This document shows, piece after piece, positions 1 through 64,000 of a stretch of DNA of 64,000 bases. Below the pieces are notes generated by a model that saw nothing but the letters and a program-made list of their open reading frames with translations, searched no databases and was not told where the DNA came from. The stretch is from Rhodospirillales bacterium (GTDB taxonomy: Bacteria; Pseudomonadota; Alphaproteobacteria; Rhodospirillales; Casp-alpha2): assembly GCA_023145215.1 (NCBI GenBank), contig JAGLED010000020.1, positions 1 to 64,000 on the forward strand. Reading direction: 5' to 3'. The position numbers and the translations under genes are program-made. Each line of letters begins with the position of its first letter. Within the stretch, counting starts at the first letter, position 1.

Positions 1-723
1 CATGCCGAGCCCTTGGCCGCCGAGCTTCGCGCCCAGCGCCGCACTCTCGCGTTCGATTTCCTCGAAGTGGTTGGACCGGGACTGAAACAACGACTCCACT
101 TCGTCGACGGGGGTGAAGACCTTTTCGCCTTCCTCCGCCTTATCGAGATAGACGGCGAGGGCTTCGGCGACATCGGACAATGCCCGGCTCTCTTCGAAGA
201 TGATACGGTCGAACTGGTCTCGCCGGTCGTCGGGAATATCGGCATAGTCGTTGATGATCTCGCTGACCGAGCGAATGGCGGCGATCCGGCTCAACATCCG
301 GTGCACGTTCTCGCTCAGGAACGGGTCGTTCGACAGCCGGTCGGACAATATATAAGCGCGCTCGGTCGCTTCGCGTTCGGAACGTGCCAATGCTGCAATG
401 CCGCGTGCCCAGCCGGGAAACCGTCCAATCAGTTCGTTGATGCGTTCTTCTTCGGCCCCCAGACCGGAAAGGGCGGGAAGGTGGGCGATCTCGCCCAGCG
501 TGATGGACAGCCGCCGTTCTGCGACGTCGTCAAGTTCGCTCAGCGAAATATCGAGCGCCCCCGCGATCTTGCCCAGGAGCGGGCCGGCGATGCGGCGTTT
601 GTTCCACTCGATCAGGTTCAGATACGACGGCGAGATGCCGACTTTCTTCGCCAGTTCCGCCTGCGTCGTGCCGAGTTCGCGGCGCCGCTGGCGGATGCGA
701 GTCCCCAGAATAGAGCTAAGCAC
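1..723 (-). CDS. XRE-family regulator, ScfR/PrpR type (3' part missing)
   Basis: Partial gene running off the left edge; 241 residues are visible. I chose the GTG at 721-723 because a GGGAGG ribosome site lies just upstream. Residues about 5-60 form a Cro/C1-type helix-turn-helix (IRQRRRELGTTQAELAKKVG, then SPSYLNLIE), followed by a helical region. This N-terminal layout matches the family of short-chain fatty acyl-CoA regulators (XRE domain, IrrE-like domain, DUF2083), usually about 470 residues; the later domains lie outside the window. It is divergent from the ABC importer operon at 959, with a 235 bp AT-rich gap between them, so control of that importer is possible but is inference. Confidence 0.75.
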   Translation of the reverse strand, partial: MLSSILGTRIRQRRRELGTTQAELAKKVGISPSYLNLIEWNKRRIAGPLLGKIAGALDISLSELDDVAERRLSITLGEIAHLPALSGLGAEEERINELIGRFPGWARGIAALARSEREATERAYILSDRLSNDPFLSENVHRMLSRIAAIRSVSEIINDYADIPDDRRDQFDRIIFEESRALSDVAEALAVYLDKAEEGEKVFTPVDEVESLFQSRSNHFEEIERESAALGAKLGGQGLGM

Positions 724-958
724 GGACCCCTCCCGATTGTTGCGCCGCACAACGGATTCTGTGAATGTTTAACAACTTAACATCTCTTATTGTCGAATAA
801 TTTACAAAATAATCCATAAAAGTCAATTAGATACTAGACTCTTTACATCAATGCTTCATTGTGTGGCACAGGATGACATCATCCTCAAGTCTCGGGCTGC
901 CAATTTCAGGTATGGCGGCCTTCAGGGATATGTAACGAATCGTTTTGGGAGATCCATT

Positions 959-2299
959 ATGAGTAAGTTTATGATCAACCGCCGGAGTCTGCTCAAAGGC
1001 ACGGCGGCCGTTGGTGCTGGTCTCGCCACGCCGACGATCTTCTCTAGCAAGTCCTGGGCGGCGGGCTATACCAACGAACCGAAGGGCGGCACGGTCACCT
1101 TTGGCTTCAACGTGCCGCAGACCGGCGCATACGCCGACGAAGGTGCGGACGAACTGCGCGCTTACGAGCTTGCCGTCGAACACATCAACGGCGGCGGCGA
1201 CGGCGGCATGCTGAACACGTTCTCGTCGAAGGCGCTCAAAGGGGATGGCGTCAACGGCAAGAAAGTCGTGTTCGTCACCGGTGATACGCAGACGAAATCC
1301 GACGCCGCGCGCGCCAGCGCCAAGCGGATGATCGAAAAGGACGGTGCGGTGATGATCACCGGCGGTTCGTCCTCCGGTGTCGCGATCGCGGTGCAGGGCC
1401 TGTGTCAGGACGCTGGTGTCATCTTCATGGCCGGTCTGACGCACTCCAACGACACCACCGGTAAGGACAAGCGCGCCAATGGTTTCCGTCACTTCTTCAA
1501 CACGGAAATGTCCGGCGCTGCGCTCGCGCCGGTGCTCAAGAACGCGTTCGGCACCGACCGTACTGCTTATCACCTGACCGCCGACTACACGTGGGGCTGG
1601 TCGCAGGAAGGTTCGATCAAGAAGTACACCGAACAGCTCGGCTGGAAGACGGCTGCCGCCGTTCGCACGCCGCTCGGTGCCGGTGACTTCTCGCAGTACA
1701 TCACGCCGGTTCTGAATTCCGGTGCCGACGTGCTGGTGCTCAATCACTATGGCCGTGACATGGTCAACTCGTTGACCGCCGCGGTTCAGTTCGGTCTCCG
1801 CGACAAGCAGGTCAACGGTAAGGACTTCGCCATTGTCGTGCCGCTCTACTCGCGTCTCATGGCGCAGGGCGCGGGCGAGAACGTGAAGGGTATCTTCGGT
1901 TCGACGAACTGGCACTGGTCCTTGCAGGACGAAGGCTCCAAGGCGTTCGTCAAATCGTTCGGTCAGAAGTACGGCTTCCCGCCGTCGCAGGCCGCGCACA
2001 CCTGCTACTGCCAGGCGCTGCTGTATGCGGATGCCTGCCAGCGTGCCGGTACGTTCATGCCGTCCGCTGTCGGCAAAGCCCTCGAGGGCTTCAAGTTCGA
2101 CGGCCTCGGCAATGGTCCGACCGAGTACCGCGCCGAAGACCACCAGTGCTTCAAGGACGTTCTGGTTGTGAAGGGTAAGGAAAACCCGACCTCCAAGTTC
2201 GACGTGCTCGAGGTGGTCGAAGTGACCCCGCGCAGCCAGGTTGAATACCCGGCGAGCATGCTCGGTGGTGAACTCGGCCCGTACAACAACGGCGGATGA
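959..2299 (+). CDS. ABC transporter substrate-binding protein, branched-chain amino acid/amide (HAAT) type, Tat-exported
   Basis: Periplasmic type-I binding protein of 446 aa that would deliver a ligand to the LivHM permease. The ATG at 959 follows GGGAG at 6-8 nt; reading from 851 would put an unlikely leader ahead of the signal. Residues 1-33 are a twin-arginine signal (NRRSLLKGTAAVGAG, then a cleavage region ending SWAAG). The mature part begins with the family's usual opening (TVTFGFNVPQTGAYADEGAD) and contains the typical SSSGVAIAVQ and NSLTAAVQFG segments. It is the first gene of the operon with livHMGF. The ligand cannot be read from sequence: branched-chain amino acids, amides and other small polar solutes are all possible. 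Tat export of this family is less usual than Sec export. Confidence 0.85.
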   Translation: MSKFMINRRSLLKGTAAVGAGLATPTIFSSKSWAAGYTNEPKGGTVTFGFNVPQTGAYADEGADELRAYELAVEHINGGGDGGMLNTFSSKALKGDGVNGKKVVFVTGDTQTKSDAARASAKRMIEKDGAVMITGGSSSGVAIAVQGLCQDAGVIFMAGLTHSNDTTGKDKRANGFRHFFNTEMSGAALAPVLKNAFGTDRTAYHLTADYTWGWSQEGSIKKYTEQLGWKTAAAVRTPLGAGDFSQYITPVLNSGADVLVLNHYGRDMVNSLTAAVQFGLRDKQVNGKDFAIVVPLYSRLMAQGAGENVKGIFGSTNWHWSLQDEGSKAFVKSFGQKYGFPPSQAAHTCYCQALLYADACQRAGTFMPSAVGKALEGFKFDGLGNGPTEYRAEDHQCFKDVLVVKGKENPTSKFDVLEVVEVTPRSQVEYPASMLGGELGPYNNGG

Positions 2300-2324
2300 T
2301 CATCATTCGATGACGAAGCTGGTC

Positions 2325-2345
2325 GCCCCGGATTGTTGCCGGGGC
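2325..2345 (+). other. Intercistronic stem-loop between binding-protein gene and livH
   Basis: Perfect 7-bp inverted repeat GCCCCGG / CCGGGGC with a 7-nt loop, 26 nt after the binding-protein stop codon and 25 nt before livH. No T-run follows, so it is more likely a 3'-end mRNA-stabilising or partial read-through element than a full terminator. Such hairpins commonly allow binding proteins to be made in excess over permeases. Confidence 0.6.
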
Positions 2346-2369
2346 GGCCATCCGTCGTGAGGACTAAAA

Positions 2370-3398
2370 ATGGACGCAATCTTACTTCAGGTATTGAACG
2401 GTCTGGACAAGGGCGGCGCTTACGCCCTGATCGCGCTGGGCCTGACGATTATTTTCGGCACCCTCGGGGTCGTGAACTTCGCGCACGGCGCGCTGTTCAT
2501 GCTGGGGGCGTTCTGTGCGGTTTCCATCAAGGCCTTGCTGGGCCTCGATAAGGTGACCCTCGACCCCACGCAAACCACCGCTTGGGGCACGCCGCTCGAG
2601 GTCCGACAGCCCTATGTCGAGGTATGGTTCGGCGATTGGGGCGCGACGCTTCTCGAATATTCGGTGCCCGTGTCCATCCTGATTGCCATTCCCGTGATGC
2701 TGCTGATCGGCATCATCATGGAACGTGGCCTTATTCGTTATTTCTATAAACGCCCGCACGCCGAGCAGATTCTCGTGACCTTCGGGCTCGCGATCGTGCT
2801 GCAGGAGATCGTAAAAAGCATCTTCGGCGCCAACCCGATCCCGCAGCCCGCGCCGGACAGCATGCAGGGCATGATCGACTTCGGTGCGTTTCTCGGACAT
2901 GAAGCAGGTAACGTCGTCTATCCGATCTGGCGGCTGACGTACTTCCTGTTCTCGCTCGGTGTGATCGGATTGGTTTTCGCCTTCCTGCAATTCACGACGT
3001 TCGGCATGGTCGTGCGCGCCGGGATGGCGGACCGCGAAACAGTCGGTCTGCTGGGCATCGATATCGACCGGCGCTTTACAATTGTCTTCGGGATCGCCGC
3101 TGTCGTCGCGGGGCTGGCCGGTGTCATGTACACACCGATCCTGAGCCCGGACTATCACATGGGAATGGACTTCCTGGTGCTTAGCTTCGTCGTCGTCGTC
3201 GTCGGGGGCATGGGCTCGCTTGGTGGTGCGGTGCTTGCCGGTTTCATGCTCGGCATTCTGCAGAGTTTCGCGTCGATGAATGAGGTGAAGGAAATCTTCC
3301 CGGGAATCGACCAGATCATTATTTACCTGATTGCGGTGGTCATTCTTCTGGTCCGGCCGCGCGGCCTGATGGGCCGTAAAGGCGTGATGGAGGGATGA
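2370..3398 (+). CDS. livH: Branched-chain amino acid-type ABC permease LivH
   Basis: Inner-membrane permease of 342 aa with about eight hydrophobic segments. The N-terminus shows the family pattern [20 protein letters not shown] followed by [12 protein letters not shown], and the conserved cytoplasmic loop [17 protein letters not shown] lies near residue 220. The C-terminus ends [11 protein letters not shown], as usual for LivH. GTGAGGA lies 7 nt before the ATG. A 40-residue hydrophilic insertion (about residues 58-95) lies between the first membrane segments, which makes this protein longer than the common 290-310 aa. It pairs with LivM downstream, one nucleotide away. Confidence 0.88.
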
Positions 3399-3399
3399 C

Positions 3400-4560
3400 A
3401 TGAGATTCATGGGTATGAACAAGCGAGACTGGTTCCTGTTCATCGGTTTTTCCGTGGTGACGCTGCTGGGGCCGATCATCTTCTCGCCGCTCGGTGCGGG
3501 GTATCCGGACCTGCTGCAGAAGTTCGCGATCTACGGTATCTTCGCGCTCGGCTTCAACATCCTGTTCGGGCTGACCGGTTATCTCTCGTTCGGTCACGCC
3601 GCGTTCCTCGGCGTCGGGTCATATACCGCGGTCTGGACGTTCAAGCTCCTCAGCATGAACCCGATCCCCGCGATCATCTTCGCGACCATCGTCGGTGGAT
3701 TGTTCTCGGCAGCGATCGGTTTCATCTCGCTGAGAAGGACCGGTATCTACTTCTCGATCCTGACGCTAGCCTTTGCGCAGATGAGCTACAATCTCGCATA
3801 CTCGGTGCTGACACCGATTACCAACGGTGAAACCGGACTGCAATTAACGCAGGACGATCCGCGCGCGCTCGATGTCGCGTTCGGCCGCGATTACGGCGCG
3901 GTGCTGCCGTCGTCGGATCTGTTCGGCATCGATATGACAGGCTATCCCGGGTTCTATTTCTGCGGCGTGATGCTGATCATCTGTTTCTTCATCTCGCTTC
4001 GGATTTTCCGTTCGCCGTTCGGCATGATGCTGCGCGCGGTGAAGTCCAACCAGAACCGGATGAACTACACCGGCCTCAATACCCAACCTTATGCGCTGAC
4101 GGCGTTTGTCATTTCCGGGATGTATGCCGGCCTGGCCGGCGGTCTCCTGGCAGTGACGGACCCGTTGGCGGGCGCCGAGCGAATGCAGTGGACGGCATCG
4201 GGCGAGGTCGTGCTGATGACCATCCTCGGCGGTTCCGGCACGCTGCTCGGACCTGTGATCGGCGCCGGCGTGATCAAGTACTTCGAGAACATCTTCTCGG
4301 CGTTCAACGACACGATCCTCGAACAGGCATATTCATTCCTGCCCGAGACAATGCAGCACATCATGGTGCAAGTGTCGTCGCTGTTCGTCGGTGAAGGCTG
4401 GCACCTGACGTTGGGTGCGTTGTTCATGCTGATCGTGATCTTCCTGCCGGGCGGATTGATGGAGGGGATGCGGCGTATCCGCAATCTCTTTGTGTCCAAG
4501 CCATCCGGCGGCGCGGGGTCTGACGGCAATGCCGACACACCTGTGCAGAACCCAGCGTGA
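3400..4560 (+). CDS. livM: Branched-chain amino acid-type ABC permease LivM
   Basis: Second inner-membrane permease, 386 aa, separated from livH by one base, implying translational coupling. It carries the LivM signature around residues 46-75 ([20 protein letters not shown], then AAFLGVGSY) and the coupling loop [18 protein letters not shown] near residue 210. The C-terminal hydrophobic segment ends in [13 protein letters not shown]. The last 25 residues are a Gly/Ser/Pro-rich hydrophilic tail with no recognised function. Together with LivH it forms the transmembrane channel for the importer. Confidence 0.88.
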
Positions 4561-4570
4561 GGGCAGGACA

Positions 4571-5326
4571 ATGAGCATTCTTAACATCGTTGACCTGAAC
4601 AAAAGCTTCGGCGGCCTCCGCGCACTGAGCAACGTCAACCTGAGCATCGACAAGGCATCCGTACACGCGATTATCGGCCCCAACGGCGCCGGGAAATCGA
4701 CATTGCTCAACTGCTTCGTCGGCCGGCTCGAACCGGATACCGGATCCGTCACGTTCGACGGTAAGTCTCTACTCGGGATCAAGCCGCACGAGATTAACCA
4801 ACTCGGCGTCAGCCGGGTGTTTCAGACGCCGGAAATCTTCGGCGATCTGACGGTGCTCGACAACGTGATGATTCCAGGCTTTGCCCGTCGTGACGGGGCG
4901 TTTCGGATCAATGCCTGGAACCCGGTCCGCCGCAAGGGGCCAATTGCCGAAAAGGCGATGGCGATGCTCAAGGACGTGGGTCTCGACGGCAAAGCGGATC
5001 AGGTCGCCGGACAGCTCTCGCGCGGGGACAAGCGCAGGCTCGAACTCGCGATGTGCGTCGTCCAGGATCCGAAACTCTTGCTGCTCGACGAGCCGACGGC
5101 CGGTATGTCGCGCGCCGACACCAACAAGACCATCGAATTGATGCAAACCATCGCCAAGCGCGGTGTCACCATGGTGGTGATCGAACACGACATGCATGTC
5201 GTGTTCTCGCTGGCGCACAAGATCAGTGTGCTTGCACAAGGTACTGTCATCGCCGAGGATTTACCCGAGAAAATCAAGGGGGACCCCCGGGTGCAGGAAG
5301 CCTATCTCGGAGGGGCCCATCTATGA
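4571..5326 (+). CDS. livG: Branched-chain amino acid-type ABC ATPase LivG
   Basis: Cytoplasmic ATPase of 251 aa starting MSILNIVDLNKSFGG; the ATG at 4571 is 10 nt after livM ends. Walker A is GPNGAGKST, Walker B is LLLLDEPTAGMS and the switch histidine is in VIEHDMHVV. The ABC signature reads LSRGDKRRLELAM instead of the usual LSxGxQR, so Gln is replaced by Lys, a common type of variation in this subfamily. The C-terminus VQEAYLGG is typical of LivG. Its stop codon overlaps the livF start as ATGA. Confidence 0.88.
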   Translation: MSILNIVDLNKSFGGLRALSNVNLSIDKASVHAIIGPNGAGKSTLLNCFVGRLEPDTGSVTFDGKSLLGIKPHEINQLGVSRVFQTPEIFGDLTVLDNVMIPGFARRDGAFRINAWNPVRRKGPIAEKAMAMLKDVGLDGKADQVAGQLSRGDKRRLELAMCVVQDPKLLLLDEPTAGMSRADTNKTIELMQTIAKRGVTMVVIEHDMHVVFSLAHKISVLAQGTVIAEDLPEKIKGDPRVQEAYLGGAHL

Positions 5327-6105
5327 GTGTGTTGCCAATGACTGAAAATAAGCCAAGCGATACGGATAGCGTCCAGCCAGCGACGACAGTAGACGGCGAG
5401 GCGGCGTATTTCTCGTGTCAGGATGTTCATGCCTATTACGGGGAAAGCTATATCGTTCAGGGAGTGAGCTTCGACGTGCGCGAGGGGGACATCGTCGCAC
5501 TGTTGGGGCGCAACGGTGCCGGGAAGACGTCGACGCTGCGCTCGCTTGCGCGGGTCGACGATCCGCGTCTGACCCAGGGTCAGATCTGGCTCGACGGCAA
5601 GCCGCTACACAACATGAAGTCGTTCGAAGCGGCGCGCAACGGGATCGGGCTTGTGCCGGAAGACCGGCGCATCATTCAGGGGCTGACGGTGGAGGAGAAC
5701 CTGAAACTGGCGCAGATCGCGCCGCCGGTCGGTTGGTCGCTGGAACAGATTTACGAACTGTTCCCGCGCCTCGGTGAGCGTCGCAATCAGGAGGGGACGA
5801 CGCTTTCCGGCGGTGAGCAGCAGATGCTGGCGATCAGCCGAACCCTGGCGCGCGACGTCAAGCTGTTGCTGCTGGACGAGCCTTACGAGGGCCTGGCGCC
5901 GGTGATCGTGCAGGAAATCGAGAAGACGCTCGAGCGGATCAAGGATCTCGGCATGACCACCATCATCGTCGAGCAGAACGCCATCGCGGCGCTTCACCTC
6001 GCCGACCGGGCCATCATTCTCGATATGGGCACGGTGGTGTTTGACGGCACGGCGCAGGACGTTCTGGATGACGATGAGCTGCGTCAGCAATACCTCGCGA
6101 TCTAA
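5323..6105 (+). CDS. livF: Branched-chain amino acid-type ABC ATPase LivF
   Basis: Second ATPase of the importer, 260 aa, starting within the livG stop codon (ATGA overlap). The first 25 residues are a hydrophilic extension; a second in-frame ATG at 5338 could also serve, and the conserved domain begins only at YFSCQDVHAYYGESYIVQGV. Walker A is GRNGAGKTS, the signature is LSGGEQQMLAISR, Walker B is LLLLDEPYEGLAP and the switch region is IIVEQN. The C-terminal DDELRQQYLAI matches LivF. A stem-loop terminator follows at 6167. Confidence 0.88.
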   Translation: MSVLPMTENKPSDTDSVQPATTVDGEAAYFSCQDVHAYYGESYIVQGVSFDVREGDIVALLGRNGAGKTSTLRSLARVDDPRLTQGQIWLDGKPLHNMKSFEAARNGIGLVPEDRRIIQGLTVEENLKLAQIAPPVGWSLEQIYELFPRLGERRNQEGTTLSGGEQQMLAISRTLARDVKLLLLDEPYEGLAPVIVQEIEKTLERIKDLGMTTIIVEQNAIAALHLADRAIILDMGTVVFDGTAQDVLDDDELRQQYLAI

Positions 6106-6166
6106 GGCCGTCTGACTGGCAATACGAATTGTTTTCCCAGGTGTTGCGACTTCGCAACCAACTTTA

Positions 6167-6187
6167 AACCCGGCCACGTGCCGGGTT
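6167..6187. terminator. Bidirectional intrinsic terminator between livF and modC
   Basis: Stem AACCCGGC / GCCGGGTT (8 bp) with a 5-nt loop, sitting between two convergent genes. The plus-strand exit is CTTTGT and the minus-strand exit is TTTAAAGTT, so it could serve both operons. A smaller hairpin (GTTGCG-ACTT-CGCAAC) lies just upstream. Confidence 0.65.
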
Positions 6188-6192
6188 CTTTG

Positions 6193-7302
6193 TCAGCGCG
6201 TTTCGCCGGCGAAGGCGCGGCGGTCGAACGTGATCGACTTGACGAGCGCATAGACGGGTTTGCCGGCCTGGAGGTCGAGATCGGCCACCGATGCACGGGT
6301 GATCCGCGCGCGCAACCTGGCACCGCCGATATCGACCAGGGTTTCCGCATAAGCGGTCTCCGACTCCTCGTTGATCTCGGTTATCTTTCCGGCGATCACG
6401 TTGCGGATGCTGATGCCTTTGGGTCTTTCGGTCGCGAGAGAGACGTCGCGGGCGCGCACGCGCAACCGGATTTCGTGACCCGGTTCTGCATCTACCAGGG
6501 GGATGTCGATCTTCTGACCGTATAAGTCGGCATGGGTGATCTTGATGGCGTGGTCGTGATCGACGACCCGGGCTGTGACGATGACACCGGCCTCGAAGCG
6601 TCCGGTGGCCGGGTGCAGATCGAGCCGCTCGAGCACCTGTCCGACCTCGCCCTCGGCGACTTTGCGTCCCTTGTTGAGGACGATCATGTGCTCCGCCAGC
6701 CTAGCGACTTCGGACATGTCGTGGCTGACATAAAGGATCGGCATCTCGAGGCTATCCTGAATCGCTTCGAGGTAGGGCAGGATTTCGTCTTTGGCGAAGC
6801 GGTCGAGCGCGGCCAGGGGCTCGTCCATCAGCAAGAGGCGCGGACGTGACAACAACGCCCGGCCGATGGCCACGCGTTGCCGTTCGCCGCCGGAAAGCGC
6901 CATCGGCGCGCGGCCCATGAGGGGCGCAATCCCGAGCAGATCGACCACATCGTCGAACGCGACGCCATTGCTGCCGTCTGACCGGGATGCGCGCTTTGCG
7001 CCATAGGTCAGGTTGCCGGCGACGGAAAGATGCGGAAACAGGCTCGCTTCCTGGAACACGTAACCGATCGGCCGCCGGTAGGGTTTGCGGAACACGCCCG
7101 TTTCATCGTCCTGCCAGACGTCTCCACCGACATTGAGCCGGCCCGGCAGCCGCGTCAGTCCGGCAATGCAGCGAAGCACGCTGGTCTTGCCACAACCCGA
7201 TTGTCCGAACACGGCGGTGATCCCGCGCGTCGGTGCGGTGAAGGCGACATCCAGATGGAACGTACCCAGCTTGCCGTCGAATGCGGCGTCGATGGTATTC
7301 AT
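6193..7302 (-). CDS. modC: Molybdate ABC transporter ATPase ModC
   Basis: Cytoplasmic ATPase of 369 aa energising molybdate import. I start at the ATG at 7302, which overlaps the modB stop as ATGA; a reading from 7404 would add 34 residues antisense-like in composition. Walker A is GQSGCGKTS, the signature is [16 protein letters not shown], Walker B is [12 protein letters not shown], and [13 protein letters not shown] carries the switch His. The C-terminal 70-80 residues (about 290-365, including [13 protein letters not shown]) form the Mop/TOBE oxyanion-binding domain characteristic of ModC. It is the third gene of modABC. Confidence 0.93.
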
Positions 7303-7982
7303 TCGCCGGGCCTCGAGAAACGCTTCTGGAGCAACGTCATGGCCAGGATCACGGTGAACGAGAACACCAGCATGCCGCCCGCCAGGATGTGTGCCTGCGT
7401 CCACTGCAGGGTTTCCACGTAATCGTAGATCGCAACCGACAATACGCGTGTTTCACCCGGAATGTTGCCGCCAATCATCAGGACCACGCCGAACTCGCCG
7501 ACCGTGTGCGCGAAGCCGAGCACTGCGCCGGTCATGAAGCCGGGCCGCGCGAGCGGGACGGCGACACTCCAGAACGTATCCCAGGGGGAGGCGCGGAGTG
7601 TCGCCGCGACCTCGAGCGGGCGCTCGCCGAAGGCCTCGAAGGCATTGCGGATCGGCTGCACGACGAACGGCATCGAATAGAACACGGAACCGATCACCAG
7701 ACCTTCAAATGTGAACGCCAGCGAGCGTGCGCCGTAAAGACCGGCAATGGCGCCGCCGGGGCCCTCGGGGCCGAGAGCGACCAGCAAATAAAATCCGAGC
7801 ACGGTCGGCGGCAGAACAAGGGGCAGAGCCACGACGGTGGCGACGATTTCCTTGAACCGCGACCTTGAACGCGCCAGCCACCAGGCGATAGGTGTGCCGA
7901 TCACCAGCAACGCCACCGTGGTGATGGCCGCCAATTCAATGGTCAGACGGATCGGCGACCAGAGTTCGGAAAATTCAAGCAT
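7299..7982 (-). CDS. modB: Molybdate ABC transporter permease ModB
   Basis: Inner-membrane permease of 227 aa with about five hydrophobic segments. It starts [18 protein letters not shown], as is common for ModB. The EAA loop [20 protein letters not shown] (with one residue difference at the start, NAFEAFGE) is present near residue 140, and [20 protein letters not shown] is the highly conserved ModB segment. It lies 12 nt after modA and overlaps modC by 4 nt, so the three are one transcription unit. Confidence 0.93.
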
Positions 7983-7994
7983 CGTCGTTTTCTC

Positions 7995-8753
7995 TTAGTC
8001 GCCGCTGCCGTAGCCGAACGCGTTCTTCACGGCGACGGCATCGGGACTACGCAGAAACGCTAGAAAAGCCTTCGCCGCCTCGTTGGATGCCCCGTTCGTC
8101 AGAAGCACGGCGTCCTGACGGATCGGCTCATAAAGATCAAATGGGATTATCCAGCGCGAGCCATGATCGTGCGCCGCCACTTGCGAGAGCGCGACGAAGC
8201 CCACCTCGGCGTTGCCGGTTTCGACGAACTGATATGTTTGCGCGATGTTCTTGCCCTGCACGAAGCGGGGAGTGAGGGTATCGCGTAGTCCCATTGCGTC
8301 CAAAGCTTGAATGGCCGCGGCGCCGTAAGGCGCGGTGACAGGGTTGGCGAGGGCGATCTTTTCGAACCGCGCCAGCGTGAGCGTTTCACGTCCGGCGACG
8401 AGCGTCGGGTTTTTGGAATAAAGGACGATCCGGCCGAGTGCATAAGTGAAACCGCTTCCCGGGACGGCAACGCCGGCGTCGAGGGCCAGCTGCGGCCTTG
8501 CCTGATCGGCGGCAAGAAAGACGTCGAACGGGGCGCCGTTGATAATCTGTGTGTAAAGGGTACCGGTCGAGGCGAAGCTGAAGACGGCCTGATGCGGTGT
8601 TTTCTTGCTGAACAACGCGCCGATTTCCTTGGCCGCGGCCGTGAAGTTAGCGGCGACGGCAATTCGGGTTTCGCCGGCCGTGGCCGGGGTCGCGATAAAA
8701 GATAAAAGGGCGACCGCAAGACCGCAGTAACGAAGTCTACTCGCCATAAACAT
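7995..8753 (-). CDS. modA: Periplasmic molybdate-binding protein ModA
   Basis: Binding protein of 252 aa. I start at the ATG at 8753 because CGGAG lies 6 nt upstream; a longer TTG reading would place the start inside the operator palindrome. Residues 1-25 are a Sec signal peptide ending TPATAGE. The mature part opens RIAVAANFTAAAKEI and contains FSFASTGTLYTQIINGAPFDVFLAADQ, the ModA oxyanion-binding pattern (serine and backbone NH ligands), then YGAAAIQALDAMG and NAEVGFVALSQV. It heads the modABC operon, directly downstream of the putative ModE operator. Confidence 0.93.
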   Translation of the reverse strand: MFMASRLRYCGLAVALLSFIATPATAGETRIAVAANFTAAAKEIGALFSKKTPHQAVFSFASTGTLYTQIINGAPFDVFLAADQARPQLALDAGVAVPGSGFTYALGRIVLYSKNPTLVAGRETLTLARFEKIALANPVTAPYGAAAIQALDAMGLRDTLTPRFVQGKNIAQTYQFVETGNAEVGFVALSQVAAHDHGSRWIIPFDLYEPIRQDAVLLTNGASNEAAKAFLAFLRSPDAVAVKNAFGYGSGD

Positions 8754-8761
8754 TTGAAACT

Positions 8762-8787
8762 CCGAAATGTTCAATCGAACATATCGG
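8762..8787 (-). promoter_or_regulatory. ModE-type operator palindrome upstream of modA
   Basis: A 10-6-10 inverted repeat, CCGAAATGTT / AACATATCGG (9 of 10 pairs match), lies 9 bp upstream of the modA start, between modE and modA. The outer CGATAT-like bases and the AT-rich inner part resemble the known ModE box (CGnTATAT-N6-ATATAnCG), though not exactly. Its position suggests repression of modABC when molybdate is ample. Confidence 0.6.
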
Positions 8788-8820
8788 AAAATTATAGAGA
8801 TGCAGGCAATTCCGCAACCG

Positions 8821-9192
8821 TCATTTCCGTTTGGCCATATCGGCCAGCGAACGTTTGAGGCTTTTCATCTCTCCGGCAATGGCCTGATCGGTCAGGTCCT
8901 CCATGTGACGGTAACTGTCGAGCACCTTTTCACCCATCGGCGTCAGCGTTGCGCCGCCCCGGGCGTTGCCGCCACGGCTGGTTTCCACCATCGGTTCGGT
9001 AAAGAAGGCGTTCATCTCTTCGACCAGAGACCAGGCGCGCTTATAACTCATCCCCATGCGCCGGCCGGCAGCGGCGATAGAGCCCGTCTCGCGGATGCCC
9101 GCAAGGATATCGGCCTTACCCGGGCCGATAGCGACGTCGGTCTCGAGGACGATGCGCAGCCGTGCGCCGGTGGTTTTGTTGCCTGCCTTCAT
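8821..9192 (-). CDS. modE: ModE-type regulator, DNA-binding domain only
   Basis: Winged helix-turn-helix protein of 123 aa. The core RETGSIAAAGRRMGMSYKRA followed by WSLVEEMN is the LysR-like ModE N-terminal domain, and GGNARGGATLTPMGE is the wing region. E. coli ModE is about 260 aa with two Mop domains for molybdate; none are present here, so this protein cannot sense molybdate in the classical way. Short ModE proteins are known in alphaproteobacteria. It lies upstream of modABC on the same strand, with a palindromic operator in between. Confidence 0.82.
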   Translation of the reverse strand: MKAGNKTTGARLRIVLETDVAIGPGKADILAGIRETGSIAAAGRRMGMSYKRAWSLVEEMNAFFTEPMVETSRGGNARGGATLTPMGEKVLDSYRHMEDLTDQAIAGEMKSLKRSLADMAKRK

Positions 9193-9250
9193 GAGTTGGT
9201 TATAGACCGCACCTTGCGCCCTGTCACTCGGGCGGCGCGGCGAAGTGATT

Positions 9251-10093
9251 TCAGGCGCTTACCGCTTGATGCAGCGCTTCCTGCTCGTAATACGTTTCGC
9301 GGTATAGGGATACGGCCTTTTCGTGCGTTGCGATGGCGTCAGGATCGAGTTCCGATTTCGGGGGCGCGACGGGTTCGAAATGGCCGTGCCGGTCTTCGCC
9401 CCGGACCAGCATCCCGGCGGTCCGGAACTTCCCGGCCGGTTTCGCGCTGGCCGGCACGAAATTGAGCCCCAAGCCGATCCGCCGGAAGTCCGCCGTGTTC
9501 GGGCCGGAACGGTGCGGACACATCCCGTGGTGCATCGAAAATTGTCCCGCTTTCAAAGGCATCGCCACGGCAAGACTTTCGTCAAGCGGCGCGGTGATCC
9601 GCTGGCCCGCCCGGTTGACGCTGTTTTCGACCACGTGGGCGGCGTGCGGATACTGCTCGAGATGCCCCGGCAGCACATCCATGCAGCCGGCTTCGACCGG
9701 GGCGTCGCTGAGTGCCACCCAGACCGTGATCTCTTCTTTCGGTTCAAGCCCGTAATAAGTGGAATCCTGATGCCAGTCGGCGATGGTCGGGGTATGCGCT
9801 TCCTTGATGAAAAAGGTGCTGGTGAAGACGAGGATATCCGGACCCAGAATGTCTTCTACGGCGTTGAGAATACGTGGATCCTGCGCCAGCCGCGTAACCC
9901 ACGGCAGAATGAGATGCGGCATGGTCCGCCATTTAAGTTCTTTCGATGCGTTGACCGGCGCCCCTAGCCATTCTTCGAAGCGCGCCAACCCATCGAGACA
10001 GGCCTGACGTTCTGTTTCGCTCAAAAGCGGAAACGGGAACAGATACCCGTCGCGCCGCCAGGCGGTTAGTTGTTCTTCGTTCAGTGCCTTCAT
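9251..10093 (-). CDS. Phytanoyl-CoA dioxygenase (PhyH) family protein
   Basis: Putative Fe(II)/2-oxoglutarate oxygenase of 280 aa. The ATG at 10093 follows GCGGGA at about 9 nt; a TTG seven codons earlier is less likely. The iron-binding HxD is H108/D110 in ADWHQDSTYYG, and the distal His is probably H194 in CPHRSGPN, with the following Arg as a candidate 2-oxoglutarate ligand. VWVALSDAPVEAGCMDVLPG is typical of the PhyH fold. The substrate is unknown: relatives act on ectoine, phytanoyl-CoA, phosphonates and others. It follows the histidine kinase gene on the same strand at a distance of 75 bp, and modE lies 58 bp beyond its end. Confidence 0.8.
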   Translation of the reverse strand: MKALNEEQLTAWRRDGYLFPFPLLSETERQACLDGLARFEEWLGAPVNASKELKWRTMPHLILPWVTRLAQDPRILNAVEDILGPDILVFTSTFFIKEAHTPTIADWHQDSTYYGLEPKEEITVWVALSDAPVEAGCMDVLPGHLEQYPHAAHVVENSVNRAGQRITAPLDESLAVAMPLKAGQFSMHHGMCPHRSGPNTADFRRIGLGLNFVPASAKPAGKFRTAGMLVRGEDRHGHFEPVAPPKSELDPDAIATHEKAVSLYRETYYEQEALHQAVSA

Positions 10094-10168
10094 CGTCGGG
10101 AATCCCGCAGACAACGTAACTTGACGATCGACAGGATTAGCACGGGTGCTGCGTGGCGTATAGGTACG

Positions 10169-12316
10169 CTAGTTGACGGTCGATGACGGCACCTTAGAAT
10201 CCGTTTCCGTTTCCGTTTCCGGTGAGACGCCGATTTGTTTCAGAAAAGCGTCAACCGCAGCGGTGGTTTCTTCGGTCGCTTCAATCTCTGTTTCGGTAGC
10301 TGCGCATTTTTTCGGCTTCAGCTTGGCAACGGGAATGTGGATACGTTCACTGACGGCCATGTTCATCGTCGATGCGAGGAGCGCGATGTCGATCGGCTTG
10401 ATGACCACGGCGTCCATGCCGGCTTCATAGAAGCCTTTGCGGTGCTCTGCCATCGCGTCCGCCGTGAGCGCGACGATTGGAACCGATTTCTTGTCCGAAT
10501 CCATCTTGCGGATCATACGGGTCGCGTCCGTGCCGGACATGATCGGCATGCGGACATCCATCAGGATCAGGTCAAACCTGCCGGCCTCGTGTTTCTCGAC
10601 TGCGGCACGCCCGTTATCGGCGAGTTCGAAGGTGTGTCCGAAGCTCTTCAGAATTGCCGTCACAATCTGCTGGTTCATGCGGTTGTCGTCTACCACGAGC
10701 ACATGTAATGGCCGGCGCGCCACGAAGTAGGCGGATGGCACCTCCTGGTCCGTGCGGGCCGAGACGTTCGTCGTCGCCGGTATATAGGGTAATGAAAACC
10801 AGAAGGTGCTGCCTTCGCCATAGATGCTGGCGGCGCCGATTTCACCTTGCATGAGGGTCGCGAGTTTCTTGCAGATGGCGAGACCTAATCCGGTGCCCTC
10901 GAACTTGCGGGTGATCGACGCGTCGCCCTGACTGAACTCGGTGAACAGCGTGCTCAGCACATCCGGCTGGATACCGATGCCGGTATCCTTGACCGAGAAG
11001 TAAAGCTTCGGCCGTATCGTATCCGCGCCGACCAGCCGGCATTTAATGGTGATTGAACCCGCTTCGGTGAACTTCCGGGCGTTGCCTACAAGATTGATCA
11101 GGATCTGCCGGAGCCGGGTGGGGTCGAGGTTCACGCCGACCGGAAGGTTATCCGGCAGATCGGTGTCGATGCGCACCGAGCTTGGACTTTCCACGCTGTC
11201 GTCGGAGAAGAACTCGACGACGTCGGCGATCAGCGATGGCAGGTGGAAATCTATGTATTCGAGTTCCACCTTGCCGGCATCGAGTTTCGAGATGTCGAGT
11301 ATATCGTTAATGATACGAAGCAGGGAGCGGGCCGAGCCCTTGATCTTTCGAACCAGATCTAGGCTCTTGTTGTCCATGTCTTCCTGCAACAGCAAGTCGG
11401 CAAACCCGATGACGCCGGTCATCGGCGTTCGGATTTCATGGCTCATCGTCGCCAGGAACGCGGATTTCGCGTTGTTCGCGGCCTCGGCGGCCTCGTGCGC
11501 TTTTGCGAGTTCGAGTTCTTTCTTTTTTTCCGCCGTAATGTCGGTGCGGATCGCGACGTACTGGAACGGTTTACCTTGCGCATTCAGAAATGGCACGATC
11601 GTCGACGTGACCCAGTAAGATCCACCGAGTTTCTTGCGGTTTTTGATTTCACCGTGCCAGACCCGGCCATTGGCGATGGTACGCCAAAGTTCGCGGTAGA
11701 ACTCGGGCGAGTGCTCATCCGATTTGAGGAGCCGGTGGTTCGAGCCGATCAATTCTTCGCGCGAGTAGCCGGAGATGGAGCAGAACTTGTCGTTGGCGTA
11801 AGTGATGTTGCCTTTGGTGTCCGTCACGCTGACGATGGCGTGTTTATCGAGCGCGAGTTTCTGATGATGAAGTTCCGTCATTTTCTCGGACAGTTCGCTC
11901 GCCTGACGATTCAGCATGATAACCATCGCCAAGGTGTCCGCGACACACTCCAAAAATGTCTTATCCTCGTCGGTTGTTCGTGCGGTTTCGGAAATGAACA
12001 GAACAATGGCGCCGAGCGTTTTGCCACGAGCGTTTATCGGAATATTGTAATCGCCATCAGGTAACCCGTTGATCGTCGTCGATCCCTCCGGGATCTCCAG
12101 GTTGCGTGCTGCGGCAAGTTCGTAAACGTCGTGGTCGACGAGCGCGTCGGTCAGAAAGATGCCCCCCTTCCGCGGGACGGAAAGCCAGCTCAGCGTCAGA
12201 AGGATATCCAGACAGTTTTCGAGTATATCGGCGAGTGCGCTCGGCTTAGCCGCTTCGCCCAGCAGTTGGTATAGCACCTGATAATTTTCTGCAGCCCGGT
12301 CGCCGGTTTTTGTCAT
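10169..12316 (-). CDS. Soluble hybrid histidine kinase (GAF-PAS-HisKA-HATPase-REC)
   Basis: Cytoplasmic sensor kinase of 715 aa without membrane segments. Residues 25-140 resemble a GAF domain and 150-265 a PAS domain (KGNITYANDKFCSISGYSRE). The phospho-accepting His is H293 in MSHEIRTPMTGVIGF; the ATPase domain (about 395-510) has N and G boxes (NLVGNARKF, DTGIGI, GTGLGLAICK). The receiver (538-655) has phosphorylatable D587 in LILMDVRMP. The C-terminal 50 residues are Glu/Thr-rich and contain an ETETET run encoded by hexanucleotide repeats. Its promoter carries a TTACA array (12412-12458) shared with the chemotaxis genes. Confidence 0.88.
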   Translation of the reverse strand: MTKTGDRAAENYQVLYQLLGEAAKPSALADILENCLDILLTLSWLSVPRKGGIFLTDALVDHDVYELAAARNLEIPEGSTTINGLPDGDYNIPINARGKTLGAIVLFISETARTTDEDKTFLECVADTLAMVIMLNRQASELSEKMTELHHQKLALDKHAIVSVTDTKGNITYANDKFCSISGYSREELIGSNHRLLKSDEHSPEFYRELWRTIANGRVWHGEIKNRKKLGGSYWVTSTIVPFLNAQGKPFQYVAIRTDITAEKKKELELAKAHEAAEAANNAKSAFLATMSHEIRTPMTGVIGFADLLLQEDMDNKSLDLVRKIKGSARSLLRIINDILDISKLDAGKVELEYIDFHLPSLIADVVEFFSDDSVESPSSVRIDTDLPDNLPVGVNLDPTRLRQILINLVGNARKFTEAGSITIKCRLVGADTIRPKLYFSVKDTGIGIQPDVLSTLFTEFSQGDASITRKFEGTGLGLAICKKLATLMQGEIGAASIYGEGSTFWFSLPYIPATTNVSARTDQEVPSAYFVARRPLHVLVVDDNRMNQQIVTAILKSFGHTFELADNGRAAVEKHEAGRFDLILMDVRMPIMSGTDATRMIRKMDSDKKSVPIVALTADAMAEHRKGFYEAGMDAVVIKPIDIALLASTMNMAVSERIHIPVAKLKPKKCAATETEIEATEETTAAVDAFLKQIGVSPETETETDSKVPSSTVN

Positions 12317-12411
12317 GACGTCCCCGTGTTTGTATTGCTCTGACCCGTCAATCTGCGTTCAGACCTGCACGCCAGAACGTGCACTCGTATTCAGGCATCG
12401 TAGGGGACGCA

Positions 12412-12458
12412 TGTAAGTGGCTGATATTTTGAGCCGAGCGATTTGTAAAGATATGTAA
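12412..12458 (-). promoter_or_regulatory. TTACA triple-repeat array upstream of the hybrid kinase gene
   Basis: Read on the minus strand: TTACA (12458-12454), N5, TTACA (12448-12444), N27, TTACA (12416-12412). The last element is about 95 bp before the kinase ATG at 12316. The same spacing occurs at 12545, 18063 and 25893. The 383 bp between 12317 and 12699 hold this array and its divergent partner, and I see no credible gene there. Confidence 0.7.
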
Positions 12459-12544
12459 TGCCGCCGGCCGGTGATCGGAATGTCATGGATCCAGCCAGTG
12501 TAGGGTTGCGCAGACATCGATGAATGTTTCGACGATTCTCGCGC

Positions 12545-12591
12545 TTACAAAGAATTACAAATTCACTTATCCGGAAGAAACTATGATTACA
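12545..12591 (+). promoter_or_regulatory. TTACA triple-repeat array upstream of chemoreceptor gene
   Basis: TTACA at 12545, 12555 and 12587 (N5 then N27), directed towards the chemoreceptor gene at 12700 and back-to-back with the array at 12412-12458. Ten-base phasing of the first two repeats fits tandem binding of an OmpR-family dimer. The third element may be or overlap the -10 region (ATTACAG). Confidence 0.7.
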
Positions 12592-12699
12592 GGGGTATGC
12601 GAATGTGGCGTCGTGGGTCGAGACCGAGCCACAAGCAGTTTCAATTTGATCTGTTATTCGAAAATCCATAACAGACGATAGACATTTGGAGGTTCCCCC

Positions 12700-14271
12700 A
12701 TGGATGGCCAAATTCAACCCATCGAAGACAACGGCGCGCAACAAGCCGTGACTACTAACCAGACCTCGACGTCGATGAATGACGGCCAGTCGGGCGCGTC
12801 AAAAGATTCCCGAGAGAAAAGCGAACTCGCAGCAATCGTCGACGCGCTGAACAAGTCCCAGGCGACCATCGAATTCGACATGGACGGTAAAATCCTCCAT
12901 GCGAACGACCTGTTTCTTGGTGCGATGGGCTATAGCCTAAATGAGATCAAGGGCAAGCATCACAGCATGTTCGTGGAACCCGAGTACGCAGCCAGCAATG
13001 AGTATAGGGATTTCTGGCTAAGCCTGCAGGCCGGCAAGTTCCAGTCGGCCCAGTACAAGCGTATCGGAAAAGGCGGCAGGGAAATCTATATCCAGGCGAG
13101 CTACAATCCCATCATCGGGACCGATGGCCGCCCCTACAAGGTCGTCAAGTTCGCGACGGACGTGACGGAACAAAAACTCCGAAATGCCGATTTTCAGGGG
13201 CAGATCGACGCCGTCAACCGGTCGCAGGCGACGATCGAATTCGAACTGGACGGTACGGTCCGCAAAGCGAACGATTTGTTCCTGAAGACGTTGGGTTACT
13301 CGCTGGATGAGATCAAAGGAAAGCATCATAGCATGTTCCTGGACAAGGAAGAATCCAGCGGTGTCGAGTACCAGGGGTTCTGGAAGTCGCTGGCCGCAGG
13401 CGAGTTCAAATCCGGCGAGTTCAAGCGGGTCGGGAAGGGCGGCAAGGAGGTCTATATTCTCGCCTCCTACAATCCTATCTTCGATCTCAACGGCAAACCT
13501 TACAAGGTCGTCAAGTATGCGACAGACGTAACATTCGCGCGCGACCAGCGCATCGAAGCGGTCAAAACCATCCATAACGAACTCATCGTTATCGGCGGCG
13601 AAGTGAAGACCGTGAGCAACCTGGTTTCGGAAACGGCGAATGCCTCGGAACTGACGGCGGCGAATGTGCAGGCGATGGCCGCCGCGACCGAGGAAATGAC
13701 GGCGTCGGTCCGTGAAATCAGTCAGCAGGTCGTCCGCTCGAACGGCGTCGCACAGCATGCGGTAACTCAGGCGCAAAGCAGCAACTCGGCGATGGAAGCT
13801 CTCTCTGAATCGGCGCAGCGGATCGGTGATGTCGTGCAGTTGATCAGTGACATTGCCTCGCAGACCAACCTGCTCGCGCTAAACGCCACCATCGAAGCTG
13901 CCCGCGCCGGCGATGCCGGCAAGGGGTTTGCGGTTGTCGCATCCGAGGTCAAGAACCTGGCGACGCAAACCGCCAAAGCGACGGCGGATATCGGGGCGCA
14001 GATCGCCGGTATCCAGAGCTCGGCAACCGCGTCGGTTGATGCGATGAAGTCGGTGACCGAGACGATTGGTGAAATCAGCGAAATCTCCACGTCGATTTCG
14101 GCGGCTGTCGAAGAGCAAACGACGGTTACCGAAGAGATTTCCCAGAACATGCAGACGGCGTCGGCCGGTGTGGACCAGATCGCAAGCGGCACGGCGGAAA
14201 TCTCGGCCGCAATGCAGAAGGTCGACGATGCGACGGCGCGCGCAGGCGACATTTGCCAGTCGCTGTCCTAA
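12700..14271 (+). CDS. Soluble methyl-accepting chemotaxis protein with two PAS domains
   Basis: Cytoplasmic chemoreceptor of 523 aa; GGAGG lies 6 nt before the ATG and no transmembrane segment is present. Two PAS domains (about residues 45-155 and 165-280) are near-duplicates: both contain SQATIEF, KANDLFL or [17 protein letters not shown] and YKVVK(F/Y)ATDVT. Residues 295-520 are the signalling domain with the hairpin tip [20 protein letters not shown] followed by [15 protein letters not shown]. Such PAS receptors usually sense redox, oxygen or metabolites inside the cell. No C-terminal CheR/CheB-docking pentapeptide is seen. It heads the island's plus-strand series. Confidence 0.9.
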
Positions 14272-14324
14272 GTTGGACCGCGAATATTCGGTACGTCACG
14301 ATGAACCGTGTCGTACCCCCGGGG

Positions 14325-14354
14325 TTGCCGGTCAGCTAAAAACGTGACCGGCAA
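14325..14354 (+). terminator. Stem-loop after the first chemoreceptor gene
   Basis: Perfect 10-bp inverted repeat TTGCCGGTCA / TGACCGGCAA with a 10-nt loop (GCTAAAAACG), 53 nt after the chemoreceptor stop and 75 nt before the next ORF. The exit TTCCCTTCATGTTT is only moderately T-rich, so termination may be partial. Confidence 0.55.
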
Positions 14355-14428
14355 TTCCCTTCATGTTTACATTGGCTGGAGCTCTTTGGGCTCTGGCCAC
14401 TCGTGTCAGGAGCATTCGGTAGCAGGTC

Positions 14429-17400
14429 ATGAAACAGCACGACCAGAAAGACGACATCGCTGATAGCGCTTCTCCCGCCGCGCTGTCCGCGGCGCTGAAA
14501 AGCGTGCTTGGTGTCATGGGTGCTTTCGCATGGTCTTACGATATGAAATCGTCGAAGTTCCTGAGTGTGGACTTCGAAGGAGAGATGTTCCTCGGTTACA
14601 CCCGCGATGAGTGGGGATCCTTGCAGCTTTGGCCCGGACACATCCACCCGGAAGACCGAAGCCATGTCGTCTCAAAGCGCATGGCAGCGCACACTAACGG
14701 CAAGGTGCTGGACGTCGAATATCGGCTACGCTGCAAGGACGACAGCTACGTTTGGGTGCGCGAGTTGTCCGGGCTGGTGGAGCTGAACAGTACGGCGTTC
14801 GTGACCAAAGGGATTCTTTGCAATGTCAACGATGCCCACGGCACACGTGGGCTGGCGCCGGAGCGCGAGTATCAGTACCGGAGGCTTCTGGACTCGATGC
14901 CGGACGCGTTTCTGATCGAACAGGACAACACCATCGTTTTCGCTAACCCGGCCGCCGAGCGGATGTTGGAGCTTGAAAGCGGATCGTCTTTAATTGGCTG
15001 CGAGGCCGACAGCATTTTCGTCGATGCACATCACGCGCGCGCCCGGCACGATTCCCTGACCCGGGGCGGGCGCAAGGACTGCACGTCGAATGAAGTGGTG
15101 CAGGCGCTTTCGGGACACAAGTTCGATGCCGAGTTGGTGAGTTGCCTTACACTCTGGCGTAACCGCGAAGCAATCCAGACAGTGGTTCGCGACCTGTCGT
15201 GGCTAAACAAGGTGTTGGAACTGTTGCGCGATGAGCGCAACCTGATGAAGCTCATTCTCGATAACATCGGCGACGGTGTATGCCTCGTCGATTCTGACGG
15301 CATGATCAAGTCCACCAATCCGGCGTTGACGCAGATGTTCGGCTTGAACGACGCGGCCTTTTTCGGCCGGACGGCGCACGAGCTGTTCCATGTCATCGGC
15401 GATGAAGAGGAAACGACCCCGGACGTATGCCCGATCTGCGCCAGGCAAGCAGCGGGCGAGCTATTCCAATTCGAAAAGACGTTCGCACGTGATGCGGACG
15501 GGGCCAGTGTGATTCTCCGGTTCGAGAACACACCGATCTTTAATACCGATCAGCCGCTCGCCTCGGTCGTCACGGTTCGTGACCTGACGGAGGAACTCAA
15601 AAGCCAGGCCGAGATCGACAAGTTGACGCTTGCCATCGAACAGAACCCGGTCGCCATTCAGATTACGGATCTGGACGGCAGGATCGAGTATGCAAACCCG
15701 ACTTTCTGCAGCGTCACGGGGCAGCGTGCCGAAGACCTGTATGGTCGTATTTCACCGTTTTTCGATGGTGCGGTTGTAGGCGATGATGCAGCCCGCGACG
15801 TGCTGCAGCAGTTGCGCACGACGCGAACGTGGGAAGGTGATTTCGAGGAGTTTCAAACGGCAGATCGGCGTTATTGGATTCGTGGCGTCGTGACGCCGAT
15901 GAAGGACACGCACGGCAACGTCAATTACTTCGTCGGCATGTACCGCGATATGACCGATGAAAAGTATGCAGCGGCGCTCCAGAAGGCGACGGAAAGCAAA
16001 GTCAGCGTCATCTTTGAATCGTTGGGAAACGCCATCCTGATCGTGTCGGAAAACGGTCGAATTCAGAATACGAACCCCGCCGCGATGCAGCTGTTCGGAT
16101 ACGACGATCAGGCATTGCAGGGGGTACATGTCGGCAGCATCGTTCCCGGGGTCAATATCGAGGATCATGCAAGTGCCGTGAAGGGGCGGCATCTTCGATC
16201 AGGGCGCGAGACGGTCGCGGTAACCCGAAACGGGCGGCAGATTCCCGTCATTCTGACGGTCGCGGAAATGCCGGAGCCGGAGTGGGCATACACGGATCGC
16301 CGCACCAGGCGGCGGCGTTCGTACATTTGTACGGTTCAGGACATCAGCGAGCAACGGAACGCTCAAAACGCCATCGAGAATGCGCACAAGATGGAAGCGC
16401 TCGGCCAACTGACCGGGGGACTGGCGCACGATTTCAATAACCTGCTTGGAATTGTCATCGGCAATCTCGACCTGGCTCAAGAGGAGAGCGAGGATCACCC
16501 GGACCTGCACAGCTTCGTCACGACTGCTCAACGCGCCGCTCTCAGGGGGGCTGAACTGACCCGCAGCCTGCTCGATTTTTCCAGAAGTTCGACCGTTAAC
16601 ACCGAGAATCTGAACGTGAACGACGTTGTCGGCGAATTGGAGCAGCTGATGCTGCCGGCGCTAACCGCCCGGATTACGGTGGAAAAATCGCTCGAAAGCG
16701 ATCTGTGGCACGTCAACCTCAGCAGAAGCGAGTTTCTGTCTGCACTGATGAATTTGGCGCTGAATGCGCGCGATGCCATGCCTGCGGGCGGGACGGTCAC
16801 GGTTTCGACGCGGAACGTCGACAATCTTGCACCCATGCCTGTCGCCGTCGGGATTTGCCCGCCCGGACAGTACGTCGCCATCGAAGTGGCCGACACGGGC
16901 GAGGGCATGGACGAAAATACACTTGGGAAAATGTTCGAACCTTTCTACACGACCAAGGAAAAGGGGAAGGGGACGGGACTTGGACTGAGTACGGTGTTCG
17001 GCTTCGTACACCGCGCCAACGGTGTGATCGATGTCCGGTCTAAGCCGGGTGAGGGCACCGCGATCACCTTGCTGGTGCCGCGCGCCTCGGCAAGTACCAA
17101 TCTTGAAGAGTCGGTGCCGTCGGTACAGGGGCGCGGCAAGCACGGCGAAGGCGAGCTTCTCGTCGTCGATGACGAGCCGGAACTAGCCAGTTTCTGCCAA
17201 TCCACGCTGGAGCGTTCGGGTTATGTGGTCCATCTCGCCGCCAACGGCGCCGATGCGTTGGAGGTGTTGCGCGAGAACCCGCAGATCACGACAATGATCA
17301 CCGATGTGGTGATGCCGGGAGAATTCGACGGGATCGACCTCTGCGGCGAAGTCGCCAAGGTGAACGGGCGTATCAAGATCATCCTCACGACCGGGTACGC

Positions 17401-17518
17401 GGAGAAGCTCGACGGCAACGCGCCGTTGCCCGGAAATTGCTACGACCTCATCCGCAAACCGTTTCGCGGCCGCCAATTGCTTGAGGTCGTCGACCGTGTG
17501 ACGTCGACCAGCATCTAG
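14429..17518 (+). CDS. Multi-PAS hybrid histidine kinase with C-terminal receiver
   Basis: Soluble kinase of 1029 aa. About five PAS-like sensor regions occupy residues 25-640 (examples: MPDAFLIEQDNTIVFANPAA at about 157, QITDLDGRIEYANPTFCSVT at about 411, ENGRIQNTNPAAMQLFGYDD at about 541). The dimerisation/phosphorylation helix has H667 in GGLAHDFNNLLGIVIGNL, the subgroup often found in large alphaproteobacterial kinases. ATPase motifs NLALNARDAM, DTGEGM and GTGLGLSTV follow. The receiver (about 908-1025) has D959 in MITDVVMPGEFDG. One PAS segment (about 330-345) has a CPIC pair that could bind metal or sense redox. The stop is immediately followed by the degenerate TTACA array before the next gene. 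Confidence 0.88.
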   Translation: MKQHDQKDDIADSASPAALSAALKSVLGVMGAFAWSYDMKSSKFLSVDFEGEMFLGYTRDEWGSLQLWPGHIHPEDRSHVVSKRMAAHTNGKVLDVEYRLRCKDDSYVWVRELSGLVELNSTAFVTKGILCNVNDAHGTRGLAPEREYQYRRLLDSMPDAFLIEQDNTIVFANPAAERMLELESGSSLIGCEADSIFVDAHHARARHDSLTRGGRKDCTSNEVVQALSGHKFDAELVSCLTLWRNREAIQTVVRDLSWLNKVLELLRDERNLMKLILDNIGDGVCLVDSDGMIKSTNPALTQMFGLNDAAFFGRTAHELFHVIGDEEETTPDVCPICARQAAGELFQFEKTFARDADGASVILRFENTPIFNTDQPLASVVTVRDLTEELKSQAEIDKLTLAIEQNPVAIQITDLDGRIEYANPTFCSVTGQRAEDLYGRISPFFDGAVVGDDAARDVLQQLRTTRTWEGDFEEFQTADRRYWIRGVVTPMKDTHGNVNYFVGMYRDMTDEKYAAALQKATESKVSVIFESLGNAILIVSENGRIQNTNPAAMQLFGYDDQALQGVHVGSIVPGVNIEDHASAVKGRHLRSGRETVAVTRNGRQIPVILTVAEMPEPEWAYTDRRTRRRRSYICTVQDISEQRNAQNAIENAHKMEALGQLTGGLAHDFNNLLGIVIGNLDLAQEESEDHPDLHSFVTTAQRAALRGAELTRSLLDFSRSSTVNTENLNVNDVVGELEQLMLPALTARITVEKSLESDLWHVNLSRSEFLSALMNLALNARDAMPAGGTVTVSTRNVDNLAPMPVAVGICPPGQYVAIEVADTGEGMDENTLGKMFEPFYTTKEKGKGTGLGLSTVFGFVHRANGVIDVRSKPGEGTAITLLVPRASASTNLEESVPSVQGRGKHGEGELLVVDDEPELASFCQSTLERSGYVVHLAANGADALEVLRENPQITTMITDVVMPGEFDGIDLCGEVAKVNGRIKIILTTGYAEKLDGNAPLPGNCYDLIRKPFRGRQLLEVVDRVTSTSI

Positions 17519-17565
17519 TTACATTCGTCTACATCTTCATACGTGCGAAAAATATTTCGCTGATA
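17519..17565 (+). promoter_or_regulatory. Degenerate TTACA array upstream of a single-domain receiver gene
   Basis: TTACA (17519-17523), N5, CTACA (17529-17533), N27, TGATA (17561-17565). The spacing is the same as the four better arrays, with one substitution in the second repeat and a changed third element. The inner A-rich block (GAAAAAT) also aligns with those at 18063 and 25893. It starts directly behind the upstream kinase stop codon. Confidence 0.45.
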
Positions 17566-17606
17566 TGCGGCTGATATAAGAGCGCCAGTCAACAAGAGGG
17601 CGCCTC

Positions 17607-18005
17607 ATGAAAAAGCCGATCGTACTTGTCGTCGACGATGAGCCCGATATCGCCGAATTGATAGTCAAGAGCATTGCCACCATGGGGCTTCAGTGCGTTG
17701 TCGCATCGCGCTTCGAGGACGCGTTACCGTTGACTGGCGACAGTAACGTCGTCGTCGCAATTGCCGACATCTTCGTGCCCGGTATGGGCGGGATAGAGGG
17801 TATCAGCCGTATCAAGCGCCTGAACGGTGCTTGCCGGGTGATCGCGGTTTCCGGCGGTTTCCGGCGTATGAACAGCGCCGATGCGTTGCGCGCCGCCGCA
17901 ATCGTCGGCGCGGATGCCGTTCTGCCGAAACCTTTCCGCCCGAAAGAATTGTGCGCGCTCGTAACCGAGGTGCTGGATACCGCGAAAAGTCAGGAAACGG
18001 CATGA
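17607..18005 (+). CDS. Single-domain response regulator (CheY-like receiver)
   Basis: Receiver of 132 aa without an output domain. The acidic pocket is D10/D11 (VLVVDDEPDIAEL), the phospho-acceptor D54 (AIADIFVPGMGG) and the conserved lysine lies in VLPKPFRPKEL. The position after the GG-containing loop has AVSGGF, so the usual Thr/Ser is Ser. It sits between a hybrid kinase and a chemoreceptor and has its own degenerate TTACA array, so it may be a phosphate sink or shuttle for the kinase rather than the motor CheY, which is more likely the protein at 22706. Confidence 0.85.
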   Translation: MKKPIVLVVDDEPDIAELIVKSIATMGLQCVVASRFEDALPLTGDSNVVVAIADIFVPGMGGIEGISRIKRLNGACRVIAVSGGFRRMNSADALRAAAIVGADAVLPKPFRPKELCALVTEVLDTAKSQETA

Positions 18006-18062
18006 CCCCACGGCACAGAGAAATATGTGAATTTTCAAATGCTTGGTCGATCGCAGCCGGGT

Positions 18063-18109
18063 TTACAAATCTTTACATTATCGATTCTAGGAAAAATCCG
18101 CCGCTTACA
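18063..18109 (+). promoter_or_regulatory. TTACA triple-repeat array upstream of the che operon
   Basis: TTACA at 18063, 18073 and 18105 (N5, N27), 71 bp before the chemoreceptor ATG at 18181. The segment TAGGAAAAATCCGCCGCTTACAC aligns closely with TAGGAATAATCGCGTGCTTACAC at the 25893 array, so the conservation extends beyond the repeats themselves. Confidence 0.75.
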
Positions 18110-18180
18110 CTGGCGTGTCATTTTGCCACCGTCGATAGATCGACAAATCGAACGGATGTGTAGGGAAAAGGCGTAAGACA

Positions 18181-19326
18181 ATGCTGGACCAACAACAAGG
18201 CATCAACGGCGCGAACGGAACGGCTGATATCGCCAGGCTGCACATGCTTGAGCAGATGCTGGATCAAATGCCCATCAATGTGATGCTCGTGGAGCCGAAG
18301 AACTTCATCATCACGTACGTCAACCAGACCAGCATCCAGACGCTGAGCCCGCTTGCCGATCTGCTGCCGGCGCCACCGGATCAACTCAAGGGCAAATGCA
18401 TGGATATCTTCCATGCCAAGCCCGAGCATCAGCGCAAGATCGTCGGCGATCCAACCAAACTGCCGTGGAAGACGCGCATCACGCTTGGTCCGGAAAGCCT
18501 GGACCTGCTGGTTAGCGCCATTCACGACAGCGATGGCACCTACATGGGCGCGATGCTCACGTGGTCGCTGGTGACCGACAAAGTCGAACTTGCCAAGAAC
18601 TTCGACGCGAACATCAAGTCCGTGGTCGAGACTGTCCTTTCCGCGTCCCGCGAGATGCAGACCAGCGCCGAGGGAATGGCGCGGTCATCGGGAGAAACAT
18701 CGGAGAAAGCGGGCGCCGTCGCCGCCGCGTCGGAACAACTGACCGCAGCCATCAACGAAATCTCCTCGCAAGTCACACGTTCCGCGGATATCTCGCGCAA
18801 CGCTGTCGGCGAAGCCCGCCGCTCGAATGAGATGGTCCAGGGGCTTGCCGAAGCAGCCGAGCGGATCGGTCAGGTGGTGACCTTGATTAATGACATCGCG
18901 AGCCAGACCAATCTTCTGGCGCTGAACGCTACCATTGAGGCGGCCCGAGCCGGGGATGCCGGCAAGGGCTTTGCAGTGGTCGCGTCCGAGGTCAAGAACC
19001 TGGCCAATCAGACGGCTAAGGCTACGGATGAAATCGCCGGCCAGATCGGTTCGATCCAGAGCGCAACCAAGGACTCGGTCAGCGCGATCGAGGGGATCTG
19101 CGGCACCATTGACGAAGTGAGCCAGATTGCGACGACCATATCGTCTGCGGTCGAGGAACAGAGCGCGGCAACCCGTGAAGTCGCCGCGAACATTTCCGGG
19201 GTTACGACGGCGTCTTCCGAGGCCGGTGAAACGGCATCGCAGCTTCTGACCTCAGCGACGGAACTGTCGGGACAGGCAGACCGTCTGCAGAACGAAGTCG
19301 ATGCGTTTATGGAAAAAATCGACTGA
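18181..19326 (+). CDS. Soluble methyl-accepting chemotaxis protein with N-terminal PAS-like domain
   Basis: Chemoreceptor of 381 aa with no membrane segment. Residues about 18-135 look like a PAS domain ([20 protein letters not shown], then [19 protein letters not shown]), and residues 150-375 are the signalling domain with tip [20 protein letters not shown]. It is the first gene of the operon with cheA (70 bp downstream), cheW, cheY and cheZ, so it is a natural dedicated input for this pathway. Transcription probably starts from the TTACA-array promoter. Confidence 0.88.
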
Positions 19327-19396
19327 TCGAAAAGGGGAACTGCCGACAGGCAGGGCGGCCCGATGGGAAAACGAGCCTTAAAGAAGAGTACAAAAA

Positions 19397-22180
19397 ATGG
19401 ATGATCTTCTCCAAGAATTTATCGCCGAAGCGACCGAGAACCTTGCCGTGATCGACCAGGAGCTGGTCCGTCTGGAGCAGCACCCCAACGACACGGAGAT
19501 CCTCGGTAATATTTTTAGGCTGGTTCATACGGTGAAAGGGACTTGCGGGTTCCTGGGTCTCTCCCGTCTGGAAAAGGTAGCGCATTCGGGAGAGAACGTG
19601 CTTGGAAAGTTCCGCGACGGCGAACTGGAAGTCACGCCGGACGCCGTCACCGTGATCCTCGAATGCATTGATCGGATCCGAGAAATTCTTGGGGCGCTCG
19701 AGGAAAGCGGCAATGAGCCGGCGGGTGACGACAGCGCACTGATCACCAGCCTCGACCAACTGATCGAACCGGCCGCACCGGCGCCCGCCAAGGCTGCCGA
19801 AGCACCGAAGGCCGAGAACAAGGAAGCACCCACGAACAACGGCATGGCCGTAAATGAATTCGGCGCGCCGATCGCAGCCGAAATGCTGGCCGAGCTTGAG
19901 GCCGCGGGTGTCGATCTCGATGCCGATGAATCTGACGAACCAGAACATGCCAATGACGCCGAACCCGATCGCGCGGAACCGGACGTTAGCGACGAACCTT
20001 CTCCCTCCTCCCTGCCCGAGTCCTCTTCGGTCGATGATGCCGGCTTCCCCCCCGCTGACGGCAACGCTTCCGGAGAGGACAAGGGGAGCGGGCAGAAGGC
20101 GATTGAGCCGGCCGCACAGAAGCGCGAATCCGCGGTTGCTGCCTCGAGCCTCCGCATCAATGTCGACGTGCTCGAAAATCTGATGACGCTTGTGTCCGAA
20201 CTGGTGCTGGCGCGAAATCAGTTGCTGCAAATGGTGCGCGGTTACGACGACCATGAGTTCGCCGTGCCGCTGCAGTTGCTCAGCCATATCACCACCGACC
20301 TCCAGGAAGGTGTGATGCAGACCCGCATGCAGCCGATCGGCAATGCATGGTCGAAACTCCCCCGCATCGTCCGCGACCTCTCGGTTGCCTCCGGCAAGAA
20401 GATCGACCTGGTGATGGATGGTGCCGAGACCGAACTCGACCGTCAGATTCTCGACCTGATCAAGGACCCGCTGACGCACATGGTCCGGAACTCCGCCGAT
20501 CACGGTCTCGAAGATCCCGGACAGCGTCTCGCCGCGGGTAAGCCCGAAACCGGCAAGATTCGTCTCAATGCCTTCCACGAAGGCGGCCACATTATCATCG
20601 AGATTTCCGACGATGGACGGGGGCTGAATACGGACCGTATCCGCGCCAAGATCGTCGAGAAGGAAATCCTTTCGGAGGCCGCCGCAGCAGCACTCAGCGA
20701 CCAACAGGTTCAGCAGTACATCTTCCACCCCGGCTTCTCGACTGCGGAAAAGATCACCAATGTCTCCGGGCGCGGGGTCGGGATGGATGTTGTCCGGACC
20801 AATATCGAGCAGATCAACGGCTCGATCGATCTCCGCTCGGTTAAAGGAGAGGGGACGACGGTCACCATCAAGATTCCGTTGACGCTGGCGATCATCTCGG
20901 CGCTCTTGGTCAAATCCGCGTCCGAGCGTTTTGCAATCCCGCAGTTCAGCGTGATTGAGCTCGTGCGCACGGCGCCGAACTCCGAACATCAGATTGAATA
21001 CATCAATAAGAACGCGGTTCTGCACCTCAGGAACCAGCTGTTGCCCTTGATCCGCCTCGACAATTTGTTGGGCATCGCCGAAACCGGCGACGAGACCCGC
21101 TCGGAAGACGCCTTCGTGGTCGTCACCAAGACCGGGAACTCGACCTTCGGGATCGTCGTCGACCAGGTGTTCGATACCGAGGAAATCGTCGTCAAGCCGA
21201 CCTCGCCGGTGCTGCGCGGTATTCGCCAGTTCTCCGGCAACACCATCCTCGGTGACGGCAGCGTAATCATGATCCTCGATCCGAACGGCATCGCCGCCGA
21301 AGTTGGCGAGATCCAGGCCAAACTGAATTCCAAGGCCGACGGTTCCAGGGGCACCAACGTCGATGACAAGAAGGTGCCGCTTCTGCTGTTCAAAGGTGAT
21401 AGCAACGAGCCGATGGCTGTACCGTTGGTACTGGTTGCGCGCCTGGAGGACATCGCCAACAAGGATGTGGAACATTCCGGCGGCTTCGATCTGGTGCAGT
21501 ACCGCGGTACGTTGATGCCGCTGGTCACCATGAGCGGCAACGGCCTGCCTCAGGACCGGGAGTCGCATCCGGTTCTGGTGTTCTCCGACCGGGGTCGCCA
21601 ATTCGGCTTGGTGGTCAACGAAGTCGTCGATATCGTCGAGGACAAGATCGATATCGAGATGCCGAGCAGCCGCGACGGCACGCTGGGCAGTGCCGTCATC
21701 AACGGCCATGCGACGAACGTACTGGACTCGGAGTACTACATTCACAAGGCGCTCGGCGACGCGCACGTGAATGGTTCCAAGGCGCTGAATGCGAATATCA
21801 CCGGCCGTCCGAAAACCCTTCTGGTCGATGACAGCAGCTTCTTCCGCAGCCTGATCTCGCCGTTGCTCTCCGTCGAGGGATGGGACGTGACGTCGGTTTC
21901 GTCGGTCAAGGATGCGCTGGCGCTGCGCGATGCGGGCGAGCAGTACGAACTGATCATCAGCGATCTCGACATGCCGGAACTCGACGGCTTTGACTTCGCC
22001 TCCAGTGTCCGAAACGACGAACGCTGGAAGGGGACGCCGTTGATCGCGCTCTCGGCACAAAACGGCTCTCAGAATATCGAGCGCGCTCATACGGTCGGGT
22101 TCACCGACTACGTCGCCAAGAACGACCGTGAAGGTCTGTTGCACTCGATCCGCTCGATCATGAGCAACCAAGCCGCCTGA
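19397..22180 (+). CDS. cheA: Chemotaxis histidine kinase CheA with two CheW-like domains and a receiver
   Basis: Central kinase of 927 aa. Hpt domain 1-105 with H44 (FRLVHTVKGTCGFLG); acidic, Ala/Pro-rich linker about 115-250 in place of a clear P2 domain; dimerisation helices from 253 (INVDVLENLMTLVSELVLAR); ATPase domain about 315-465 (HMVRNSADHGLE, DDGRGL, GRGVGMDVV); CheW-type coupling domain about 470-605 and a second, weaker one about 630-785; receiver 803-925 with D856 (LIISDLDMPELDG). Such CheA-REC hybrids are common in alphaproteobacteria. The built-in receiver may act as a phosphate sink. cheW follows 23 nt later. Confidence 0.93.
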   Translation: MDDLLQEFIAEATENLAVIDQELVRLEQHPNDTEILGNIFRLVHTVKGTCGFLGLSRLEKVAHSGENVLGKFRDGELEVTPDAVTVILECIDRIREILGALEESGNEPAGDDSALITSLDQLIEPAAPAPAKAAEAPKAENKEAPTNNGMAVNEFGAPIAAEMLAELEAAGVDLDADESDEPEHANDAEPDRAEPDVSDEPSPSSLPESSSVDDAGFPPADGNASGEDKGSGQKAIEPAAQKRESAVAASSLRINVDVLENLMTLVSELVLARNQLLQMVRGYDDHEFAVPLQLLSHITTDLQEGVMQTRMQPIGNAWSKLPRIVRDLSVASGKKIDLVMDGAETELDRQILDLIKDPLTHMVRNSADHGLEDPGQRLAAGKPETGKIRLNAFHEGGHIIIEISDDGRGLNTDRIRAKIVEKEILSEAAAAALSDQQVQQYIFHPGFSTAEKITNVSGRGVGMDVVRTNIEQINGSIDLRSVKGEGTTVTIKIPLTLAIISALLVKSASERFAIPQFSVIELVRTAPNSEHQIEYINKNAVLHLRNQLLPLIRLDNLLGIAETGDETRSEDAFVVVTKTGNSTFGIVVDQVFDTEEIVVKPTSPVLRGIRQFSGNTILGDGSVIMILDPNGIAAEVGEIQAKLNSKADGSRGTNVDDKKVPLLLFKGDSNEPMAVPLVLVARLEDIANKDVEHSGGFDLVQYRGTLMPLVTMSGNGLPQDRESHPVLVFSDRGRQFGLVVNEVVDIVEDKIDIEMPSSRDGTLGSAVINGHATNVLDSEYYIHKALGDAHVNGSKALNANITGRPKTLLVDDSSFFRSLISPLLSVEGWDVTSVSSVKDALALRDAGEQYELIISDLDMPELDGFDFASSVRNDERWKGTPLIALSAQNGSQNIERAHTVGFTDYVAKNDREGLLHSIRSIMSNQAA

Positions 22181-22203
22181 GCCAGAAAGTAGGGAATAAG
22201 ACC

Positions 22204-22680
22204 ATGCAAGCAACGAGTACCGCCGTGGTGCAGCACTTGGCCGAGGATGCCGATGTCCAACAGATCCTGACGACCACGGTTGGCGACCAGGTGTTCGGCA
22301 TTCAGGTTTTGTCGATCCAGGACATTCTACAGCCGCGCAACGTCGCGCATGTGCCGAAAGCGCCCGCCGACATCGCCGGCCTGATTAACCTGCGTGGCCG
22401 GATCGTCACGGTCATTGACCTTCGTCACTGGCTTGGGTTCGACCCGGCAGAGGTGCAGCAGCAAATGCACATTGTCGTCGAGCACGATAACGAGCTTTAC
22501 AGCTTTCTGGTGGACTCGGTCGGCGACGTTATTGCCGTCGATCGCGCCGCCGTCGAGGGTGTGCCGCCAAACCTCCCGGAGCAGTGGCGCACGATTTCGA
22601 AGAATGTTCTTCGCGAGGAGAAGGATCTGGTCCTGATCGTGGACGTGTCCGTTCTGATCGCGGCCCTGGCCAATAATTGA
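22204..22680 (+). CDS. cheW: Chemotaxis coupling protein CheW
   Basis: Scaffold of 158 aa linking chemoreceptors to CheA. The SH3-like CheW fold shows QVFGIQVLSIQDILQP, VPKAPADIAGLINLRGRIVT and the conserved Arg in NLRG (receptor contact). The last strands include VDSVGDVIAVDRAAVEGVPP. It lies 23 nt after cheA and 25 nt before the cheY ATG in the same operon. Its length and motifs are normal for the family. Confidence 0.93.
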   Translation: MQATSTAVVQHLAEDADVQQILTTTVGDQVFGIQVLSIQDILQPRNVAHVPKAPADIAGLINLRGRIVTVIDLRHWLGFDPAEVQQQMHIVVEHDNELYSFLVDSVGDVIAVDRAAVEGVPPNLPEQWRTISKNVLREEKDLVLIVDVSVLIAALANN

Positions 22681-22705
22681 AATTAACGAGTTGGAGACTA
22701 CGAAA

Positions 22706-23092
22706 ATGGCAGTTGATAAGGCAATGCGTGTTCTGGCGGTCGATGACTATCAGACCATGCTTCGAATCATCTCGAACCTGCTGCAGCAGTTGGGATTCCG
22801 GAATATCGATACTGCATCCAGCGGCGATGAAGCGCTGGATATGATCAACAATAACCACTACGGCCTGATTATTTCCGACTGGAACATGGAGCCGATGACC
22901 GGTTTGCAACTGCTCAAGGAAGTGCGTTCGAAGGACGAGACCCGCGCGGTCCCGTTCATCATGGTCACTGCCGAAAGCAAAACCGAGAACGTTGTCGCGG
23001 CGCGCAAGGCCGGCGTCAGCAACTACATCGTCAAACCGTTCAACGCGGAAACTCTGAAACAGAAAATTTCGTCGGTCCTCGGAGAATTCTGA
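22706..23092 (+). CDS. cheY: Chemotaxis response regulator CheY
   Basis: Receiver of 128 aa starting MAVDKAMRVLAVDDY. The ATG at 22706 has GGAGA 8 nt upstream; a TTG start at 22691 would overlap that ribosome site. Phospho-acceptor D58 (LIISDWNMEPMTG), Thr in MVTAES and Lys in YIVKPFNAE complete the active site. SDWNMEPMTGLQLLKEVR is the flagellar-motor CheY pattern, and it lies directly upstream of cheZ, so it is the best candidate for the motor-binding CheY of this cluster. Confidence 0.92.
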   Translation: MAVDKAMRVLAVDDYQTMLRIISNLLQQLGFRNIDTASSGDEALDMINNNHYGLIISDWNMEPMTGLQLLKEVRSKDETRAVPFIMVTAESKTENVVAARKAGVSNYIVKPFNAETLKQKISSVLGEF

Positions 23093-23127
23093 AGACCGCC
23101 AGTCAGGTGAAGTAAAGGCAAGACGCA

Positions 23128-23910
23128 ATGGCACAAACGAAGCGTTTCACCATCGAGGCGAGCATGAAGGACCAGACACCAGCCCAATCCGCGCAGCCGG
23201 ACGGGCAATCCGTCGGTGCGGAAGACGCAAAGGAACCGGATGTGACCCTCGAGGACATGATGGCCGCTGTCGCGCGTGTCGTTCGCGACGAATTAAGCAA
23301 CTGGCAGCCACCGGCAGCCCCTGAGACGACGAAAGCCCCTGGAGCATCGGATGACGCCGGTGAAAACCCTGAATCGGCAGAGGAAATTCTCTTCGCCCTT
23401 TCCGAGTTGCAGAAATACATCGCCACCTCGCGTAGCGAGATCGCGGCGCTGAAGTCGGAATCCGACGGTAAATCGCAATTCAATACAGCGAAGATGGAAT
23501 TGCAAGAGATCGTCGACGCGACGGCCAATGCGACCAACGATATCCTGAACGAAGCTGAGGCGATCTCCGGAATTCAGGCGTCTCTGGCAGAAAAATGCGC
23601 GGCTGCGCAGATTGACTCGATGGCCGATGAATTGTCCGGACTGGAGAACGCAAGTATGCAGATCATGCTTGCGTGCGGTTTCCAGGATCTGACCGGTCAG
23701 CGTATCAACAAGGTCGTCAACACATTGATCTTCGTCGAAGAGCGGATCAATAAGCTACTCGAGGTCTGGAACGTCGAAAGCGGCACCGGTTCGTCGGAGT
23801 TAAAGGCGACGAGGGACGACGACACACGCCCTGACAAAGACCTGCTGAATGGACCGCAGGCGGATGGTGAGGGAATTTCCCAGGACGACATCGACGCGAT
23901 GTTCGCCTGA
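23128..23910 (+). CDS. cheZ: CheY-P phosphatase CheZ
   Basis: Protein of 260 aa. After a hydrophilic N-terminus (about 1-85), residues 90-215 form the long helical hairpin, with the catalytic stretch ACGFQDLTGQRINKVVNTLI containing the Gln that aligns with the CheZ active-site glutamine. The C-terminus GISQDDIDAMFA is the conserved CheY-binding tail. This phosphatase shortens the CheY-P lifetime. It is 35 bp after cheY, which supports the assignment. Confidence 0.88.
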   Translation: MAQTKRFTIEASMKDQTPAQSAQPDGQSVGAEDAKEPDVTLEDMMAAVARVVRDELSNWQPPAAPETTKAPGASDDAGENPESAEEILFALSELQKYIATSRSEIAALKSESDGKSQFNTAKMELQEIVDATANATNDILNEAEAISGIQASLAEKCAAAQIDSMADELSGLENASMQIMLACGFQDLTGQRINKVVNTLIFVEERINKLLEVWNVESGTGSSELKATRDDDTRPDKDLLNGPQADGEGISQDDIDAMFA

Positions 23911-23958
23911 CGGGTTGTCGCCAGACGATCGAGGGATCCAGGAGTAACCAAGAAACCG

Positions 23959-25062
23959 ATGTCCGAACAACGACTTACAAAAGAAGACGTCAGCAGGCTG
24001 CTTGAAAAGCCGGGCGACGAGGTGCGCATCGACACGGCGCAAAAGGTTTGCCAGGTGTATAATTCGGAGACCCTTGGCGAGCAGCAGCGCGCGATCGCTG
24101 AAGAGGTGTTCCGGCTTTTGGTTCGCGACCAATCTGACGCCGTTCGCGAAAGCATCGCCGAACACTTGAAGGCCAGCGACAGGCTGCCGCACGATGTCGC
24201 GCTCAAGCTTGCCAATGACATCGACGATAAGGTGGCGCTGCCTGTTCTGGAATGCTCGCAAATTCTCTCCGACGACGATTTGGTGGAGATCGTGCAGACC
24301 GTGGCGCCCGCACGTATGCAAGCGATTGCCGGCCGTCCCACGGTATCGCAAGCGGTGTCGGGGGAACTGGTCAACCGGGGCGATGAAGCGGTCGTGGTTA
24401 AATTGATGAGCAACGAAGGTGCTGATATTGGTACCGAGTCGTTCGAACATGCCTACACACGGTTTACCGGCAGCGAGCGCTTCGACGACGCAGTCGTCGC
24501 CCGCGACCGGATTCCGGTATCGGTCAGAAGCAAGATCCTGTCGGCGCTTACCGACAGCTTTCTGGAGGTTCTGTCCGGCAGCAAGCTGGTCTCGCCCTCA
24601 ATTATTGCGGATATCGTGGTCCAGACCCATGACAAGCTTGCGATGGAGTTGTCGGATCGAACCACGGAATCGCGCGTCGGTGAGCTTGTCAGCAGCCTCT
24701 ATGTCCGTGACCTTTTGACCGCGCCGATCCTGTTGCGCGCGCTTTGCCAGGGCGACATCCTTTTCTTCGAACTGTCGATGGGCACGCTTGCATCGGTGCC
24801 GTTGAAGAACGCCCGGAGCCTGATATACGACGCGGGCGGCGAGGGCTTTAATGCGATTTACCGCAAAGCCGGCCTCGACCCGTCCTATCGGGAACTGTTC
24901 CGTTTCGCGTTCAAAATGTGTCGCGAGTTAACTGAAAGTGGCGAGGACTTCGAGCAGGCTGTGTTCCGCCGCAAGCTGATTGAGCGTCTGCTCACGGAAG
25001 GCACCGAGATCGTCGAAAAGATCGGGAAAGCCGATCTGGACTACTTGTTGGGGAAGCTCTGA
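23959..25062 (+). CDS. DUF2336 domain protein
   Basis: All-helical protein of 367 aa in the DUF2336 family, which is restricted mainly to alphaproteobacteria and looks HEAT-like. Repeating helical units are visible (for example VRESIAEHLKASDRLPHDVA and LPVLECSQILSDDDLVEIVQ), with no signal peptide or membrane segment. Its function is not established. It lies 48 bp after cheZ on the same strand and is convergent with the OmpR-type regulator gene at a distance of 9 bp, so it probably ends the cheAWYZ transcription unit and may have a role in the chemosensory complex. Confidence 0.75.
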   Translation: MSEQRLTKEDVSRLLEKPGDEVRIDTAQKVCQVYNSETLGEQQRAIAEEVFRLLVRDQSDAVRESIAEHLKASDRLPHDVALKLANDIDDKVALPVLECSQILSDDDLVEIVQTVAPARMQAIAGRPTVSQAVSGELVNRGDEAVVVKLMSNEGADIGTESFEHAYTRFTGSERFDDAVVARDRIPVSVRSKILSALTDSFLEVLSGSKLVSPSIIADIVVQTHDKLAMELSDRTTESRVGELVSSLYVRDLLTAPILLRALCQGDILFFELSMGTLASVPLKNARSLIYDAGGEGFNAIYRKAGLDPSYRELFRFAFKMCRELTESGEDFEQAVFRRKLIERLLTEGTEIVEKIGKADLDYLLGKL

Positions 25063-25071
25063 TCCGCGATC

Positions 25072-25803
25072 TCAGGTTTTCTTGATTTTCGCGACGAACG
25101 AGTATCCGGCATTGCGGACGGTTTTGATGTAAACCGGGCATGTCGGATCATCGTCGAGTTTCTTCCTGAGCTTGCCGATAACCACATCGACGCTGCGGTC
25201 ATAAGGCATCCAGTCCCGACCGGAAACGATGTCGATGATCCGGTCCCGGCTCAGGATCTTGCCGGCACTGCCGACCAGCGCATCAAGGACCTTGAACTCA
25301 TGCGTGGTCAGATTGACCGGGTTCCCGTCATCCTTTTGCAGCACTTGCCGCGTCTGGTCGAGCGTCCAGTCGCCGATCCTGATCCCGTCACCGACCGCGG
25401 CGGTTTCTTGGGCCGGCGGCGGCGTATCGTTCTTCAGGCGGCGGATAACGGTATGCAACCGGGCGATCAGCTCACGGGCATGAAAAGGTTTGGTGATGTA
25501 ATCGTCAGCGCCGATTTCCAGTCCGACGACCTTGTCGATCACGTCGTCCTTGCCGGAAATGATGACGAAAGGAAGTTGATAATCCGTACGTAACTGGCGC
25601 GCCAGGTCTAACCCGTTTTCGTCGGGCAGAATCAAGTCAAGAAGAACGATGAAAGGCCGTTCTTGCCGTATTTGTTCATGCATTTCTTTGCCATTATTGG
25701 CAAAGCGCGGCAAAAATTGATCCCTTTTCAGGATATTATTGATCGTTTCCTGCATATCTGGGTCGTCTTCGACCACCAGGACGTGCGAGTATTTCTCGGA
25801 CAT
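25072..25803 (-). CDS. OmpR/PhoB-family response regulator
   Basis: DNA-binding regulator of 243 aa. The ATG at 25803 follows AAGGA. The receiver (about 5-120) has D13/D14, phospho-acceptor D56 (VLLDLILPDENG) and Lys in YITKPFHARELIARL. The winged-helix output domain (about 145-240) contains LTTHEFKVLDALVGSAGKIL, DRSVDVVIGKLRKKLDDDP and VRNAGYSFV. No histidine kinase lies next to it, so it is an orphan. Its promoter region is shared with the operon at 25995 and contains a TTACA array whose 10-bp repeat phasing is what OmpR-type dimers recognise. I infer that it controls the island. Confidence 0.88.
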   Translation of the reverse strand: MSEKYSHVLVVEDDPDMQETINNILKRDQFLPRFANNGKEMHEQIRQERPFIVLLDLILPDENGLDLARQLRTDYQLPFVIISGKDDVIDKVVGLEIGADDYITKPFHARELIARLHTVIRRLKNDTPPPAQETAAVGDGIRIGDWTLDQTRQVLQKDDGNPVNLTTHEFKVLDALVGSAGKILSRDRIIDIVSGRDWMPYDRSVDVVIGKLRKKLDDDPTCPVYIKTVRNAGYSFVAKIKKT

Positions 25804-25892
25804 GGATCGTCCTTGTAACGGTTTCCCCACTGTTTTGATTTTTAATGAACTTCGGGACGCCCGTAAAGATTCGGAAATCCACATGTCGCAGC

Positions 25893-25939
25893 TTACATTT
25901 CTTTACAATTCGAAGATTAGGAATAATCGCGTGCTTACA
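25893..25939 (+). promoter_or_regulatory. TTACA triple-repeat array upstream of the 25995 operon
   Basis: TTACA at 25893, 25903 and 25935 (N5, N27), in the 191 bp between the OmpR-type regulator gene (minus) and the plus-strand operon starting at 25995. It lies 55 bp before the ATG. It could also autoregulate the divergent regulator. Confidence 0.75.
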
Positions 25940-25994
25940 CGCCGGGCGTACGGTGCTCCCTGACGAATTCATTTGAAGTGATCCAGGGTGTGCC

Positions 25995-27080
25995 ATGTCC
26001 GTCATTCAAGAACTCTCGAAAACAGGCGAGGCCAGTCATTCAGCCATCGCCGCGGGTGCGCAGAACGATCTGGACCTGTTCCATGTGCTGCCGCTGAATG
26101 GCCTTCCGCTCGAGACGCCGACACTCCGCCAGGCGCGGATGATCAAGAGCCAGAACCTTGAATCGATGATCGAAATTTTTCGCGATCAGGTCACCGGGAG
26201 CGGCCAGATCGCCGTCAAGGATCTGACCAAGCAATTCGGCGGCGGCATGCTTGGCGACAGCGACATCAAGCTCTTGAATAATCTCAGCCGCTTAAACAGC
26301 TACGACCCGTTCAGCCTCAGGATCACGCTTCGCGATCTCGACCTGCTGAATGGCGATCTGGCGCAGGTGAAGCTATCTGACGAAAAGCAGCGTGAGCTGG
26401 AACGTTTCATGCATAGCTTCACCCGGCCGTTGATCCAGCAGGTGTTCGGTGGCGAAGAGACCGATATCGAGAAATTCGAGGATATAGTTCGTGTCTTTAA
26501 GGATCCGGATGCGGAGAAAGTGCGCCGTAATCTTGGAAAGCTCGCCGCGCAGCTCAAGATCGAAATCATGGATATCCCGAAGTTTCTCGAAGACTTCAGC
26601 GATGTGTTCCTGTCGTTATCGTATTACCGGGACTCGATCGAACTGTTGGAGCCGAAACTGGCGTTGCTGAATGAGTCGCTTGTGAGCCTCCGCGAGAGCT
26701 ATCAGTTCACCCAGGACTACAACGTGGCGCAAGCCTGCGAGGACACCGTCGACCGTGTGAACCGTGTGTTTATCTTCGTCACCGGTCGACTGGAGAGCTT
26801 TGCCCAGAGTACCGAAAACCTTTGGGAGAACATGACCGCCGAGAACTTCGAGAAGGTGCGAAAGTTGATCAGCAGCTATCACGTGTCGCTGGGCGGGATG
26901 CTTTGCCTGCTCAGCGTCAAACTGGATGCATGGGCGGAAAGCTTCCCGGACCGTGCGATCGGCAGTCCGACGCGCCGGATCGAGTTTCTCCGTTCTGATA
27001 TGCGCCGCGGTATCGATCAGCTCGATACGATCTTCGACGAGACCCCGGCGTTGGCAAACCTTAATGGCACCTCCCACTGA
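25995..27080 (+). CDS. Unrecognised helical protein in chemotaxis operon (361 aa)
   Basis: I do not recognise a family. The protein has no signal peptide, membrane segment or cysteine-rich motif and appears largely alpha-helical, with two broad halves: about 45-210 (including FRDQVTGSGQIAVKDLTKQF and LERFMHSFTRPLIQQVF) and 215-330 (DYNVAQACEDTVDRVNRVFI, then FVTGRLESFAQSTENLWENM). It is the first gene of an operon with 27092, a CheY-like receiver, cheB and cheR, behind a TTACA-array promoter. Position suggests a chemosensory accessory or scaffold role. Composition and codon use look native. Confidence 0.8.
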   Translation: MSVIQELSKTGEASHSAIAAGAQNDLDLFHVLPLNGLPLETPTLRQARMIKSQNLESMIEIFRDQVTGSGQIAVKDLTKQFGGGMLGDSDIKLLNNLSRLNSYDPFSLRITLRDLDLLNGDLAQVKLSDEKQRELERFMHSFTRPLIQQVFGGEETDIEKFEDIVRVFKDPDAEKVRRNLGKLAAQLKIEIMDIPKFLEDFSDVFLSLSYYRDSIELLEPKLALLNESLVSLRESYQFTQDYNVAQACEDTVDRVNRVFIFVTGRLESFAQSTENLWENMTAENFEKVRKLISSYHVSLGGMLCLLSVKLDAWAESFPDRAIGSPTRRIEFLRSDMRRGIDQLDTIFDETPALANLNGTSH

Positions 27081-27091
27081 CTTGAGAAGAG

Positions 27092-28141
27092 ATGATGAGC
27101 GCTATGGACACGGGTTTTGATGTTCATTTGAACTTGGACGATGCGGCGTCTGGCGAACAGCCTATAGCGGTGCCGGACACCGTGACGTTCAAGAATCCCT
27201 TTTTTACTTTCACTGACGGCGTCACCTTCGAGCGCCGCGACGGTGATGAGGATCCTGTCATGGTCGTCCCGATGTCCGAGCAGTCGATCTCGATGCATTT
27301 CCCGGGGGTTATCCGCGAACTTCGGCTGAAACGCGAAGATCACGACTTCATCATGCTGGACACGGTCGCGAAGTCGCTGGATTACGTTTGCGCGCTTCGG
27401 ATGGGTGATCCGATCCCCAGCGAGATCGTCAATGGCCAGGCGTCTTGGCGTATTCTCGACAAGCATCGCGTGACGGCACGCCAGCGGCTGACGATGCAAC
27501 TCGTCTCGTGGCTGAGCGGCAGCGAAGAGCTGGTCACCGACCCGGCTGAACTGACCGCCGCGATGAACAACCCGGAAATCAAGCAGAAGGTCGACGATGC
27601 TTTCGCGTCGGTGGCCGAAGCGCTCGGATATCGGGCCGATCAAAAAGAAGAGGTGGTCTCGTTGGTCGAGACGTTTGCCGACGAGCTGGCTTATATCGAA
27701 GCACTTCGCGAGGTTTTCAACGAGGTCCGCGCCATCAAGACGACGGTCAAGGACCTGATCGACGCTTCAAAATTCGATGAAACGTCGCGCGACAGCGCCC
27801 AGAGCGTCTACCGCCTGTTGCAGAAAGCCGTGCAGTCGTATGCCCAGGAATTCCTGCAGATCGATGCGCAGACGGGCGAGATCATTGCGGTCCTCAAGAA
27901 CGCCAAGTCACAGATCCTTTTTATCCGCAAAGTGCGCGACGAATTGGCACGCCGCCTGCTTGCCTGGCAAGACCTGGAGAAAAAGTGGCGCACGCTGGAT
28001 CGGAAAAATCGCCGGCGCATCGAGGAAGTCACCATGGAGACGTATCGCTTCCTCGCGCTCCGCTTCCTGCCGGCCGTCAATTGGAAGCTGGTGACACAGT
28101 CACTCGACGAAAACGCAAACAACTCAGAATCAGTTTGGTGA
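27092..28141 (+). CDS. Unrecognised protein in chemotaxis operon (349 aa)
   Basis: No family recognised. The N-terminal 65 residues look beta-rich (PDTVTFKNPFFTFTDGVTFE), and the rest is helical with charged, coiled-coil-like stretches (EEVVSLVETFADELAYIEAL; EKKWRTLDRKNRRRIEEVTM). No signal or membrane segment. It lies 11 nt after the 25995 gene and 10 nt before a CheY-like gene, so it is cotranscribed with cheB and cheR. The C-terminal helical bundle could be a protein-binding platform, but this is inference. Confidence 0.8.
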   Translation: MMSAMDTGFDVHLNLDDAASGEQPIAVPDTVTFKNPFFTFTDGVTFERRDGDEDPVMVVPMSEQSISMHFPGVIRELRLKREDHDFIMLDTVAKSLDYVCALRMGDPIPSEIVNGQASWRILDKHRVTARQRLTMQLVSWLSGSEELVTDPAELTAAMNNPEIKQKVDDAFASVAEALGYRADQKEEVVSLVETFADELAYIEALREVFNEVRAIKTTVKDLIDASKFDETSRDSAQSVYRLLQKAVQSYAQEFLQIDAQTGEIIAVLKNAKSQILFIRKVRDELARRLLAWQDLEKKWRTLDRKNRRRIEEVTMETYRFLALRFLPAVNWKLVTQSLDENANNSESVW

Positions 28142-28151
28142 GGCCCTGAAA

Positions 28152-28523
28152 GTGAACACAAAATCTTGTCTGATCGTTGATGATTCGAGAACGGTCCGGT
28201 CGATCGCATCCGGTATCGTTAGCGATCTCTCCTTCGAGCCCCTGGAGGCGGAAAACGGCGCCGAGGCGCTGGAAATCTGCCGTCAGGCTATGCCGGACGC
28301 CATCCTGATGGATTGGCATATGCCGGTGATGAACGGCCTGGAATGTCTGCTCGAATTGCGCCGGATGCCCGGTGGCGATCAGCCGGTCGTCGTTTTCTGC
28401 ACGACCGAAAACGACATCGAACACATCACGCAGGCCGTATCGGCCGGAGCCAACGAGTTCATCATGAAACCGTTCGACAACGAAATCATGCGTTGCAAGT
28501 TCGAGAGTGTGGGACTGCTTTAA
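28152..28523 (+). CDS. CheY-like single-domain response regulator
   Basis: Receiver of 123 aa with GTG start. Acidic pocket D10/D11 (CLIVDDSRTVR), phospho-acceptor D54 (ILMDWHMPVMNG), Thr in FCTTEND and Lys in FIMKPFDNE. It is typical of CheY proteins in alphaproteobacterial che operons. Its stop codon overlaps the cheB start (TAATG), so the two are translationally coupled. As the island has other CheY-like proteins, this one may compete for CheA phosphate or bind a different target. Confidence 0.88.
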   Translation: MNTKSCLIVDDSRTVRSIASGIVSDLSFEPLEAENGAEALEICRQAMPDAILMDWHMPVMNGLECLLELRRMPGGDQPVVVFCTTENDIEHITQAVSAGANEFIMKPFDNEIMRCKFESVGLL

Positions 28524-29656
28524 TGACTGCAAACGTTGCACCGTTGCCAGCCGCCGACACAAAAATCCGTGTCATGCTGGTGGATGATTCTCCGATCATC
28601 CGCGGCATGAACGCGCGGATTCTCGACAAGATGCCGAGCGTCGAAATCGTCGCCTCCGTCAGCAACGGCCAGATGGCCGTGAAACGTATGGAGCAGGGCG
28701 GAATCGACGTCATCGTGCTCGATATCGAAATGCCGGTCATGGATGGCCTGACGGCCATTCCGCTTTTGCTGGAACGGGACAAGAACGTAAAAATTCTGAT
28801 GTCCTCGACCCTGACGCAGCATGGCGCGGAAGTCAGCATGCGTGCCTTGCAACTGGGCGCTGCCGACTTCATTCCCAAGCCGACGAACATCGCCAGCGTG
28901 GACGGCCGCAATGCCATCGACGATTACCGGCGCGATATCGTCGAAAAAATTCTCGCGCTCGGCGACACGGTTGCCAAGCGAAAGGGCCGAACGCCGGCGG
29001 CCCCGGTCGCTCAGGTGAAGGCGGTCGGGAAGGATCCCTCGACCATCTACACGGGCGTCCGGACGGCGCCGAAGATCCTGGCGCTCGGTTCCTCGACCGG
29101 CGGTCCACAGGCGCTTATGCAAGTATTTCGTAACCTCGACGCGCCCTTGGCTTGTCCGGTGCTGGTAACGCAGCACATGCCGCCGCATTTTACGCAAACC
29201 CTCGCCAAGCATATCGGCGACGTGGCGAAAATGCCGTCCCGGGAAGCTGTGGATGGGGAGATTATCGAGCCGGGCCGGGTCTATATCGCGCCGGGCGACT
29301 ATCACATGACCGTAAAAACGGATGGGGCGAAGGTTCGGATCGCGCTCAATCAGGATCCGGCGGAAAACTACTGCCGACCGGCGGTCGACCCGATGTTCCG
29401 TTCTATCGCGGATGTCTATGGCAAGAATGCGCTCTGCGTGGTGCTGACGGGCATGGGGCGGGATGGCGCCGCGGGCGCGAAGGTCGCCGCCGAAGCGGGC
29501 GCGGTCGTGGTCGCCCAGGACGAGGAAACCAGCGTCGTCTGGGGCATGCCGGGCGCGACCTACGCGACCGGCATATGCGACGCGGTGCTGCCGATTAAGG
29601 AAGTCGCACCGTTTATCAACAAAGCATTAAAGGTGGCGAGCCATGGGGCCCGATAA
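28523..29656 (+). CDS. cheB: Chemoreceptor glutamate methylesterase CheB
   Basis: Response-regulated enzyme of 377 aa that demethylates or deamidates receptor glutamates. I start at the ATG at 28523 because it overlaps the upstream stop and gives a normal N-terminus; the frame is open from 28313 but in the neighbour's coding sequence. Receiver about 10-130 (VMLVDDSPIIRGM; VLDIEMPVMDGL). The catalytic domain (about 185-370) has the nucleophile Ser in LGSSTGGPQAL, His in VTQHMPPHF and Asp in LTGMGRDGAAG. cheR overlaps its 3' end by 14 bp. Confidence 0.93.
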   Translation: MTANVAPLPAADTKIRVMLVDDSPIIRGMNARILDKMPSVEIVASVSNGQMAVKRMEQGGIDVIVLDIEMPVMDGLTAIPLLLERDKNVKILMSSTLTQHGAEVSMRALQLGAADFIPKPTNIASVDGRNAIDDYRRDIVEKILALGDTVAKRKGRTPAAPVAQVKAVGKDPSTIYTGVRTAPKILALGSSTGGPQALMQVFRNLDAPLACPVLVTQHMPPHFTQTLAKHIGDVAKMPSREAVDGEIIEPGRVYIAPGDYHMTVKTDGAKVRIALNQDPAENYCRPAVDPMFRSIADVYGKNALCVVLTGMGRDGAAGAKVAAEAGAVVVAQDEETSVVWGMPGATYATGICDAVLPIKEVAPFINKALKVASHGAR

Positions 29657-30485
29657 TTTCAAATACGTATGTGACTTTCTTTATACGAAGTCGGGGCTCG
29701 TGCTCGGCGAAGAGAAGGCGTACCTCCTCGAAAATCGGCTGATGCCGATCGTGCGCCGCTACGAACTGGACAGCGTCGAGACGCTCGTCAGCAAGCTGCG
29801 GACCGGCACGGTCCCGGGGCTGGGCGACGAGATCATCGAAGTGATGACGACGAACGAGTCATTGTTCTTTAGGGATAATAAGCCCTTCGAACAGTTGCGC
29901 GATATCTCGTTGCCCTACTTCAAGAAGGCGCGCGCCGGCAATCGCAAACTGCGGATCTGGAGCGCCGCCGCATCGACGGGGCAGGAGCCTTACTCGATCG
30001 CCATGCTTTTCGGCGAGGAGAAGGAAAAGTTCGCCGGTTGGAACTTCGAGATACTGGGAACCGATCTGTCGCGTGAAGCGCTGGCCCGCGCCAAGGAAGG
30101 GATCTACACGCAGTTCGAGGTCCAGCGCGGCATGAGCATCCAAATGCTGCTCAAATACTTCGGCAAGGTCGACGCCAAATGGCAGGTCAACAAGGATATC
30201 CGGGACATGGTGAGCTTCGCCGAGTTCAACCTGCTCGACGATCCCAAGAAGTTCGGCACTTTCGACATCATCTTCTGCCGCAACGTGCTGATCTATTTCG
30301 ACAAGGACACCAAGACCAAGGTCCTCAACCGGCTTGCGAAGGTGTTGGCGCCGGACGGGGTGCTGTTCCTCGGCGCGGCGGAGACGATCCTCGGTCTCGA
30401 TACGCTGTTGCTGCCGATCCCGGGTATGCGCGGCGCGTACGGCATGCCTGAAGCGATGAAGGCCGCGAATTTGGCGGTCAGCTGA
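29643..30485 (+). CDS. cheR: Chemoreceptor methyltransferase CheR
   Basis: SAM-dependent enzyme of 280 aa that methylates receptor glutamates and opposes CheB. The N-terminal helical domain is about 1-85; the catalytic Rossmann domain contains RIWSAAASTGQEPYSIAML (SAM motif I), ILGTDLSREALARAKEG and FDIIFCRNVLIYFD, all CheR hallmarks. It overlaps cheB by 14 bp. No TPR extension is present. Confidence 0.93.
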   Translation: MGPDNFKYVCDFLYTKSGLVLGEEKAYLLENRLMPIVRRYELDSVETLVSKLRTGTVPGLGDEIIEVMTTNESLFFRDNKPFEQLRDISLPYFKKARAGNRKLRIWSAAASTGQEPYSIAMLFGEEKEKFAGWNFEILGTDLSREALARAKEGIYTQFEVQRGMSIQMLLKYFGKVDAKWQVNKDIRDMVSFAEFNLLDDPKKFGTFDIIFCRNVLIYFDKDTKTKVLNRLAKVLAPDGVLFLGAAETILGLDTLLLPIPGMRGAYGMPEAMKAANLAVS

Positions 30486-30564
30486 ACAAGAAGACGATTT
30501 TTTTGAGCATTAACTAAATGACGTCGGTCAATTTGGGCTCAAGCAAATATGGTGGAACTGAAAC

Positions 30565-31101
30565 ATGCCAAAATCAGAGAATGTAACGGTCACCGGTCGC
30601 GAACGGACGTTCGATCCGGATGAAATCATCGTTTCGAAGACGGACCTGGACGGCAAGATCATCTACGGCAACCGGTGCTTCTATCGGCTTGCCGATCTGG
30701 CCGAAAAAGACTGCATGAACGTCCAGCACAACATCGTGCGTCATCCGGATATGCCCCGGGCGGTGTTCGATCTGTTGTGGCGGACGATTAAGGGCGGCAG
30801 CGAGATCTTTGCCTACGTCATGAACCGTTCGGCCAACGGCGATCACTACTGGGTGTTCGCGCACGTGACGCCGAGCCGGGACAGCAGCGGCAATGTCGTC
30901 GGTTATCACTCGAACCGTCGGGTGCCGAACCGCGAGGTGCTGAACAGTCACATCATCCCGCTCTACAAGCAGTTGAGCACGATCGAACAGCAGCACACGA
31001 GCCCCAAAGAAGGCTTGGCGGCGTCGACCAAGGTCATCGATGACCTGCTTGCTGAGAAAAAGACGGGCTTCAACGAATTCATGTTCTCTCTCGGAGTTTA
31101 G
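30565..31101 (+). CDS. Stand-alone PAS-domain protein (Aer-like sensor module)
   Basis: Protein of 178 aa. Residues about 18-130 form an Aer-type PAS domain: [20 protein letters not shown], then [20 protein letters not shown] and [12 protein letters not shown]. In Aer this domain binds FAD and sits on a receptor; here it ends after a 45-residue helical tail with no membrane anchor or signalling domain. The chemoreceptor at 31106 starts 4 nt after its stop, so the pair may work as a two-polypeptide redox receptor. FAD binding is inferred from family resemblance. Confidence 0.8.
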
Positions 31102-31105
31102 AACA

Positions 31106-32260
31106 ATGTTTGATTCACAAACCCAGGAAACTAGCGTCGCCGATGCCCTCGCGATCGTGCAACGCGCGGCGGCCGGCGATTTCGAGGCACGTATCACCAA
31201 CATCACCGAAGATGGCGATCTTGGGGAACTGCTGTATTCGATCAATGATCTGATCGACCGTTGCGACGCGTACATGCGTGAATCCGCAGCGTGCATGGAT
31301 CATGTCAGTCAGAACAAGTACTTCCGCAAGATCATCGAAACCAGCATGCAAGGTGCCTTCCTGAACGCCACGAAAACGGTGAACGGTGCGTTGGATGCGA
31401 TCCAGACCAAGGTGAACAACTTCAACACCCTGACGAAGAACTTCGAGGAAACCGTCGGCGGTGTCGTCGGCACGGTGTCCAGCGCGGCCACCGAACTGTC
31501 GGTGTCGTCGGAAACGATGAGCAATCTCGCCCGCGGCACGAGCGAGATGTCGAACACCGTCGCGGCGGCCGCCGAAGAAGCGTCCGTCAACCTGCAGACG
31601 GTGGCGGCATCGGCGGAAGAGCTGACGGCGTCGATTTCCGAAATCAGCAGCCAGGTGACGCTTGCGTCGAAAGTCGCGAGCGAGGCGTCGCATGTTTCGG
31701 ACGATGTGTCGACCAAGGTGAACCTGCTTGAGGAAGCGACGAAGGAAATCACCAAGACGGTCAGCCTGATCAACGACATCGCGTCCCAGACCAACTTGTT
31801 GGCGCTCAACGCGACGATCGAGGCGGCACGTGCCGGTGAAGCCGGTAAGGGTTTTGCCGTCGTCGCATCCGAGGTCAAGGCGTTGGCGCAGCAGACCGCG
31901 AAGGCCACCGATCAGATCGATGGCTTCGTGAAGAATATCCAGAGCGCGACGGACACCACCGTCAGCGGCATCAGCAACATCGCGACCAAGGTAAAGGAAA
32001 TCGAGGAAGCGAACGCAACGGTGGCCGCAGCCGTCGAAGAGCAGAGCGCCGCGACCAACGAAATCACGCGGAGCATCGAACAGGCATCGGAAGGAACGCG
32101 CGAGGTCACGTCCAATATCGTCGAAGTGTCGTCTTCGGCGGACGAGACCGGCAACAACGCCGCCGAAGTCAACGCCGCCGCTCAGGAACTTTCGCAACAG
32201 TCCGAAAAACTGCGGACCGTGGTCGACGAGTTCATTACCGCCGCGCGCAGCGTGGTTTAA
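31106..32260 (+). CDS. Soluble methyl-accepting chemotaxis protein lacking a sensor domain
   Basis: Chemoreceptor of 384 aa without transmembrane segments. The ATG at 31106 is 4 nt after the PAS gene. Residues about 10-115 are HAMP-like helices ([20 protein letters not shown], then [20 protein letters not shown]), and residues 130-380 are the signalling domain with tip [20 protein letters not shown] and [15 protein letters not shown]. No ligand-binding domain of its own is visible, so it probably takes its input from the adjacent PAS protein. Confidence 0.88.
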
Positions 32261-32268
32261 GGGCGAAC

Positions 32269-32520
32269 ATGAAAGCCTGGAGCACCAAGATGGTCATGGG
32301 TCTCGACGATATGAGGGACATTGCAGAGAAGCTGTTCGGCGACGCTGCGACAATCTGCTATCGATGCTCCAGGCGCTTGGAACCGGGCAGGGCGGACGTG
32401 CCTTGCCCGGAGAGTTGCGGCGCTTTGCAAGTGCTCCAGAGCGCCTGCAATATCGTCGATGAAATAGAACATCGGAACGAGACCATCCGCGAGGCCTGGC
32501 AACGCGCGGCGTCGGCCTGA
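32269..32520 (+). CDS. Small Cys-containing protein at the end of the chemotaxis operon
   Basis: Short protein of 83 aa, not recognised. The ATG is 8 nt after the chemoreceptor stop, so cotranscription is likely. Four cysteines in CYRC...CPESC (residues about 30-50) could form a zinc knuckle, with a fifth in QSACNI; the rest is helical. The ribosome site is weak (GGG at 5 nt). It could be a real accessory protein or a non-functional ORF; codon use and tight spacing favour the former. Confidence 0.55.
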   Translation: MKAWSTKMVMGLDDMRDIAEKLFGDAATICYRCSRRLEPGRADVPCPESCGALQVLQSACNIVDEIEHRNETIREAWQRAASA

Positions 32521-32614
32521 CTGCGGACGGGAGCCGGTCTTCAGGCCAGTCGTGCCGGACGGCAACACAGGATGATGCGTCGATCAACGGCCAACCGGGT
32601 GCCTGACGCGGGGT

Positions 32615-33745
32615 CTACTTTTCCTTCTCCCACGGCATTGCTATGGCGGTGAAGCCGTCGAACAGGTCCGAGATCGAACGTGTGCGCTCGGTGTCGATGG
32701 TCGCCGTCGCGGTCATGCCCGCTCTCAGCGGCGGTGCGTCGTCGGGCGTGGTGAGCCGTATACGGACCGGCAGGCGCTGCACAACCTTGACCCAGTTTCC
32801 TGATGCATTCTGCGGTGGCAGGATCGCGAACTCGGCGCCGGTCGCCGGCGAAATGCTCTGCACTTCGGCTTCCCACGTGTATTCGGGGTAGATGTCGAGC
32901 ACGACCTTGGCCTTCTGGCCGACCGAGACATGGGTCAGTTCGGTTTCTTTGAAATTCGCGTCGACCCACGGTGCGTCGTCGGTGACGATGGCGAACAGGG
33001 GCTCGGCAGCGGTGATCTGCTCACCGGCGACGAGGGGGACGGTCACAACGGTCCCGTCGGCCGGGGCGCGGATCACGGTATGTTCGAGATCGAGCTTGGC
33101 TTGATCCAAGGCCGCGATCTTGGCGCGGACCAGAGGGTGTTCGTCGATCGGCCGATCCGGCCCGCCGCCCAGTGTGGCCATGATGCGTTGGATCTTCTTG
33201 CGCACCAAAGATACCCGGTCGTCGGCGGCGTTGGCGTCGTTTTCCAATTCATCACGGCGGGTCTTGGCGGTGATGCCTTGCTGCGCGAGCTGAATCTGGC
33301 GTTCATACCGTTTGCGGAAATAGGCGGCACGGCCGCGCGCCTCCTCAAGTTCCACCCCGGCTTCCTTCAGTTCGGCGACGAGGGTTTCGATCTCGCGGCG
33401 AGAGGCGTCCAGTTCGGCCTCGGCGTGTTTTACGGCCAGTTCGAACGGGCGCGGGTCGATCTTCACCAGCACGTCGCCTTTCTTGACCTTCAAGTGCGCG
33501 CGGGCGTTGACCTCGACGGCGCGGCCGGAAATCTCGGACGCCAGCTTGGCGATGTTGGTTTTGACATAAGCGTTTTCGGTCGAGACATAGCGTGCACTGT
33601 GCAGCCAGTAACCGACGGCGATAGCAATGGCGACGGCGGGCACGGCGATCAGCAGCACAAGCCGCAACATGGCGCGCCGCGAAGGCAGGCGCACTTTCCG
33701 CTTTTCCGGCAACTCGGTGCCGGTCATGGAGACGTCGTCAGGCAT
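32615..33745 (-). CDS. EmrA/HlyD-family membrane fusion protein
   Basis: Periplasmic adaptor of 376 aa for a drug efflux system. A single membrane anchor lies at about residues 28-48 (LRLVLLIAVPAVAIAIAVGY). The biotinyl-lipoyl halves flank a long coiled-coil hairpin (about 95-200), and the beta-barrel part contains IRAPADGTVVTVPLVAGEQI. The C-terminus matches EmrA proteins (TGAEFAILPPQNASGNWVKV, then VQRLPVRI). It overlaps the marR gene by 8 nt, so the regulator is cotranscribed, and the partner EmrB-type pump is divergent at 34313. Confidence 0.88.
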   Translation of the reverse strand: MPDDVSMTGTELPEKRKVRLPSRRAMLRLVLLIAVPAVAIAIAVGYWLHSARYVSTENAYVKTNIAKLASEISGRAVEVNARAHLKVKKGDVLVKIDPRPFELAVKHAEAELDASRREIETLVAELKEAGVELEEARGRAAYFRKRYERQIQLAQQGITAKTRRDELENDANAADDRVSLVRKKIQRIMATLGGGPDRPIDEHPLVRAKIAALDQAKLDLEHTVIRAPADGTVVTVPLVAGEQITAAEPLFAIVTDDAPWVDANFKETELTHVSVGQKAKVVLDIYPEYTWEAEVQSISPATGAEFAILPPQNASGNWVKVVQRLPVRIRLTTPDDAPPLRAGMTATATIDTERTRSISDLFDGFTAIAMPWEKEK

Positions 33746-34238
33746 TTTCTTTTTTGAGTTCTTTCAGATCGATCAGATCGTTTTCAGCGGCCATGTCCTG
33801 CAGGCGCTGTTTGACGGTGAGCAGCAAATCCGTGAGCTGGTCCCGTTCCTTGCGGCTAAGGCCGCTCAATTCCTCTTCCACCATGGCTTCGGCAATCGGG
33901 GTGACGTCGCGGTGAATGCGCCGGCCAAGTTCGGTCAGAAACACGCGTTTGACGCGGCGGTCTGTCTCGTCCTGGCGTCGCTCGAGCCAACCGAACGCCT
34001 CCAGCTTGTCGATCAGGCGTCCGGCGGAGGCCTTCTCGACCTCCAGCAGTTCCGCCAGTTCCGACTGATTGACCCCCGGCTGATCGCCGACGCGGCGAAG
34101 GGCCAGCCATTGTGTCCGGGTAAAGCCGATCTTGCGCACACGGCGGTCGAATACCGTCCGTTGCAGCCGTGCGGCTTCCAGTATCAGGAACGCCAGATAG
34201 CGTCCTTCTGACACCGGCATCATATCGGGCTTCGTCAT
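33738..34238 (-). CDS. MarR-family transcriptional regulator
   Basis: Winged helix-turn-helix repressor of 166 aa. Conserved elements are RTQWLALRRVGDQPGVNQSE followed by LAELLEVEKASAGRLIDKLE (recognition helices), then the wing ERRQDETDRRVKRVFLTELG. It precedes and overlaps the emrA gene, and a perfect palindrome (34259-34280) lies between it and the divergent pump gene, indicating autoregulated control of the efflux module in response to toxic small molecules. Confidence 0.88.
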   Translation of the reverse strand: MTKPDMMPVSEGRYLAFLILEAARLQRTVFDRRVRKIGFTRTQWLALRRVGDQPGVNQSELAELLEVEKASAGRLIDKLEAFGWLERRQDETDRRVKRVFLTELGRRIHRDVTPIAEAMVEEELSGLSRKERDQLTDLLLTVKQRLQDMAAENDLIDLKELKKENA

Positions 34239-34258
34239 CGTAATATTGCCTCGCCAAG

Positions 34259-34280
34259 AATAGTAAGCATTGTTACTATT
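34259..34280. promoter_or_regulatory. MarR operator palindrome in efflux intergenic region
   Basis: Perfect 8-6-8 palindrome AATAGTAA-GCATTG-TTACTATT in the 74 bp between divergent marR-emrA and the emrB-type gene. A weaker repeat CTTACTG/CAATAAG follows at 34287-34301. Size and position are typical for a MarR dimer site blocking both promoters. Confidence 0.7.
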
Positions 34281-34312
34281 GCAGAGCTTACTGTCAATAA
34301 GGTTACGTTTTC

Positions 34313-35848
34313 ATGGCCGAAGCCGCCACTGCCGCATCCGTCCCGACGCCGCCGGATATCTCGCCCGTGCGGCGATACGTCATTCTGGCGATGGTGGTGT
34401 TCAGTGTGACGCTCTACAGCACCTCGATCCTGATCGTCGCCGCCGTGCTGCCGCAGCTTCAGGGTGCGATGCAGGCGACACCGGACGAAATCTCGTGGAC
34501 CATGACGTTCAACATCCTGGCGACGGCGATGTTTACGCCGATGACGGGCTGGCTGACGGCGCGTTTCGGCAGACGTAACCTGCTGGCCGGTAGCGTCTTG
34601 CTGTTCGCCGTTGCGACGTATTTCTGCGGTGCCGCGACGTCGCTCGAATCACTGATCTTCTGGCGCGTCGTGCAGGGGGCCGCGGGGGCTCCGCTACCGC
34701 CGGTCGGGCAATCCGTGACGCTCAACATCTTTCCCAAGCATCAGCACGGCATGGTGGTCGGGCTTTACGGGGTGGGCGTCGTGATGGGCGCCTTCATCGG
34801 GCCGATGGTGGGCGGCGTGATGGCGGAATGGTATTCGTGGCGTTATGCGTTCTATCTGATGGTGCCGGTGGCCGTCGTGTCCTCGGTCGGCGTGATGCTG
34901 GCGTTGCCGCGCACGCGCCAGGCGGTCGCAGTGAAACTGGAATGGACCGGTTTCCTGCTGATCACGACATCCATCGCCTGCATCCAGCTGGCGCTGTCGC
35001 GCGGTCAGCGCCTCGACTGGTTCGAAAGCACCGAGATCATCATCGAAGTCTTCATCGGCGTGCTGACGCTCTATCTGTTCGTCGTGCACAGCCTGACGCA
35101 CGACAAGCCGTTCCTGAATCTGAGATTACTCCTCAACAGGAATTATTCGATCGGGCTGATCCTGGTTACCATCTACGGGATGCTGAACTTCACGCCGATG
35201 GTGATTCTGCCCGGATTGTTGCGCGAGCACGTGGGCCTGCCGGACTCGCTTGTCGGTTATGTCGTGGGGGCGCGGGGTATCGGCGCCATGTGCGCGTTCT
35301 TCATCGCCAGCTTCATCGGCAGCAAGTTTCCCCGCAAATCGATTGCCGCCGGTTTCGGCTTCCAGGTCATTGCGGGGTTATGGCTGATGACGGTCAACCT
35401 CAACACGACGCCGCTTGAATTCGTGCTGAACGGGATCGTGCAGGGCTTCGCGGTCGGCACCATCTGGGTGCCGCTGACGGTGGTGACGTTTTCGACCCTC
35501 GATCCCAAGTATCTGGATGAAACGAGTTCGATGTATCACCTGCTGCGCAACATCGGCTCGAGTTTCTTCATATCCATGAGCGTCACGGAACTGGTGCGAT
35601 CGGCGGCGATGAACTATGAGCACATGACCGAGTACATCAATCCCTTCAATCCGATGCTGCAGATGCCCTGGGTGATGGGAGAGCGCAATCTCGACACCAT
35701 CGAGGGGCTGGCCCGCATGTCGCAGGAAATCGTGCATCAGGCGTCGCTGATCAGTTATCTGAACGCGTTCGGGCTTTATACCCTCGCATCGGCGGCGGCG
35801 ATCCCGCTGATCATGTTCGTGTCGAGCCCGAGAAAGAAGACGGCCTAA
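34313..35848 (+). CDS. DHA2-type MFS drug exporter (EmrB-like)
   Basis: Inner-membrane antiporter of 511 aa with about 14 hydrophobic segments. DHA2 motifs include LYSTSILIVAAVLPQLQGAM in the first segment, the loop TGWLTARFGRRNLLAGSVLL and the segment GAFIGPMVGGVMAEWYSWRY. With the EmrA-type adaptor on the opposite strand it would form a tripartite exporter with an outer-membrane channel encoded elsewhere. AAGG lies about 10 nt before the ATG. Confidence 0.88.
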   Translation: MAEAATAASVPTPPDISPVRRYVILAMVVFSVTLYSTSILIVAAVLPQLQGAMQATPDEISWTMTFNILATAMFTPMTGWLTARFGRRNLLAGSVLLFAVATYFCGAATSLESLIFWRVVQGAAGAPLPPVGQSVTLNIFPKHQHGMVVGLYGVGVVMGAFIGPMVGGVMAEWYSWRYAFYLMVPVAVVSSVGVMLALPRTRQAVAVKLEWTGFLLITTSIACIQLALSRGQRLDWFESTEIIIEVFIGVLTLYLFVVHSLTHDKPFLNLRLLLNRNYSIGLILVTIYGMLNFTPMVILPGLLREHVGLPDSLVGYVVGARGIGAMCAFFIASFIGSKFPRKSIAAGFGFQVIAGLWLMTVNLNTTPLEFVLNGIVQGFAVGTIWVPLTVVTFSTLDPKYLDETSSMYHLLRNIGSSFFISMSVTELVRSAAMNYEHMTEYINPFNPMLQMPWVMGERNLDTIEGLARMSQEIVHQASLISYLNAFGLYTLASAAAIPLIMFVSSPRKKTA

Positions 35849-35861
35849 CAAGCCGGTCCCG

Positions 35862-37472
35862 TCAGTGTCCGCCCCCGAGACTGCCGGTTCGGACGTTATA
35901 ATCGACGGCGACGCCGTAACTGGGATCGTCGTCGGAATCCACCATCAGTTGCCCGGCACGATTGAGCAACCGGTGGCAATCGTGGGACAAGTGCCTGAGT
36001 TGCAGGGTTTTGCCGTGTGCCTCATATTTCATGGCCAACGTCTCGATGGCCTGCAGCGCCGACTGATCGACAACCCGGCTGTCCATGAAATCGACAATGA
36101 CCAGCCCCGGGTCCGTCGCCGGCGTGAACAATTGCGAAAATCCGTCGACGGATCCGAAGAATAACGGGCCTTCGATCTGATAGACCCGCGCCCCTTCGGG
36201 CGTCTCGTGGGTTCGTGCTCGGATACGCTTGGAGTTGTTCCATGCATACGCCAGCGCCGAGAGCAGCACGCCCACGACAACCGCGACCGCAAGATCGCTG
36301 ATAACAGTCACCACGGTGACGAGGATCATGACAAATGCGTCGGTAAGGGGGATTTTCCTGAGGATGGTGATGCTCTGCCAGGCGAACGTGCCGATGACGA
36401 CCATGAACATGACGCCCACCAGTGCCGCGAGCGGGATCTGTTCGATCATGTCGGAAGCGACGAGAATGAATGCCAGCAGGAACAGGGCGGCTGCGATACC
36501 CGAAAGACGGTGCCGGCCACCGGATTTCACGTTGATGATGGATTGCCCGATCATGGCGCATCCGCCCATGCCGCCGAAAAAGCCGGTAATCGTGTTGGCG
36601 ACACCCTGCGCGATGCATTCCTGCGACGCGCCGCCTCGTTTGTTGACGATTTCCCCCACCAGATTGAGCGTGAGGAGGCTTTCGATCAGGCCGATGGCGG
36701 ACAAGATCAGCGCGTAAGGGAGGATAATCCGCAGCGTTTCGAGGTTAAGCGGTACCATCGGGATGTGCAGGGTCGGAAACGCACCCTTGATCGACGCGAG
36801 GTCGCCGACGCGCGGGACGTCGATGCCGAACGCGATCACAACAAATGCCACGATCGCGATCGCCGCGAGCGGCGCCGGGACGGCTTTCGTCACTTTCGGC
36901 AACAGCCAGATGATCGCCATCGTCAACGCGACGAGGGCCAGCATCTCGATCAGTGCCATGCCCTCCATCCAGCGCATGGTCCCGTCGGCGTCGGGAACCT
37001 GGAATTGCGACATCTGCGCCAGGAAAATGATGATCGCGAGCCCGTTCACGAAACCCAGCATCACCGGGTGAGGGACAAGCCGAATGAACTTGCCCAGGTG
37101 AAATATCCCGGCCAGGACTTGTATGACCCCCATCAGAACCACGGTCGCGAACAGGTATTCGACACCGTGCGCCGCCACGAGCGCAACCATCACCACGGCA
37201 AGAGCGCCGGTCGCGCCGGAGATCATGCCGGGACGGCCGCCGATCAGCGCCGTCACCAGCCCGACGATAAACGCGGCATACAGACCGACGATCGGATGCA
37301 CGCCGGCAACGAACGAAAACGCAACGGCTTCGGGCACCATGGCAAGCGAGACGGTCAGCCCGGCAAGGACTTCGGTCTTCACCACGGCGGGGGAAAACAC
37401 GGAAACCGCGTTTGAGGGCATTTGCGCAAAAGAAAAACGACCCGCGAGGGTCGCCAGGGAAAGCTTAATCAC
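35862..37472 (-). CDS. SulP-family anion transporter with STAS domain
   Basis: Inner-membrane transporter of 536 aa. About ten hydrophobic segments occupy residues 20-400; the first contains LTVSLAMVPEAVAFSFVAGV and the SulP motif GGMGGCAMIGQSIINVKSGG lies near residue 300. Residues 430-520 are a cytoplasmic STAS domain (VDFMDSRVVDQSALQAIETL). Substrates in this family include sulfate and bicarbonate; the nearby sulfur genes make sulfate attractive but do not prove it. The start is a GTG; an internal ATG (MPSNAVSVFS) at 37421 is possible, as neither has a strong ribosome site. Confidence 0.82.
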   Translation of the reverse strand: MIKLSLATLAGRFSFAQMPSNAVSVFSPAVVKTEVLAGLTVSLAMVPEAVAFSFVAGVHPIVGLYAAFIVGLVTALIGGRPGMISGATGALAVVMVALVAAHGVEYLFATVVLMGVIQVLAGIFHLGKFIRLVPHPVMLGFVNGLAIIIFLAQMSQFQVPDADGTMRWMEGMALIEMLALVALTMAIIWLLPKVTKAVPAPLAAIAIVAFVVIAFGIDVPRVGDLASIKGAFPTLHIPMVPLNLETLRIILPYALILSAIGLIESLLTLNLVGEIVNKRGGASQECIAQGVANTITGFFGGMGGCAMIGQSIINVKSGGRHRLSGIAAALFLLAFILVASDMIEQIPLAALVGVMFMVVIGTFAWQSITILRKIPLTDAFVMILVTVVTVISDLAVAVVVGVLLSALAYAWNNSKRIRARTHETPEGARVYQIEGPLFFGSVDGFSQLFTPATDPGLVIVDFMDSRVVDQSALQAIETLAMKYEAHGKTLQLRHLSHDCHRLLNRAGQLMVDSDDDPSYGVAVDYNVRTGSLGGGH

Positions 37473-37680
37473 GTTCAGTATGTCCAGTAGTGTCGGCGGC
37501 TATTGTTGGGGCCGTGATAAAGCATTAATGCTGCATTGCAACATAAATCTGGATTTTTGTCTGTTTGGGCGCAACTGACTGCCCGTTACAACGTGCAGCG
37601 GCAAGAAATTCTGCCTCACGGGCGGTCCGCGAGGTTCTCTATCACGGCGCCCTGAATAACACCGGCAAGATTTGACCTAT

Positions 37681-37752
37681 CATCCTTCGAGACGGCCTTT
37701 CGGCCTCCCCAGGACGAGGTGCGGAGATAATGGACATCCTCATGCTGAGGCG
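37681..37752. repeat. Degenerate extragenic palindromic repeat next to egtBD
   Basis: CATCCTTCGAGACGGCC, a short loop, GGCCTCCCCAGGACGAGG, then CATCCTCATGCTGAGG. It resembles the CATCCTTCGAGAC / CCTCAG(C/G)ATGAGG repeats common in alphaproteobacterial intergenic DNA. The 286 bp between egtBD and the SulP gene contain this repeat and the SulP promoter region; I see no gene. Confidence 0.45.
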
Positions 37753-37758
37753 GGTTTG

Positions 37759-39993
37759 CTACGCCTCCGCCCTGAACAGCATCACCGCGAAAAGGCGATC
37801 CTTGTCCAGCCACGCCGCTCTCTTTTCGAAGCCGGCGCCATGCGCCAACTCTTCGAATTCTGCAGGCGCGTACTTGTAGGAATTTTCGGTATGGATGGTC
37901 TCACCGACGGCGAAGTGGAACGCATGCCCGTCAATATGCACGATCTGATCCGTACAGCTTTCCAGATGCATCTCGACCCGGCCCAGATGCGCGTTATAGC
38001 GCGCGATATGGCGGAACAGCGATAGATCGAAATCCGCGCCGAGTTCCCGGTTGATGCGTACCAGCAGGTTCTTGTTGAACGCTTCCGTGACGCCTGATGC
38101 GTCGTCGTAGGCGTCGATCAGGCGGCCGGTATCTTTTTTGAGATCGACGCCGATCAGCAACAGGCCACCCGGTCCAAGGGTTTCGCGGACGCCGGACAGG
38201 AACGCCTCCGCATCCGCAGGCTCGAAATTGCCGATGGTCGAGCCCGGGAAAAATACCACGCGATTTTTTGGCACGCGCTTTGGCAGCGGCAAATCCACGG
38301 CCCGGGTGAAGTCCGCTTCGACGGACAATACTTCGAGATCGGGATAGGCTTTCCGCACTTCGTCGCTCGCCGCTTGCAACTGTTCGGCTGAAATATCGAT
38401 GGCGCATAGCGATACGGGGGTGTCGAGCGCATCCAGCAGGATGCGGACCTTGTCGAGCGATCCGGAACCGTATTCGATCACCATCGCATCGGCGCCGAGT
38501 GTCTTAGCGATGTCGTCGGCGTTGTCCCTTAATATGCCGGTCTCGGTCCGGGTCGGATAATACTCGTCCAGTTCGCAGATCTCGGTGAACAGGCGCGCAC
38601 CTTCGGCGTCATAGAAATACTTCGGCGACAGCCGCTTCGGCACACCTGCAAGGCCTTGCAGTACATCGTGCAGGAAATCGCCGCCGCTATCATCGTCGGT
38701 TGATTTTCTACCGATGATGGACGGTGTCCCGTCCTTGGCGAGCCGGATCCCCGAGAACTGCCAGCGTGCCCAGGGATGGAAGAAATTACGGTAACTGGCG
38801 CGGATGTGACCGGTCGGTGTCACGCAGGAACCGCCGCGCAGCACCATCTGTCCGGACATGAACTTGCCGTTATATTCCCCGACCGCACCCTCGGCGGGCG
38901 CGAAGCCGGGATAGGCGGCGTATGCGCTTTGCGTCCATTCCCAGACGTCACCGAACATCTGCGACAATCCCGTCATGCGCCCCGGCATCGGGTGGAACAC
39001 ATCGGCGTTGGCGAAGTGGCCTTGGGTATCGAGCGGTTCTGCGATCGCTTCCCACTCCGCTTCGCGCGGCAGTCTGGCGCCGGCCCAGCGCGCAAAGGCG
39101 TCTGCTTCGTAGTAACTGACATGGCAGACGGGGGCATCGGGGTCGACCGGGCGCAGACCGGAAAGGGTGAAGATGCGCCACGCTCCGTCGTGCTGCTGCC
39201 AATAAAGTGGCGCCGCCCAACCCTGTTCCTGACACATGGCCCAGCCGTCGGAGAGCCAGAGTTCCGGCGTTTCGTAGCCGCCGTCATCGATGAATTCGAT
39301 AAACTGGCCGTTCGAAACGGGATGCGTGGCGAGCCGGAACGGCTCCAGCCAGACCTTGTGGCGCGGCCCTTCGCAGTCGAAGGCGAAGCCGTTTCCGTCG
39401 TGCCCGATCTCGACCAGGCCGCCCGGGTGGCTGACCCATTCGTATTCCCGGTTGCGCGTCGCATCGCTCGGCCGGGGCGGGTGATAGGCGGGATGAAGGG
39501 CGTTTCGGGAAAGTGCGTGCTTTATGTCGGTGAGCAACAGTTCCTGATGCTGTTGTTCGTGATGAAGCCCGAGTTCGATCAGCGCCAGGACATCCGCATC
39601 CGGTGAGGTCTCGAGGTAGGTCTGCATCGCCGCGTCGACGTGTTCGCGGAACGCATGAATGTCGCCCAGCGGTGGGCGCGTCAGCATGCCCCGTTCGGGA
39701 CGCGCGTGACGTTCACCGATCTGCTCATAATAGGAATTGAAAAGGTAGTTATAGGCAGGGTCGAATTCTCGATAACCGTCCGCGAACGATTTCAGGATGA
39801 AGGTCTCGAAAAACCATGTCGTGTGCGCGAGGTGCCACTTGGTCGGGCTCGCGTCGGGCATCGACTGGACGCACTGGTCCTCGGCACTCAGCGGTGCGGC
39901 CAAATGTACCGACTGGGCGCGGACGTCATTGAAACGTGCGGCGATCTCGATCGGGTCGGGTGTCATCAGGCGATGGGCCTGGGTCTTTCGCAT
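37759..39993 (-). CDS. EgtB-EgtD fusion, ergothioneine biosynthesis
   Basis: Single protein of 744 aa uniting the two central steps of ergothioneine synthesis. The ATG at 39993 follows GGGAGA. Residues 15-160 are a DinB-like domain with likely iron ligands H57 (WHLAH) and H145/H149 (LHHEQQHQELLL); residues about 185-425 are an FGE-sulfatase-type domain (FGDVWEWTQSAY; VLRGGSCVTPTGHIRASYRN), together EgtB sulfoxide synthase. Residues 430-744 match EgtD, the histidine trimethyltransferase (GVPKRLSPKYFYDAEGARLF; EICELDEYYPTRTE; FFPGSTIGNFEP). The usual two genes are joined in frame with no start codon at the junction. OvoA has a similar overall layout, but the C-terminal motifs are EgtD's. Confidence 0.88.
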   Translation of the reverse strand: MRKTQAHRLMTPDPIEIAARFNDVRAQSVHLAAPLSAEDQCVQSMPDASPTKWHLAHTTWFFETFILKSFADGYREFDPAYNYLFNSYYEQIGERHARPERGMLTRPPLGDIHAFREHVDAAMQTYLETSPDADVLALIELGLHHEQQHQELLLTDIKHALSRNALHPAYHPPRPSDATRNREYEWVSHPGGLVEIGHDGNGFAFDCEGPRHKVWLEPFRLATHPVSNGQFIEFIDDGGYETPELWLSDGWAMCQEQGWAAPLYWQQHDGAWRIFTLSGLRPVDPDAPVCHVSYYEADAFARWAGARLPREAEWEAIAEPLDTQGHFANADVFHPMPGRMTGLSQMFGDVWEWTQSAYAAYPGFAPAEGAVGEYNGKFMSGQMVLRGGSCVTPTGHIRASYRNFFHPWARWQFSGIRLAKDGTPSIIGRKSTDDDSGGDFLHDVLQGLAGVPKRLSPKYFYDAEGARLFTEICELDEYYPTRTETGILRDNADDIAKTLGADAMVIEYGSGSLDKVRILLDALDTPVSLCAIDISAEQLQAASDEVRKAYPDLEVLSVEADFTRAVDLPLPKRVPKNRVVFFPGSTIGNFEPADAEAFLSGVRETLGPGGLLLIGVDLKKDTGRLIDAYDDASGVTEAFNKNLLVRINRELGADFDLSLFRHIARYNAHLGRVEMHLESCTDQIVHIDGHAFHFAVGETIHTENSYKYAPAEFEELAHGAGFEKRAAWLDKDRLFAVMLFRAEA

Positions 39994-40080
39994 CAGTAGT
40001 ATTCTCCCGCTTTCCCGACACAGCATAGCGCGGCCCGGCGGCGAAGTGCACCCCGGCTTCATAACAAGTTCGTGACAGGA

Positions 40081-40476
40081 TCAAGACGGCGCGTCGACAA
40101 CCTCGGTCTTGAAGTCGGCAGGTGCCACGATCTCCAGGACTTCGAAATCCTCGGAGCAGGCAATCTCACGATGTTTGATACCCGGCGGCTGGTTGACGAA
40201 GTCGCCTTTTTCGATCCGATGCACGCCCTGGCCTTCATATTCGAACTCCGCCCAGCCGTTCAATACCAGGACCACCTGAAACGTACAGTGATGAATGTGC
40301 CATTGCTGAACCGCGTCCGGGTCCTCACGGCCATTGGCGCGGATCAGATGCGCGACGTAATCGCCGCCGGTCGCTTCCTTCAGGTCGAGGTCGCGATATT
40401 CGAAAATCTCCCGCAGGCCGGGTGTCCATTCGGCGCCGGTGGCTTTGCTGTGTACGAACTTCCAATTGTCGGTCAT
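40081..40476 (-). CDS. Cupin-domain protein
   Basis: Small beta-barrel protein of 131 aa. The ATG at 40476 has GGGGATG 7 nt upstream. Cupin motif 1 is visible as QQWHIHHCTFQVVLVLNGWAEFEYEGQGVHRIEKGD and motif 2 as PPGIKHREIACSEDFEVLEI (quoted in parts: WHIHHCTFQVVLVLNG; PPGIKHREIACS), giving candidate metal ligands His, His, Gln/Glu and His. Function unknown: cupins serve as dioxygenases, isomerases or sugar-binding proteins. It lies 87 nt upstream of the egtBD start on the same strand and could be cotranscribed with it. Confidence 0.75.
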   Translation of the reverse strand: MTDNWKFVHSKATGAEWTPGLREIFEYRDLDLKEATGGDYVAHLIRANGREDPDAVQQWHIHHCTFQVVLVLNGWAEFEYEGQGVHRIEKGDFVNQPPGIKHREIACSEDFEVLEIVAPADFKTEVVDAPS

Positions 40477-40529
40477 GCATTCATCCCCTTTACGGCAGCG
40501 TAATACGGTGGTGGTCGTTCGAAAACCGG

Positions 40530-41720
40530 TCACGCGGCCATCCCTGCCGCGTGACCGCTCGCCCAGGCCCACTGAAAATTGTATCCCCCGAGCCAGCCTG
40601 TGACATCGACCGCCTCGCCGATGAGGAAAAGACCGGAGAGGTCTTTTGCTTCCATGGTTTGCGAGGACAGGTGTTTGGTGTCGACGCCACCCAGGGTGAC
40701 CTCGGCCTTGGCATAACCCTCGGAACCCGACGGCTTGACCTGCCAGCCATTCAATTGATTGCCGAGGCGCATCAGGTCGCGGTCCGCGATTTCGCCGATG
40801 GGACGGTCGGGGAGTTCACGCGCCGCGAGCGCGGTGGCGAGCCGCGCCGGCAGTACACGGCCGAGGACATTGCCGGGTTTCGCTTTCTGTCCCGCTTTTT
40901 TCGCCTCCATCAGGAACGCCGCTGCGTCGGTGTCCGGCAGGAGATCGAGGCTGATCGTCTCCCCCTCGCGCCAATAGGAAGAGATCTGCAGGATCGCGGG
41001 ACCGGAAAGGCCACGATGGGTCAGCAGCATCGCTTCGCGGAACGACGTCTTGCCGTGGCGCGCGATACATTCAGTGGCGACGCCGCTCAGCGGCTGCATC
41101 AACTCAAGGTCGTCCGATCCCACTTTAAGGGGCACCAGGCCGGGCCGGACATCAGACAACGTGAGTCCGAATTTGCGGGCGATGCGATGGGTGAAGTCCG
41201 TGGCGCCCATCTTGGGGATGGACAGACCGCCCGTCGCCAGCACCAGCGACGGTGCGGCGAAATCGCCTTTGTCCGACGCGACACGATATGTGTCGGCGCG
41301 GCTGATATCGGTAACGTTGTGTGCAAGGCGGACGTCGACATTTGCCGCGCGGCATTCGGCCAGCAGCATGGCGACCACATCTTTGGCCGAGTTGTCGCAG
41401 AACAACTGACCCAGCGTCTTTTCGTGCCAGGTGATACGGTGCTTGGTCAGCAGCTGCAGAAAATCGTCGGACGTGTAGCGTGCCAGTGCCGATTTACAGA
41501 AATGCCTGTTCTGCGAAATGAAGTTTTCGGCGCGGCAATGGATGTTGGTGAAGTTGCAGCGTCCGCCGCCGGAGATCAGAATCTTCTTACCCGCCTCGTT
41601 GGCATGATCCAGCAACAAGACCCGGCGGCCCCTGGCGCCGGCGGTCATCGCGCACATCATGCCCGCCGCCCCGGCACCGATGACGATGACGTCGAAACGT
41701 TCTGTGCGTTCAGAAGTCAT
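40530..41720 (-). CDS. BaiN/HI0933-type flavoprotein (NAD(P)/FAD-dependent oxidoreductase)
   Basis: Flavoprotein of 396 aa in the HI0933/YhiN family. The FAD-binding GxGxxG is VIGAGAAGMMCAMTAGARGR (residues 12-31), followed by GKKILISGGGRCNFTN, the family hallmark. The C-terminal FAD motif is LFLIGEAVDVTGWLGGYNFQ followed by WAWASGHAAG. The biological substrate is uncertain; members are reductases of unsaturated compounds. It lies on the minus strand with a 53 nt gap to the cupin gene. Confidence 0.85.
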   Translation of the reverse strand: MTSERTERFDVIVIGAGAAGMMCAMTAGARGRRVLLLDHANEAGKKILISGGGRCNFTNIHCRAENFISQNRHFCKSALARYTSDDFLQLLTKHRITWHEKTLGQLFCDNSAKDVVAMLLAECRAANVDVRLAHNVTDISRADTYRVASDKGDFAAPSLVLATGGLSIPKMGATDFTHRIARKFGLTLSDVRPGLVPLKVGSDDLELMQPLSGVATECIARHGKTSFREAMLLTHRGLSGPAILQISSYWREGETISLDLLPDTDAAAFLMEAKKAGQKAKPGNVLGRVLPARLATALAARELPDRPIGEIADRDLMRLGNQLNGWQVKPSGSEGYAKAEVTLGGVDTKHLSSQTMEAKDLSGLFLIGEAVDVTGWLGGYNFQWAWASGHAAGMAA

Positions 41721-41985
41721 GGGGTGGTTTGGATATCGTCATACGGAGGTCCCGGAGGCAGGTGGCCGGTGTCACCGGCGGGCTGCCGGTCGGAGAACAA
41801 GTTATTTCAGCTGTTCCGCACATAAAAGCCGGAATCCGCTGCAAAATCGCGTAAGCCGGACAATTTCCAGTTGGCAGCGGCACGTGGGATACCCAAATAT
41901 GCCGAAACGGCGTATTCTTACGGTTGGAAGGGGGACTTCACCGGAAGCATTGTAAACATATCAATCAATAAGACATGGCGGGCGA

Positions 41986-42012
41986 GGCGCTTCAGCCTCT
42001 AAAGGAAGCGCC
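41986..42012 (+). other. Leader hairpin upstream of the PanE-like gene
   Basis: Perfect 8-bp inverted repeat GGCGCTTC / GAAGCGCC with an 11-nt loop, 30 bp before the ATG at 42042 and clear of its GGAGG site. No T-run. The 321-bp gap 41721-42041 otherwise holds promoter sequence for the two divergent genes and no gene I can support. Confidence 0.4.
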
Positions 42013-42041
42013 CATGCCGTCGCAATTACTTGGGAGGAAAC

Positions 42042-43118
42042 ATGTCTGACGAAAAATACAACGTCCTGATTCTCGGGGCGTCATACGGGTCGCTGTTGGC
42101 GACCAAGCTCATCCTGGCGGGTCACAACGCGACGCTGATCTGCCTTCCCGAAGAAGTCGAACTGATCAACAAGGACGGCATTCACGTCCGAATGCCGGTC
42201 CGCGGCCGTGACGATCTGGTGCAGATCGATTCAAAGGACGCACCCGGCAAGGTGAAAGCCGCCGGTCCCGGCGACGTCGATCCGAAGGACTTCGATCTGA
42301 TCGCGCTCGCCATGCAGGAGCCGCAATACCGTTCCGACGGTGTGCGGCAGTTGTTGGCCAAGGTCGCGGCATCGGGCAAGCCGTGCATGTCGATCATGAA
42401 CATGCCGCCATTGCCCTATATGCTGCGGCTGCCCGGGATCGAAGCCGACGCGATCAAGCAGTGCTACACCGATCCGACCGTCTGGGACGGCTTCGACAGC
42501 GACCTGGTGACGCTGGCGAGCCCCGACCCGCAGGCGTTCCGGCCGCCGGAAGAACCCGTCAACGTGTTGCAGGTCAGCCTGCCGACGAATTTCAAGGTGG
42601 CCCGGTTCGTGTCCGACGAGCACACCGCCATGCTACGCAAGATCGAACAGGACATCGTGGATATCCGCTTCGATCCGGGCGACGGCAATCTTATCGAATT
42701 GCCGGTTAAGCTAAGGGTTTACGATTCCGTTTTCGTGCCGCTCGCCAAATGGGCGATGCTGATGACTGGGAACTACCGCTGCGTCCAGGAAGACGCCGCG
42801 CGCTCGATCAAGGAAGCGGTGCATTCCAATCTGGATGCGTCGAAAGAGGTTTATGACTGGGTGCACGACCTGTGTCAGAGGCTCGGTGCCGACGCCAGCG
42901 ACATGGTGCCGTTCGAAAAATACGCGAACGCGGCGCAGGGACTGGCCAAGCCATCCTCGGCGGCCCGGGCGTTGTTCGCCGGGGCGCCGAACATTGAGCG
43001 GCTGGATCTTCTGGTGAAGACGCTGTCGGACGGGATCGGCATGCAGTCCAAGATGGTCGAGGACACGGTCAATCTCGTGAACAAGCGCCTGCAGATCAAC
43101 CGCGACGCGGCCAAGTAA
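42042..43118 (+). CDS. PanE/ApbA-like NAD(P)-dependent dehydrogenase
   Basis: Protein of 358 aa. I use the ATG at 42042, with GGGAGG 7 nt upstream. The N-terminal Rossmann motif is VLILGASYGSLLATKLILAGH (quoted part: GASYGSLLATKLILAGH), a GxxxG-type variant of ketopantoate reductase, followed by a C-terminal all-helical domain (PLAKWAMLMTGNYRCVQED). Ketopantoate reductases are about 300 aa; this one is longer and may act on another 2-oxo acid or opine-like substrate. It lies 320 bp upstream of xsc on the same strand with a terminator between them, so a shared pathway in sulfonate use is possible but unproven. Confidence 0.65.
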   Translation: MSDEKYNVLILGASYGSLLATKLILAGHNATLICLPEEVELINKDGIHVRMPVRGRDDLVQIDSKDAPGKVKAAGPGDVDPKDFDLIALAMQEPQYRSDGVRQLLAKVAASGKPCMSIMNMPPLPYMLRLPGIEADAIKQCYTDPTVWDGFDSDLVTLASPDPQAFRPPEEPVNVLQVSLPTNFKVARFVSDEHTAMLRKIEQDIVDIRFDPGDGNLIELPVKLRVYDSVFVPLAKWAMLMTGNYRCVQEDAARSIKEAVHSNLDASKEVYDWVHDLCQRLGADASDMVPFEKYANAAQGLAKPSSAARALFAGAPNIERLDLLVKTLSDGIGMQSKMVEDTVNLVNKRLQINRDAAK

Positions 43119-43142
43119 TCCCTGACGGACTTTTCCGTCCGC

Positions 43143-43183
43143 AAGGCGGCGTTTGCGGGTGCAGTCCCGGCAGGCGCCGCCTT
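43143..43183 (+). terminator. Stem-loop terminator after the PanE-like gene
   Basis: Perfect 9-bp stem AAGGCGGCG / CGCCGCCTT with a 23-nt loop, 24 nt after the stop, followed by TGCTTTA. It separates this gene from xsc. Confidence 0.55.
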
Positions 43184-43341
43184 TGCTTTATCGGCGGGCG
43201 GGGGCTGGCACCATGATCCTTGCGATGCTGGCCCTTACCCGGAAGGGCAATGCCCTCTACGCCATGTGGGAGCGGGCGGTCCAGCGCGGACCGGGGCTGC
43301 GGATTAGGTTTGACGTGACTGCTGAAATATGAAAAATTAGG

Positions 43342-43383
43342 ATATATTGTCTCATTACTGAATATATTTGTTTTTGAATATCT
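43342..43383 (+). promoter_or_regulatory. AT-rich inverted repeats upstream of xsc
   Basis: ATATATT (43342-43348) and AATATAT (43361-43367) form an inverted repeat; another GAATAT lies at 43376. GAATATAT at 43360 and TTTTTGAATAT at 43371 recur upstream of the YeeE-type gene and soxX respectively. This AT-rich segment stands out from the GC-rich surroundings. It is a candidate promoter/operator 56 bp before xsc. The remaining part of the 320-bp gap holds the terminator above and a GC hairpin at 43393-43411. Confidence 0.45.
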
Positions 43384-43438
43384 GTAATTGTCTGGCCCGG
43401 GGAGGGGCCGGCGCGCTGGCAAACAAGGAACCAAGCCA

Positions 43439-45217
43439 ATGAAAATGACGACTGAGGAAGCATTCGTAAAAGTTCTGCAGAAGCACGGGATCGAACACGC
43501 GTTCGGGATTATCGGCTCGGCCATGATGCCGGTGTCGGATCTGTTCCCGACCGCCGGGATCACGTTCTGGGACTGCGCGCATGAGTGCAACGCCGGCATG
43601 ATGGCCGACGGTTTCACCCGCTCCAGCGGTAAGATGAGCATGATGATCGCGCAGAACGGCCCGGGCATCACCAACTTCGTGACGCCGGTTAAGACGGCGT
43701 ACTGGAACCACACGCCGCTGCTTCTTGTCACGCCTCAGGCGGCCAACAAGACCATCGGTCAGGGCGGCTTCCAGGAAATTCCCCAGATGGCGCTGTTCGA
43801 AGACATGGTCTGCTATCAGGAAGAAGTGCGCGACCCGACGCGGATCGCCGAAGTGCTCAACCGCGTGATCGAGCAGGCCTGGCGCGGTTCCGCCCCGGCG
43901 CAGATCAACGTGCCGCGCGATTACTGGACCCAGGTCGTCGATATCGACATTCCCGAGATCGTGCGCCTCGAACGCCCGGCGGGTGGTGCGAAGGCGGTTT
44001 CGGAAGCGGCCAAATTGCTGGCGTCGGCCAAGTTCCCGGTGATCCTGAACGGCGCCGGCGTGGTGCTGTCGGGTGGCATTCCGGCCTCGGCGGCGCTGGC
44101 GGAGAAACTCTCCGCGCCGGTCTGCTGTGGCTATCAGCACAACGACGCGTTCCCGGGTTCGCACCCGCTGTTCGCCGGGCCGCTCGGCTACAATGGCTCC
44201 AAGGCGGGCATGGAACTGATTTCCAAGGCTGACGTGGTGCTGTGCCTGGGCACACGCCTTAATCCGTTCTCGACGCTGCCGGGTTACGGTATCGACTACT
44301 GGCCGAAGGACGCGAAAGTGATCCAGGTCGACATGAACGCGGATCGGATCGGTCTCACCAAGAAAGTCTCCGTCGCGATCCAGGGCGACGCCAAACTGGT
44401 CGCCGAACAGATCCTGGCCCAATTGCCGGCGGATGCCGGTGACGCGGGCCGCAAGGAGCGCGAAGAAACCATCCACCAGACGCGTTCGGCCTGGCTGCAG
44501 CAGTTGTCGTCGATGGACCACGAAGACGACGATCCGGGCACCACATGGAACGAGCGCGCCCGCAAGGCGAAACCCGACTGGATGTCGCCGCGCATGGCAT
44601 GGCGTGCGATCCAGGCGGCGCTGCCGAAGGATTTCATCATGTCGTCCGACATCGGTAACAACTGCGCCATCGGTAACGCGTACCCGACCTTTGAAAAGGG
44701 CCGACGCTATCTGGCGCCGGGCCTGTTCGGTCCGTGCGGATACGGTTTCCCGTCGATCGTCGGCGCCAAGATCGCGTGCCCGGATATGCCGGTCATCGGT
44801 TTCGCCGGTGACGGTGCGTTCGGTATCTCGATGAACGAAATGACCGCCGTCGGGCGCGACGAATGGCCTGCGATCACGATGGTCATCTTCCGCAACTACC
44901 AGTGGGGCGCGGAAAAGCGCAACACGACGCTGTGGTATGACGACAACTTCGTCGGCACCGAACTGGACCTCGACGTGCAGTACGCCAAGATCGCCGAAGC
45001 CTGCGGCGTCAAGGGCGTGCAGGTTGCGACGATGGAACAGCTGACCGAAGAGCTATCGAAAGCCATCGAGGCCCAGAAGAAGGGCGAGACGGTATTCATC
45101 GAAGCGCTGATCAACCAGGAATTGGGCGAACCGTTCCGCCGCGACGCCATGAAGGCGCCGAACCAGGTTGCCGGCATCGATCCCAAGGACATGCAGCCGC
45201 AGGCGGGTGCCGACTAA
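43439..45217 (+). CDS. xsc: Sulfoacetaldehyde acetyltransferase Xsc
   Basis: Thiamine-diphosphate enzyme of 592 aa that converts sulfoacetaldehyde and phosphate to acetyl phosphate and sulfite, the desulfonation step of taurine and isethionate use. The ATG at 43439 follows AAGGAA. The N-terminus MKMTTEEAFVKVLQKHGIEH, then AFGIIGSAMMPVSDLFP, and ANKTIGQGGFQEIPQMALFE are Xsc-specific. The ThDP motif is FAGDGAFGISMNEM with the metal-binding Asn/Asp later in VIFRNYQWG. Usual partners (Tpa, Pta, sulfoacetate or taurine transporters) are not adjacent; a phosphate acetyltransferase must be elsewhere. A strong terminator follows. Confidence 0.93.
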   Translation: MKMTTEEAFVKVLQKHGIEHAFGIIGSAMMPVSDLFPTAGITFWDCAHECNAGMMADGFTRSSGKMSMMIAQNGPGITNFVTPVKTAYWNHTPLLLVTPQAANKTIGQGGFQEIPQMALFEDMVCYQEEVRDPTRIAEVLNRVIEQAWRGSAPAQINVPRDYWTQVVDIDIPEIVRLERPAGGAKAVSEAAKLLASAKFPVILNGAGVVLSGGIPASAALAEKLSAPVCCGYQHNDAFPGSHPLFAGPLGYNGSKAGMELISKADVVLCLGTRLNPFSTLPGYGIDYWPKDAKVIQVDMNADRIGLTKKVSVAIQGDAKLVAEQILAQLPADAGDAGRKEREETIHQTRSAWLQQLSSMDHEDDDPGTTWNERARKAKPDWMSPRMAWRAIQAALPKDFIMSSDIGNNCAIGNAYPTFEKGRRYLAPGLFGPCGYGFPSIVGAKIACPDMPVIGFAGDGAFGISMNEMTAVGRDEWPAITMVIFRNYQWGAEKRNTTLWYDDNFVGTELDLDVQYAKIAEACGVKGVQVATMEQLTEELSKAIEAQKKGETVFIEALINQELGEPFRRDAMKAPNQVAGIDPKDMQPQAGAD

Positions 45218-45245
45218 TCTAAACCGCTTGGCGACCTATCCGTTC

Positions 45246-45282
45246 AGCCCCGAAGCCATCACGGCTTCGGGGCTTTGCTTTT
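45246..45282 (+). terminator. Strong intrinsic terminator after xsc
   Basis: Perfect 12-bp stem AGCCCCGAAGCC / GGCTTCGGGGCT with a 5-nt loop (ATCAC), followed by TTGCTTTT, 28 nt after the xsc stop. Confidence 0.9.
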
Positions 45283-45339
45283 GGAACAGGTGCTGGGGTA
45301 TTCTCCCGGCAATTCGAATTCGACGGGTGAGTAGGTCCG

Positions 45340-45741
45340 ATGAACGAGCAAGCCGGCGGGGAAAAAGTCCGCGTGATTATCATCGACGATGACGAGCTGA
45401 TGCGTCGCGTGGTGGTTGCGGCGTTATTGTCGCTCGATTGCGAGGTCGTCGGCGAAGCCGGCGACGGCGAAGAAGGGATCGAACTCTACCGCGACGCGAA
45501 CCCCGATCTGGTGATGCTCGATATCCGCATGCCGAACATGAACGGTATCGAGCTGTTGGAGGCGCTGTCGGAAGAAGACAGCGAAGCTTATGTCGTGATG
45601 ATGACGTTCCTCGAAGATGAAGGGTCGGTCCAGGATGCGATGATCGGCGGCGCCAAAGACTACCTTCGCAAGAGCATGAGCATGCAGGAAATGGTGGCGC
45701 GCCTGGAACGCCACGTAACACGTCTTTCCTGCGCGGCATAA
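45340..45741 (+). CDS. Single-domain response regulator
   Basis: Receiver of 133 aa with no output domain. Phospho-acceptor D61 (LVMLDIRMPNMNG), acidic triad at D16-D18 (IIIDDDELMRR), Thr in MMTFLEDE and Lys in YLRKSMSMQ. It is outside the chemotaxis island and next to an FkbM methyltransferase, so its partner kinase is unknown. Confidence 0.85.
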   Translation: MNEQAGGEKVRVIIIDDDELMRRVVVAALLSLDCEVVGEAGDGEEGIELYRDANPDLVMLDIRMPNMNGIELLEALSEEDSEAYVVMMTFLEDEGSVQDAMIGGAKDYLRKSMSMQEMVARLERHVTRLSCAA

Positions 45742-45770
45742 GCGTATCCGGCGGCCAGGGCAGGGATGCC

Positions 45771-46589
45771 ATGAAATTCGCACATGCCAACATCGGCGGA
45801 TATAAATGGACCGCCAACCCGAAAGACCAATACATCGGTAAATCGCTGCTGACCTACGGCGAATGGTCGATGGGCGAGATCGACATTCTTTTACCGTTCG
45901 TCGCCACGACGGCGACGGTGGTCGAAGTCGGCGGCAACATCGGCGCGCATACGGTGCCGCTGGCCCGGCATTTGGCGAGCGGTCGGGTCATCACGTTCGA
46001 GCCGCAACGGCTGTGTTTCCAGATGCTCTGCGCCAACTTGATCAACAACGGCTGCGTCAACGTCGGCGCCTACAACATGGCGGTCGGTGACAGGGCGGGC
46101 CGCGCGCAAGTGCCGGATCTGCACCCGGATCAGGATTTTAACTTCGGCGGCATCGGCATCCGCCAGGACACGTTCGCGCCCATCCCCGATCCGGCGCTCG
46201 GTTGGACGCCCGTGGTGCGCCTCGACGATATGCTCGGCGACTTCGTTATCGATCTCCTGAAATGCGATGCGGAAGGGATGGAGGCGACGGTGCTGAGGGG
46301 AGCGTCAGGCGTGATCGCGCGCGATAAGCCGATCCTCTATCTGGAGGACGACCGTCAGGCGCTATCCCGGGAACTCTATGAGACCGTGCGCGGCTTCGGC
46401 TATGACGTCTGGTGGCATCCGGTGCCGCTCTATCGCCCCGGCAACCTGGCCGGCGTCGCCGAAAACGTCTTTGGTAACATCCATTCGCTGAGCCTGTTTT
46501 GCAGTCATCCCGACAATCCGGCAGTGCCGGACGGCCTTCGCAAGCTCGAATCCTTCGCCGATCACCCGGCGGCCGGAAAGGCGGGCTGA
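45771..46589 (+). CDS. FkbM-family methyltransferase
   Basis: SAM-dependent methyltransferase of 272 aa. SAM motif I is VVEVGGNIGAHTVPLARHLA at about residues 50-69, followed by TFEPQRLCFQMLCANLINNG and LLKCDAEGMEATVLRGA, typical of FkbM. These enzymes O-methylate sugars, often of surface glycans. The next gene, a sulfotransferase, starts 4 nt later, so both are cotranscribed and may modify the same glycan. Confidence 0.82.
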   Translation: MKFAHANIGGYKWTANPKDQYIGKSLLTYGEWSMGEIDILLPFVATTATVVEVGGNIGAHTVPLARHLASGRVITFEPQRLCFQMLCANLINNGCVNVGAYNMAVGDRAGRAQVPDLHPDQDFNFGGIGIRQDTFAPIPDPALGWTPVVRLDDMLGDFVIDLLKCDAEGMEATVLRGASGVIARDKPILYLEDDRQALSRELYETVRGFGYDVWWHPVPLYRPGNLAGVAENVFGNIHSLSLFCSHPDNPAVPDGLRKLESFADHPAAGKAG

Positions 46590-46592
46590 TCG

Positions 46593-47273
46593 ATGGTGAT
46601 TTCGGACCGCTATAAGTATCTGTATTTCGTGATCCCGAAATGCGGCTCGGCGACAGTCAGGCACGCCCTCGCACCCTTCACCGATATCGGTTATCCGGTC
46701 AGCAATTTCGAAGAACACGTGACGATCCGAAGGTTCCTGATGAAGTACGACGAGGCCGGGCGCTTTCCCGGACACTTCAAGTTCACCTTCATCCGCAACC
46801 CCTATGACCGGCTCTATTCCGGGTACCGCCAGGACATGCGCGCATCGACCCGTTGGAAGCAGTGGATTGCGGCCAAGAAGCCGATCTTCGACATCATCGG
46901 CGACGACTTCACCCGCTATCTGCTCGAATACGTCGCGCACGCGGATATCCGGAACGCCTGGGACTGGATTTGCTTCTGCCCGATGGTTGAATTCACGCAC
47001 CTCGACGGAAAGCCGGCGCTCGACTGGATCGGCCGGACGGAAACGCTGGACCGGGATCTTCAGGTGCTGGCGGGGAACCTCGGCATCACCTTGGGCGAGG
47101 TCGAATACCTCAACGTGAACGTTCCGCCCGACGCGGACAATCCGGAAACGCCCAAGTACCTTGACCACTACACCCACGATACGGTGGCGCTGGTGAACGA
47201 TCTTTATGGCCACGACTTCGAGGCGTTCGGTTATCCGATGTTCGATCCGCGCGACTTCCCGAAGACGCTATAG
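46593..47273 (+). CDS. Sulfotransferase-family protein
   Basis: PAPS-dependent sulfotransferase candidate of 226 aa (Sulfotransfer_2 type). The 5'-phosphosulfate loop is FVIPKCGSATVRHALAPF and the 3'-phosphate motif is FIRNPYDRLYSGYRQDMR. No signal peptide or membrane anchor is seen, so it would act in the cytoplasm, unlike Golgi-type relatives. The gene follows the FkbM methyltransferase gene by 4 nt. The acceptor is unknown. Confidence 0.78.
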   Translation: MVISDRYKYLYFVIPKCGSATVRHALAPFTDIGYPVSNFEEHVTIRRFLMKYDEAGRFPGHFKFTFIRNPYDRLYSGYRQDMRASTRWKQWIAAKKPIFDIIGDDFTRYLLEYVAHADIRNAWDWICFCPMVEFTHLDGKPALDWIGRTETLDRDLQVLAGNLGITLGEVEYLNVNVPPDADNPETPKYLDHYTHDTVALVNDLYGHDFEAFGYPMFDPRDFPKTL

Positions 47274-47371
47274 CCCGCACGACTTTGCCGCCGAACGACC
47301 TTTTCAAGCCGCCGCCCGATCCCTAGTATTTTCGAAACGCCGGGCCAACCGGCCATTGAATTGGATCAGGG

Positions 47372-49009
47372 ATGGAAACGTTCGATTACGTCATCGTCGG
47401 CGCGGGATCGGCAGGCAGCGTGCTCGCCAACCGGTTGGGCGAAGACCCCAATGTCAGTATCTGTGTGCTTGAGGCCGGCCCGCCGGACCTGAGCCCGTTC
47501 ATCCATATCCCGGCCGGGTTCATCTACACCATCAAGGACCCGAAAGTGAACTGGCTGTACGGGACAGAGCCGACGGACTGGACCGCCGGCAGATCGGTGC
47601 CGGTCCCGCGTGGCAAGACGCTAGGCGGCTCCAGTTCCATTAACGGACATATATATACGCGCGGCAACCGGCTCGATTACGACAACTGGGCGCAGCGCGG
47701 CAACCGGGGCTGGGGCTACGCCGACGTGTTGCCGTATTTCAAAAGGTCGGAGTGCCGGATCGGCGAAGGCGACGACACCTTCCGCGGCAGGGAAGGGCCG
47801 TTGAAAGTGACCGACATCGACTGGTCGCATCCGCTGACCGAAGCCTTCATCGAAGGGTGCCAGACCATCGGGATTCCGAAAGCCGAGGATTACAACGGCG
47901 CCAAGCAGGAGGGGGTTTCGTATTCTCAACGGACCATCGCCAATGGCCGGCGGATGTCGACGGCGCGCGCGTTCCTGCGTCCGGCGCAGAAGCGCGGCAA
48001 CGTGAAAGTGATCACCAACGCGCATGCGACGCGGATCATCCTCGAGAACAAGCGCGCCATGGGCGTTGCTTTCAATAAGGGTGGGCGTGGCGGCAAGCCG
48101 GATCAGGTCATGGCCCGGCGCGAGGTGATCCTGTCCGGTGGCACGATCAACTCGCCGCAGTTGCTGCAGCTTTCCGGGATCGGCGCACCGGATTTCCTGA
48201 AATCGCTTGGGATCGAGGTAAAGCACGCATTACCGGGCGTCGGCGAGAACCTGCGCGATCACTACGCGCCGCGCTTCACGGCTCGGGTCAAGAACATCAA
48301 AACTCTCAATGAACGGACAAAAGGGCTCAATCTTCTGGGCGAGATCGCGCGCTGGGGGCTGACGCGCAAGGGCATTCTGTCGCTGAGCCCGACCGTGATC
48401 TATTGCTTCTGGCGTTCCAACCCGGGGATCGTGAACAACGACGTGCAGTTCACCTTCACGCCGGCGAGCTACAAGGAAGGCGTGCAGTCGGAACTGGACG
48501 ATTTTCCCGGCATGACCATTGCGTCCTGGCAGCAACGCCCGGAAGCGAGCGGCTATGTCCGCGCGGTGTCCGCGGACCCGTTCGACAAACCTGTCATCAA
48601 TCCGCGTTACCTTGAACACGAAACCGACCGTCAGACGCTGATTGCCGCGATGAAGCTGGCGCGCCAGATGATCCTGACGGACCCGATGAAGCCGTATTTC
48701 GATCATTGGATATATCCGGCAGGCGATATTCAAACCGACGATGAGTATCTTCAGGTCGCGAAAGAGCGCGGCACCACCACGTTCCACCCGATGGGGACGT
48801 GCCGGATGGGGCCCCGCACCGATCCGACCGCGGTTGTCGACGACGAACTCAAGGTTTACGGGATCGAGGGGCTCAGGGTTGTCGATGCGTCGATCATGCC
48901 GATGATGCCGTCCGCCAATCTCAACGCGCCGACCATCATGATCGCCGAGAAAGCATCCGACATGATCCGCGGGAAGGAACCGCCGGAGCCGGTGATTTTA
49001 AGGGATTAA
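47372..49009 (+). CDS. GMC-family FAD-dependent oxidoreductase (choline dehydrogenase-like)
   Basis: Flavoprotein of 545 aa. The FAD-binding motif is YVIVGAGSAGSVLANRLGED (residues 5-24); the GMC signature GKTLGGSSSINGHIYTRGN and the second signature GGTINSPQLLQLSGIG are both present. The catalytic His region is FHPMGTCRMG and, near the C-terminus, SANLNAPTIMIAEKASDMIR. It resembles choline and alcohol dehydrogenases; the substrate is not determined. ATCAGGG precedes the ATG. It ends 118 bp before a convergent DUF1028 gene, separated by a dispersed repeat. Confidence 0.88.
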   Translation: METFDYVIVGAGSAGSVLANRLGEDPNVSICVLEAGPPDLSPFIHIPAGFIYTIKDPKVNWLYGTEPTDWTAGRSVPVPRGKTLGGSSSINGHIYTRGNRLDYDNWAQRGNRGWGYADVLPYFKRSECRIGEGDDTFRGREGPLKVTDIDWSHPLTEAFIEGCQTIGIPKAEDYNGAKQEGVSYSQRTIANGRRMSTARAFLRPAQKRGNVKVITNAHATRIILENKRAMGVAFNKGGRGGKPDQVMARREVILSGGTINSPQLLQLSGIGAPDFLKSLGIEVKHALPGVGENLRDHYAPRFTARVKNIKTLNERTKGLNLLGEIARWGLTRKGILSLSPTVIYCFWRSNPGIVNNDVQFTFTPASYKEGVQSELDDFPGMTIASWQQRPEASGYVRAVSADPFDKPVINPRYLEHETDRQTLIAAMKLARQMILTDPMKPYFDHWIYPAGDIQTDDEYLQVAKERGTTTFHPMGTCRMGPRTDPTAVVDDELKVYGIEGLRVVDASIMPMMPSANLNAPTIMIAEKASDMIRGKEPPEPVILRD

Positions 49010-49027
49010 CTTCCACGCAAATGACGC

Positions 49028-49115
49028 CGTCATCCTGAACTCGATTCAGGATCCATACCGTCCCGGCACGGTTTTGGAATGTATGCATGGACCCTGAATC
49101 GAGTTCAGAGTGACG
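49028..49115. repeat. Dispersed palindromic repeat between GMC and DUF1028 genes
   Basis: The left arm (CGTCATCCTGAACTCGATTC, AGGATCCAT) at 49028-49056 and the right arm at 49087-49115 (ATGGACCCTGAATCGAGTTC, AGAGTGACG) are imperfect inverted repeats with about 85 % matching bases. The sequence motif TCATCCTGAACTCG...TTCAGGATCC is a familiar extragenic repeat type in alphaproteobacteria. It lies between two convergent genes and could form a large cruciform or act as a terminator. Confidence 0.65.
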
Positions 49116-49127
49116 AGAACTATCTGT

Positions 49128-49811
49128 TTACTCATCCCCCGGCACGCCGTAACTCGGCGCGGTCGAGGGATCGAGGGCCCGGGTCACGTAATCGTCCATT
49201 TGCGGTTTGTACAGTTCCCAGATCTTCTGCAGCGCCGCGATGGGGCAGTCATCGGTCCAGTCGACGCGCAGATCGACGATCGGCCACGATACCCGGTCCA
49301 CCACCTTGATCCCGGCGGAATGGACCGGCCCCGCTTCCCCCCCGGCGTCGAGACCGGCGCGCAACACGTCCATCAACCGGTCGGCCAGATGCATGCCCGA
49401 GCTTTCGCTTTCTTCGAACGCATGAATCATGGATCGGGGCACCGATTTATCGGCCAGAAGGTTTCCCGCCGCAGCGGCGTTCTTGGTGACGGCTTCGCCC
49501 CACGTGCCGAGTGTGTGCTTGCCCGAATGTATCGCCGCATCGCCCGCGCGGTCGATCACCATGACTTGGCGATAGTCCATATGCTCGGTGCTGCTGAGGA
49601 GCGTTTCGATGGTTTCCAGCGCGTCCGCTTCGGCACGCAACAGGCCGAGTCCTCGCTTGCCCAGAGAAGGGTCGGTGATGTTCTGCGATGCGACGGCGCC
49701 GACACCGGCTTCCGCGAACGCACAGCGCGCGGCGACCGCCGGTGAAGACGATGTGACGGCAACCCCGAACATGCCGCTATTGCGGCACCTGGCGACGATG
49801 GAGAACGTCAT
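49128..49811 (-). CDS. DUF1028 protein (Ntn-hydrolase-like)
   Basis: Protein of 227 aa of the DUF1028 family. The N-terminus MTFSIVARCRNSGMFGVAVT, then SSSPAVAARC and GVGAVASQNITDPSLGKRGL, is family-typical. Members look like Ntn-type hydrolases, often associated with peptidase genes; the nucleophile here could be Ser4 or Thr2 after processing. AGGGGGC precedes the ATG. It is divergent from a gamma-glutamyltransferase-like gene at 49977 with a 165 bp gap. Function unproven. Confidence 0.82.
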   Translation of the reverse strand: MTFSIVARCRNSGMFGVAVTSSSPAVAARCAFAEAGVGAVASQNITDPSLGKRGLGLLRAEADALETIETLLSSTEHMDYRQVMVIDRAGDAAIHSGKHTLGTWGEAVTKNAAAAGNLLADKSVPRSMIHAFEESESSGMHLADRLMDVLRAGLDAGGEAGPVHSAGIKVVDRVSWPIVDLRVDWTDDCPIAALQKIWELYKPQMDDYVTRALDPSTAPSYGVPGDE

Positions 49812-49976
49812 GTACTGCCCCCTGATTTTTCCGGACCGGCTATAGGATCAACCAATCCCGGCCCTATCGTAAAGCAAGATATCGAGACATCGCGAATGGA
49901 GATGTAAGGCGGATCACATCTTGATAACGGGGTGTTCGCTGCTAAAGATGACGCTGCATGAATTCCGGGAGGCAAG

Positions 49977-51557
49977 ATGCTCCATACCGCAACCGCGCTC
50001 GGCGGCATGATGACCGCTCCACACCACCTCGCCACCGAAGCCGGGCTTCGGGTCCTGCGTGACGGCGGCAACGCCACCGAAGCGATGGTCGCGGCAGCCG
50101 CGGCGATTGCCGTCGTCTATCCGCACATGAACGCCGTCGGTGGCGACGGCTTCTGGCTGATCGCCGAGCCGGGTGAAGCCCCGGTCGGGATCGACGCGGC
50201 GGGTTGGTCGGCGGCGATGGCGACGCCGGATTTCTATGCGGAGCAAGGGCTGGATGCGATTCCGGCACGGGGACCCTTGGCGGCGTTGAACGTCGCGGGG
50301 ACCATCGCCGGGTGGAAAACGGCGCTTGAGGTCGCGGGCGGCAACCTGCCGCTTGGCCGGCTTCTGGAAGATGCCGTGACGCACGCAACCAACGGCGTCC
50401 CCGTGACGCAGGGCCAGGAAGACCTGAGCCGGGAAAAATTCGACGAGTTGAAGGATGCGCCGGGCTTCGCCGAGACGTACCTGCCGGGCGGCGAGGTGCC
50501 TTCGGTCAATGATGTCATCAAGTTCCCGGCCTTGGCGGCGATGCTGAGCAGGCTTGCGGAAAAAGGCCTCGACGATTTTTACCGGGGCGAGACGGCCCGG
50601 AGCAACGCGGCGTATCTGGAAAGCGTCGGCAGCCCACTACGATTCGAGGATTTCTCGAAATTCGAGGCCAGGCGGGTGAAGGCGCTTTCGGTCCAGCTGT
50701 CGTCGGGGACGCTCTACAACATGCCGCCGCCGACGCAGGGTGTGAGCGCGTTAATGATCCTGGCGCTGTTCGACAGGCTGGGCGTGACGGAAGCCGAAGG
50801 GTTCGATCATATTCACGGTCTGGTCGAGGCGTCGAAGCAGGCGTTTATTTTACGCAATGCGCACGTCACCGATCCGAAGTTCATGCAAGACGATCCGAAC
50901 GACTGGCTGCAGGGCGCGTTTCTGGACAAACTGGCGGCGAACATCGATCCGACGGCGGCGCTGGAATGGCCACAGCCGACGAAACCGGGCGACACCATCT
51001 GGATGGGATGTATCGACAGGAACGGTCAGGCGGTGTCGTTTATCCAGAGCGTCTATTGGGAGTTCGGCTCCGGCGTGACCAATCCCGAGACCGGCGTCCT
51101 GTTCCAGAACCGGGGCAACGGTTTCACGCTGGATCGGTCGCATCCGAATGTGCTGGCGCCGCGTAAACGGCCGTTCCACACCCTCAACCCGGCAATGGCG
51201 AAGCTGAATGACGGCCGCGTCCTGAGCTACGGCACCATGGGTGGCGAGGGCCAGCCGCAAACCCAGGCCGCCGTTTTCAGCCGTTACGTCATGTTCGGTC
51301 AGCCGTTGCAGCACGCGATCACCCAGCCGCGCTGGCTGTTGGGGCGCACCTGGGGCGAAGAGAGCACGACGCTCAAACTGGAAAGCCGTTTCGACCCGGG
51401 CCTGATCGATCAGTTGAAAGCGGCCGGCCACAACGTCGACGTGATGGAACCCTTCACGTCGATCATGGGGCATGCGGGCGCGGTCTGCCGCCATGAGAGC
51501 GGTCTGTTCGAAGGGGCGACCGATCCGCGATCCGACGGCCGCGCCGCCGGTTTTTAG
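49977..51557 (+). CDS. Gamma-glutamyltransferase-like Ntn-hydrolase
   Basis: Protein of 526 aa related to GGT. The start LHTATALGGMMTAPHHLATE and GGNATEAMVAAAAAIAVVYP are family-typical. The processing/catalytic Thr lies in KPGDTIWMGCIDRNGQAVSF, followed by IQSVYWEFGSGVTNPETG, as in GGT small subunits; PFHTLNPAMAKLNDGRVLSY is also conserved. No signal peptide is present, so it should be cytoplasmic, like YwrD-type relatives. Self-cleavage and substrate are inferred. GGGAGG precedes the ATG. Confidence 0.85.
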   Translation: MLHTATALGGMMTAPHHLATEAGLRVLRDGGNATEAMVAAAAAIAVVYPHMNAVGGDGFWLIAEPGEAPVGIDAAGWSAAMATPDFYAEQGLDAIPARGPLAALNVAGTIAGWKTALEVAGGNLPLGRLLEDAVTHATNGVPVTQGQEDLSREKFDELKDAPGFAETYLPGGEVPSVNDVIKFPALAAMLSRLAEKGLDDFYRGETARSNAAYLESVGSPLRFEDFSKFEARRVKALSVQLSSGTLYNMPPPTQGVSALMILALFDRLGVTEAEGFDHIHGLVEASKQAFILRNAHVTDPKFMQDDPNDWLQGAFLDKLAANIDPTAALEWPQPTKPGDTIWMGCIDRNGQAVSFIQSVYWEFGSGVTNPETGVLFQNRGNGFTLDRSHPNVLAPRKRPFHTLNPAMAKLNDGRVLSYGTMGGEGQPQTQAAVFSRYVMFGQPLQHAITQPRWLLGRTWGEESTTLKLESRFDPGLIDQLKAAGHNVDVMEPFTSIMGHAGAVCRHESGLFEGATDPRSDGRAAGF

Positions 51558-51659
51558 GAATTCTTCACCGCTCTTCCCATATGAAATAGAGTGCGCGGGA
51601 TGTCCGGCTTCATACCGGACGCCGCGCGGTCATGGCTCGGGCAGAGGGGAGCAACGCCC

Positions 51660-53285
51660 ATGGGGAGGTTTTTCGCGTTTTACGGCGTCGGTATCGGCGT
51701 CGGCATCGGCATCCTGCTATTGGTTTTCGGTGTCGGCTTTGGCTGGTGGGTGTTGGCCGTCACCGGGCCGCTGACGCTGCTCGGGATTTACGATCTTCTG
51801 CAAGAGCGTCATACGCTCTGGCGCAACTATCCGATCATCTCACACATGCGGTGGCTGTTCGAGGGCATCCGCCCGGAAATACGGCAGTATCTGATCGAAA
51901 GCGACGCCGACGCCTTTCCGTTCAACCGCGAGCAGCGCTCGCTCGTCTATCAACGCGCCAAGAACGAACTGCAGACCATTCCGTTCGGGACGCAACAGGA
52001 CGTCTACAGCACCGGCTATACGTTCTTCAGTCATTCGATGTTGCCCGAACACGTCGATCCGAAATCGCTCCGCATCACCATCGGCGGGGAGGCGTGCAAG
52101 AAACCCTACAGTTGTTCGCTCTTCAATGTCTCGGCGATGAGCTTCGGCGCACTGAGCGCCAACGCCATCGCGGCGTTGAACCGTGGCGCGGCGATGGGCG
52201 GTTTCGCGCACGACACGGGCGAGGGCGGCATTTCCAAGTATCACCGCGAAAACAACGGCGACATCATCTGGGAGATCGGCTCCGGCTACTTCGGGTGCCG
52301 CACGAAAGACGGTCACTTCTGTGCCGACACCTTTAAGGAGAAAGCCGCCGACGGACAGATCAAGATGATCGAAATCAAGCTGTCGCAGGGTGCCAAGCCC
52401 GGCCACGGCGGCATGCTGCCGGGCGCGAAAGTGTCGGCAGAGATTGCCGAGGCGCGTGGCGTGCCGGTCGGCGTCGATTGTATTTCACCTGCCGCCCATT
52501 CGGCGTTTTCGACGCCGCTGGGGCTTGTCGACTTCATTCAGCAGCTTCGCGACCTGTCGGACGGCAAGCCGGTCGGCTTCAAGCTTTGCGTCGGTCACCG
52601 CCGCGAGTTCATGGCCATCGTCAAGGCGATGCTGGAACGGGACTGCTATCCGGACTTCATCGTCGTGGACGGGAAAGAAGGCGGTACCGGTGCCGCGCCG
52701 GTCGAGTTCTCGAACAGTCTGGGGCTGCCGCTTCGCGACGGCCTTCACTTCGTCAACATGACGTTGATCGGGGCGGGTATTCGTGACCGGATCAAGATCG
52801 GCGCCAGCGGCAAGATCGTGTCCGGCGCCGATATGGCGCGCGCGTTTGCGCTGGGGGCGGACTGGTGCAATTCGGCGCGCGGTTTCATGTTCTCGATCGG
52901 CTGTATCCAGGCGAGGGCGTGCCACACCAACCGTTGCCCGACAGGGGTCGCGACCCAGGATCAGATGCGCCAGTCGGGTCTGCACGTCGGCGACAAGGCA
53001 AGGCGCGTCGCCAACTTCCACGGCAATACGCTTTTGGGGTTTGCCGAGATGCTGGGCGCGATGGGGCTGACGTCGCCAAAAGAAATCACGCTCAACATGA
53101 TCAACTTCCGCGAACCGCACCTGAGCGGCGCGTCGATGCTGTCACTGGAATCGGGGCAGTTGCTCAGGGACGATTGTCCGGCGGAATATGCCATCCATTG
53201 GCAGCGTGCATCGGCGGAAACGTTCCGCCGCGTCGACAATGTCTCTCAGGCCAGGATCGACAACGTCACCGGTCACGCGTCGTAG
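51660..53285 (+). CDS. Membrane-anchored FMN-binding glutamate synthase-like protein
   Basis: Protein of 541 aa related to the FMN domain of glutamate synthase (GltB). I prefer the ATG at 51660, preceded by AGAGGGGAG at 8 nt; the frame is open to 51591 with weaker signals. Residues 1-45 hold two hydrophobic stretches (FYGVGIGVGIGILLLVFGVG; GWWVLAVTGPLTLLGIYDLL), suggesting an inner-membrane anchor. The FMN/2-oxoglutarate region contains KLSQGAKPGHGGMLPGAKVS and the iron-sulfur motif CIQARACHTNRCPTG (C-x5-C-x4-C, 3Fe-4S). No glutaminase domain is present. It lies 102 bp after the GGT-like gene and overlaps the convergent gene by 13 bp. Confidence 0.82.
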   Translation: MGRFFAFYGVGIGVGIGILLLVFGVGFGWWVLAVTGPLTLLGIYDLLQERHTLWRNYPIISHMRWLFEGIRPEIRQYLIESDADAFPFNREQRSLVYQRAKNELQTIPFGTQQDVYSTGYTFFSHSMLPEHVDPKSLRITIGGEACKKPYSCSLFNVSAMSFGALSANAIAALNRGAAMGGFAHDTGEGGISKYHRENNGDIIWEIGSGYFGCRTKDGHFCADTFKEKAADGQIKMIEIKLSQGAKPGHGGMLPGAKVSAEIAEARGVPVGVDCISPAAHSAFSTPLGLVDFIQQLRDLSDGKPVGFKLCVGHRREFMAIVKAMLERDCYPDFIVVDGKEGGTGAAPVEFSNSLGLPLRDGLHFVNMTLIGAGIRDRIKIGASGKIVSGADMARAFALGADWCNSARGFMFSIGCIQARACHTNRCPTGVATQDQMRQSGLHVGDKARRVANFHGNTLLGFAEMLGAMGLTSPKEITLNMINFREPHLSGASMLSLESGQLLRDDCPAEYAIHWQRASAETFRRVDNVSQARIDNVTGHAS

Positions 53286-54115
53286 ATCGGCAGTGACGCC
53301 CTGAGCGCCGTGCCGACCACGACGAGTTGGGGGATCGTATAAAGAAACGAATTGAGCGTGCGGACCATCCCGGCCGGGTCGTCCAGCTTTGGTGGTTGCG
53401 CGTGCCGGGCGCGGCTTGCGACATCGTCGATCAGCGGACGCATGTTCGCGTTCAGACCGTTCATCCGCGCCTCGACCTCACCCTTTCGCATCGCCGACAG
53501 AAGACCGGGCGCCAGATGCATCAAGAAGTCCGGCCAGATCGCGAGGTGGCGGTAGAGCGTCGGGATCACCTGCGCGCTCGGGCTCGGGATCGCGGCCGAC
53601 AGCGCCAGCACCGTTTGGCGGACATGTACCGGCATCGCGTCCAGTTCGATGGGGGCGGGTAACTTGACGGGCGTGACGGCGGAGGCATTTGGAATCTTTG
53701 GCAGAGAAGGCGGATCTCCGGCCGTCCTTGCCGCCGGGTCGATCAAATCGCGGATCGCGGTGATCAGGCTCAGATTGACAGGGTTCATCCGGTTGTAGGT
53801 CGTCAGCATGGCGCCGATCATTTCCTGTCCCGCTTCATCGACGCCGGTCGCGCGCATCTCGTCCGCCGCGACCGTGGGCAGGAGCACCACGTCGGTGGCG
53901 CGGACAGCCTCCAGTGCGTGCGCCAGAACACGGCCGCTCTCCAGCTCCGGGCCGACCGTGTCCCACACCCATTCCAGTAATCCCGGGTAGACCGCGAAGT
54001 GCCGGTAGATCAGTGCCGGCGATCCGACCCCGGTCGTCTCCATGATCCGGTCGTAGATGGCCGCGATTTCGGGAGAGGCGTCGCGGACGGGGACTTCGGG
54101 AAGGGTTTCGGTCAT
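53273..54115 (-). CDS. DehI-like protein (halocarboxylic acid dehydrogenase family)
   Basis: Helical protein of 280 aa with an internal duplication: ALIYRHFAVYPGLLEWVWDT near residue 35 matches VIPTLYRHLAIWPDFLMHLA near residue 185, as in DehI 2-haloacid dehalogenases and related proteins that are pseudo-dimers of the AhpD-like fold. Dehalogenase residues cannot be confirmed by eye, so the enzyme activity is uncertain. No signal peptide. Its stop overlaps the end of the GltB-like gene by 13 bp. Confidence 0.55.
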   Translation of the reverse strand: MTETLPEVPVRDASPEIAAIYDRIMETTGVGSPALIYRHFAVYPGLLEWVWDTVGPELESGRVLAHALEAVRATDVVLLPTVAADEMRATGVDEAGQEMIGAMLTTYNRMNPVNLSLITAIRDLIDPAARTAGDPPSLPKIPNASAVTPVKLPAPIELDAMPVHVRQTVLALSAAIPSPSAQVIPTLYRHLAIWPDFLMHLAPGLLSAMRKGEVEARMNGLNANMRPLIDDVASRARHAQPPKLDDPAGMVRTLNSFLYTIPQLVVVGTALRASLPIYDA

Positions 54116-54235
54116 ATGGCAGGCTTTCTGAATTTCAACGCACGACTATTACACATGGCGCTGCGCGGCGCAGGATCAAGAATAAACAACATAAAAAAAA
54201 TGTTAAAAAATGTATTTCACATTTGGAAAAGGTTT

Positions 54236-54257
54236 TATATTGCATTTTATGAATATA
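54236..54257 (+). promoter_or_regulatory. AT-rich operator-like inverted repeat upstream of the YeeE-type gene
   Basis: TATATTG-N8-GAATATA: outer TATATT / AATATA match perfectly, and the core reads ATTG-N8-GAAT, one base off the ATTC-N8-GAAT pattern. The surrounding 54170-54265 region is strongly AT-rich, unlike its neighbours, and also holds AAATGT-ATTTC-ACATTT and AACAT-N7-ATGTT repeats. It lies 38 bp before the permease ATG. Confidence 0.5.
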
Positions 54258-54295
54258 TTTTGTAGAAAATGCCTCGAACGTTTGAAAGAGAGATC

Positions 54296-55378
54296 ATGAG
54301 CGAACTGGACCCCCGCACAGCCCTTTTGATCGGCGCCCTTGTTGTCGGCGTCGGCTTTGGTGCGATTGCCCGTTTGAGCGCGTTTTGCTTCCGCTCGGCG
54401 GTGCTTGAACTGCTGGCGCGCCGTGTCGGTTTCCAGGTGCGCGCGTGGGCGGTGGCCATCGCGACGGCGGTTGCCGCGACGCAGATCATGGTCTGGTTCG
54501 ACATCGTCGACCTTTCGGGAAGCGTCTATCTGTCGTCGAGCCTGATGTGGCTGACGCTGATTGTCGGCGGTGTGCTGTTCGGGATCGGGATGATCCTGGC
54601 GCGCGGCTGCGGCGCGCGGCACATGGTCCTTCTGGCGAGCGGCAACCTGCGTTCGGCGGTCGTGCTGTCGGTGTTGGGTATCGTCGCCTACATGACGCTC
54701 CGGGGGATCCTGGCGATCCCGCGCACCTCGCTTGAAGGGGTGGGGACGATCGATCTTTCGGCGCTCGGTTACGATTCCCAGTCTCTTGCCGCGCTCTCGG
54801 GCGGGTCGGACATCCTGCCACTTGCCGTTGCCGGCCTGTTCATCGCCGTGGCGGGGATGATGGTGGTCCGCAACGGCATCGATAATCGTATCTGGCCGGC
54901 GCTGACCGGTTTGGGTGTCGGTGCGTTGATCGCGGCGGGCTGGTACGTCACCGGCGTCCTCGGTTTCGACGAGTTCGAACCTGTGCGGACGGAATCGTTG
55001 ACTTTTACCGCGCCGGTCGGGAACGCCATCCAATACCTGATGACCTATACCGGTGCCACCGCCGACTTTGGGATCGTCGCCGTCGGCGGCGTTATCCTGG
55101 GCTCTTTCGCCATCGCCATCAGCCGCGGCGAGTGGGAACTGCAGGGGTTCGAAACCCCGCACCAGTTGCTGCGCTACACGCTGGGTGGCGCGCTAATGGG
55201 CTTCGGCGGCATTCTGGCGCTGGGCTGCACCGTGGGCGAGGGGCTGTCGGGCCTCAGCACGCTGTCCGTGGGTTCGATCCTCGCAGTCGTTTCCATCGTC
55301 ATCGGTGCCGTCGTCGGCGACATTCTTGTGCGCCGTGAATTCTCGCCCCGTGCGGCCAAGGTCCAGCCGGCCGAATAA
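54296..55378 (+). CDS. YeeE/YedE-family permease (probable thiosulfate/sulfur uptake)
   Basis: Inner-membrane protein of 360 aa with about nine hydrophobic segments. I start at the ATG at 54296 (AAAGAGAG 4-10 nt upstream). Conserved cysteines occur in LSAFCFRSAV, LARGCGARHM and LGCTVGEGLSG, the pattern of the DUF395 family, which includes the thiosulfate transporter TsuA. Single-chain form with both repeats. Its location at the head of a Sox locus supports thiosulfate import, but direct evidence is absent. The MBL-fold gene follows 71 bp later, behind a TCATATTC half-site. Confidence 0.8.
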   Translation: MSELDPRTALLIGALVVGVGFGAIARLSAFCFRSAVLELLARRVGFQVRAWAVAIATAVAATQIMVWFDIVDLSGSVYLSSSLMWLTLIVGGVLFGIGMILARGCGARHMVLLASGNLRSAVVLSVLGIVAYMTLRGILAIPRTSLEGVGTIDLSALGYDSQSLAALSGGSDILPLAVAGLFIAVAGMMVVRNGIDNRIWPALTGLGVGALIAAGWYVTGVLGFDEFEPVRTESLTFTAPVGNAIQYLMTYTGATADFGIVAVGGVILGSFAIAISRGEWELQGFETPHQLLRYTLGGALMGFGGILALGCTVGEGLSGLSTLSVGSILAVVSIVIGAVVGDILVRREFSPRAAKVQPAE

Positions 55379-55392
55379 GCCCAAGCTCGATT

Positions 55393-55400
55393 TCATATTC
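55393..55400 (+). promoter_or_regulatory. TCATATTC half-site before the MBL gene
   Basis: TCATATTC, the same octamer as the left arm of the soxX operator (58153-58160), 48 bp before the MBL start. Single half-site, so weak evidence on its own. Confidence 0.3.
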
Positions 55401-55448
55401 GATTTTTCTTAAGTGTTGCGTCATACTCCCTGTTCAGGGGAGGACAAC

Positions 55449-56399
55449 ATGCGCACGCTCATAGCCATTCTGTTTGCCGTTTTACTGGGCCACGCCGCCG
55501 TCGCGAGCCAGGACATCCCGGACCAATACCCGGGCTCGATGCTTTATTCGAAGCCGGTCGAAGTCATTCCGCATGTCTGGTCGGCGATCGGTGCGACGTC
55601 GCCGCCGACGTACGAGAACGCCGGCCACAACAACAACCTCAGTTTTATCGTCACCGGCGACGGGGTTGTCGTCGTCAACGGTGGGGGCGCCTACCTGCTG
55701 GCCAAAGCGCTACACGACGAGATCAAGAAGATCACCGACCAGCCCGTAAAACTGGTGATCAACGAGAACGGGCAGGGCCATGCCATGCTGGGGAACAGCT
55801 ATTGGATCGAGCAGGACGTCCCGATCCTCGCCCACGTCGATGCCAAGCACGAATTCGACGACCGCGCGCGGCAGATCCTCGACGGCGCCAAGGCGAGCCT
55901 CAAGGAGCGTGCGGAAGGGACGCGCATTCAGGGCCCGACCGAAACGTTTGAAGATAAAAAAGTGATCGAGATGGGCGACTTCCGGATCGAGGTGTTACAT
56001 CTCGGGCCCGCGCATAGCCCGGGCGATATTCAGGTCTGGCTGCCGGAACAGTCCCTCGTGATCGCCGGCGACATGGCCTTCCACGAGCGGCTTCTGCCGA
56101 TCTTCGACGAGACCGGCACCAAGGCCTGGGTCGAAACCTGGGAGGGACCGTTCGAGGCACTGAACGCAACCTATGTCATACCCGGCCACGGCCACCCGAC
56201 CAACATGGCGCAGGTCCGGCGCTACACCCACGACTATCTGGTCTATCTGCGCGGCAAGATCGCCGAGCATCTGGAGAAGGGCGGTGGGCTCGACGACGCC
56301 TATTACGTCGACCAGTCGCCTTATAAGCATCTGGATACGTTCGACGAGCTGGCGACGCGCAACGCCGGGCGGGTTTTTGTGCAGATGGAGTTCGAGTGA
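55449..56399 (+). CDS. SoxH-like MBL-fold protein with degenerate metal site 1
   Basis: Exported protein of 316 aa. The ATG at 55449 has GAGGA 6 nt upstream, and residues 1-20 are a Sec signal (LLGHAAVASQD). It has the metallo-beta-lactamase fold found in sox clusters. The first metal motif, normally HxHxDH, reads N105-E-N107-G-Q-G-H111, so the canonical ligands are replaced, while later ligands H189 (LGPAHSPGD), D208 (IAGDMAF) and H247 (IPGHGHPT) remain. It could be a one-metal or non-catalytic relative. It is convergent with fccB, two bases away. A role in sulfur oxidation is inferred from location. Confidence 0.75.
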   Translation: MRTLIAILFAVLLGHAAVASQDIPDQYPGSMLYSKPVEVIPHVWSAIGATSPPTYENAGHNNNLSFIVTGDGVVVVNGGGAYLLAKALHDEIKKITDQPVKLVINENGQGHAMLGNSYWIEQDVPILAHVDAKHEFDDRARQILDGAKASLKERAEGTRIQGPTETFEDKKVIEMGDFRIEVLHLGPAHSPGDIQVWLPEQSLVIAGDMAFHERLLPIFDETGTKAWVETWEGPFEALNATYVIPGHGHPTNMAQVRRYTHDYLVYLRGKIAEHLEKGGGLDDAYYVDQSPYKHLDTFDELATRNAGRVFVQMEFE

Positions 56400-56401
56400 A
56401 A

Positions 56402-57685
56402 TCAGCCCCAGATTTCGTGCTTGATTTGCTTGAGCCAGGCTTCCGTGAAATCGGCGTCGGCCTGGCGTTCGTCTATCGATGCACCGAGTTCCGAAAAGTT
56501 GGTGCTGTCGCGCACCACATGGCCGTCCTCGAAGACATAGGTGGCGCCGAGGCGGACCCCGTAATCCGGCGCCGCCAGCGAATAGCAGTTGGCGATCCAC
56601 GACGGCACCGGCGCGGCATCGCCCGCCAGTTCGGCGGCGATGGCGGCAATCGCCACGCGCGCCTGGCTGGCGGCGGTCGAGCCCGCTTTGGGAAGCGGAT
56701 CGGCGAACGCGGCGTCGCCGATGACGTAGACGTCCGGCAGCAGCGTCGATGCGAAGGTGCGAATGTCGACCGGACACCAACCGGTTTCGTCCGCGGCGCC
56801 CGCATCGATGGCGATCTTGCCCGCCGTCTGCGGCGGGATGACGTTGAGCACGTCGGCCTTGATCTCTTCGAAGTCGGTGAACGCGGTCAGCGTTTCCGGA
56901 TCGACCTCGCGCACGACCCCGTCTTCGGCGATGGAGCGGTATTCGACGATATCGGGATAAAGCGCCTCCCACGCTTCGGTGAACAGATCCTGAAACGGGA
57001 ACTCGTCCTTGGCGTCGAGGATCAGGAGCCGCGCGCCCGGTTTGTGTTTCTTGAGATAACCCGCGACCAGGCATGCGCGCTCGGCCGGCGCCGGTGGGCA
57101 GCGATAGGGCGCCGGCGGCATCGTCATCACGAACAGGCCACCATCGGGCATCGCCTGCAACTGACGCCTCAAAAGATCCGTCTGCGGCCCCGCCTTCCAG
57201 GCGTGCGGCACCCGATCGGCGGTGTCGTGGGAAATGCCCTCGATGGCGGCGTAGTCGAGCGCCACACCCGGCGACAGGATCAGTTTGTCGTAGCCGATCC
57301 GGCGGCCGCTCCTGGTCGTTACGATGTGCTTGTCCGCGTCGATCCCGATCGCGGGGTCGTGGGCGACCCCAATCCCGTGCGCCTTGATCGCGTCATAGCC
57401 GACTTCGATCGACGCCAGTTCGGTGTGACCGGCGATCACCGAGTTGCTGCCGGGGCACATCCAGAATTTCGCCTGATCGGTGAGCAGTGTTATTTGGGCG
57501 TTCGGGAAAGCCGCTTTCGCCGCGCGGGCCGCCGCGGCACCGCCGAAGCCGCCGCCGATGACCGCGATTCGCAATTTATCCGACGCCAGCGCCGGGCCGC
57601 CGCCCGCCATTGCCGGACCGGCGGCCGCGACGAATGCGGCGCCCGTGAGCATCATGTCGCGTCGACTGAGGGGCATTCCGGTCAT
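56402..57685 (-). CDS. Flavocytochrome c sulfide dehydrogenase flavoprotein subunit (FccB/SoxF)
   Basis: Periplasmic FAD protein of 427 aa with Tat signal (LSRRDMMLTGAAFVAAAGPA). FAD motif KLRIAVIGGGFGGAAAARAA at residues 37-56. The FccB-type features are C77 (FWMCPGSNSVIAGH), C196 (PYRCPPAPAERAC) and C304 (TGWCPVDIRTF), with the redox-active cysteines among them. It would oxidise sulfide or polysulfide and pass electrons to a cytochrome. No fccA cytochrome gene is next to it in this window. It is transcribed opposite to the sox genes, converging with the MBL gene and diverging from soxS by 66 bp. Confidence 0.85.
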   Translation of the reverse strand: MTGMPLSRRDMMLTGAAFVAAAGPAMAGGGPALASDKLRIAVIGGGFGGAAAARAAKAAFPNAQITLLTDQAKFWMCPGSNSVIAGHTELASIEVGYDAIKAHGIGVAHDPAIGIDADKHIVTTRSGRRIGYDKLILSPGVALDYAAIEGISHDTADRVPHAWKAGPQTDLLRRQLQAMPDGGLFVMTMPPAPYRCPPAPAERACLVAGYLKKHKPGARLLILDAKDEFPFQDLFTEAWEALYPDIVEYRSIAEDGVVREVDPETLTAFTDFEEIKADVLNVIPPQTAGKIAIDAGAADETGWCPVDIRTFASTLLPDVYVIGDAAFADPLPKAGSTAASQARVAIAAIAAELAGDAAPVPSWIANCYSLAAPDYGVRLGATYVFEDGHVVRDSTNFSELGASIDERQADADFTEAWLKQIKHEIWG

Positions 57686-57751
57686 GTCGTTTCCAATCCG
57701 GTCCGTCCAGGCACTTGCGGCGGCCGCGTAATGAACTGATATATCCGCACC

Positions 57752-58135
57752 ATGGGCATGAAATCGATCCTATCCCGATGGCCGGGTTTCGCAATCGCGC
57801 TGATGCTCGGTTGCTGGGTCCTGACGGCTGAAAGCGCCGAACTGGTGATGTTCGAGACCCGGACCTGCCCGTGGTGCCTGCGTTGGCACGCGGAGATCGG
57901 TCCGGTGTATCCGAACACGCCGGAAGCGGCGTGCGCGCCGCTGCGCCGTGTCGATATCGACGAGCCGCTGCCCGCGGATCTGACCGATATTTCCCCCATC
58001 GTTTTTACTCCGACTTTCGTTGTCGTCGAGAACGGCAAGGAAATATCCAGGCTGGTGGGATATCCGGGCGAGGATTTTTTCTGGCCGCTTCTGGCACGGG
58101 AACTTGTCAAACTCCCCGAACCCTGTCCAAACTAA
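57752..58135 (+). CDS. soxS: SoxS-like periplasmic thioredoxin
   Basis: Small exported protein of 127 aa. Residues 1-28 are a signal sequence or anchor (FAIALMLGCWVLTAESAE). The redox motif is C39-PW-C42 in TRTCPWCLRWHAEIGP, and the cis-Pro region FTPTFVVVENGKEISRLVGY is as in SoxS. SoxS reactivates SoxY by removing inhibitory adducts, with electrons from SoxV. There is no clear ribosome site for the ATG at 57752 or the next at 57758. It precedes soxX by 167 bp, with a palindromic AT-rich promoter region in between. Confidence 0.82.
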   Translation: MGMKSILSRWPGFAIALMLGCWVLTAESAELVMFETRTCPWCLRWHAEIGPVYPNTPEAACAPLRRVDIDEPLPADLTDISPIVFTPTFVVVENGKEISRLVGYPGEDFFWPLLARELVKLPEPCPN

Positions 58136-58152
58136 AGGTGGGTGAGACATAC

Positions 58153-58191
58153 TCATATTCAATGTTGATATATAGTATTTTTTGAATATGA
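58153..58191 (+). promoter_or_regulatory. Inverted-repeat operator/promoter upstream of soxX
   Basis: TCATATTCAA (58153-58162) and TTGAATATGA (58182-58191) are perfect 10-bp inverted repeats, 29 bp apart. Each perfect half (ATTC, GAAT) has a degenerate partner 8 bp inward (TATA at 58169, ATAG at 58172), so two adjacent ATTC-N8-GAAT-type sites are possible. A lone half-site of the same kind lies at 55393. The region is AT-rich and lies 111 bp before soxX. Confidence 0.6.
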
Positions 58192-58302
58192 TGATCACAG
58201 GGGAGCGACGATCGTTATTGCACGGGCAGTGCAGGGCGGTTCCATACGCAAGGGGAATGATCGCTCCTGAATGAGGCACTTTAATCGGGAGGCGATTGCC
58301 CT

Positions 58303-58755
58303 ATGCCAAGTTTGAAAACATTGATACCGGCCATTGCCGCTAGCGTTTTGCTGGCGGGCACGGCCACTGCCGGCGATCTTGTTTCGTACAAAGTCGTCGA
58401 CTACGGAATCCCCAGCTCCCTGACCGGTAAGGCAGGCGACGCCGCTGCGGGTGAAAAGACCTTCGTCAACCGCAAGCTCGGCAATTGCCTGGCCTGTCAC
58501 CAGGTGACGAAGCTGTCGGCCCATCCGTTCCACGGTGAAATCGGCCCGTCCCTCGACGGCGTTGCGGAACGCTACGAAGAGCCGCAACTGCGCCTTCAGG
58601 TGGTCAACGCCAAGGAGATCAACCCGGATACCATCATGCCGGCGTTCTACCGCACCGAGGGCCTGCACCGGGTGTTGAAGAATTTCAAAGGTAAGCCGGT
58701 CCTGACTGCCGAACAGGTCGAGGATGTGGTGGCGTACCTGAAGACCCTCAAATAA
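58303..58755 (+). CDS. soxX: SoxX, class c cytochrome subunit of SoxAX
   Basis: Exported monohaem cytochrome of 150 aa. Signal peptide 1-23 (ending TATAGD). Haem motif C62-LA-C65-H66 (NCLACHQVTK), Met ligand in PDTIMPAFYR. With SoxA it covalently attaches thiosulfate to the SoxY carrier and accepts electrons. GGGAGG lies 11 nt before the ATG. First gene of soxXYZAB, with small gaps (22 bp to soxY). Confidence 0.93.
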   Translation: MPSLKTLIPAIAASVLLAGTATAGDLVSYKVVDYGIPSSLTGKAGDAAAGEKTFVNRKLGNCLACHQVTKLSAHPFHGEIGPSLDGVAERYEEPQLRLQVVNAKEINPDTIMPAFYRTEGLHRVLKNFKGKPVLTAEQVEDVVAYLKTLK

Positions 58756-58777
58756 GCACGAAGCAAGAGGAACAAAC

Positions 58778-59260
58778 ATGTCCACGAAACAAGCACTTTC
58801 AGCATTGTCGCGCCGCGAGGCGCTTCTGCTGGCGGCCGGGGCGACGATCGTTGCCGCCGGTGGTGTCGTTCTGAAAAGCGGCACGGCGCACGCCGACCAG
58901 AAGATGGTCGACGAAGCGGTTATGAAACTGATCGGCGACAAGAAGCCGGCGGAGGGCAAGATCACCCTTGAGTTGCCGCAGATCGCCGAAAACGGCAACA
59001 CGGTGCCGGTCGGCGTCACAGTCGACAGCCCGATGACCGCCGACAACTACGTCAAGGTCGTTCACCTGTTCGCCGACGGCAACCCGGCGCCGGAAGTGGC
59101 GTCGCTGCACTTCACGCCGATGAGCGGCAAGGCCTCGGCGTCGACGCGTATCCGTCTCGCCGGCACGCAGAACATCGTCGCGGTCGCCGAAATGAGCGAC
59201 GGCAGCGTGTTCCGGGCGCAACAGGAAGTCAAAGTCACCATCGGCGGCTGCGGCGGCTGA
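58778..59260 (+). CDS. soxY: SoxY, sulfur carrier subunit of SoxYZ
   Basis: Tat-exported carrier of 160 aa. Signal SRREALLLAAGATIVAAGGV (residues 11-30). The C-terminus ends GGCGG with the substrate-binding C158 on the swinging arm, diagnostic for SoxY. The sulfur substrate stays bound to this cysteine through the cycle. It is followed by soxZ 21 bp later, and the two form the SoxYZ heterodimer exported together. Confidence 0.94.
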   Translation: MSTKQALSALSRREALLLAAGATIVAAGGVVLKSGTAHADQKMVDEAVMKLIGDKKPAEGKITLELPQIAENGNTVPVGVTVDSPMTADNYVKVVHLFADGNPAPEVASLHFTPMSGKASASTRIRLAGTQNIVAVAEMSDGSVFRAQQEVKVTIGGCGG

Positions 59261-59281
59261 CGCGAGATATAGGAGAGTATC

Positions 59282-59611
59282 ATGGCTAAAGGTGTGAAAC
59301 CCCGCGTTCGCGTTCCCGGTAAGGCCGCGAAAGGCGAAATCATCGAGATCAAAACCCTGATCTCGCACAACATGGAATCGGGCCGCCGTAAAGGTAAGGA
59401 CGGCAAGCTGATCCCCAGAAGCATCATCAACAAGATGGAAGTGACGTTCAACGGCAAGCCGGTGTTCACCGCCGACTGGCATCCTGCCATCTCGGCGAAC
59501 CCGTATATGTCTTTCTTCGCCAAGGTCGAGGAAAGCGGTGAGTTTGCCTTCAAATGGACTGACGACGACGGATCGATCTACGAGAAAACCGCGAAGATCA
59601 CCGTCGGCTGA
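59282..59611 (+). CDS. soxZ: SoxZ, partner of SoxY
   Basis: Protein of 109 aa without its own signal, as usual for SoxZ, which is carried out with SoxY by the Tat system. KPRVRVPGKAAKGEIIEIKT, then LISHNMESGRR and ADWHPAISANPYMSFFAKVE are family features. It has an immunoglobulin-like fold that binds SoxY. Normal length. soxA starts 33 bp later. Confidence 0.94.
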   Translation: MAKGVKPRVRVPGKAAKGEIIEIKTLISHNMESGRRKGKDGKLIPRSIINKMEVTFNGKPVFTADWHPAISANPYMSFFAKVEESGEFAFKWTDDDGSIYEKTAKITVG

Positions 59612-59644
59612 TCGGAAAACCAGAAAAAACGGGAGGCAACACTC

Positions 59645-60454
59645 ATGAAAACGAACTGGAACCGAATCACGCTGATCGCCGCGGCCTGCGCCGTGTGCGT
59701 CGGCGTGTTCGCCACTTCGGCCAATGCCACGGACTGGGGACCCTATCAGGTCGACGACCGTCGTAGCGGCTACACCTACATGACCGACGAAAGCCGGGCC
59801 ATGCAGGTCGACAGCTTCCAGAACCCGGGCATGATCTGGGTCGAGCAGGGCGCCGATCTGTGGAACGAAACCAACGGCAAGGCGGGGAAATCCTGCGCCA
59901 GCTGCCACGGTGATGCGACTGAGAGCATGAAGGGCGTCGCGGCGCGCTATCCCGTCTATGACGAGAAAGCCAAGAAGCTGCAGAACGTCGAGACGCGGAT
60001 CAATACGTGTCTCGAAAAGAACATGCAGGCCGAGCCTTACAAGTGGGAATCGAAGGAAATGCTCTCGATGACCACGTTCATCAATAACCAGTCGCTTGGC
60101 ATGCCGGTCGATGTGAAAATCGACGGCGCCGCCGCCGAATGGTACGAGAAGGGCAAGGCGTTCTATTACGAGCGCCGCGGTCAGCTCGACATGGCGTGCA
60201 AACACTGCCACGAAGACAACGCGGGCGGTATCATCCGCGCCAACACCCTGTCGCAGGGCCAGGCCAACGGATTCCCGACCTACCGTCTGAAATGGCAGAA
60301 AGTCGGCTCGTTGCACCGCCGTTTCCGGGGGTGCAACAAGCAGGTCCGTTCGGCCCCGTTCGGTAACGGCTCGGACGAGTACCTGGCGCTCGAACTCTAC
60401 GTCAAATGGCGTGGACGCGGGTTGCCGGTGGAAACGCCCGCAGTGCGCAACTGA
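59645..60454 (+). CDS. soxA: SoxA, dihaem cytochrome subunit of SoxAX
   Basis: Exported cytochrome of 269 aa. Signal peptide about 1-28. Two haem motifs, C84-AS-C87-H88 and C185-KH-C188-H189, make this a dihaem SoxA; the catalytic persulfide cysteine is C230 in RFRGCNKQVR. Another cysteine, C122 in RINTCLEKN, is typical. It catalyses the first step of thiosulfate oxidation with SoxX. An intrinsic terminator follows 15 nt after its stop. Confidence 0.94.
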   Translation: MKTNWNRITLIAAACAVCVGVFATSANATDWGPYQVDDRRSGYTYMTDESRAMQVDSFQNPGMIWVEQGADLWNETNGKAGKSCASCHGDATESMKGVAARYPVYDEKAKKLQNVETRINTCLEKNMQAEPYKWESKEMLSMTTFINNQSLGMPVDVKIDGAAAEWYEKGKAFYYERRGQLDMACKHCHEDNAGGIIRANTLSQGQANGFPTYRLKWQKVGSLHRRFRGCNKQVRSAPFGNGSDEYLALELYVKWRGRGLPVETPAVRN

Positions 60455-60469
60455 TTTAAGCCTCAACCT

Positions 60470-60511
60470 GATCGGAGGGGCGTCTGCGTCCCTCCGGTCG
60501 TTCTTTCTTTT
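60470..60511 (+). terminator. Intrinsic terminator between soxA and soxB
   Basis: Ten-pair stem GATCGGAGGG / CCCTCCGGTC (one G-T pair) with a 10-nt loop, followed by GTTCTTTCTTTT. It lies inside the sox operon, 29 bp before the soxB start, so soxB is either read through or has its own promoter. The stretch 60512-60540 has no obvious promoter. Confidence 0.75.
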
Positions 60512-60540
60512 CGTCATTTTCTAGTTAGAGGGTCTGCGCC

Positions 60541-62229
60541 GTGATATCCCGTCGCGAATTCTTCCATCTTGCCGCCGCCACGGCCGCCGTTGCCGGTTCC
60601 GCCATGCCCTTCAGCCGCGTTATGGCGCAGCAGAAGATCGACCAGGCCAGCATTCTCGACTTCGAAGCGATGGGCCAGGTGACGCTGCTGCATTTCACCG
60701 ACATGCACGCGCAGCTGACGCCGATCTATTTCCGCGAACCCTCGGTTAACATCGGAGTCGGCGAGGTCGAGGGCCTGCCGCCGCATATCACGGGCAAGGA
60801 TTTCCTTGGCCACTACGGCATCAAGCCGGGTACGCCCGAGGCCTATGCGCTGTCGAGCCACGATTTCACTTCGCTCGCCAAGGAATACGGCCGCGTCGGC
60901 GGTGTCGACCGGATGATGACCCTGGTCAAGGCGGTGCGCGCCGAACGCCCGAACAATACGTTGTTCCTGGACGGTGGCGACACCTGGCAGGGCTCTCTGA
61001 CGTCGCTCGAAACCCAGGGCGAGGACATGGTCAAGATCCAGAATGCCATGGGCCTCGACGCGATGACCGCGCACTGGGAATTCACCTACGGCCAGGATCG
61101 TGTGCAGGAACTCAAGGACATGCTCGAGTTTCCGTTCCTTGCCGGTAACGTCACCGATACCGAATGGCAGGAGCCGGTCTTCGAATCCACCGCATGGTTC
61201 GAGCGCGGCGGCGTGAAGATTGCCGTCGTCGGCCAGGCGTTCCCGTACACCCCGGTCGCCAACCCGCGCTACATGATCCCGAACTGGTCGTTCGGCATCA
61301 ACGAGAAGATGGTCCGTCAGCACGTCGAAAAAGCCCGCGCCGAAGGGGCCGAACTTGTCGTCCTGCTGTCGCACAACGGCTTCGACGTGGACCGCAAGCT
61401 GGCCAGCCAGATCGACGGCATCGACGTCATTCTGACCGGCCACACCCACGACGCGTTGCCGAAGGTCGAAATCGTCAACAACACCATTCTCGTTGCGTCG
61501 GGCAGCCACGGGAAATTCCTGTCGCGTCTCGATCTCGATGTGAAGGACAAGAAAGTCGCGGCCTATCGCTTCAAGCTGATGCCGGTGTTCTCGGACGTCA
61601 TCGAACCGGACGCCGAAATGACGGCCCTGATCGACAACATCCGTGCGCCATTCAAGGACGAGCTGGATAAAGTGCTCGGCGTCACCGATACCACGCTTTA
61701 CCGCCGCGGCAACTTCAACGGCACCTTCGACGACCTGATCTGTCAGGCGTTGCTGGAAGAGCGCGACGCCGAAATCGCGCTGTCGCCGGGCTTCCGCTGG
61801 GGCTCCTCGTTGCTGCCGGGTCAGGAAATCACGATGGAGCACGTCCATCACCACACCTCGATCACGTACCCGAACGTCTACCGGACCGAGATGAAGGGCT
61901 CCTTCATCAAGGAGATACTCGAAGACGTCGCCGACAACCTGTTCAACAAGGACCCCTACTATCAGCAGGGCGGGGACATGGTTCGCGTCGGTGGGATGAG
62001 CTACACCATCGACGTCGACAAGGAAATCGGATCGCGGATCTCGGACATGACGACCCTCAAGGACGGCAAGCCCATCGATCCCGATCGCAACTATGTCGTC
62101 GCCGGTTGGGCATCGGTCAACGAAGGAACCGAGGGGCCGCCGGCTTACGACCTCGTTGCCGGGTACATCTCCAAGAAAAAGACCATCACCGTGCCCGAGA
62201 ACCAGAACGTCAAGGTTCGGGGTGCTTAA
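60541..62229 (+). CDS. soxB: SoxB, thiosulfohydrolase (sulfate thioesterase)
   Basis: Periplasmic enzyme of 562 aa that cleaves sulfate from the SoxY-bound substrate. GTG start with AGAGGG at 8 nt; Tat signal MISRREFFHLAAATAAVAGS. Dinuclear manganese site motifs of the 5'-nucleotidase fold: LLHFTDMHAQ, FLDGGDTWQGS, MTAHWEFTYG (in place of NHE, as usual for SoxB), LLSHNGFDVD and LTGHTHDALP. The C-terminal domain is about residues 380-560. soxV follows 32 bp downstream. Confidence 0.94.
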   Translation: MISRREFFHLAAATAAVAGSAMPFSRVMAQQKIDQASILDFEAMGQVTLLHFTDMHAQLTPIYFREPSVNIGVGEVEGLPPHITGKDFLGHYGIKPGTPEAYALSSHDFTSLAKEYGRVGGVDRMMTLVKAVRAERPNNTLFLDGGDTWQGSLTSLETQGEDMVKIQNAMGLDAMTAHWEFTYGQDRVQELKDMLEFPFLAGNVTDTEWQEPVFESTAWFERGGVKIAVVGQAFPYTPVANPRYMIPNWSFGINEKMVRQHVEKARAEGAELVVLLSHNGFDVDRKLASQIDGIDVILTGHTHDALPKVEIVNNTILVASGSHGKFLSRLDLDVKDKKVAAYRFKLMPVFSDVIEPDAEMTALIDNIRAPFKDELDKVLGVTDTTLYRRGNFNGTFDDLICQALLEERDAEIALSPGFRWGSSLLPGQEITMEHVHHHTSITYPNVYRTEMKGSFIKEILEDVADNLFNKDPYYQQGGDMVRVGGMSYTIDVDKEIGSRISDMTTLKDGKPIDPDRNYVVAGWASVNEGTEGPPAYDLVAGYISKKKTITVPENQNVKVRGA

Positions 62230-62261
62230 CCGCGCGCGCGAAGCAACCTTAGGAACGCCAC

Positions 62262-63005
62262 ATGCCAGGGTTTGATGTCGGATTTGCCGGTGCCTTTCTG
62301 GCCGGTCTGCTGAGTTTCCTGTCACCGTGCATCCTGCCTCTGGTGCCGCCGTACCTGTGTTTCATCGGCGGCGTCAGCCTGTCCGAGATGACCGATGAAA
62401 AAGGACCGCCGCCCGGCGCCAACCGGCGCGTGTTCTTGGCGGCGCTGACGTTCGTCATCGGGTTTTCGCTGGTGTTCATCCTGTTCGGGGCGACGGCGTC
62501 GTTCCTGGGCCAGTTGCTGGCGGAAAACATGCTGTGGATCAGCCGCGTCGCCGGGGTGCTGATCATCGTGATGGGCGTGCACTTCCTGGGCATCGTCAAA
62601 ATTCCGCTGCTTTACCGCGAGGCGCGTTTCCATGGGCCGGCCAAGCCGGTTGGCTTGTTCGGCGCGTTTTTGATGGGTCTCGCGTTCGCGTTCGGGTGGA
62701 CGCCATGCGTCGGCCCGGTGCTGGCGGCGATCCTCATGATGGCGGGTAGCGAGGAATCGATTGTCCGCGGCACGGCGTTGCTGGGGAGTTACGCCGCCGG
62801 GATCGGCATTCCGTTTCTGATCGCGGCGCTCGCCATCAACCCGTTCCTGCGGGTCATGCCCGGCATTCGCAAACACATGGGCACCATCGAAAAGGTGATC
62901 GGCGTTTTCCTGATCGTCACGGGTGTCCTGTTCCTGACCGGTTCCATCGCCGATATCGCGTACTGGCTTCTGGAAGCGTTCCCGGCGCTGGGCAAGGTCG
63001 GCTGA
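62262..63005 (+). CDS. soxV: SoxV, CcdA-like membrane thiol-disulfide transporter
   Basis: Inner-membrane protein of 247 aa with six hydrophobic segments. Cys pair motifs are SPCILPLVPPYLCFIGG in the first segment and GWTPCVGPVLAA in the fourth, the reducing-equivalent-carrying positions of CcdA/DsbD-beta. It would pass electrons from cytoplasmic thioredoxin to SoxS (57752) and so keep SoxY active. AGGAAC precedes the ATG. It could alternatively serve cytochrome c maturation, but the location favours SoxV. Confidence 0.82.
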   Translation: MPGFDVGFAGAFLAGLLSFLSPCILPLVPPYLCFIGGVSLSEMTDEKGPPPGANRRVFLAALTFVIGFSLVFILFGATASFLGQLLAENMLWISRVAGVLIIVMGVHFLGIVKIPLLYREARFHGPAKPVGLFGAFLMGLAFAFGWTPCVGPVLAAILMMAGSEESIVRGTALLGSYAAGIGIPFLIAALAINPFLRVMPGIRKHMGTIEKVIGVFLIVTGVLFLTGSIADIAYWLLEAFPALGKVG

Positions 63006-63062
63006 ACGCTCGCCTCGTCCGTCGAAGCACGGCTGCGCCGCTCGTCAGGATGAAACCGGGCC

Positions 63063-63788
63063 TCAGCCCCCGAAGCGGAAGTAGATGATCCGGTCGAAAG
63101 ACCGAAGCTCACGCAGCACGTTAACGACGCGTCCCGGATCCTCGCTTTCGATGGCGGGGTACATGGACTGGATCGATTCCAGGGTGCCGTCGAACAGCCG
63201 CTTGAATTCCGGATCGTCCTCATACTTTTCGGGCGCCATGGCGCGGCAGTCCTTCAGCAGCTTTTCGTATGTCTTGCTCTCGTCCGTCACTTGCTGGCGG
63301 ATGTAGGCGCTGCCCAGGTCGGGCGGATTGTGCCGTCGCTCGTAAAGGGGCTCGATGGCCCGGTTAAGCTCGGTGATACAGTCGGCATAAAGCCTGACAC
63401 CGTTCCGTTTGCGAAGGTCGTAAATCTGGTCGCGGACCGGTTTCAGGGTCTTGAGCGCCGTTTCCGCGTCACCGTCCTCAGCCTGTTTCAGGGCCTTTTC
63501 GAGCGTCGCGTTGATGGCGGTGAGTGTCGGCACGAACTTCGGGTCGTTCATATAAGCGACCGGTGGCGAGTCCGAGTTGGTCAGGACGACGCTGCCCCAG
63601 CTTTCCAGCGCGCTCGCCAGTTCGAGGGACGCCAGCCCTGCGTTGCCGGTCCGAAGATAGCTCGTCGCCGCGCGGTAGCCGGCATACGCCTCGCTTACCG
63701 CCTTGTTGAAGGCGTCCTGATCGGCGGCATGCGCAAAACCCGTGCCGATTGCCAATAGCAGTGTTAAGACCGTTATGAGACGTCGCAT
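63063..63788 (-). CDS. Unrecognised exported helical protein
   Basis: Protein of 241 aa with a Sec signal (LLLAIGTGFAHAADQ) and a mature all-helical part. The two cysteines are in ADCITELNRAIEPLYERR and LKDCRAMAPEKYEDD; no haem motif. There is no match I recognise; it could be a helical-bundle periplasmic protein of the sox locus. It is convergent with soxV (58 bp apart) and divergent from the next gene. GGAAAG lies before the ATG. Confidence 0.75.
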   Translation of the reverse strand: MRRLITVLTLLLAIGTGFAHAADQDAFNKAVSEAYAGYRAATSYLRTGNAGLASLELASALESWGSVVLTNSDSPPVAYMNDPKFVPTLTAINATLEKALKQAEDGDAETALKTLKPVRDQIYDLRKRNGVRLYADCITELNRAIEPLYERRHNPPDLGSAYIRQQVTDESKTYEKLLKDCRAMAPEKYEDDPEFKRLFDGTLESIQSMYPAIESEDPGRVVNVLRELRSFDRIIYFRFGG

Positions 63789-63858
63789 CGTGAGGTTCTT
63801 TCCGTAGGATTTCGAATTTGCCGTCTTGGCTGGCGTCGCAAGTCAGCGTAAACTACAC

Positions 63859-63874
63859 ATTCGGTTATTGGAAT
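63859..63874 (+). promoter_or_regulatory. ATTC-N8-GAAT operator-like site
   Basis: Exact ATTC-N8-GAAT (ATTC at 63859, GAAT at 63871) in the 102 bp between two divergent genes and 17 bp before the GTG at 63891. The pattern is the one I recall for SqrR/BigR-type ArsR-family persulfide sensors; related half-sites occur at soxX and the YeeE-type gene. Confidence 0.45.
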
Positions 63875-63890
63875 ACGTTAGAGGCCTTCC

Positions 63891-64000
63891 GTGCAAGACA
63901 ATCCGATTTCGCGCCGCCGTTTTCAACAGTTGGGTTTGGCTGCCGCCGCGTCGGCGATGCTGCCGATGCCGGTCTTGGCCGAGACCGAACTGAAATACAA
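63891..64000 (+). CDS. Tat-exported protein, N-terminus only
   Basis: The window ends after 36 codons. The GTG at 63891 follows GAGG at 6 nt. The peptide is a clear twin-arginine signal (SRRRFQQLGLAAAASAMLPM, then PVLAETELKY). The protein therefore acts in the periplasm, probably with a cofactor. It may be a further sulfur-oxidation enzyme, judging by its neighbours and the ATTC-N8-GAAT site just upstream, but the family cannot be identified here. Confidence 0.6.
   Translation, partial: MQDNPISRRRFQQLGLAAAASAMLPMPVLAETELKY

Follow-up and report, generated by a model that had tools for sequence, protein, structure and literature searches.

A three-part TTACA array at the promoters of an alphaproteobacterial chemosensory island, the putative operator of an OmpR-type regulator encoded within it

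The window, a 64,000-nucleotide stretch of a Rhodospirillales contig, contains a chemosensory island. A PAS hybrid histidine kinase with a receiver domain lies on the minus strand (10169–12316), followed on the plus strand by a PAS-PAS-MCP chemoreceptor (12700–14271), a multi-PAS hybrid histidine kinase (14429–17518), a stand-alone receiver protein (17607–18005) and a gene run encoding an MCP-type chemoreceptor (18181–19326), CheA with a C-terminal receiver (19397–22180), CheW (22204–22680), a CheY-like receiver (22691–23092), CheZ (23128–23910) and a DUF2336 protein (23959–25062). An OmpR-type response regulator (receiver plus Trans_reg_C) is encoded on the minus strand at 25072–25803. A second plus-strand run encodes two proteins with no Pfam or NCBIfam match (25995–28141; 25995–27080 and 27092–28141), CheB with a receiver (28313–29656) and CheR (29643–30485).

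The motif TTACA-N5-TTACA-N27-TTACA occurs exactly four times in the window, where none is expected (0 found in 100 dinucleotide shuffles). Array 1 (12412–12458, minus strand) lies in the promoter of the hybrid kinase at 10169–12316, array 2 (12545–12591, plus strand) in that of the chemoreceptor at 12700–14271, array 3 (18063–18109, plus strand) ahead of the MCP-cheA-cheW-cheY-cheZ-DUF2336 run, and array 4 (25893–25939, plus strand) in the interval separating the OmpR-type regulator from the 25995-27092-cheB-cheR run. A preliminary description of this DNA had placed the four arrays here and had added an altered fifth copy; we recovered all five, the fifth (17519–17565, plus strand) in the promoter of the receiver gene, with CTACA and TGATA following TTACA as its second and third elements. 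When TTACA-N5-TTACA alone was used as the query, the same four exact sites were returned, together with 17519 at one mismatch. Because this query held the tandem half only, the third element at 4/4 exact tandem sites of the window came up unprompted. The further bases said to align between the arrays are real and include a G/A-rich block around GAAAAATC at array index 28–35. By eye, this block gives the impression of a hairpin, but at only some of the sites.

A genome-wide check showed that the array is not scattered at random, the outcome that would have spoken against the preliminary description: exact copies are confined to one genus and kept at syntenic promoters. Among 100 genomes, the window's own included, we counted 10 exact arrays (control, 0), four in the window's genome (G000), two in G001 and four in G002, all of one genus, and none in the other 97. 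The exact array was not found outside the window in G000, a 66% complete MAG, and at up to three mismatches this genome gave 15 matches against 14 for a reversed-pattern control. Across eight genomes of the genus, up to two mismatches gave 31 matches (10 being the exact ones) against 23 for the control. A profile built from the 10 sites and applied to the eight genomes, scoring 150 of 366 to 1014 first-look candidates per genome, returned E < 1e-9 for those 10 only. The top match after them (E 0.084) was the G002 orthologue of the fifth array, which is preserved in that genome and degenerate there too.

Array 1 has syntenic copies in G002 and G001, and arrays 2 and 3 each have one in G002, that of array 3 lying where contig C12 ends. 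In each of six syntenic comparisons, including those of arrays 1 and 2, the TTACA letters are identical at 15/15 positions, partly by construction; the other columns are identical at 18–25 of 49 in five comparisons (21/49 for array 2 and its G002 copy) and at 44/49 at the cheA promoter. We conclude that the array sites sit at syntenic promoters, where TTACA is retained while most spacers diverge. One further site, G000:C22:64456, has a single mismatch and is conserved: G002 holds an orthologue, and G001 and G004 have sites resembling it. Its internal sequence differs, however, and it precedes an uncharacterised gene of 146–154 aa; we left it out of the regulon.

An nAnnnT element, which was absent from the search pattern, begins 14 bases downstream of the first letter of the third TTACA, at array index 56–61, with A57 and T61 invariant in 10/10 arrays. 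Over the offsets compared (16–84), the mean −10 score peaks at index 56, a value reached by 0/2000 base shuffles of the post-array stretch, whether all 10 sites or the five non-orthologous sites were used. Index 56 is a site's own top −10 hexamer at just 5/10 sites, and the signal is one of common register. The hexamers predicted in this register are TACGAT for array 1 (12397–12402, minus strand), GAATGT for array 2 (12601–12606, plus strand; weak, with TATGAT at index 37 scoring better), TATAAG for the fifth array (17575–17580, plus strand), CATTTT for array 3 (18119–18124, plus strand) and TACGGT for array 4 (25949–25954, plus strand). At one site, 18063, TACACT at index 43 scores well and surpasses the hexamer at index 56; the mean score of index 43 ranks second overall, which follows from the fixed letters TACA. 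All 10 arrays carry, at a fixed distance, a predicted −10 of the sigma-70 type; TTGACA was not found 17 bp upstream, the sites having ATCCGC as their consensus where a −35 would be expected.

Counted from the invariant nAnnnT, the tandem pair spans roughly −68 to −54 (centre about −61), and the third TTACA lies near −26 to −22. Two proposals of the preliminary description give way to this register: a tandem site near −45, and a third TTACA forming part of the −10, since no TATAAT register is conserved in the bases that follow it, as one is at index 56–61.

The regulator at 25072–25803 belongs to the OmpR/PhoB family, with PF00072 (90.8 bits) and PF00486 (81.8 bits) both above cut-off, and its top solved chains are RegX3, MtrA, BaeR and KdpE. 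Its ORF opens at 25884, and a start at 25803 (MSEKYSH) agrees with homologues. It contains VEDD, LLDLILPDENG, IISG and ITKPF, which, by eye, we take to be an intact phospho-acceptor pocket (acid pair, D, S/T, K). Scores are below the curated cut-offs for the equivalogs of OmpR (NF007005, 197 against 331 bits), CpxR (NF008199, 139.8 against 341) and PhoB (TIGR02154, 169.6 against 296.2), and also below the NCBIfam cut-offs for TorR and ArcA.

The tandem had been proposed as a site for an OmpR-family dimer, and its layout is consistent with this: it is a direct repeat in which one TTACA starts 10 bp after the other, both in the arrays and at the G027, L071, G202 and G040 sites. Five of 80 OmpR-family regulator genes scanned (representatives below 90% identity, mostly of this family and picked by similarity) have the exact tandem upstream, namely 25072, L071 (from a Kordiimonadales MAG), G027, G202 and G040. 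In a gene tree, 25072, L071, G027, G202 and G300 form one group, with long branches and modest support at the outer forks (85/51, 83/89); TTACA-N5-TTACA lies upstream of each member, pointing away from the gene, exact in four and with one mismatch in G300. A receiver gene lies across the tandem from the regulator in L071, G027 and G202, and a second exact tandem precedes a PAS-rich kinase in G027. Six additional relatives put to the association test gave one exact tandem, one with a single mismatch and four with 3–4 mismatches; two of these four, L242 and L246, rank by tree path within the five closest to 25072. We took the tree clade as the basis because Fisher tests by similarity rank weaken with a looser cut-off, from p 0.0001 among the top 3 to p 0.04 among the top 15, a choice made after the data had been seen. 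The promoter association across genera and the gene tree are independent evidence for 25072, which had already been suggested as the binder, and make it a well-supported candidate reader of the arrays.

G001 has two perfect arrays, one in an apparently intact kinase–receiver locus, and no orthologue of 25072. In its island, the PAS part of 14429 is fused in frame to residues 249–357 of 25995, a junction at which the intervening stretch, regulator included, has been deleted and which explains this counter-example. The G001 island is a deletion remnant. Without the orthologue, the G001 arrays would be relics there or be read by another protein. In the G002 assembly, the regulator's place falls into the gap that separates contig C12 from contig C32.

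We read the array system as an OmpR-type direct-repeat regulon, and the array as the probable signature, operator and promoter together, of a small dedicated regulon read by 25072–25803 (minus strand). Sequence comparison shows the putative operator, its −10 register, its conservation and the tie to the regulator's clade. Regulator 25072 would be phosphorylated, probably via the PAS hybrid kinases of the island, and would bind TTACA-N5-TTACA head-to-tail as a dimer at about −68 to −54. A further subunit or dimer would use the third TTACA, which shares a helix face with the tandem since 42 bp make four turns. The bound regulator would activate rather than repress, recruiting sigma-70 polymerase to promoters that have an nAnnnT −10 and no recognisable −35 hexamer. 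Since one array type sits on four island promoters and the best-fitting reader is encoded in the island, the chemosensory island probably turns itself on as a single, self-switching unit. More tentatively, the pathway may set its own gene dosage, from the PAS kinases through the OmpR-type regulator to the receptors, the CheA operon and the adaptation operon, by way of rigid promoters with three sites each, at which a dimer bound distally would cooperate with a proximal subunit placed in the −35/−10 spacer.

It is quite possible that 25072 reads the arrays and that the third TTACA serves as spacer, as promoter element or as the repressing site of a two-way switch, and not as a half-site, an account that overlaps with our main reading. 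The element sits between the −35 and −10 positions, a zone of frequent repression by bound protein, and has no tandem partner at 10 bp. It is missing at the exact tandems of other genera, ATACA in G040 being the exception, so its role as a regulator half-site gains no firm support from outside the genus. Against this stand its identical five letters and fixed four-turn distance at 4/4 exact tandem sites of the window, and its retention while the surroundings diverge. In PhoB-type promoters the box replaces the −35. The third TTACA stops 9 bp short of the −10, close to the end point of the proximal half of a pho box. The array differs from such promoters in having no second TTACA 10–11 bp upstream of the third and in placing its main tandem farther upstream.

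It is unlikely that the reader, perhaps in G001 alone, is some other OmpR-type paralogue or a transcription factor of another kind. Live arrays in G001 would require some reader, our survey covered OmpR-type regulators, and the wider OmpR-type clade has loosely similar repeats near its own genes, such as GACA-N5-TTACA before G001:C4:1562734; however, the paralogues common across the genus also turn up in G004, where exact arrays are lacking, and the exact tandems cluster around the 25072 clade. A little less probable again as the reader is a ChvI-like second paralogue outside the window (G000:C1:215634–216377), which has its own histidine kinase. It is the sole OmpR-family orthologue group present in all three array genomes and missing from the other genomes of the genus, and by this pattern it matches the array genomes better than 25072 does, in a comparison that took in only some of the regulators of G005 and G006; a direct search gave no close homologue in G003–G007. 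Its gene lies 45 kb (G001) and 32 kb (G002) from arrays outside the island, and a G040 homologue lies 3 kb from a TTACA triple repeat. Yet the exact tandem was not found in the loci around the ChvI-like genes of G000, G001, G002 and G017, the upstream stretches of all six ChvI-like genes come at best within 3–4 mismatches of it, and G027 has exact tandems and no ChvI-like paralogue, only a 40% match of true ChvI type. The described ChvI motifs, TTGC-N3-GCAA and GCC-N8-GCC (PMC9731502), are also unlike the array. The upstream scan and the G001 deletion map tip the balance from this paralogue to 25072. Chance, or recent copying of a single promoter, is a negligible explanation even with some spacer letters common to 18063 and 25893, as none is expected, the spacers are otherwise mostly diverged and the array is conserved at syntenic promoters, in agreement with the earlier judgement that the spacing would hardly recur by chance.

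Like the OmpR/PhoB family (OmpR, TorR, ArcA, CenR), the system described here combines a receiver–winged-helix protein with two direct-repeat half-sites 10 bp apart. It differs from the operators of that family in a third fixed half-site-like element (−26 to −22) and in its setting in a chemosensory/phosphorelay island. CenR sites, like those here, precede the −35, and activation is predicted for the promoters concerned (PMC9275681). The CenR operator in that paper is TGA-N8-TGA, whereas TTACA-N5-TTACA is conserved here, which sets the array apart from a CenR regulon. The CpxR box, GTAAA-N4-8-GTAAA (PMC5063474), reads TTTAC-N5-TTTAC on the other strand at N5 and then matches 4/10 arrays exactly; it differs in having no fixed third element or −10 register, and 25072 falls short of the CpxR model. 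ChvI and BvrR are, like 25072, alphaproteobacterial members of the OmpR family, and one BvrR footprint includes the direct repeat TGTCA-N4-TGTCA (PMC10538546). A literature search combining TTACA or GTTACA with OmpR regulators, chemotaxis operons and OmpR control of chemosensory genes, in which subscription journals were thinly covered, did not return a description of the array.

Inputs to uncharacterised chemosensory islands are mostly gene-by-gene guesses. An operator of fixed layout, associated with a single clade of regulators, would provide a searchable regulon address with a link to PAS hybrid kinases, and one protein and four promoters would suffice to test the input of the island. With its half-site-like element conserved in the −35/−10 spacer, the three-part layout would also be a clean case for the question of how OmpR-type activators substitute for the −35. 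If our reading is true, an entire chemotaxis-like system would form one switchable unit, and G001 would represent a natural joint loss of regulator and island.

The genes of this region form a chemosensory island of a bacterium whose CtrA-, ChvI- and DUF2336-type genes suggest an alphaproteobacterium. Pfam recognizes in it two PAS hybrid kinases (10169–12316, minus strand, and 14429–17518), a PAS-PAS-MCP receptor (12700–14271), a stand-alone receiver (17607–18005), an MCP-cheA-cheW-cheY-cheZ-DUF2336 run (18181–25062), an OmpR-type regulator (25072–25803, minus strand) and a run of two proteins without family followed by cheB and cheR (25995–30485). Neither of these two, both encoded between the regulator and cheB (25995–28141), has a match in Pfam or NCBIfam. 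The regulator ORF start at 25884 lies probably 27 codons too far upstream; a start at 25803 (MSEKYSH), with a Shine-Dalgarno-like AAGGA, agrees with homologues.

The exact array TTACA-N5-TTACA-N27-TTACA, reported four times in the preliminary description, was confirmed in the window (4 copies versus 0 expected). Searching the window with the tandem half only (the first two TTACA) returned the same four exact sites plus the degenerate one at 17519, so the third TTACA accompanies 4/4 exact tandem sites without having been selected. The rest of the genome, a MAG of 2.30 Mb at 66% completeness, holds no further exact array. Exact copies occur in 3 of the 100 genomes searched, own included, all of one genus (4 in the window's genome, G000, 2 in G001 and 4 in G002), and a control pattern gave 0 copies in those 100. 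A profile of the 10 sites, run on eight genus genomes with 150 first-look candidates scored per genome, recovered those 10 alone with E below 1e-9; the next-best match (E 0.084) came from G002, at the promoter orthologous to the degenerate fifth one. Across 20 of the 40 family genomes outside the genus, the top match (G027:C93:8575, E 0.004) covered the tandem half only.

The left part of the island is syntenic with G002 contig C12, and a remnant occupies the same place in G001 contig C8. Six pairwise comparisons covered the 10169, 12700 and cheA promoters and an extra-island kinase-receiver locus common to G001 and G002. TTACA letters were 15/15 identical in each, partly by construction because exact matching had been used to find the sites; of the remaining 49 columns, only 18 to 25 agreed in five of the comparisons, and 44 in the cheA one. 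Synteny is not by construction, and all three G000 arrays testable in G002 have a syntenic counterpart there. These alignments indicate that the array is conserved as an operator.

The extra-island array (L091 10063–10130 in G001; L093 9994–10061 in G002) is not part of a chemosensory island: a histidine kinase gene flanks it on one side and a receiver gene on the other, the latter preceded in G002 by a 144-aa ORF. A search next to the corresponding flanking genes on G000:C1 did not recover the kinase-receiver pair. A conserved site that resembles the array, with tandem steps of the TTACA/TAACA type (G000:C22:64456–64502, locus L094; orthologue in L095), precedes a gene of 146–154 aa, has similar counterparts in G001 and G004, and is probably another regulator's operator.

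Alignment of the 10 sites revealed an invariant A at index 57, counted from the array start, and T at index 61, neither in the search pattern, which define an nAnnnT at index 56–61. The mean −10 score, computed with E. coli weights, peaks at index 56 among offsets 16–84; 0/2000 base shuffles of the post-array stretch reached this mean, with all 10 sites or with five non-orthologous ones. Index 56 is the top hexamer within its own site at 5/10 sites, and the −10 signal is the register that the sites share. The fifth promoter carries TATAAG in this register. With the −10 at index 56–61, the tandem pair falls at about −68 to −54 and the third TTACA comes to lie near −26 to −22, not within the −10 region as had been proposed; the −35 place reads ATCCGC. 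The elements start at 0, 10 and 42, approximately 1 and 4 helical turns apart, which sets all three on one side of the helix. Tandem sites outside the genus have good −10s at index 46 (TATACT), 47 (TATACT) and 57 (TATATT), which matches the helix phase seen in the window's genus or falls short of it by one turn; those of G202 and G040 have weak candidates only. The third TTACA is absent from the exact tandem sites outside the genus, except for an ATACA in G040.

The candidate reader is the 25072 regulator, considered by presence/absence, promoter association and phylogeny. A scan for the tandem upstream of 80 regulator genes, representatives below 90% identity, gave exact copies at 5/80 (25072, locus L071 of a Kordiimonadales MAG, G027, G202 and G040) and copies with one mismatch at four more. 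Six genes fetched last as a test of the association gave one exact tandem, one with one mismatch and four with 3–4 mismatches. In the tree, 25072 groups with L071 and G027 (97/92), then G202 (85/51) and G300 (83/89); the tandem is exact in 4/5 of this clade and has one mismatch in G300. Two of the five genes closest to 25072 by path, L242 and L246, fall outside the clade and lack the tandem. It adjoins the regulator in L071, G027 and G202, with a receiver gene on the other side (after a 129-aa ORF in G027); the called receiver ORF of L071 overlaps the tandem, its receiver domain starting only at residue 78. G027 carries another exact tandem, ahead of a PAS-rich kinase of 1428 aa; in L071, genes for an MCP and a hybrid kinase are adjacent. 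The chance expectation of an exact tandem in these 19–21 kb loci is 0 to 0.03. Sequence comparison shows the operator, its register, its conservation and its association with this regulator. In G040, the region between a Crp-family gene and an OmpR-type regulator has three TTACA at 10-bp steps (L197 919–943); a ChvI-like paralogue is 3 kb away.

G001 carries arrays yet lacks a 25072 orthologue. Its island is broken by deletions: in the remnant (L090 6800–11600), the PAS portion of 14429 (residues 24–685 of the alignment) is fused in the same frame to residues 249–357 of 25995, the last stretch of the 14429 alignment overlapping the 25995 match, and 10169 is cut down to residues 1–74 and 606–704, in different frames. 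Since the stretch holding the regulator is missing between the two genes flanking it, the regulator was most likely present originally and then lost; the arrays left in G001 may be relics, or a paralogue may read them. The second of them belongs to an intact-looking locus, which the deletion account fits incompletely. Of the 25995–28141 proteins, the remnant also retains the full length of the second, at 77% identity, and the final third of the first, at 85%. Contig C12 of G002 ends inside the gene after the cheA-promoter array (18063–18109 in the window; read by eye) and C32 within 50 bases of the cheR orthologue start, so the regulator's place is unassembled in G002.

Presence and absence could instead designate a second, ChvI-like paralogue as reader, since among the OmpR-family regulators of the genus (fetched in full for G000, G001, G002, G004 and G007, in part for G005 and G006) it alone is shared by the three array genomes and absent from the others. 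However, its genes lack the tandem upstream, and we consider this reader improbable. The G000 copy (G000:C1:215634–216377; L108 2535–3278), with orthologues in G001 and G002, carries an insert in its winged helix and is followed by a kinase gene; this paralogue occurs in few of 48 family genomes searched and is distinct from true ChvI.

In the mechanism that we favor, the 25072 regulator would bind the tandem as a dimer and the third TTACA would contribute a proximal contact, together substituting for the missing −35 at sigma-70 promoters, those of the island and of the regulator's own divergent neighbor. Binding, phosphorylation by the island hybrid kinases and activation are all what we infer here. 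CenR, a member of the OmpR family in Alphaproteobacteria, recognizes a 10-bp direct repeat; it is predicted to act as an activator where its site lies upstream of the −35 and as a repressor where the site overlaps promoter elements (PMC9275681). By this rule the position of the tandem argues in favor of activation, and the third element might, in addition, act as a brake. The array letters resemble the CpxR box on the other strand (PMC5063474); the 25072 protein scores below the cut-off for CpxR, OmpR and PhoB. A literature search of incomplete coverage returned no description of this array. A tandem site of this kind is usual among OmpR-family regulators; what is unusual here is the rigid third element, together with the use of a single dedicated operator for an entire chemosensory island.
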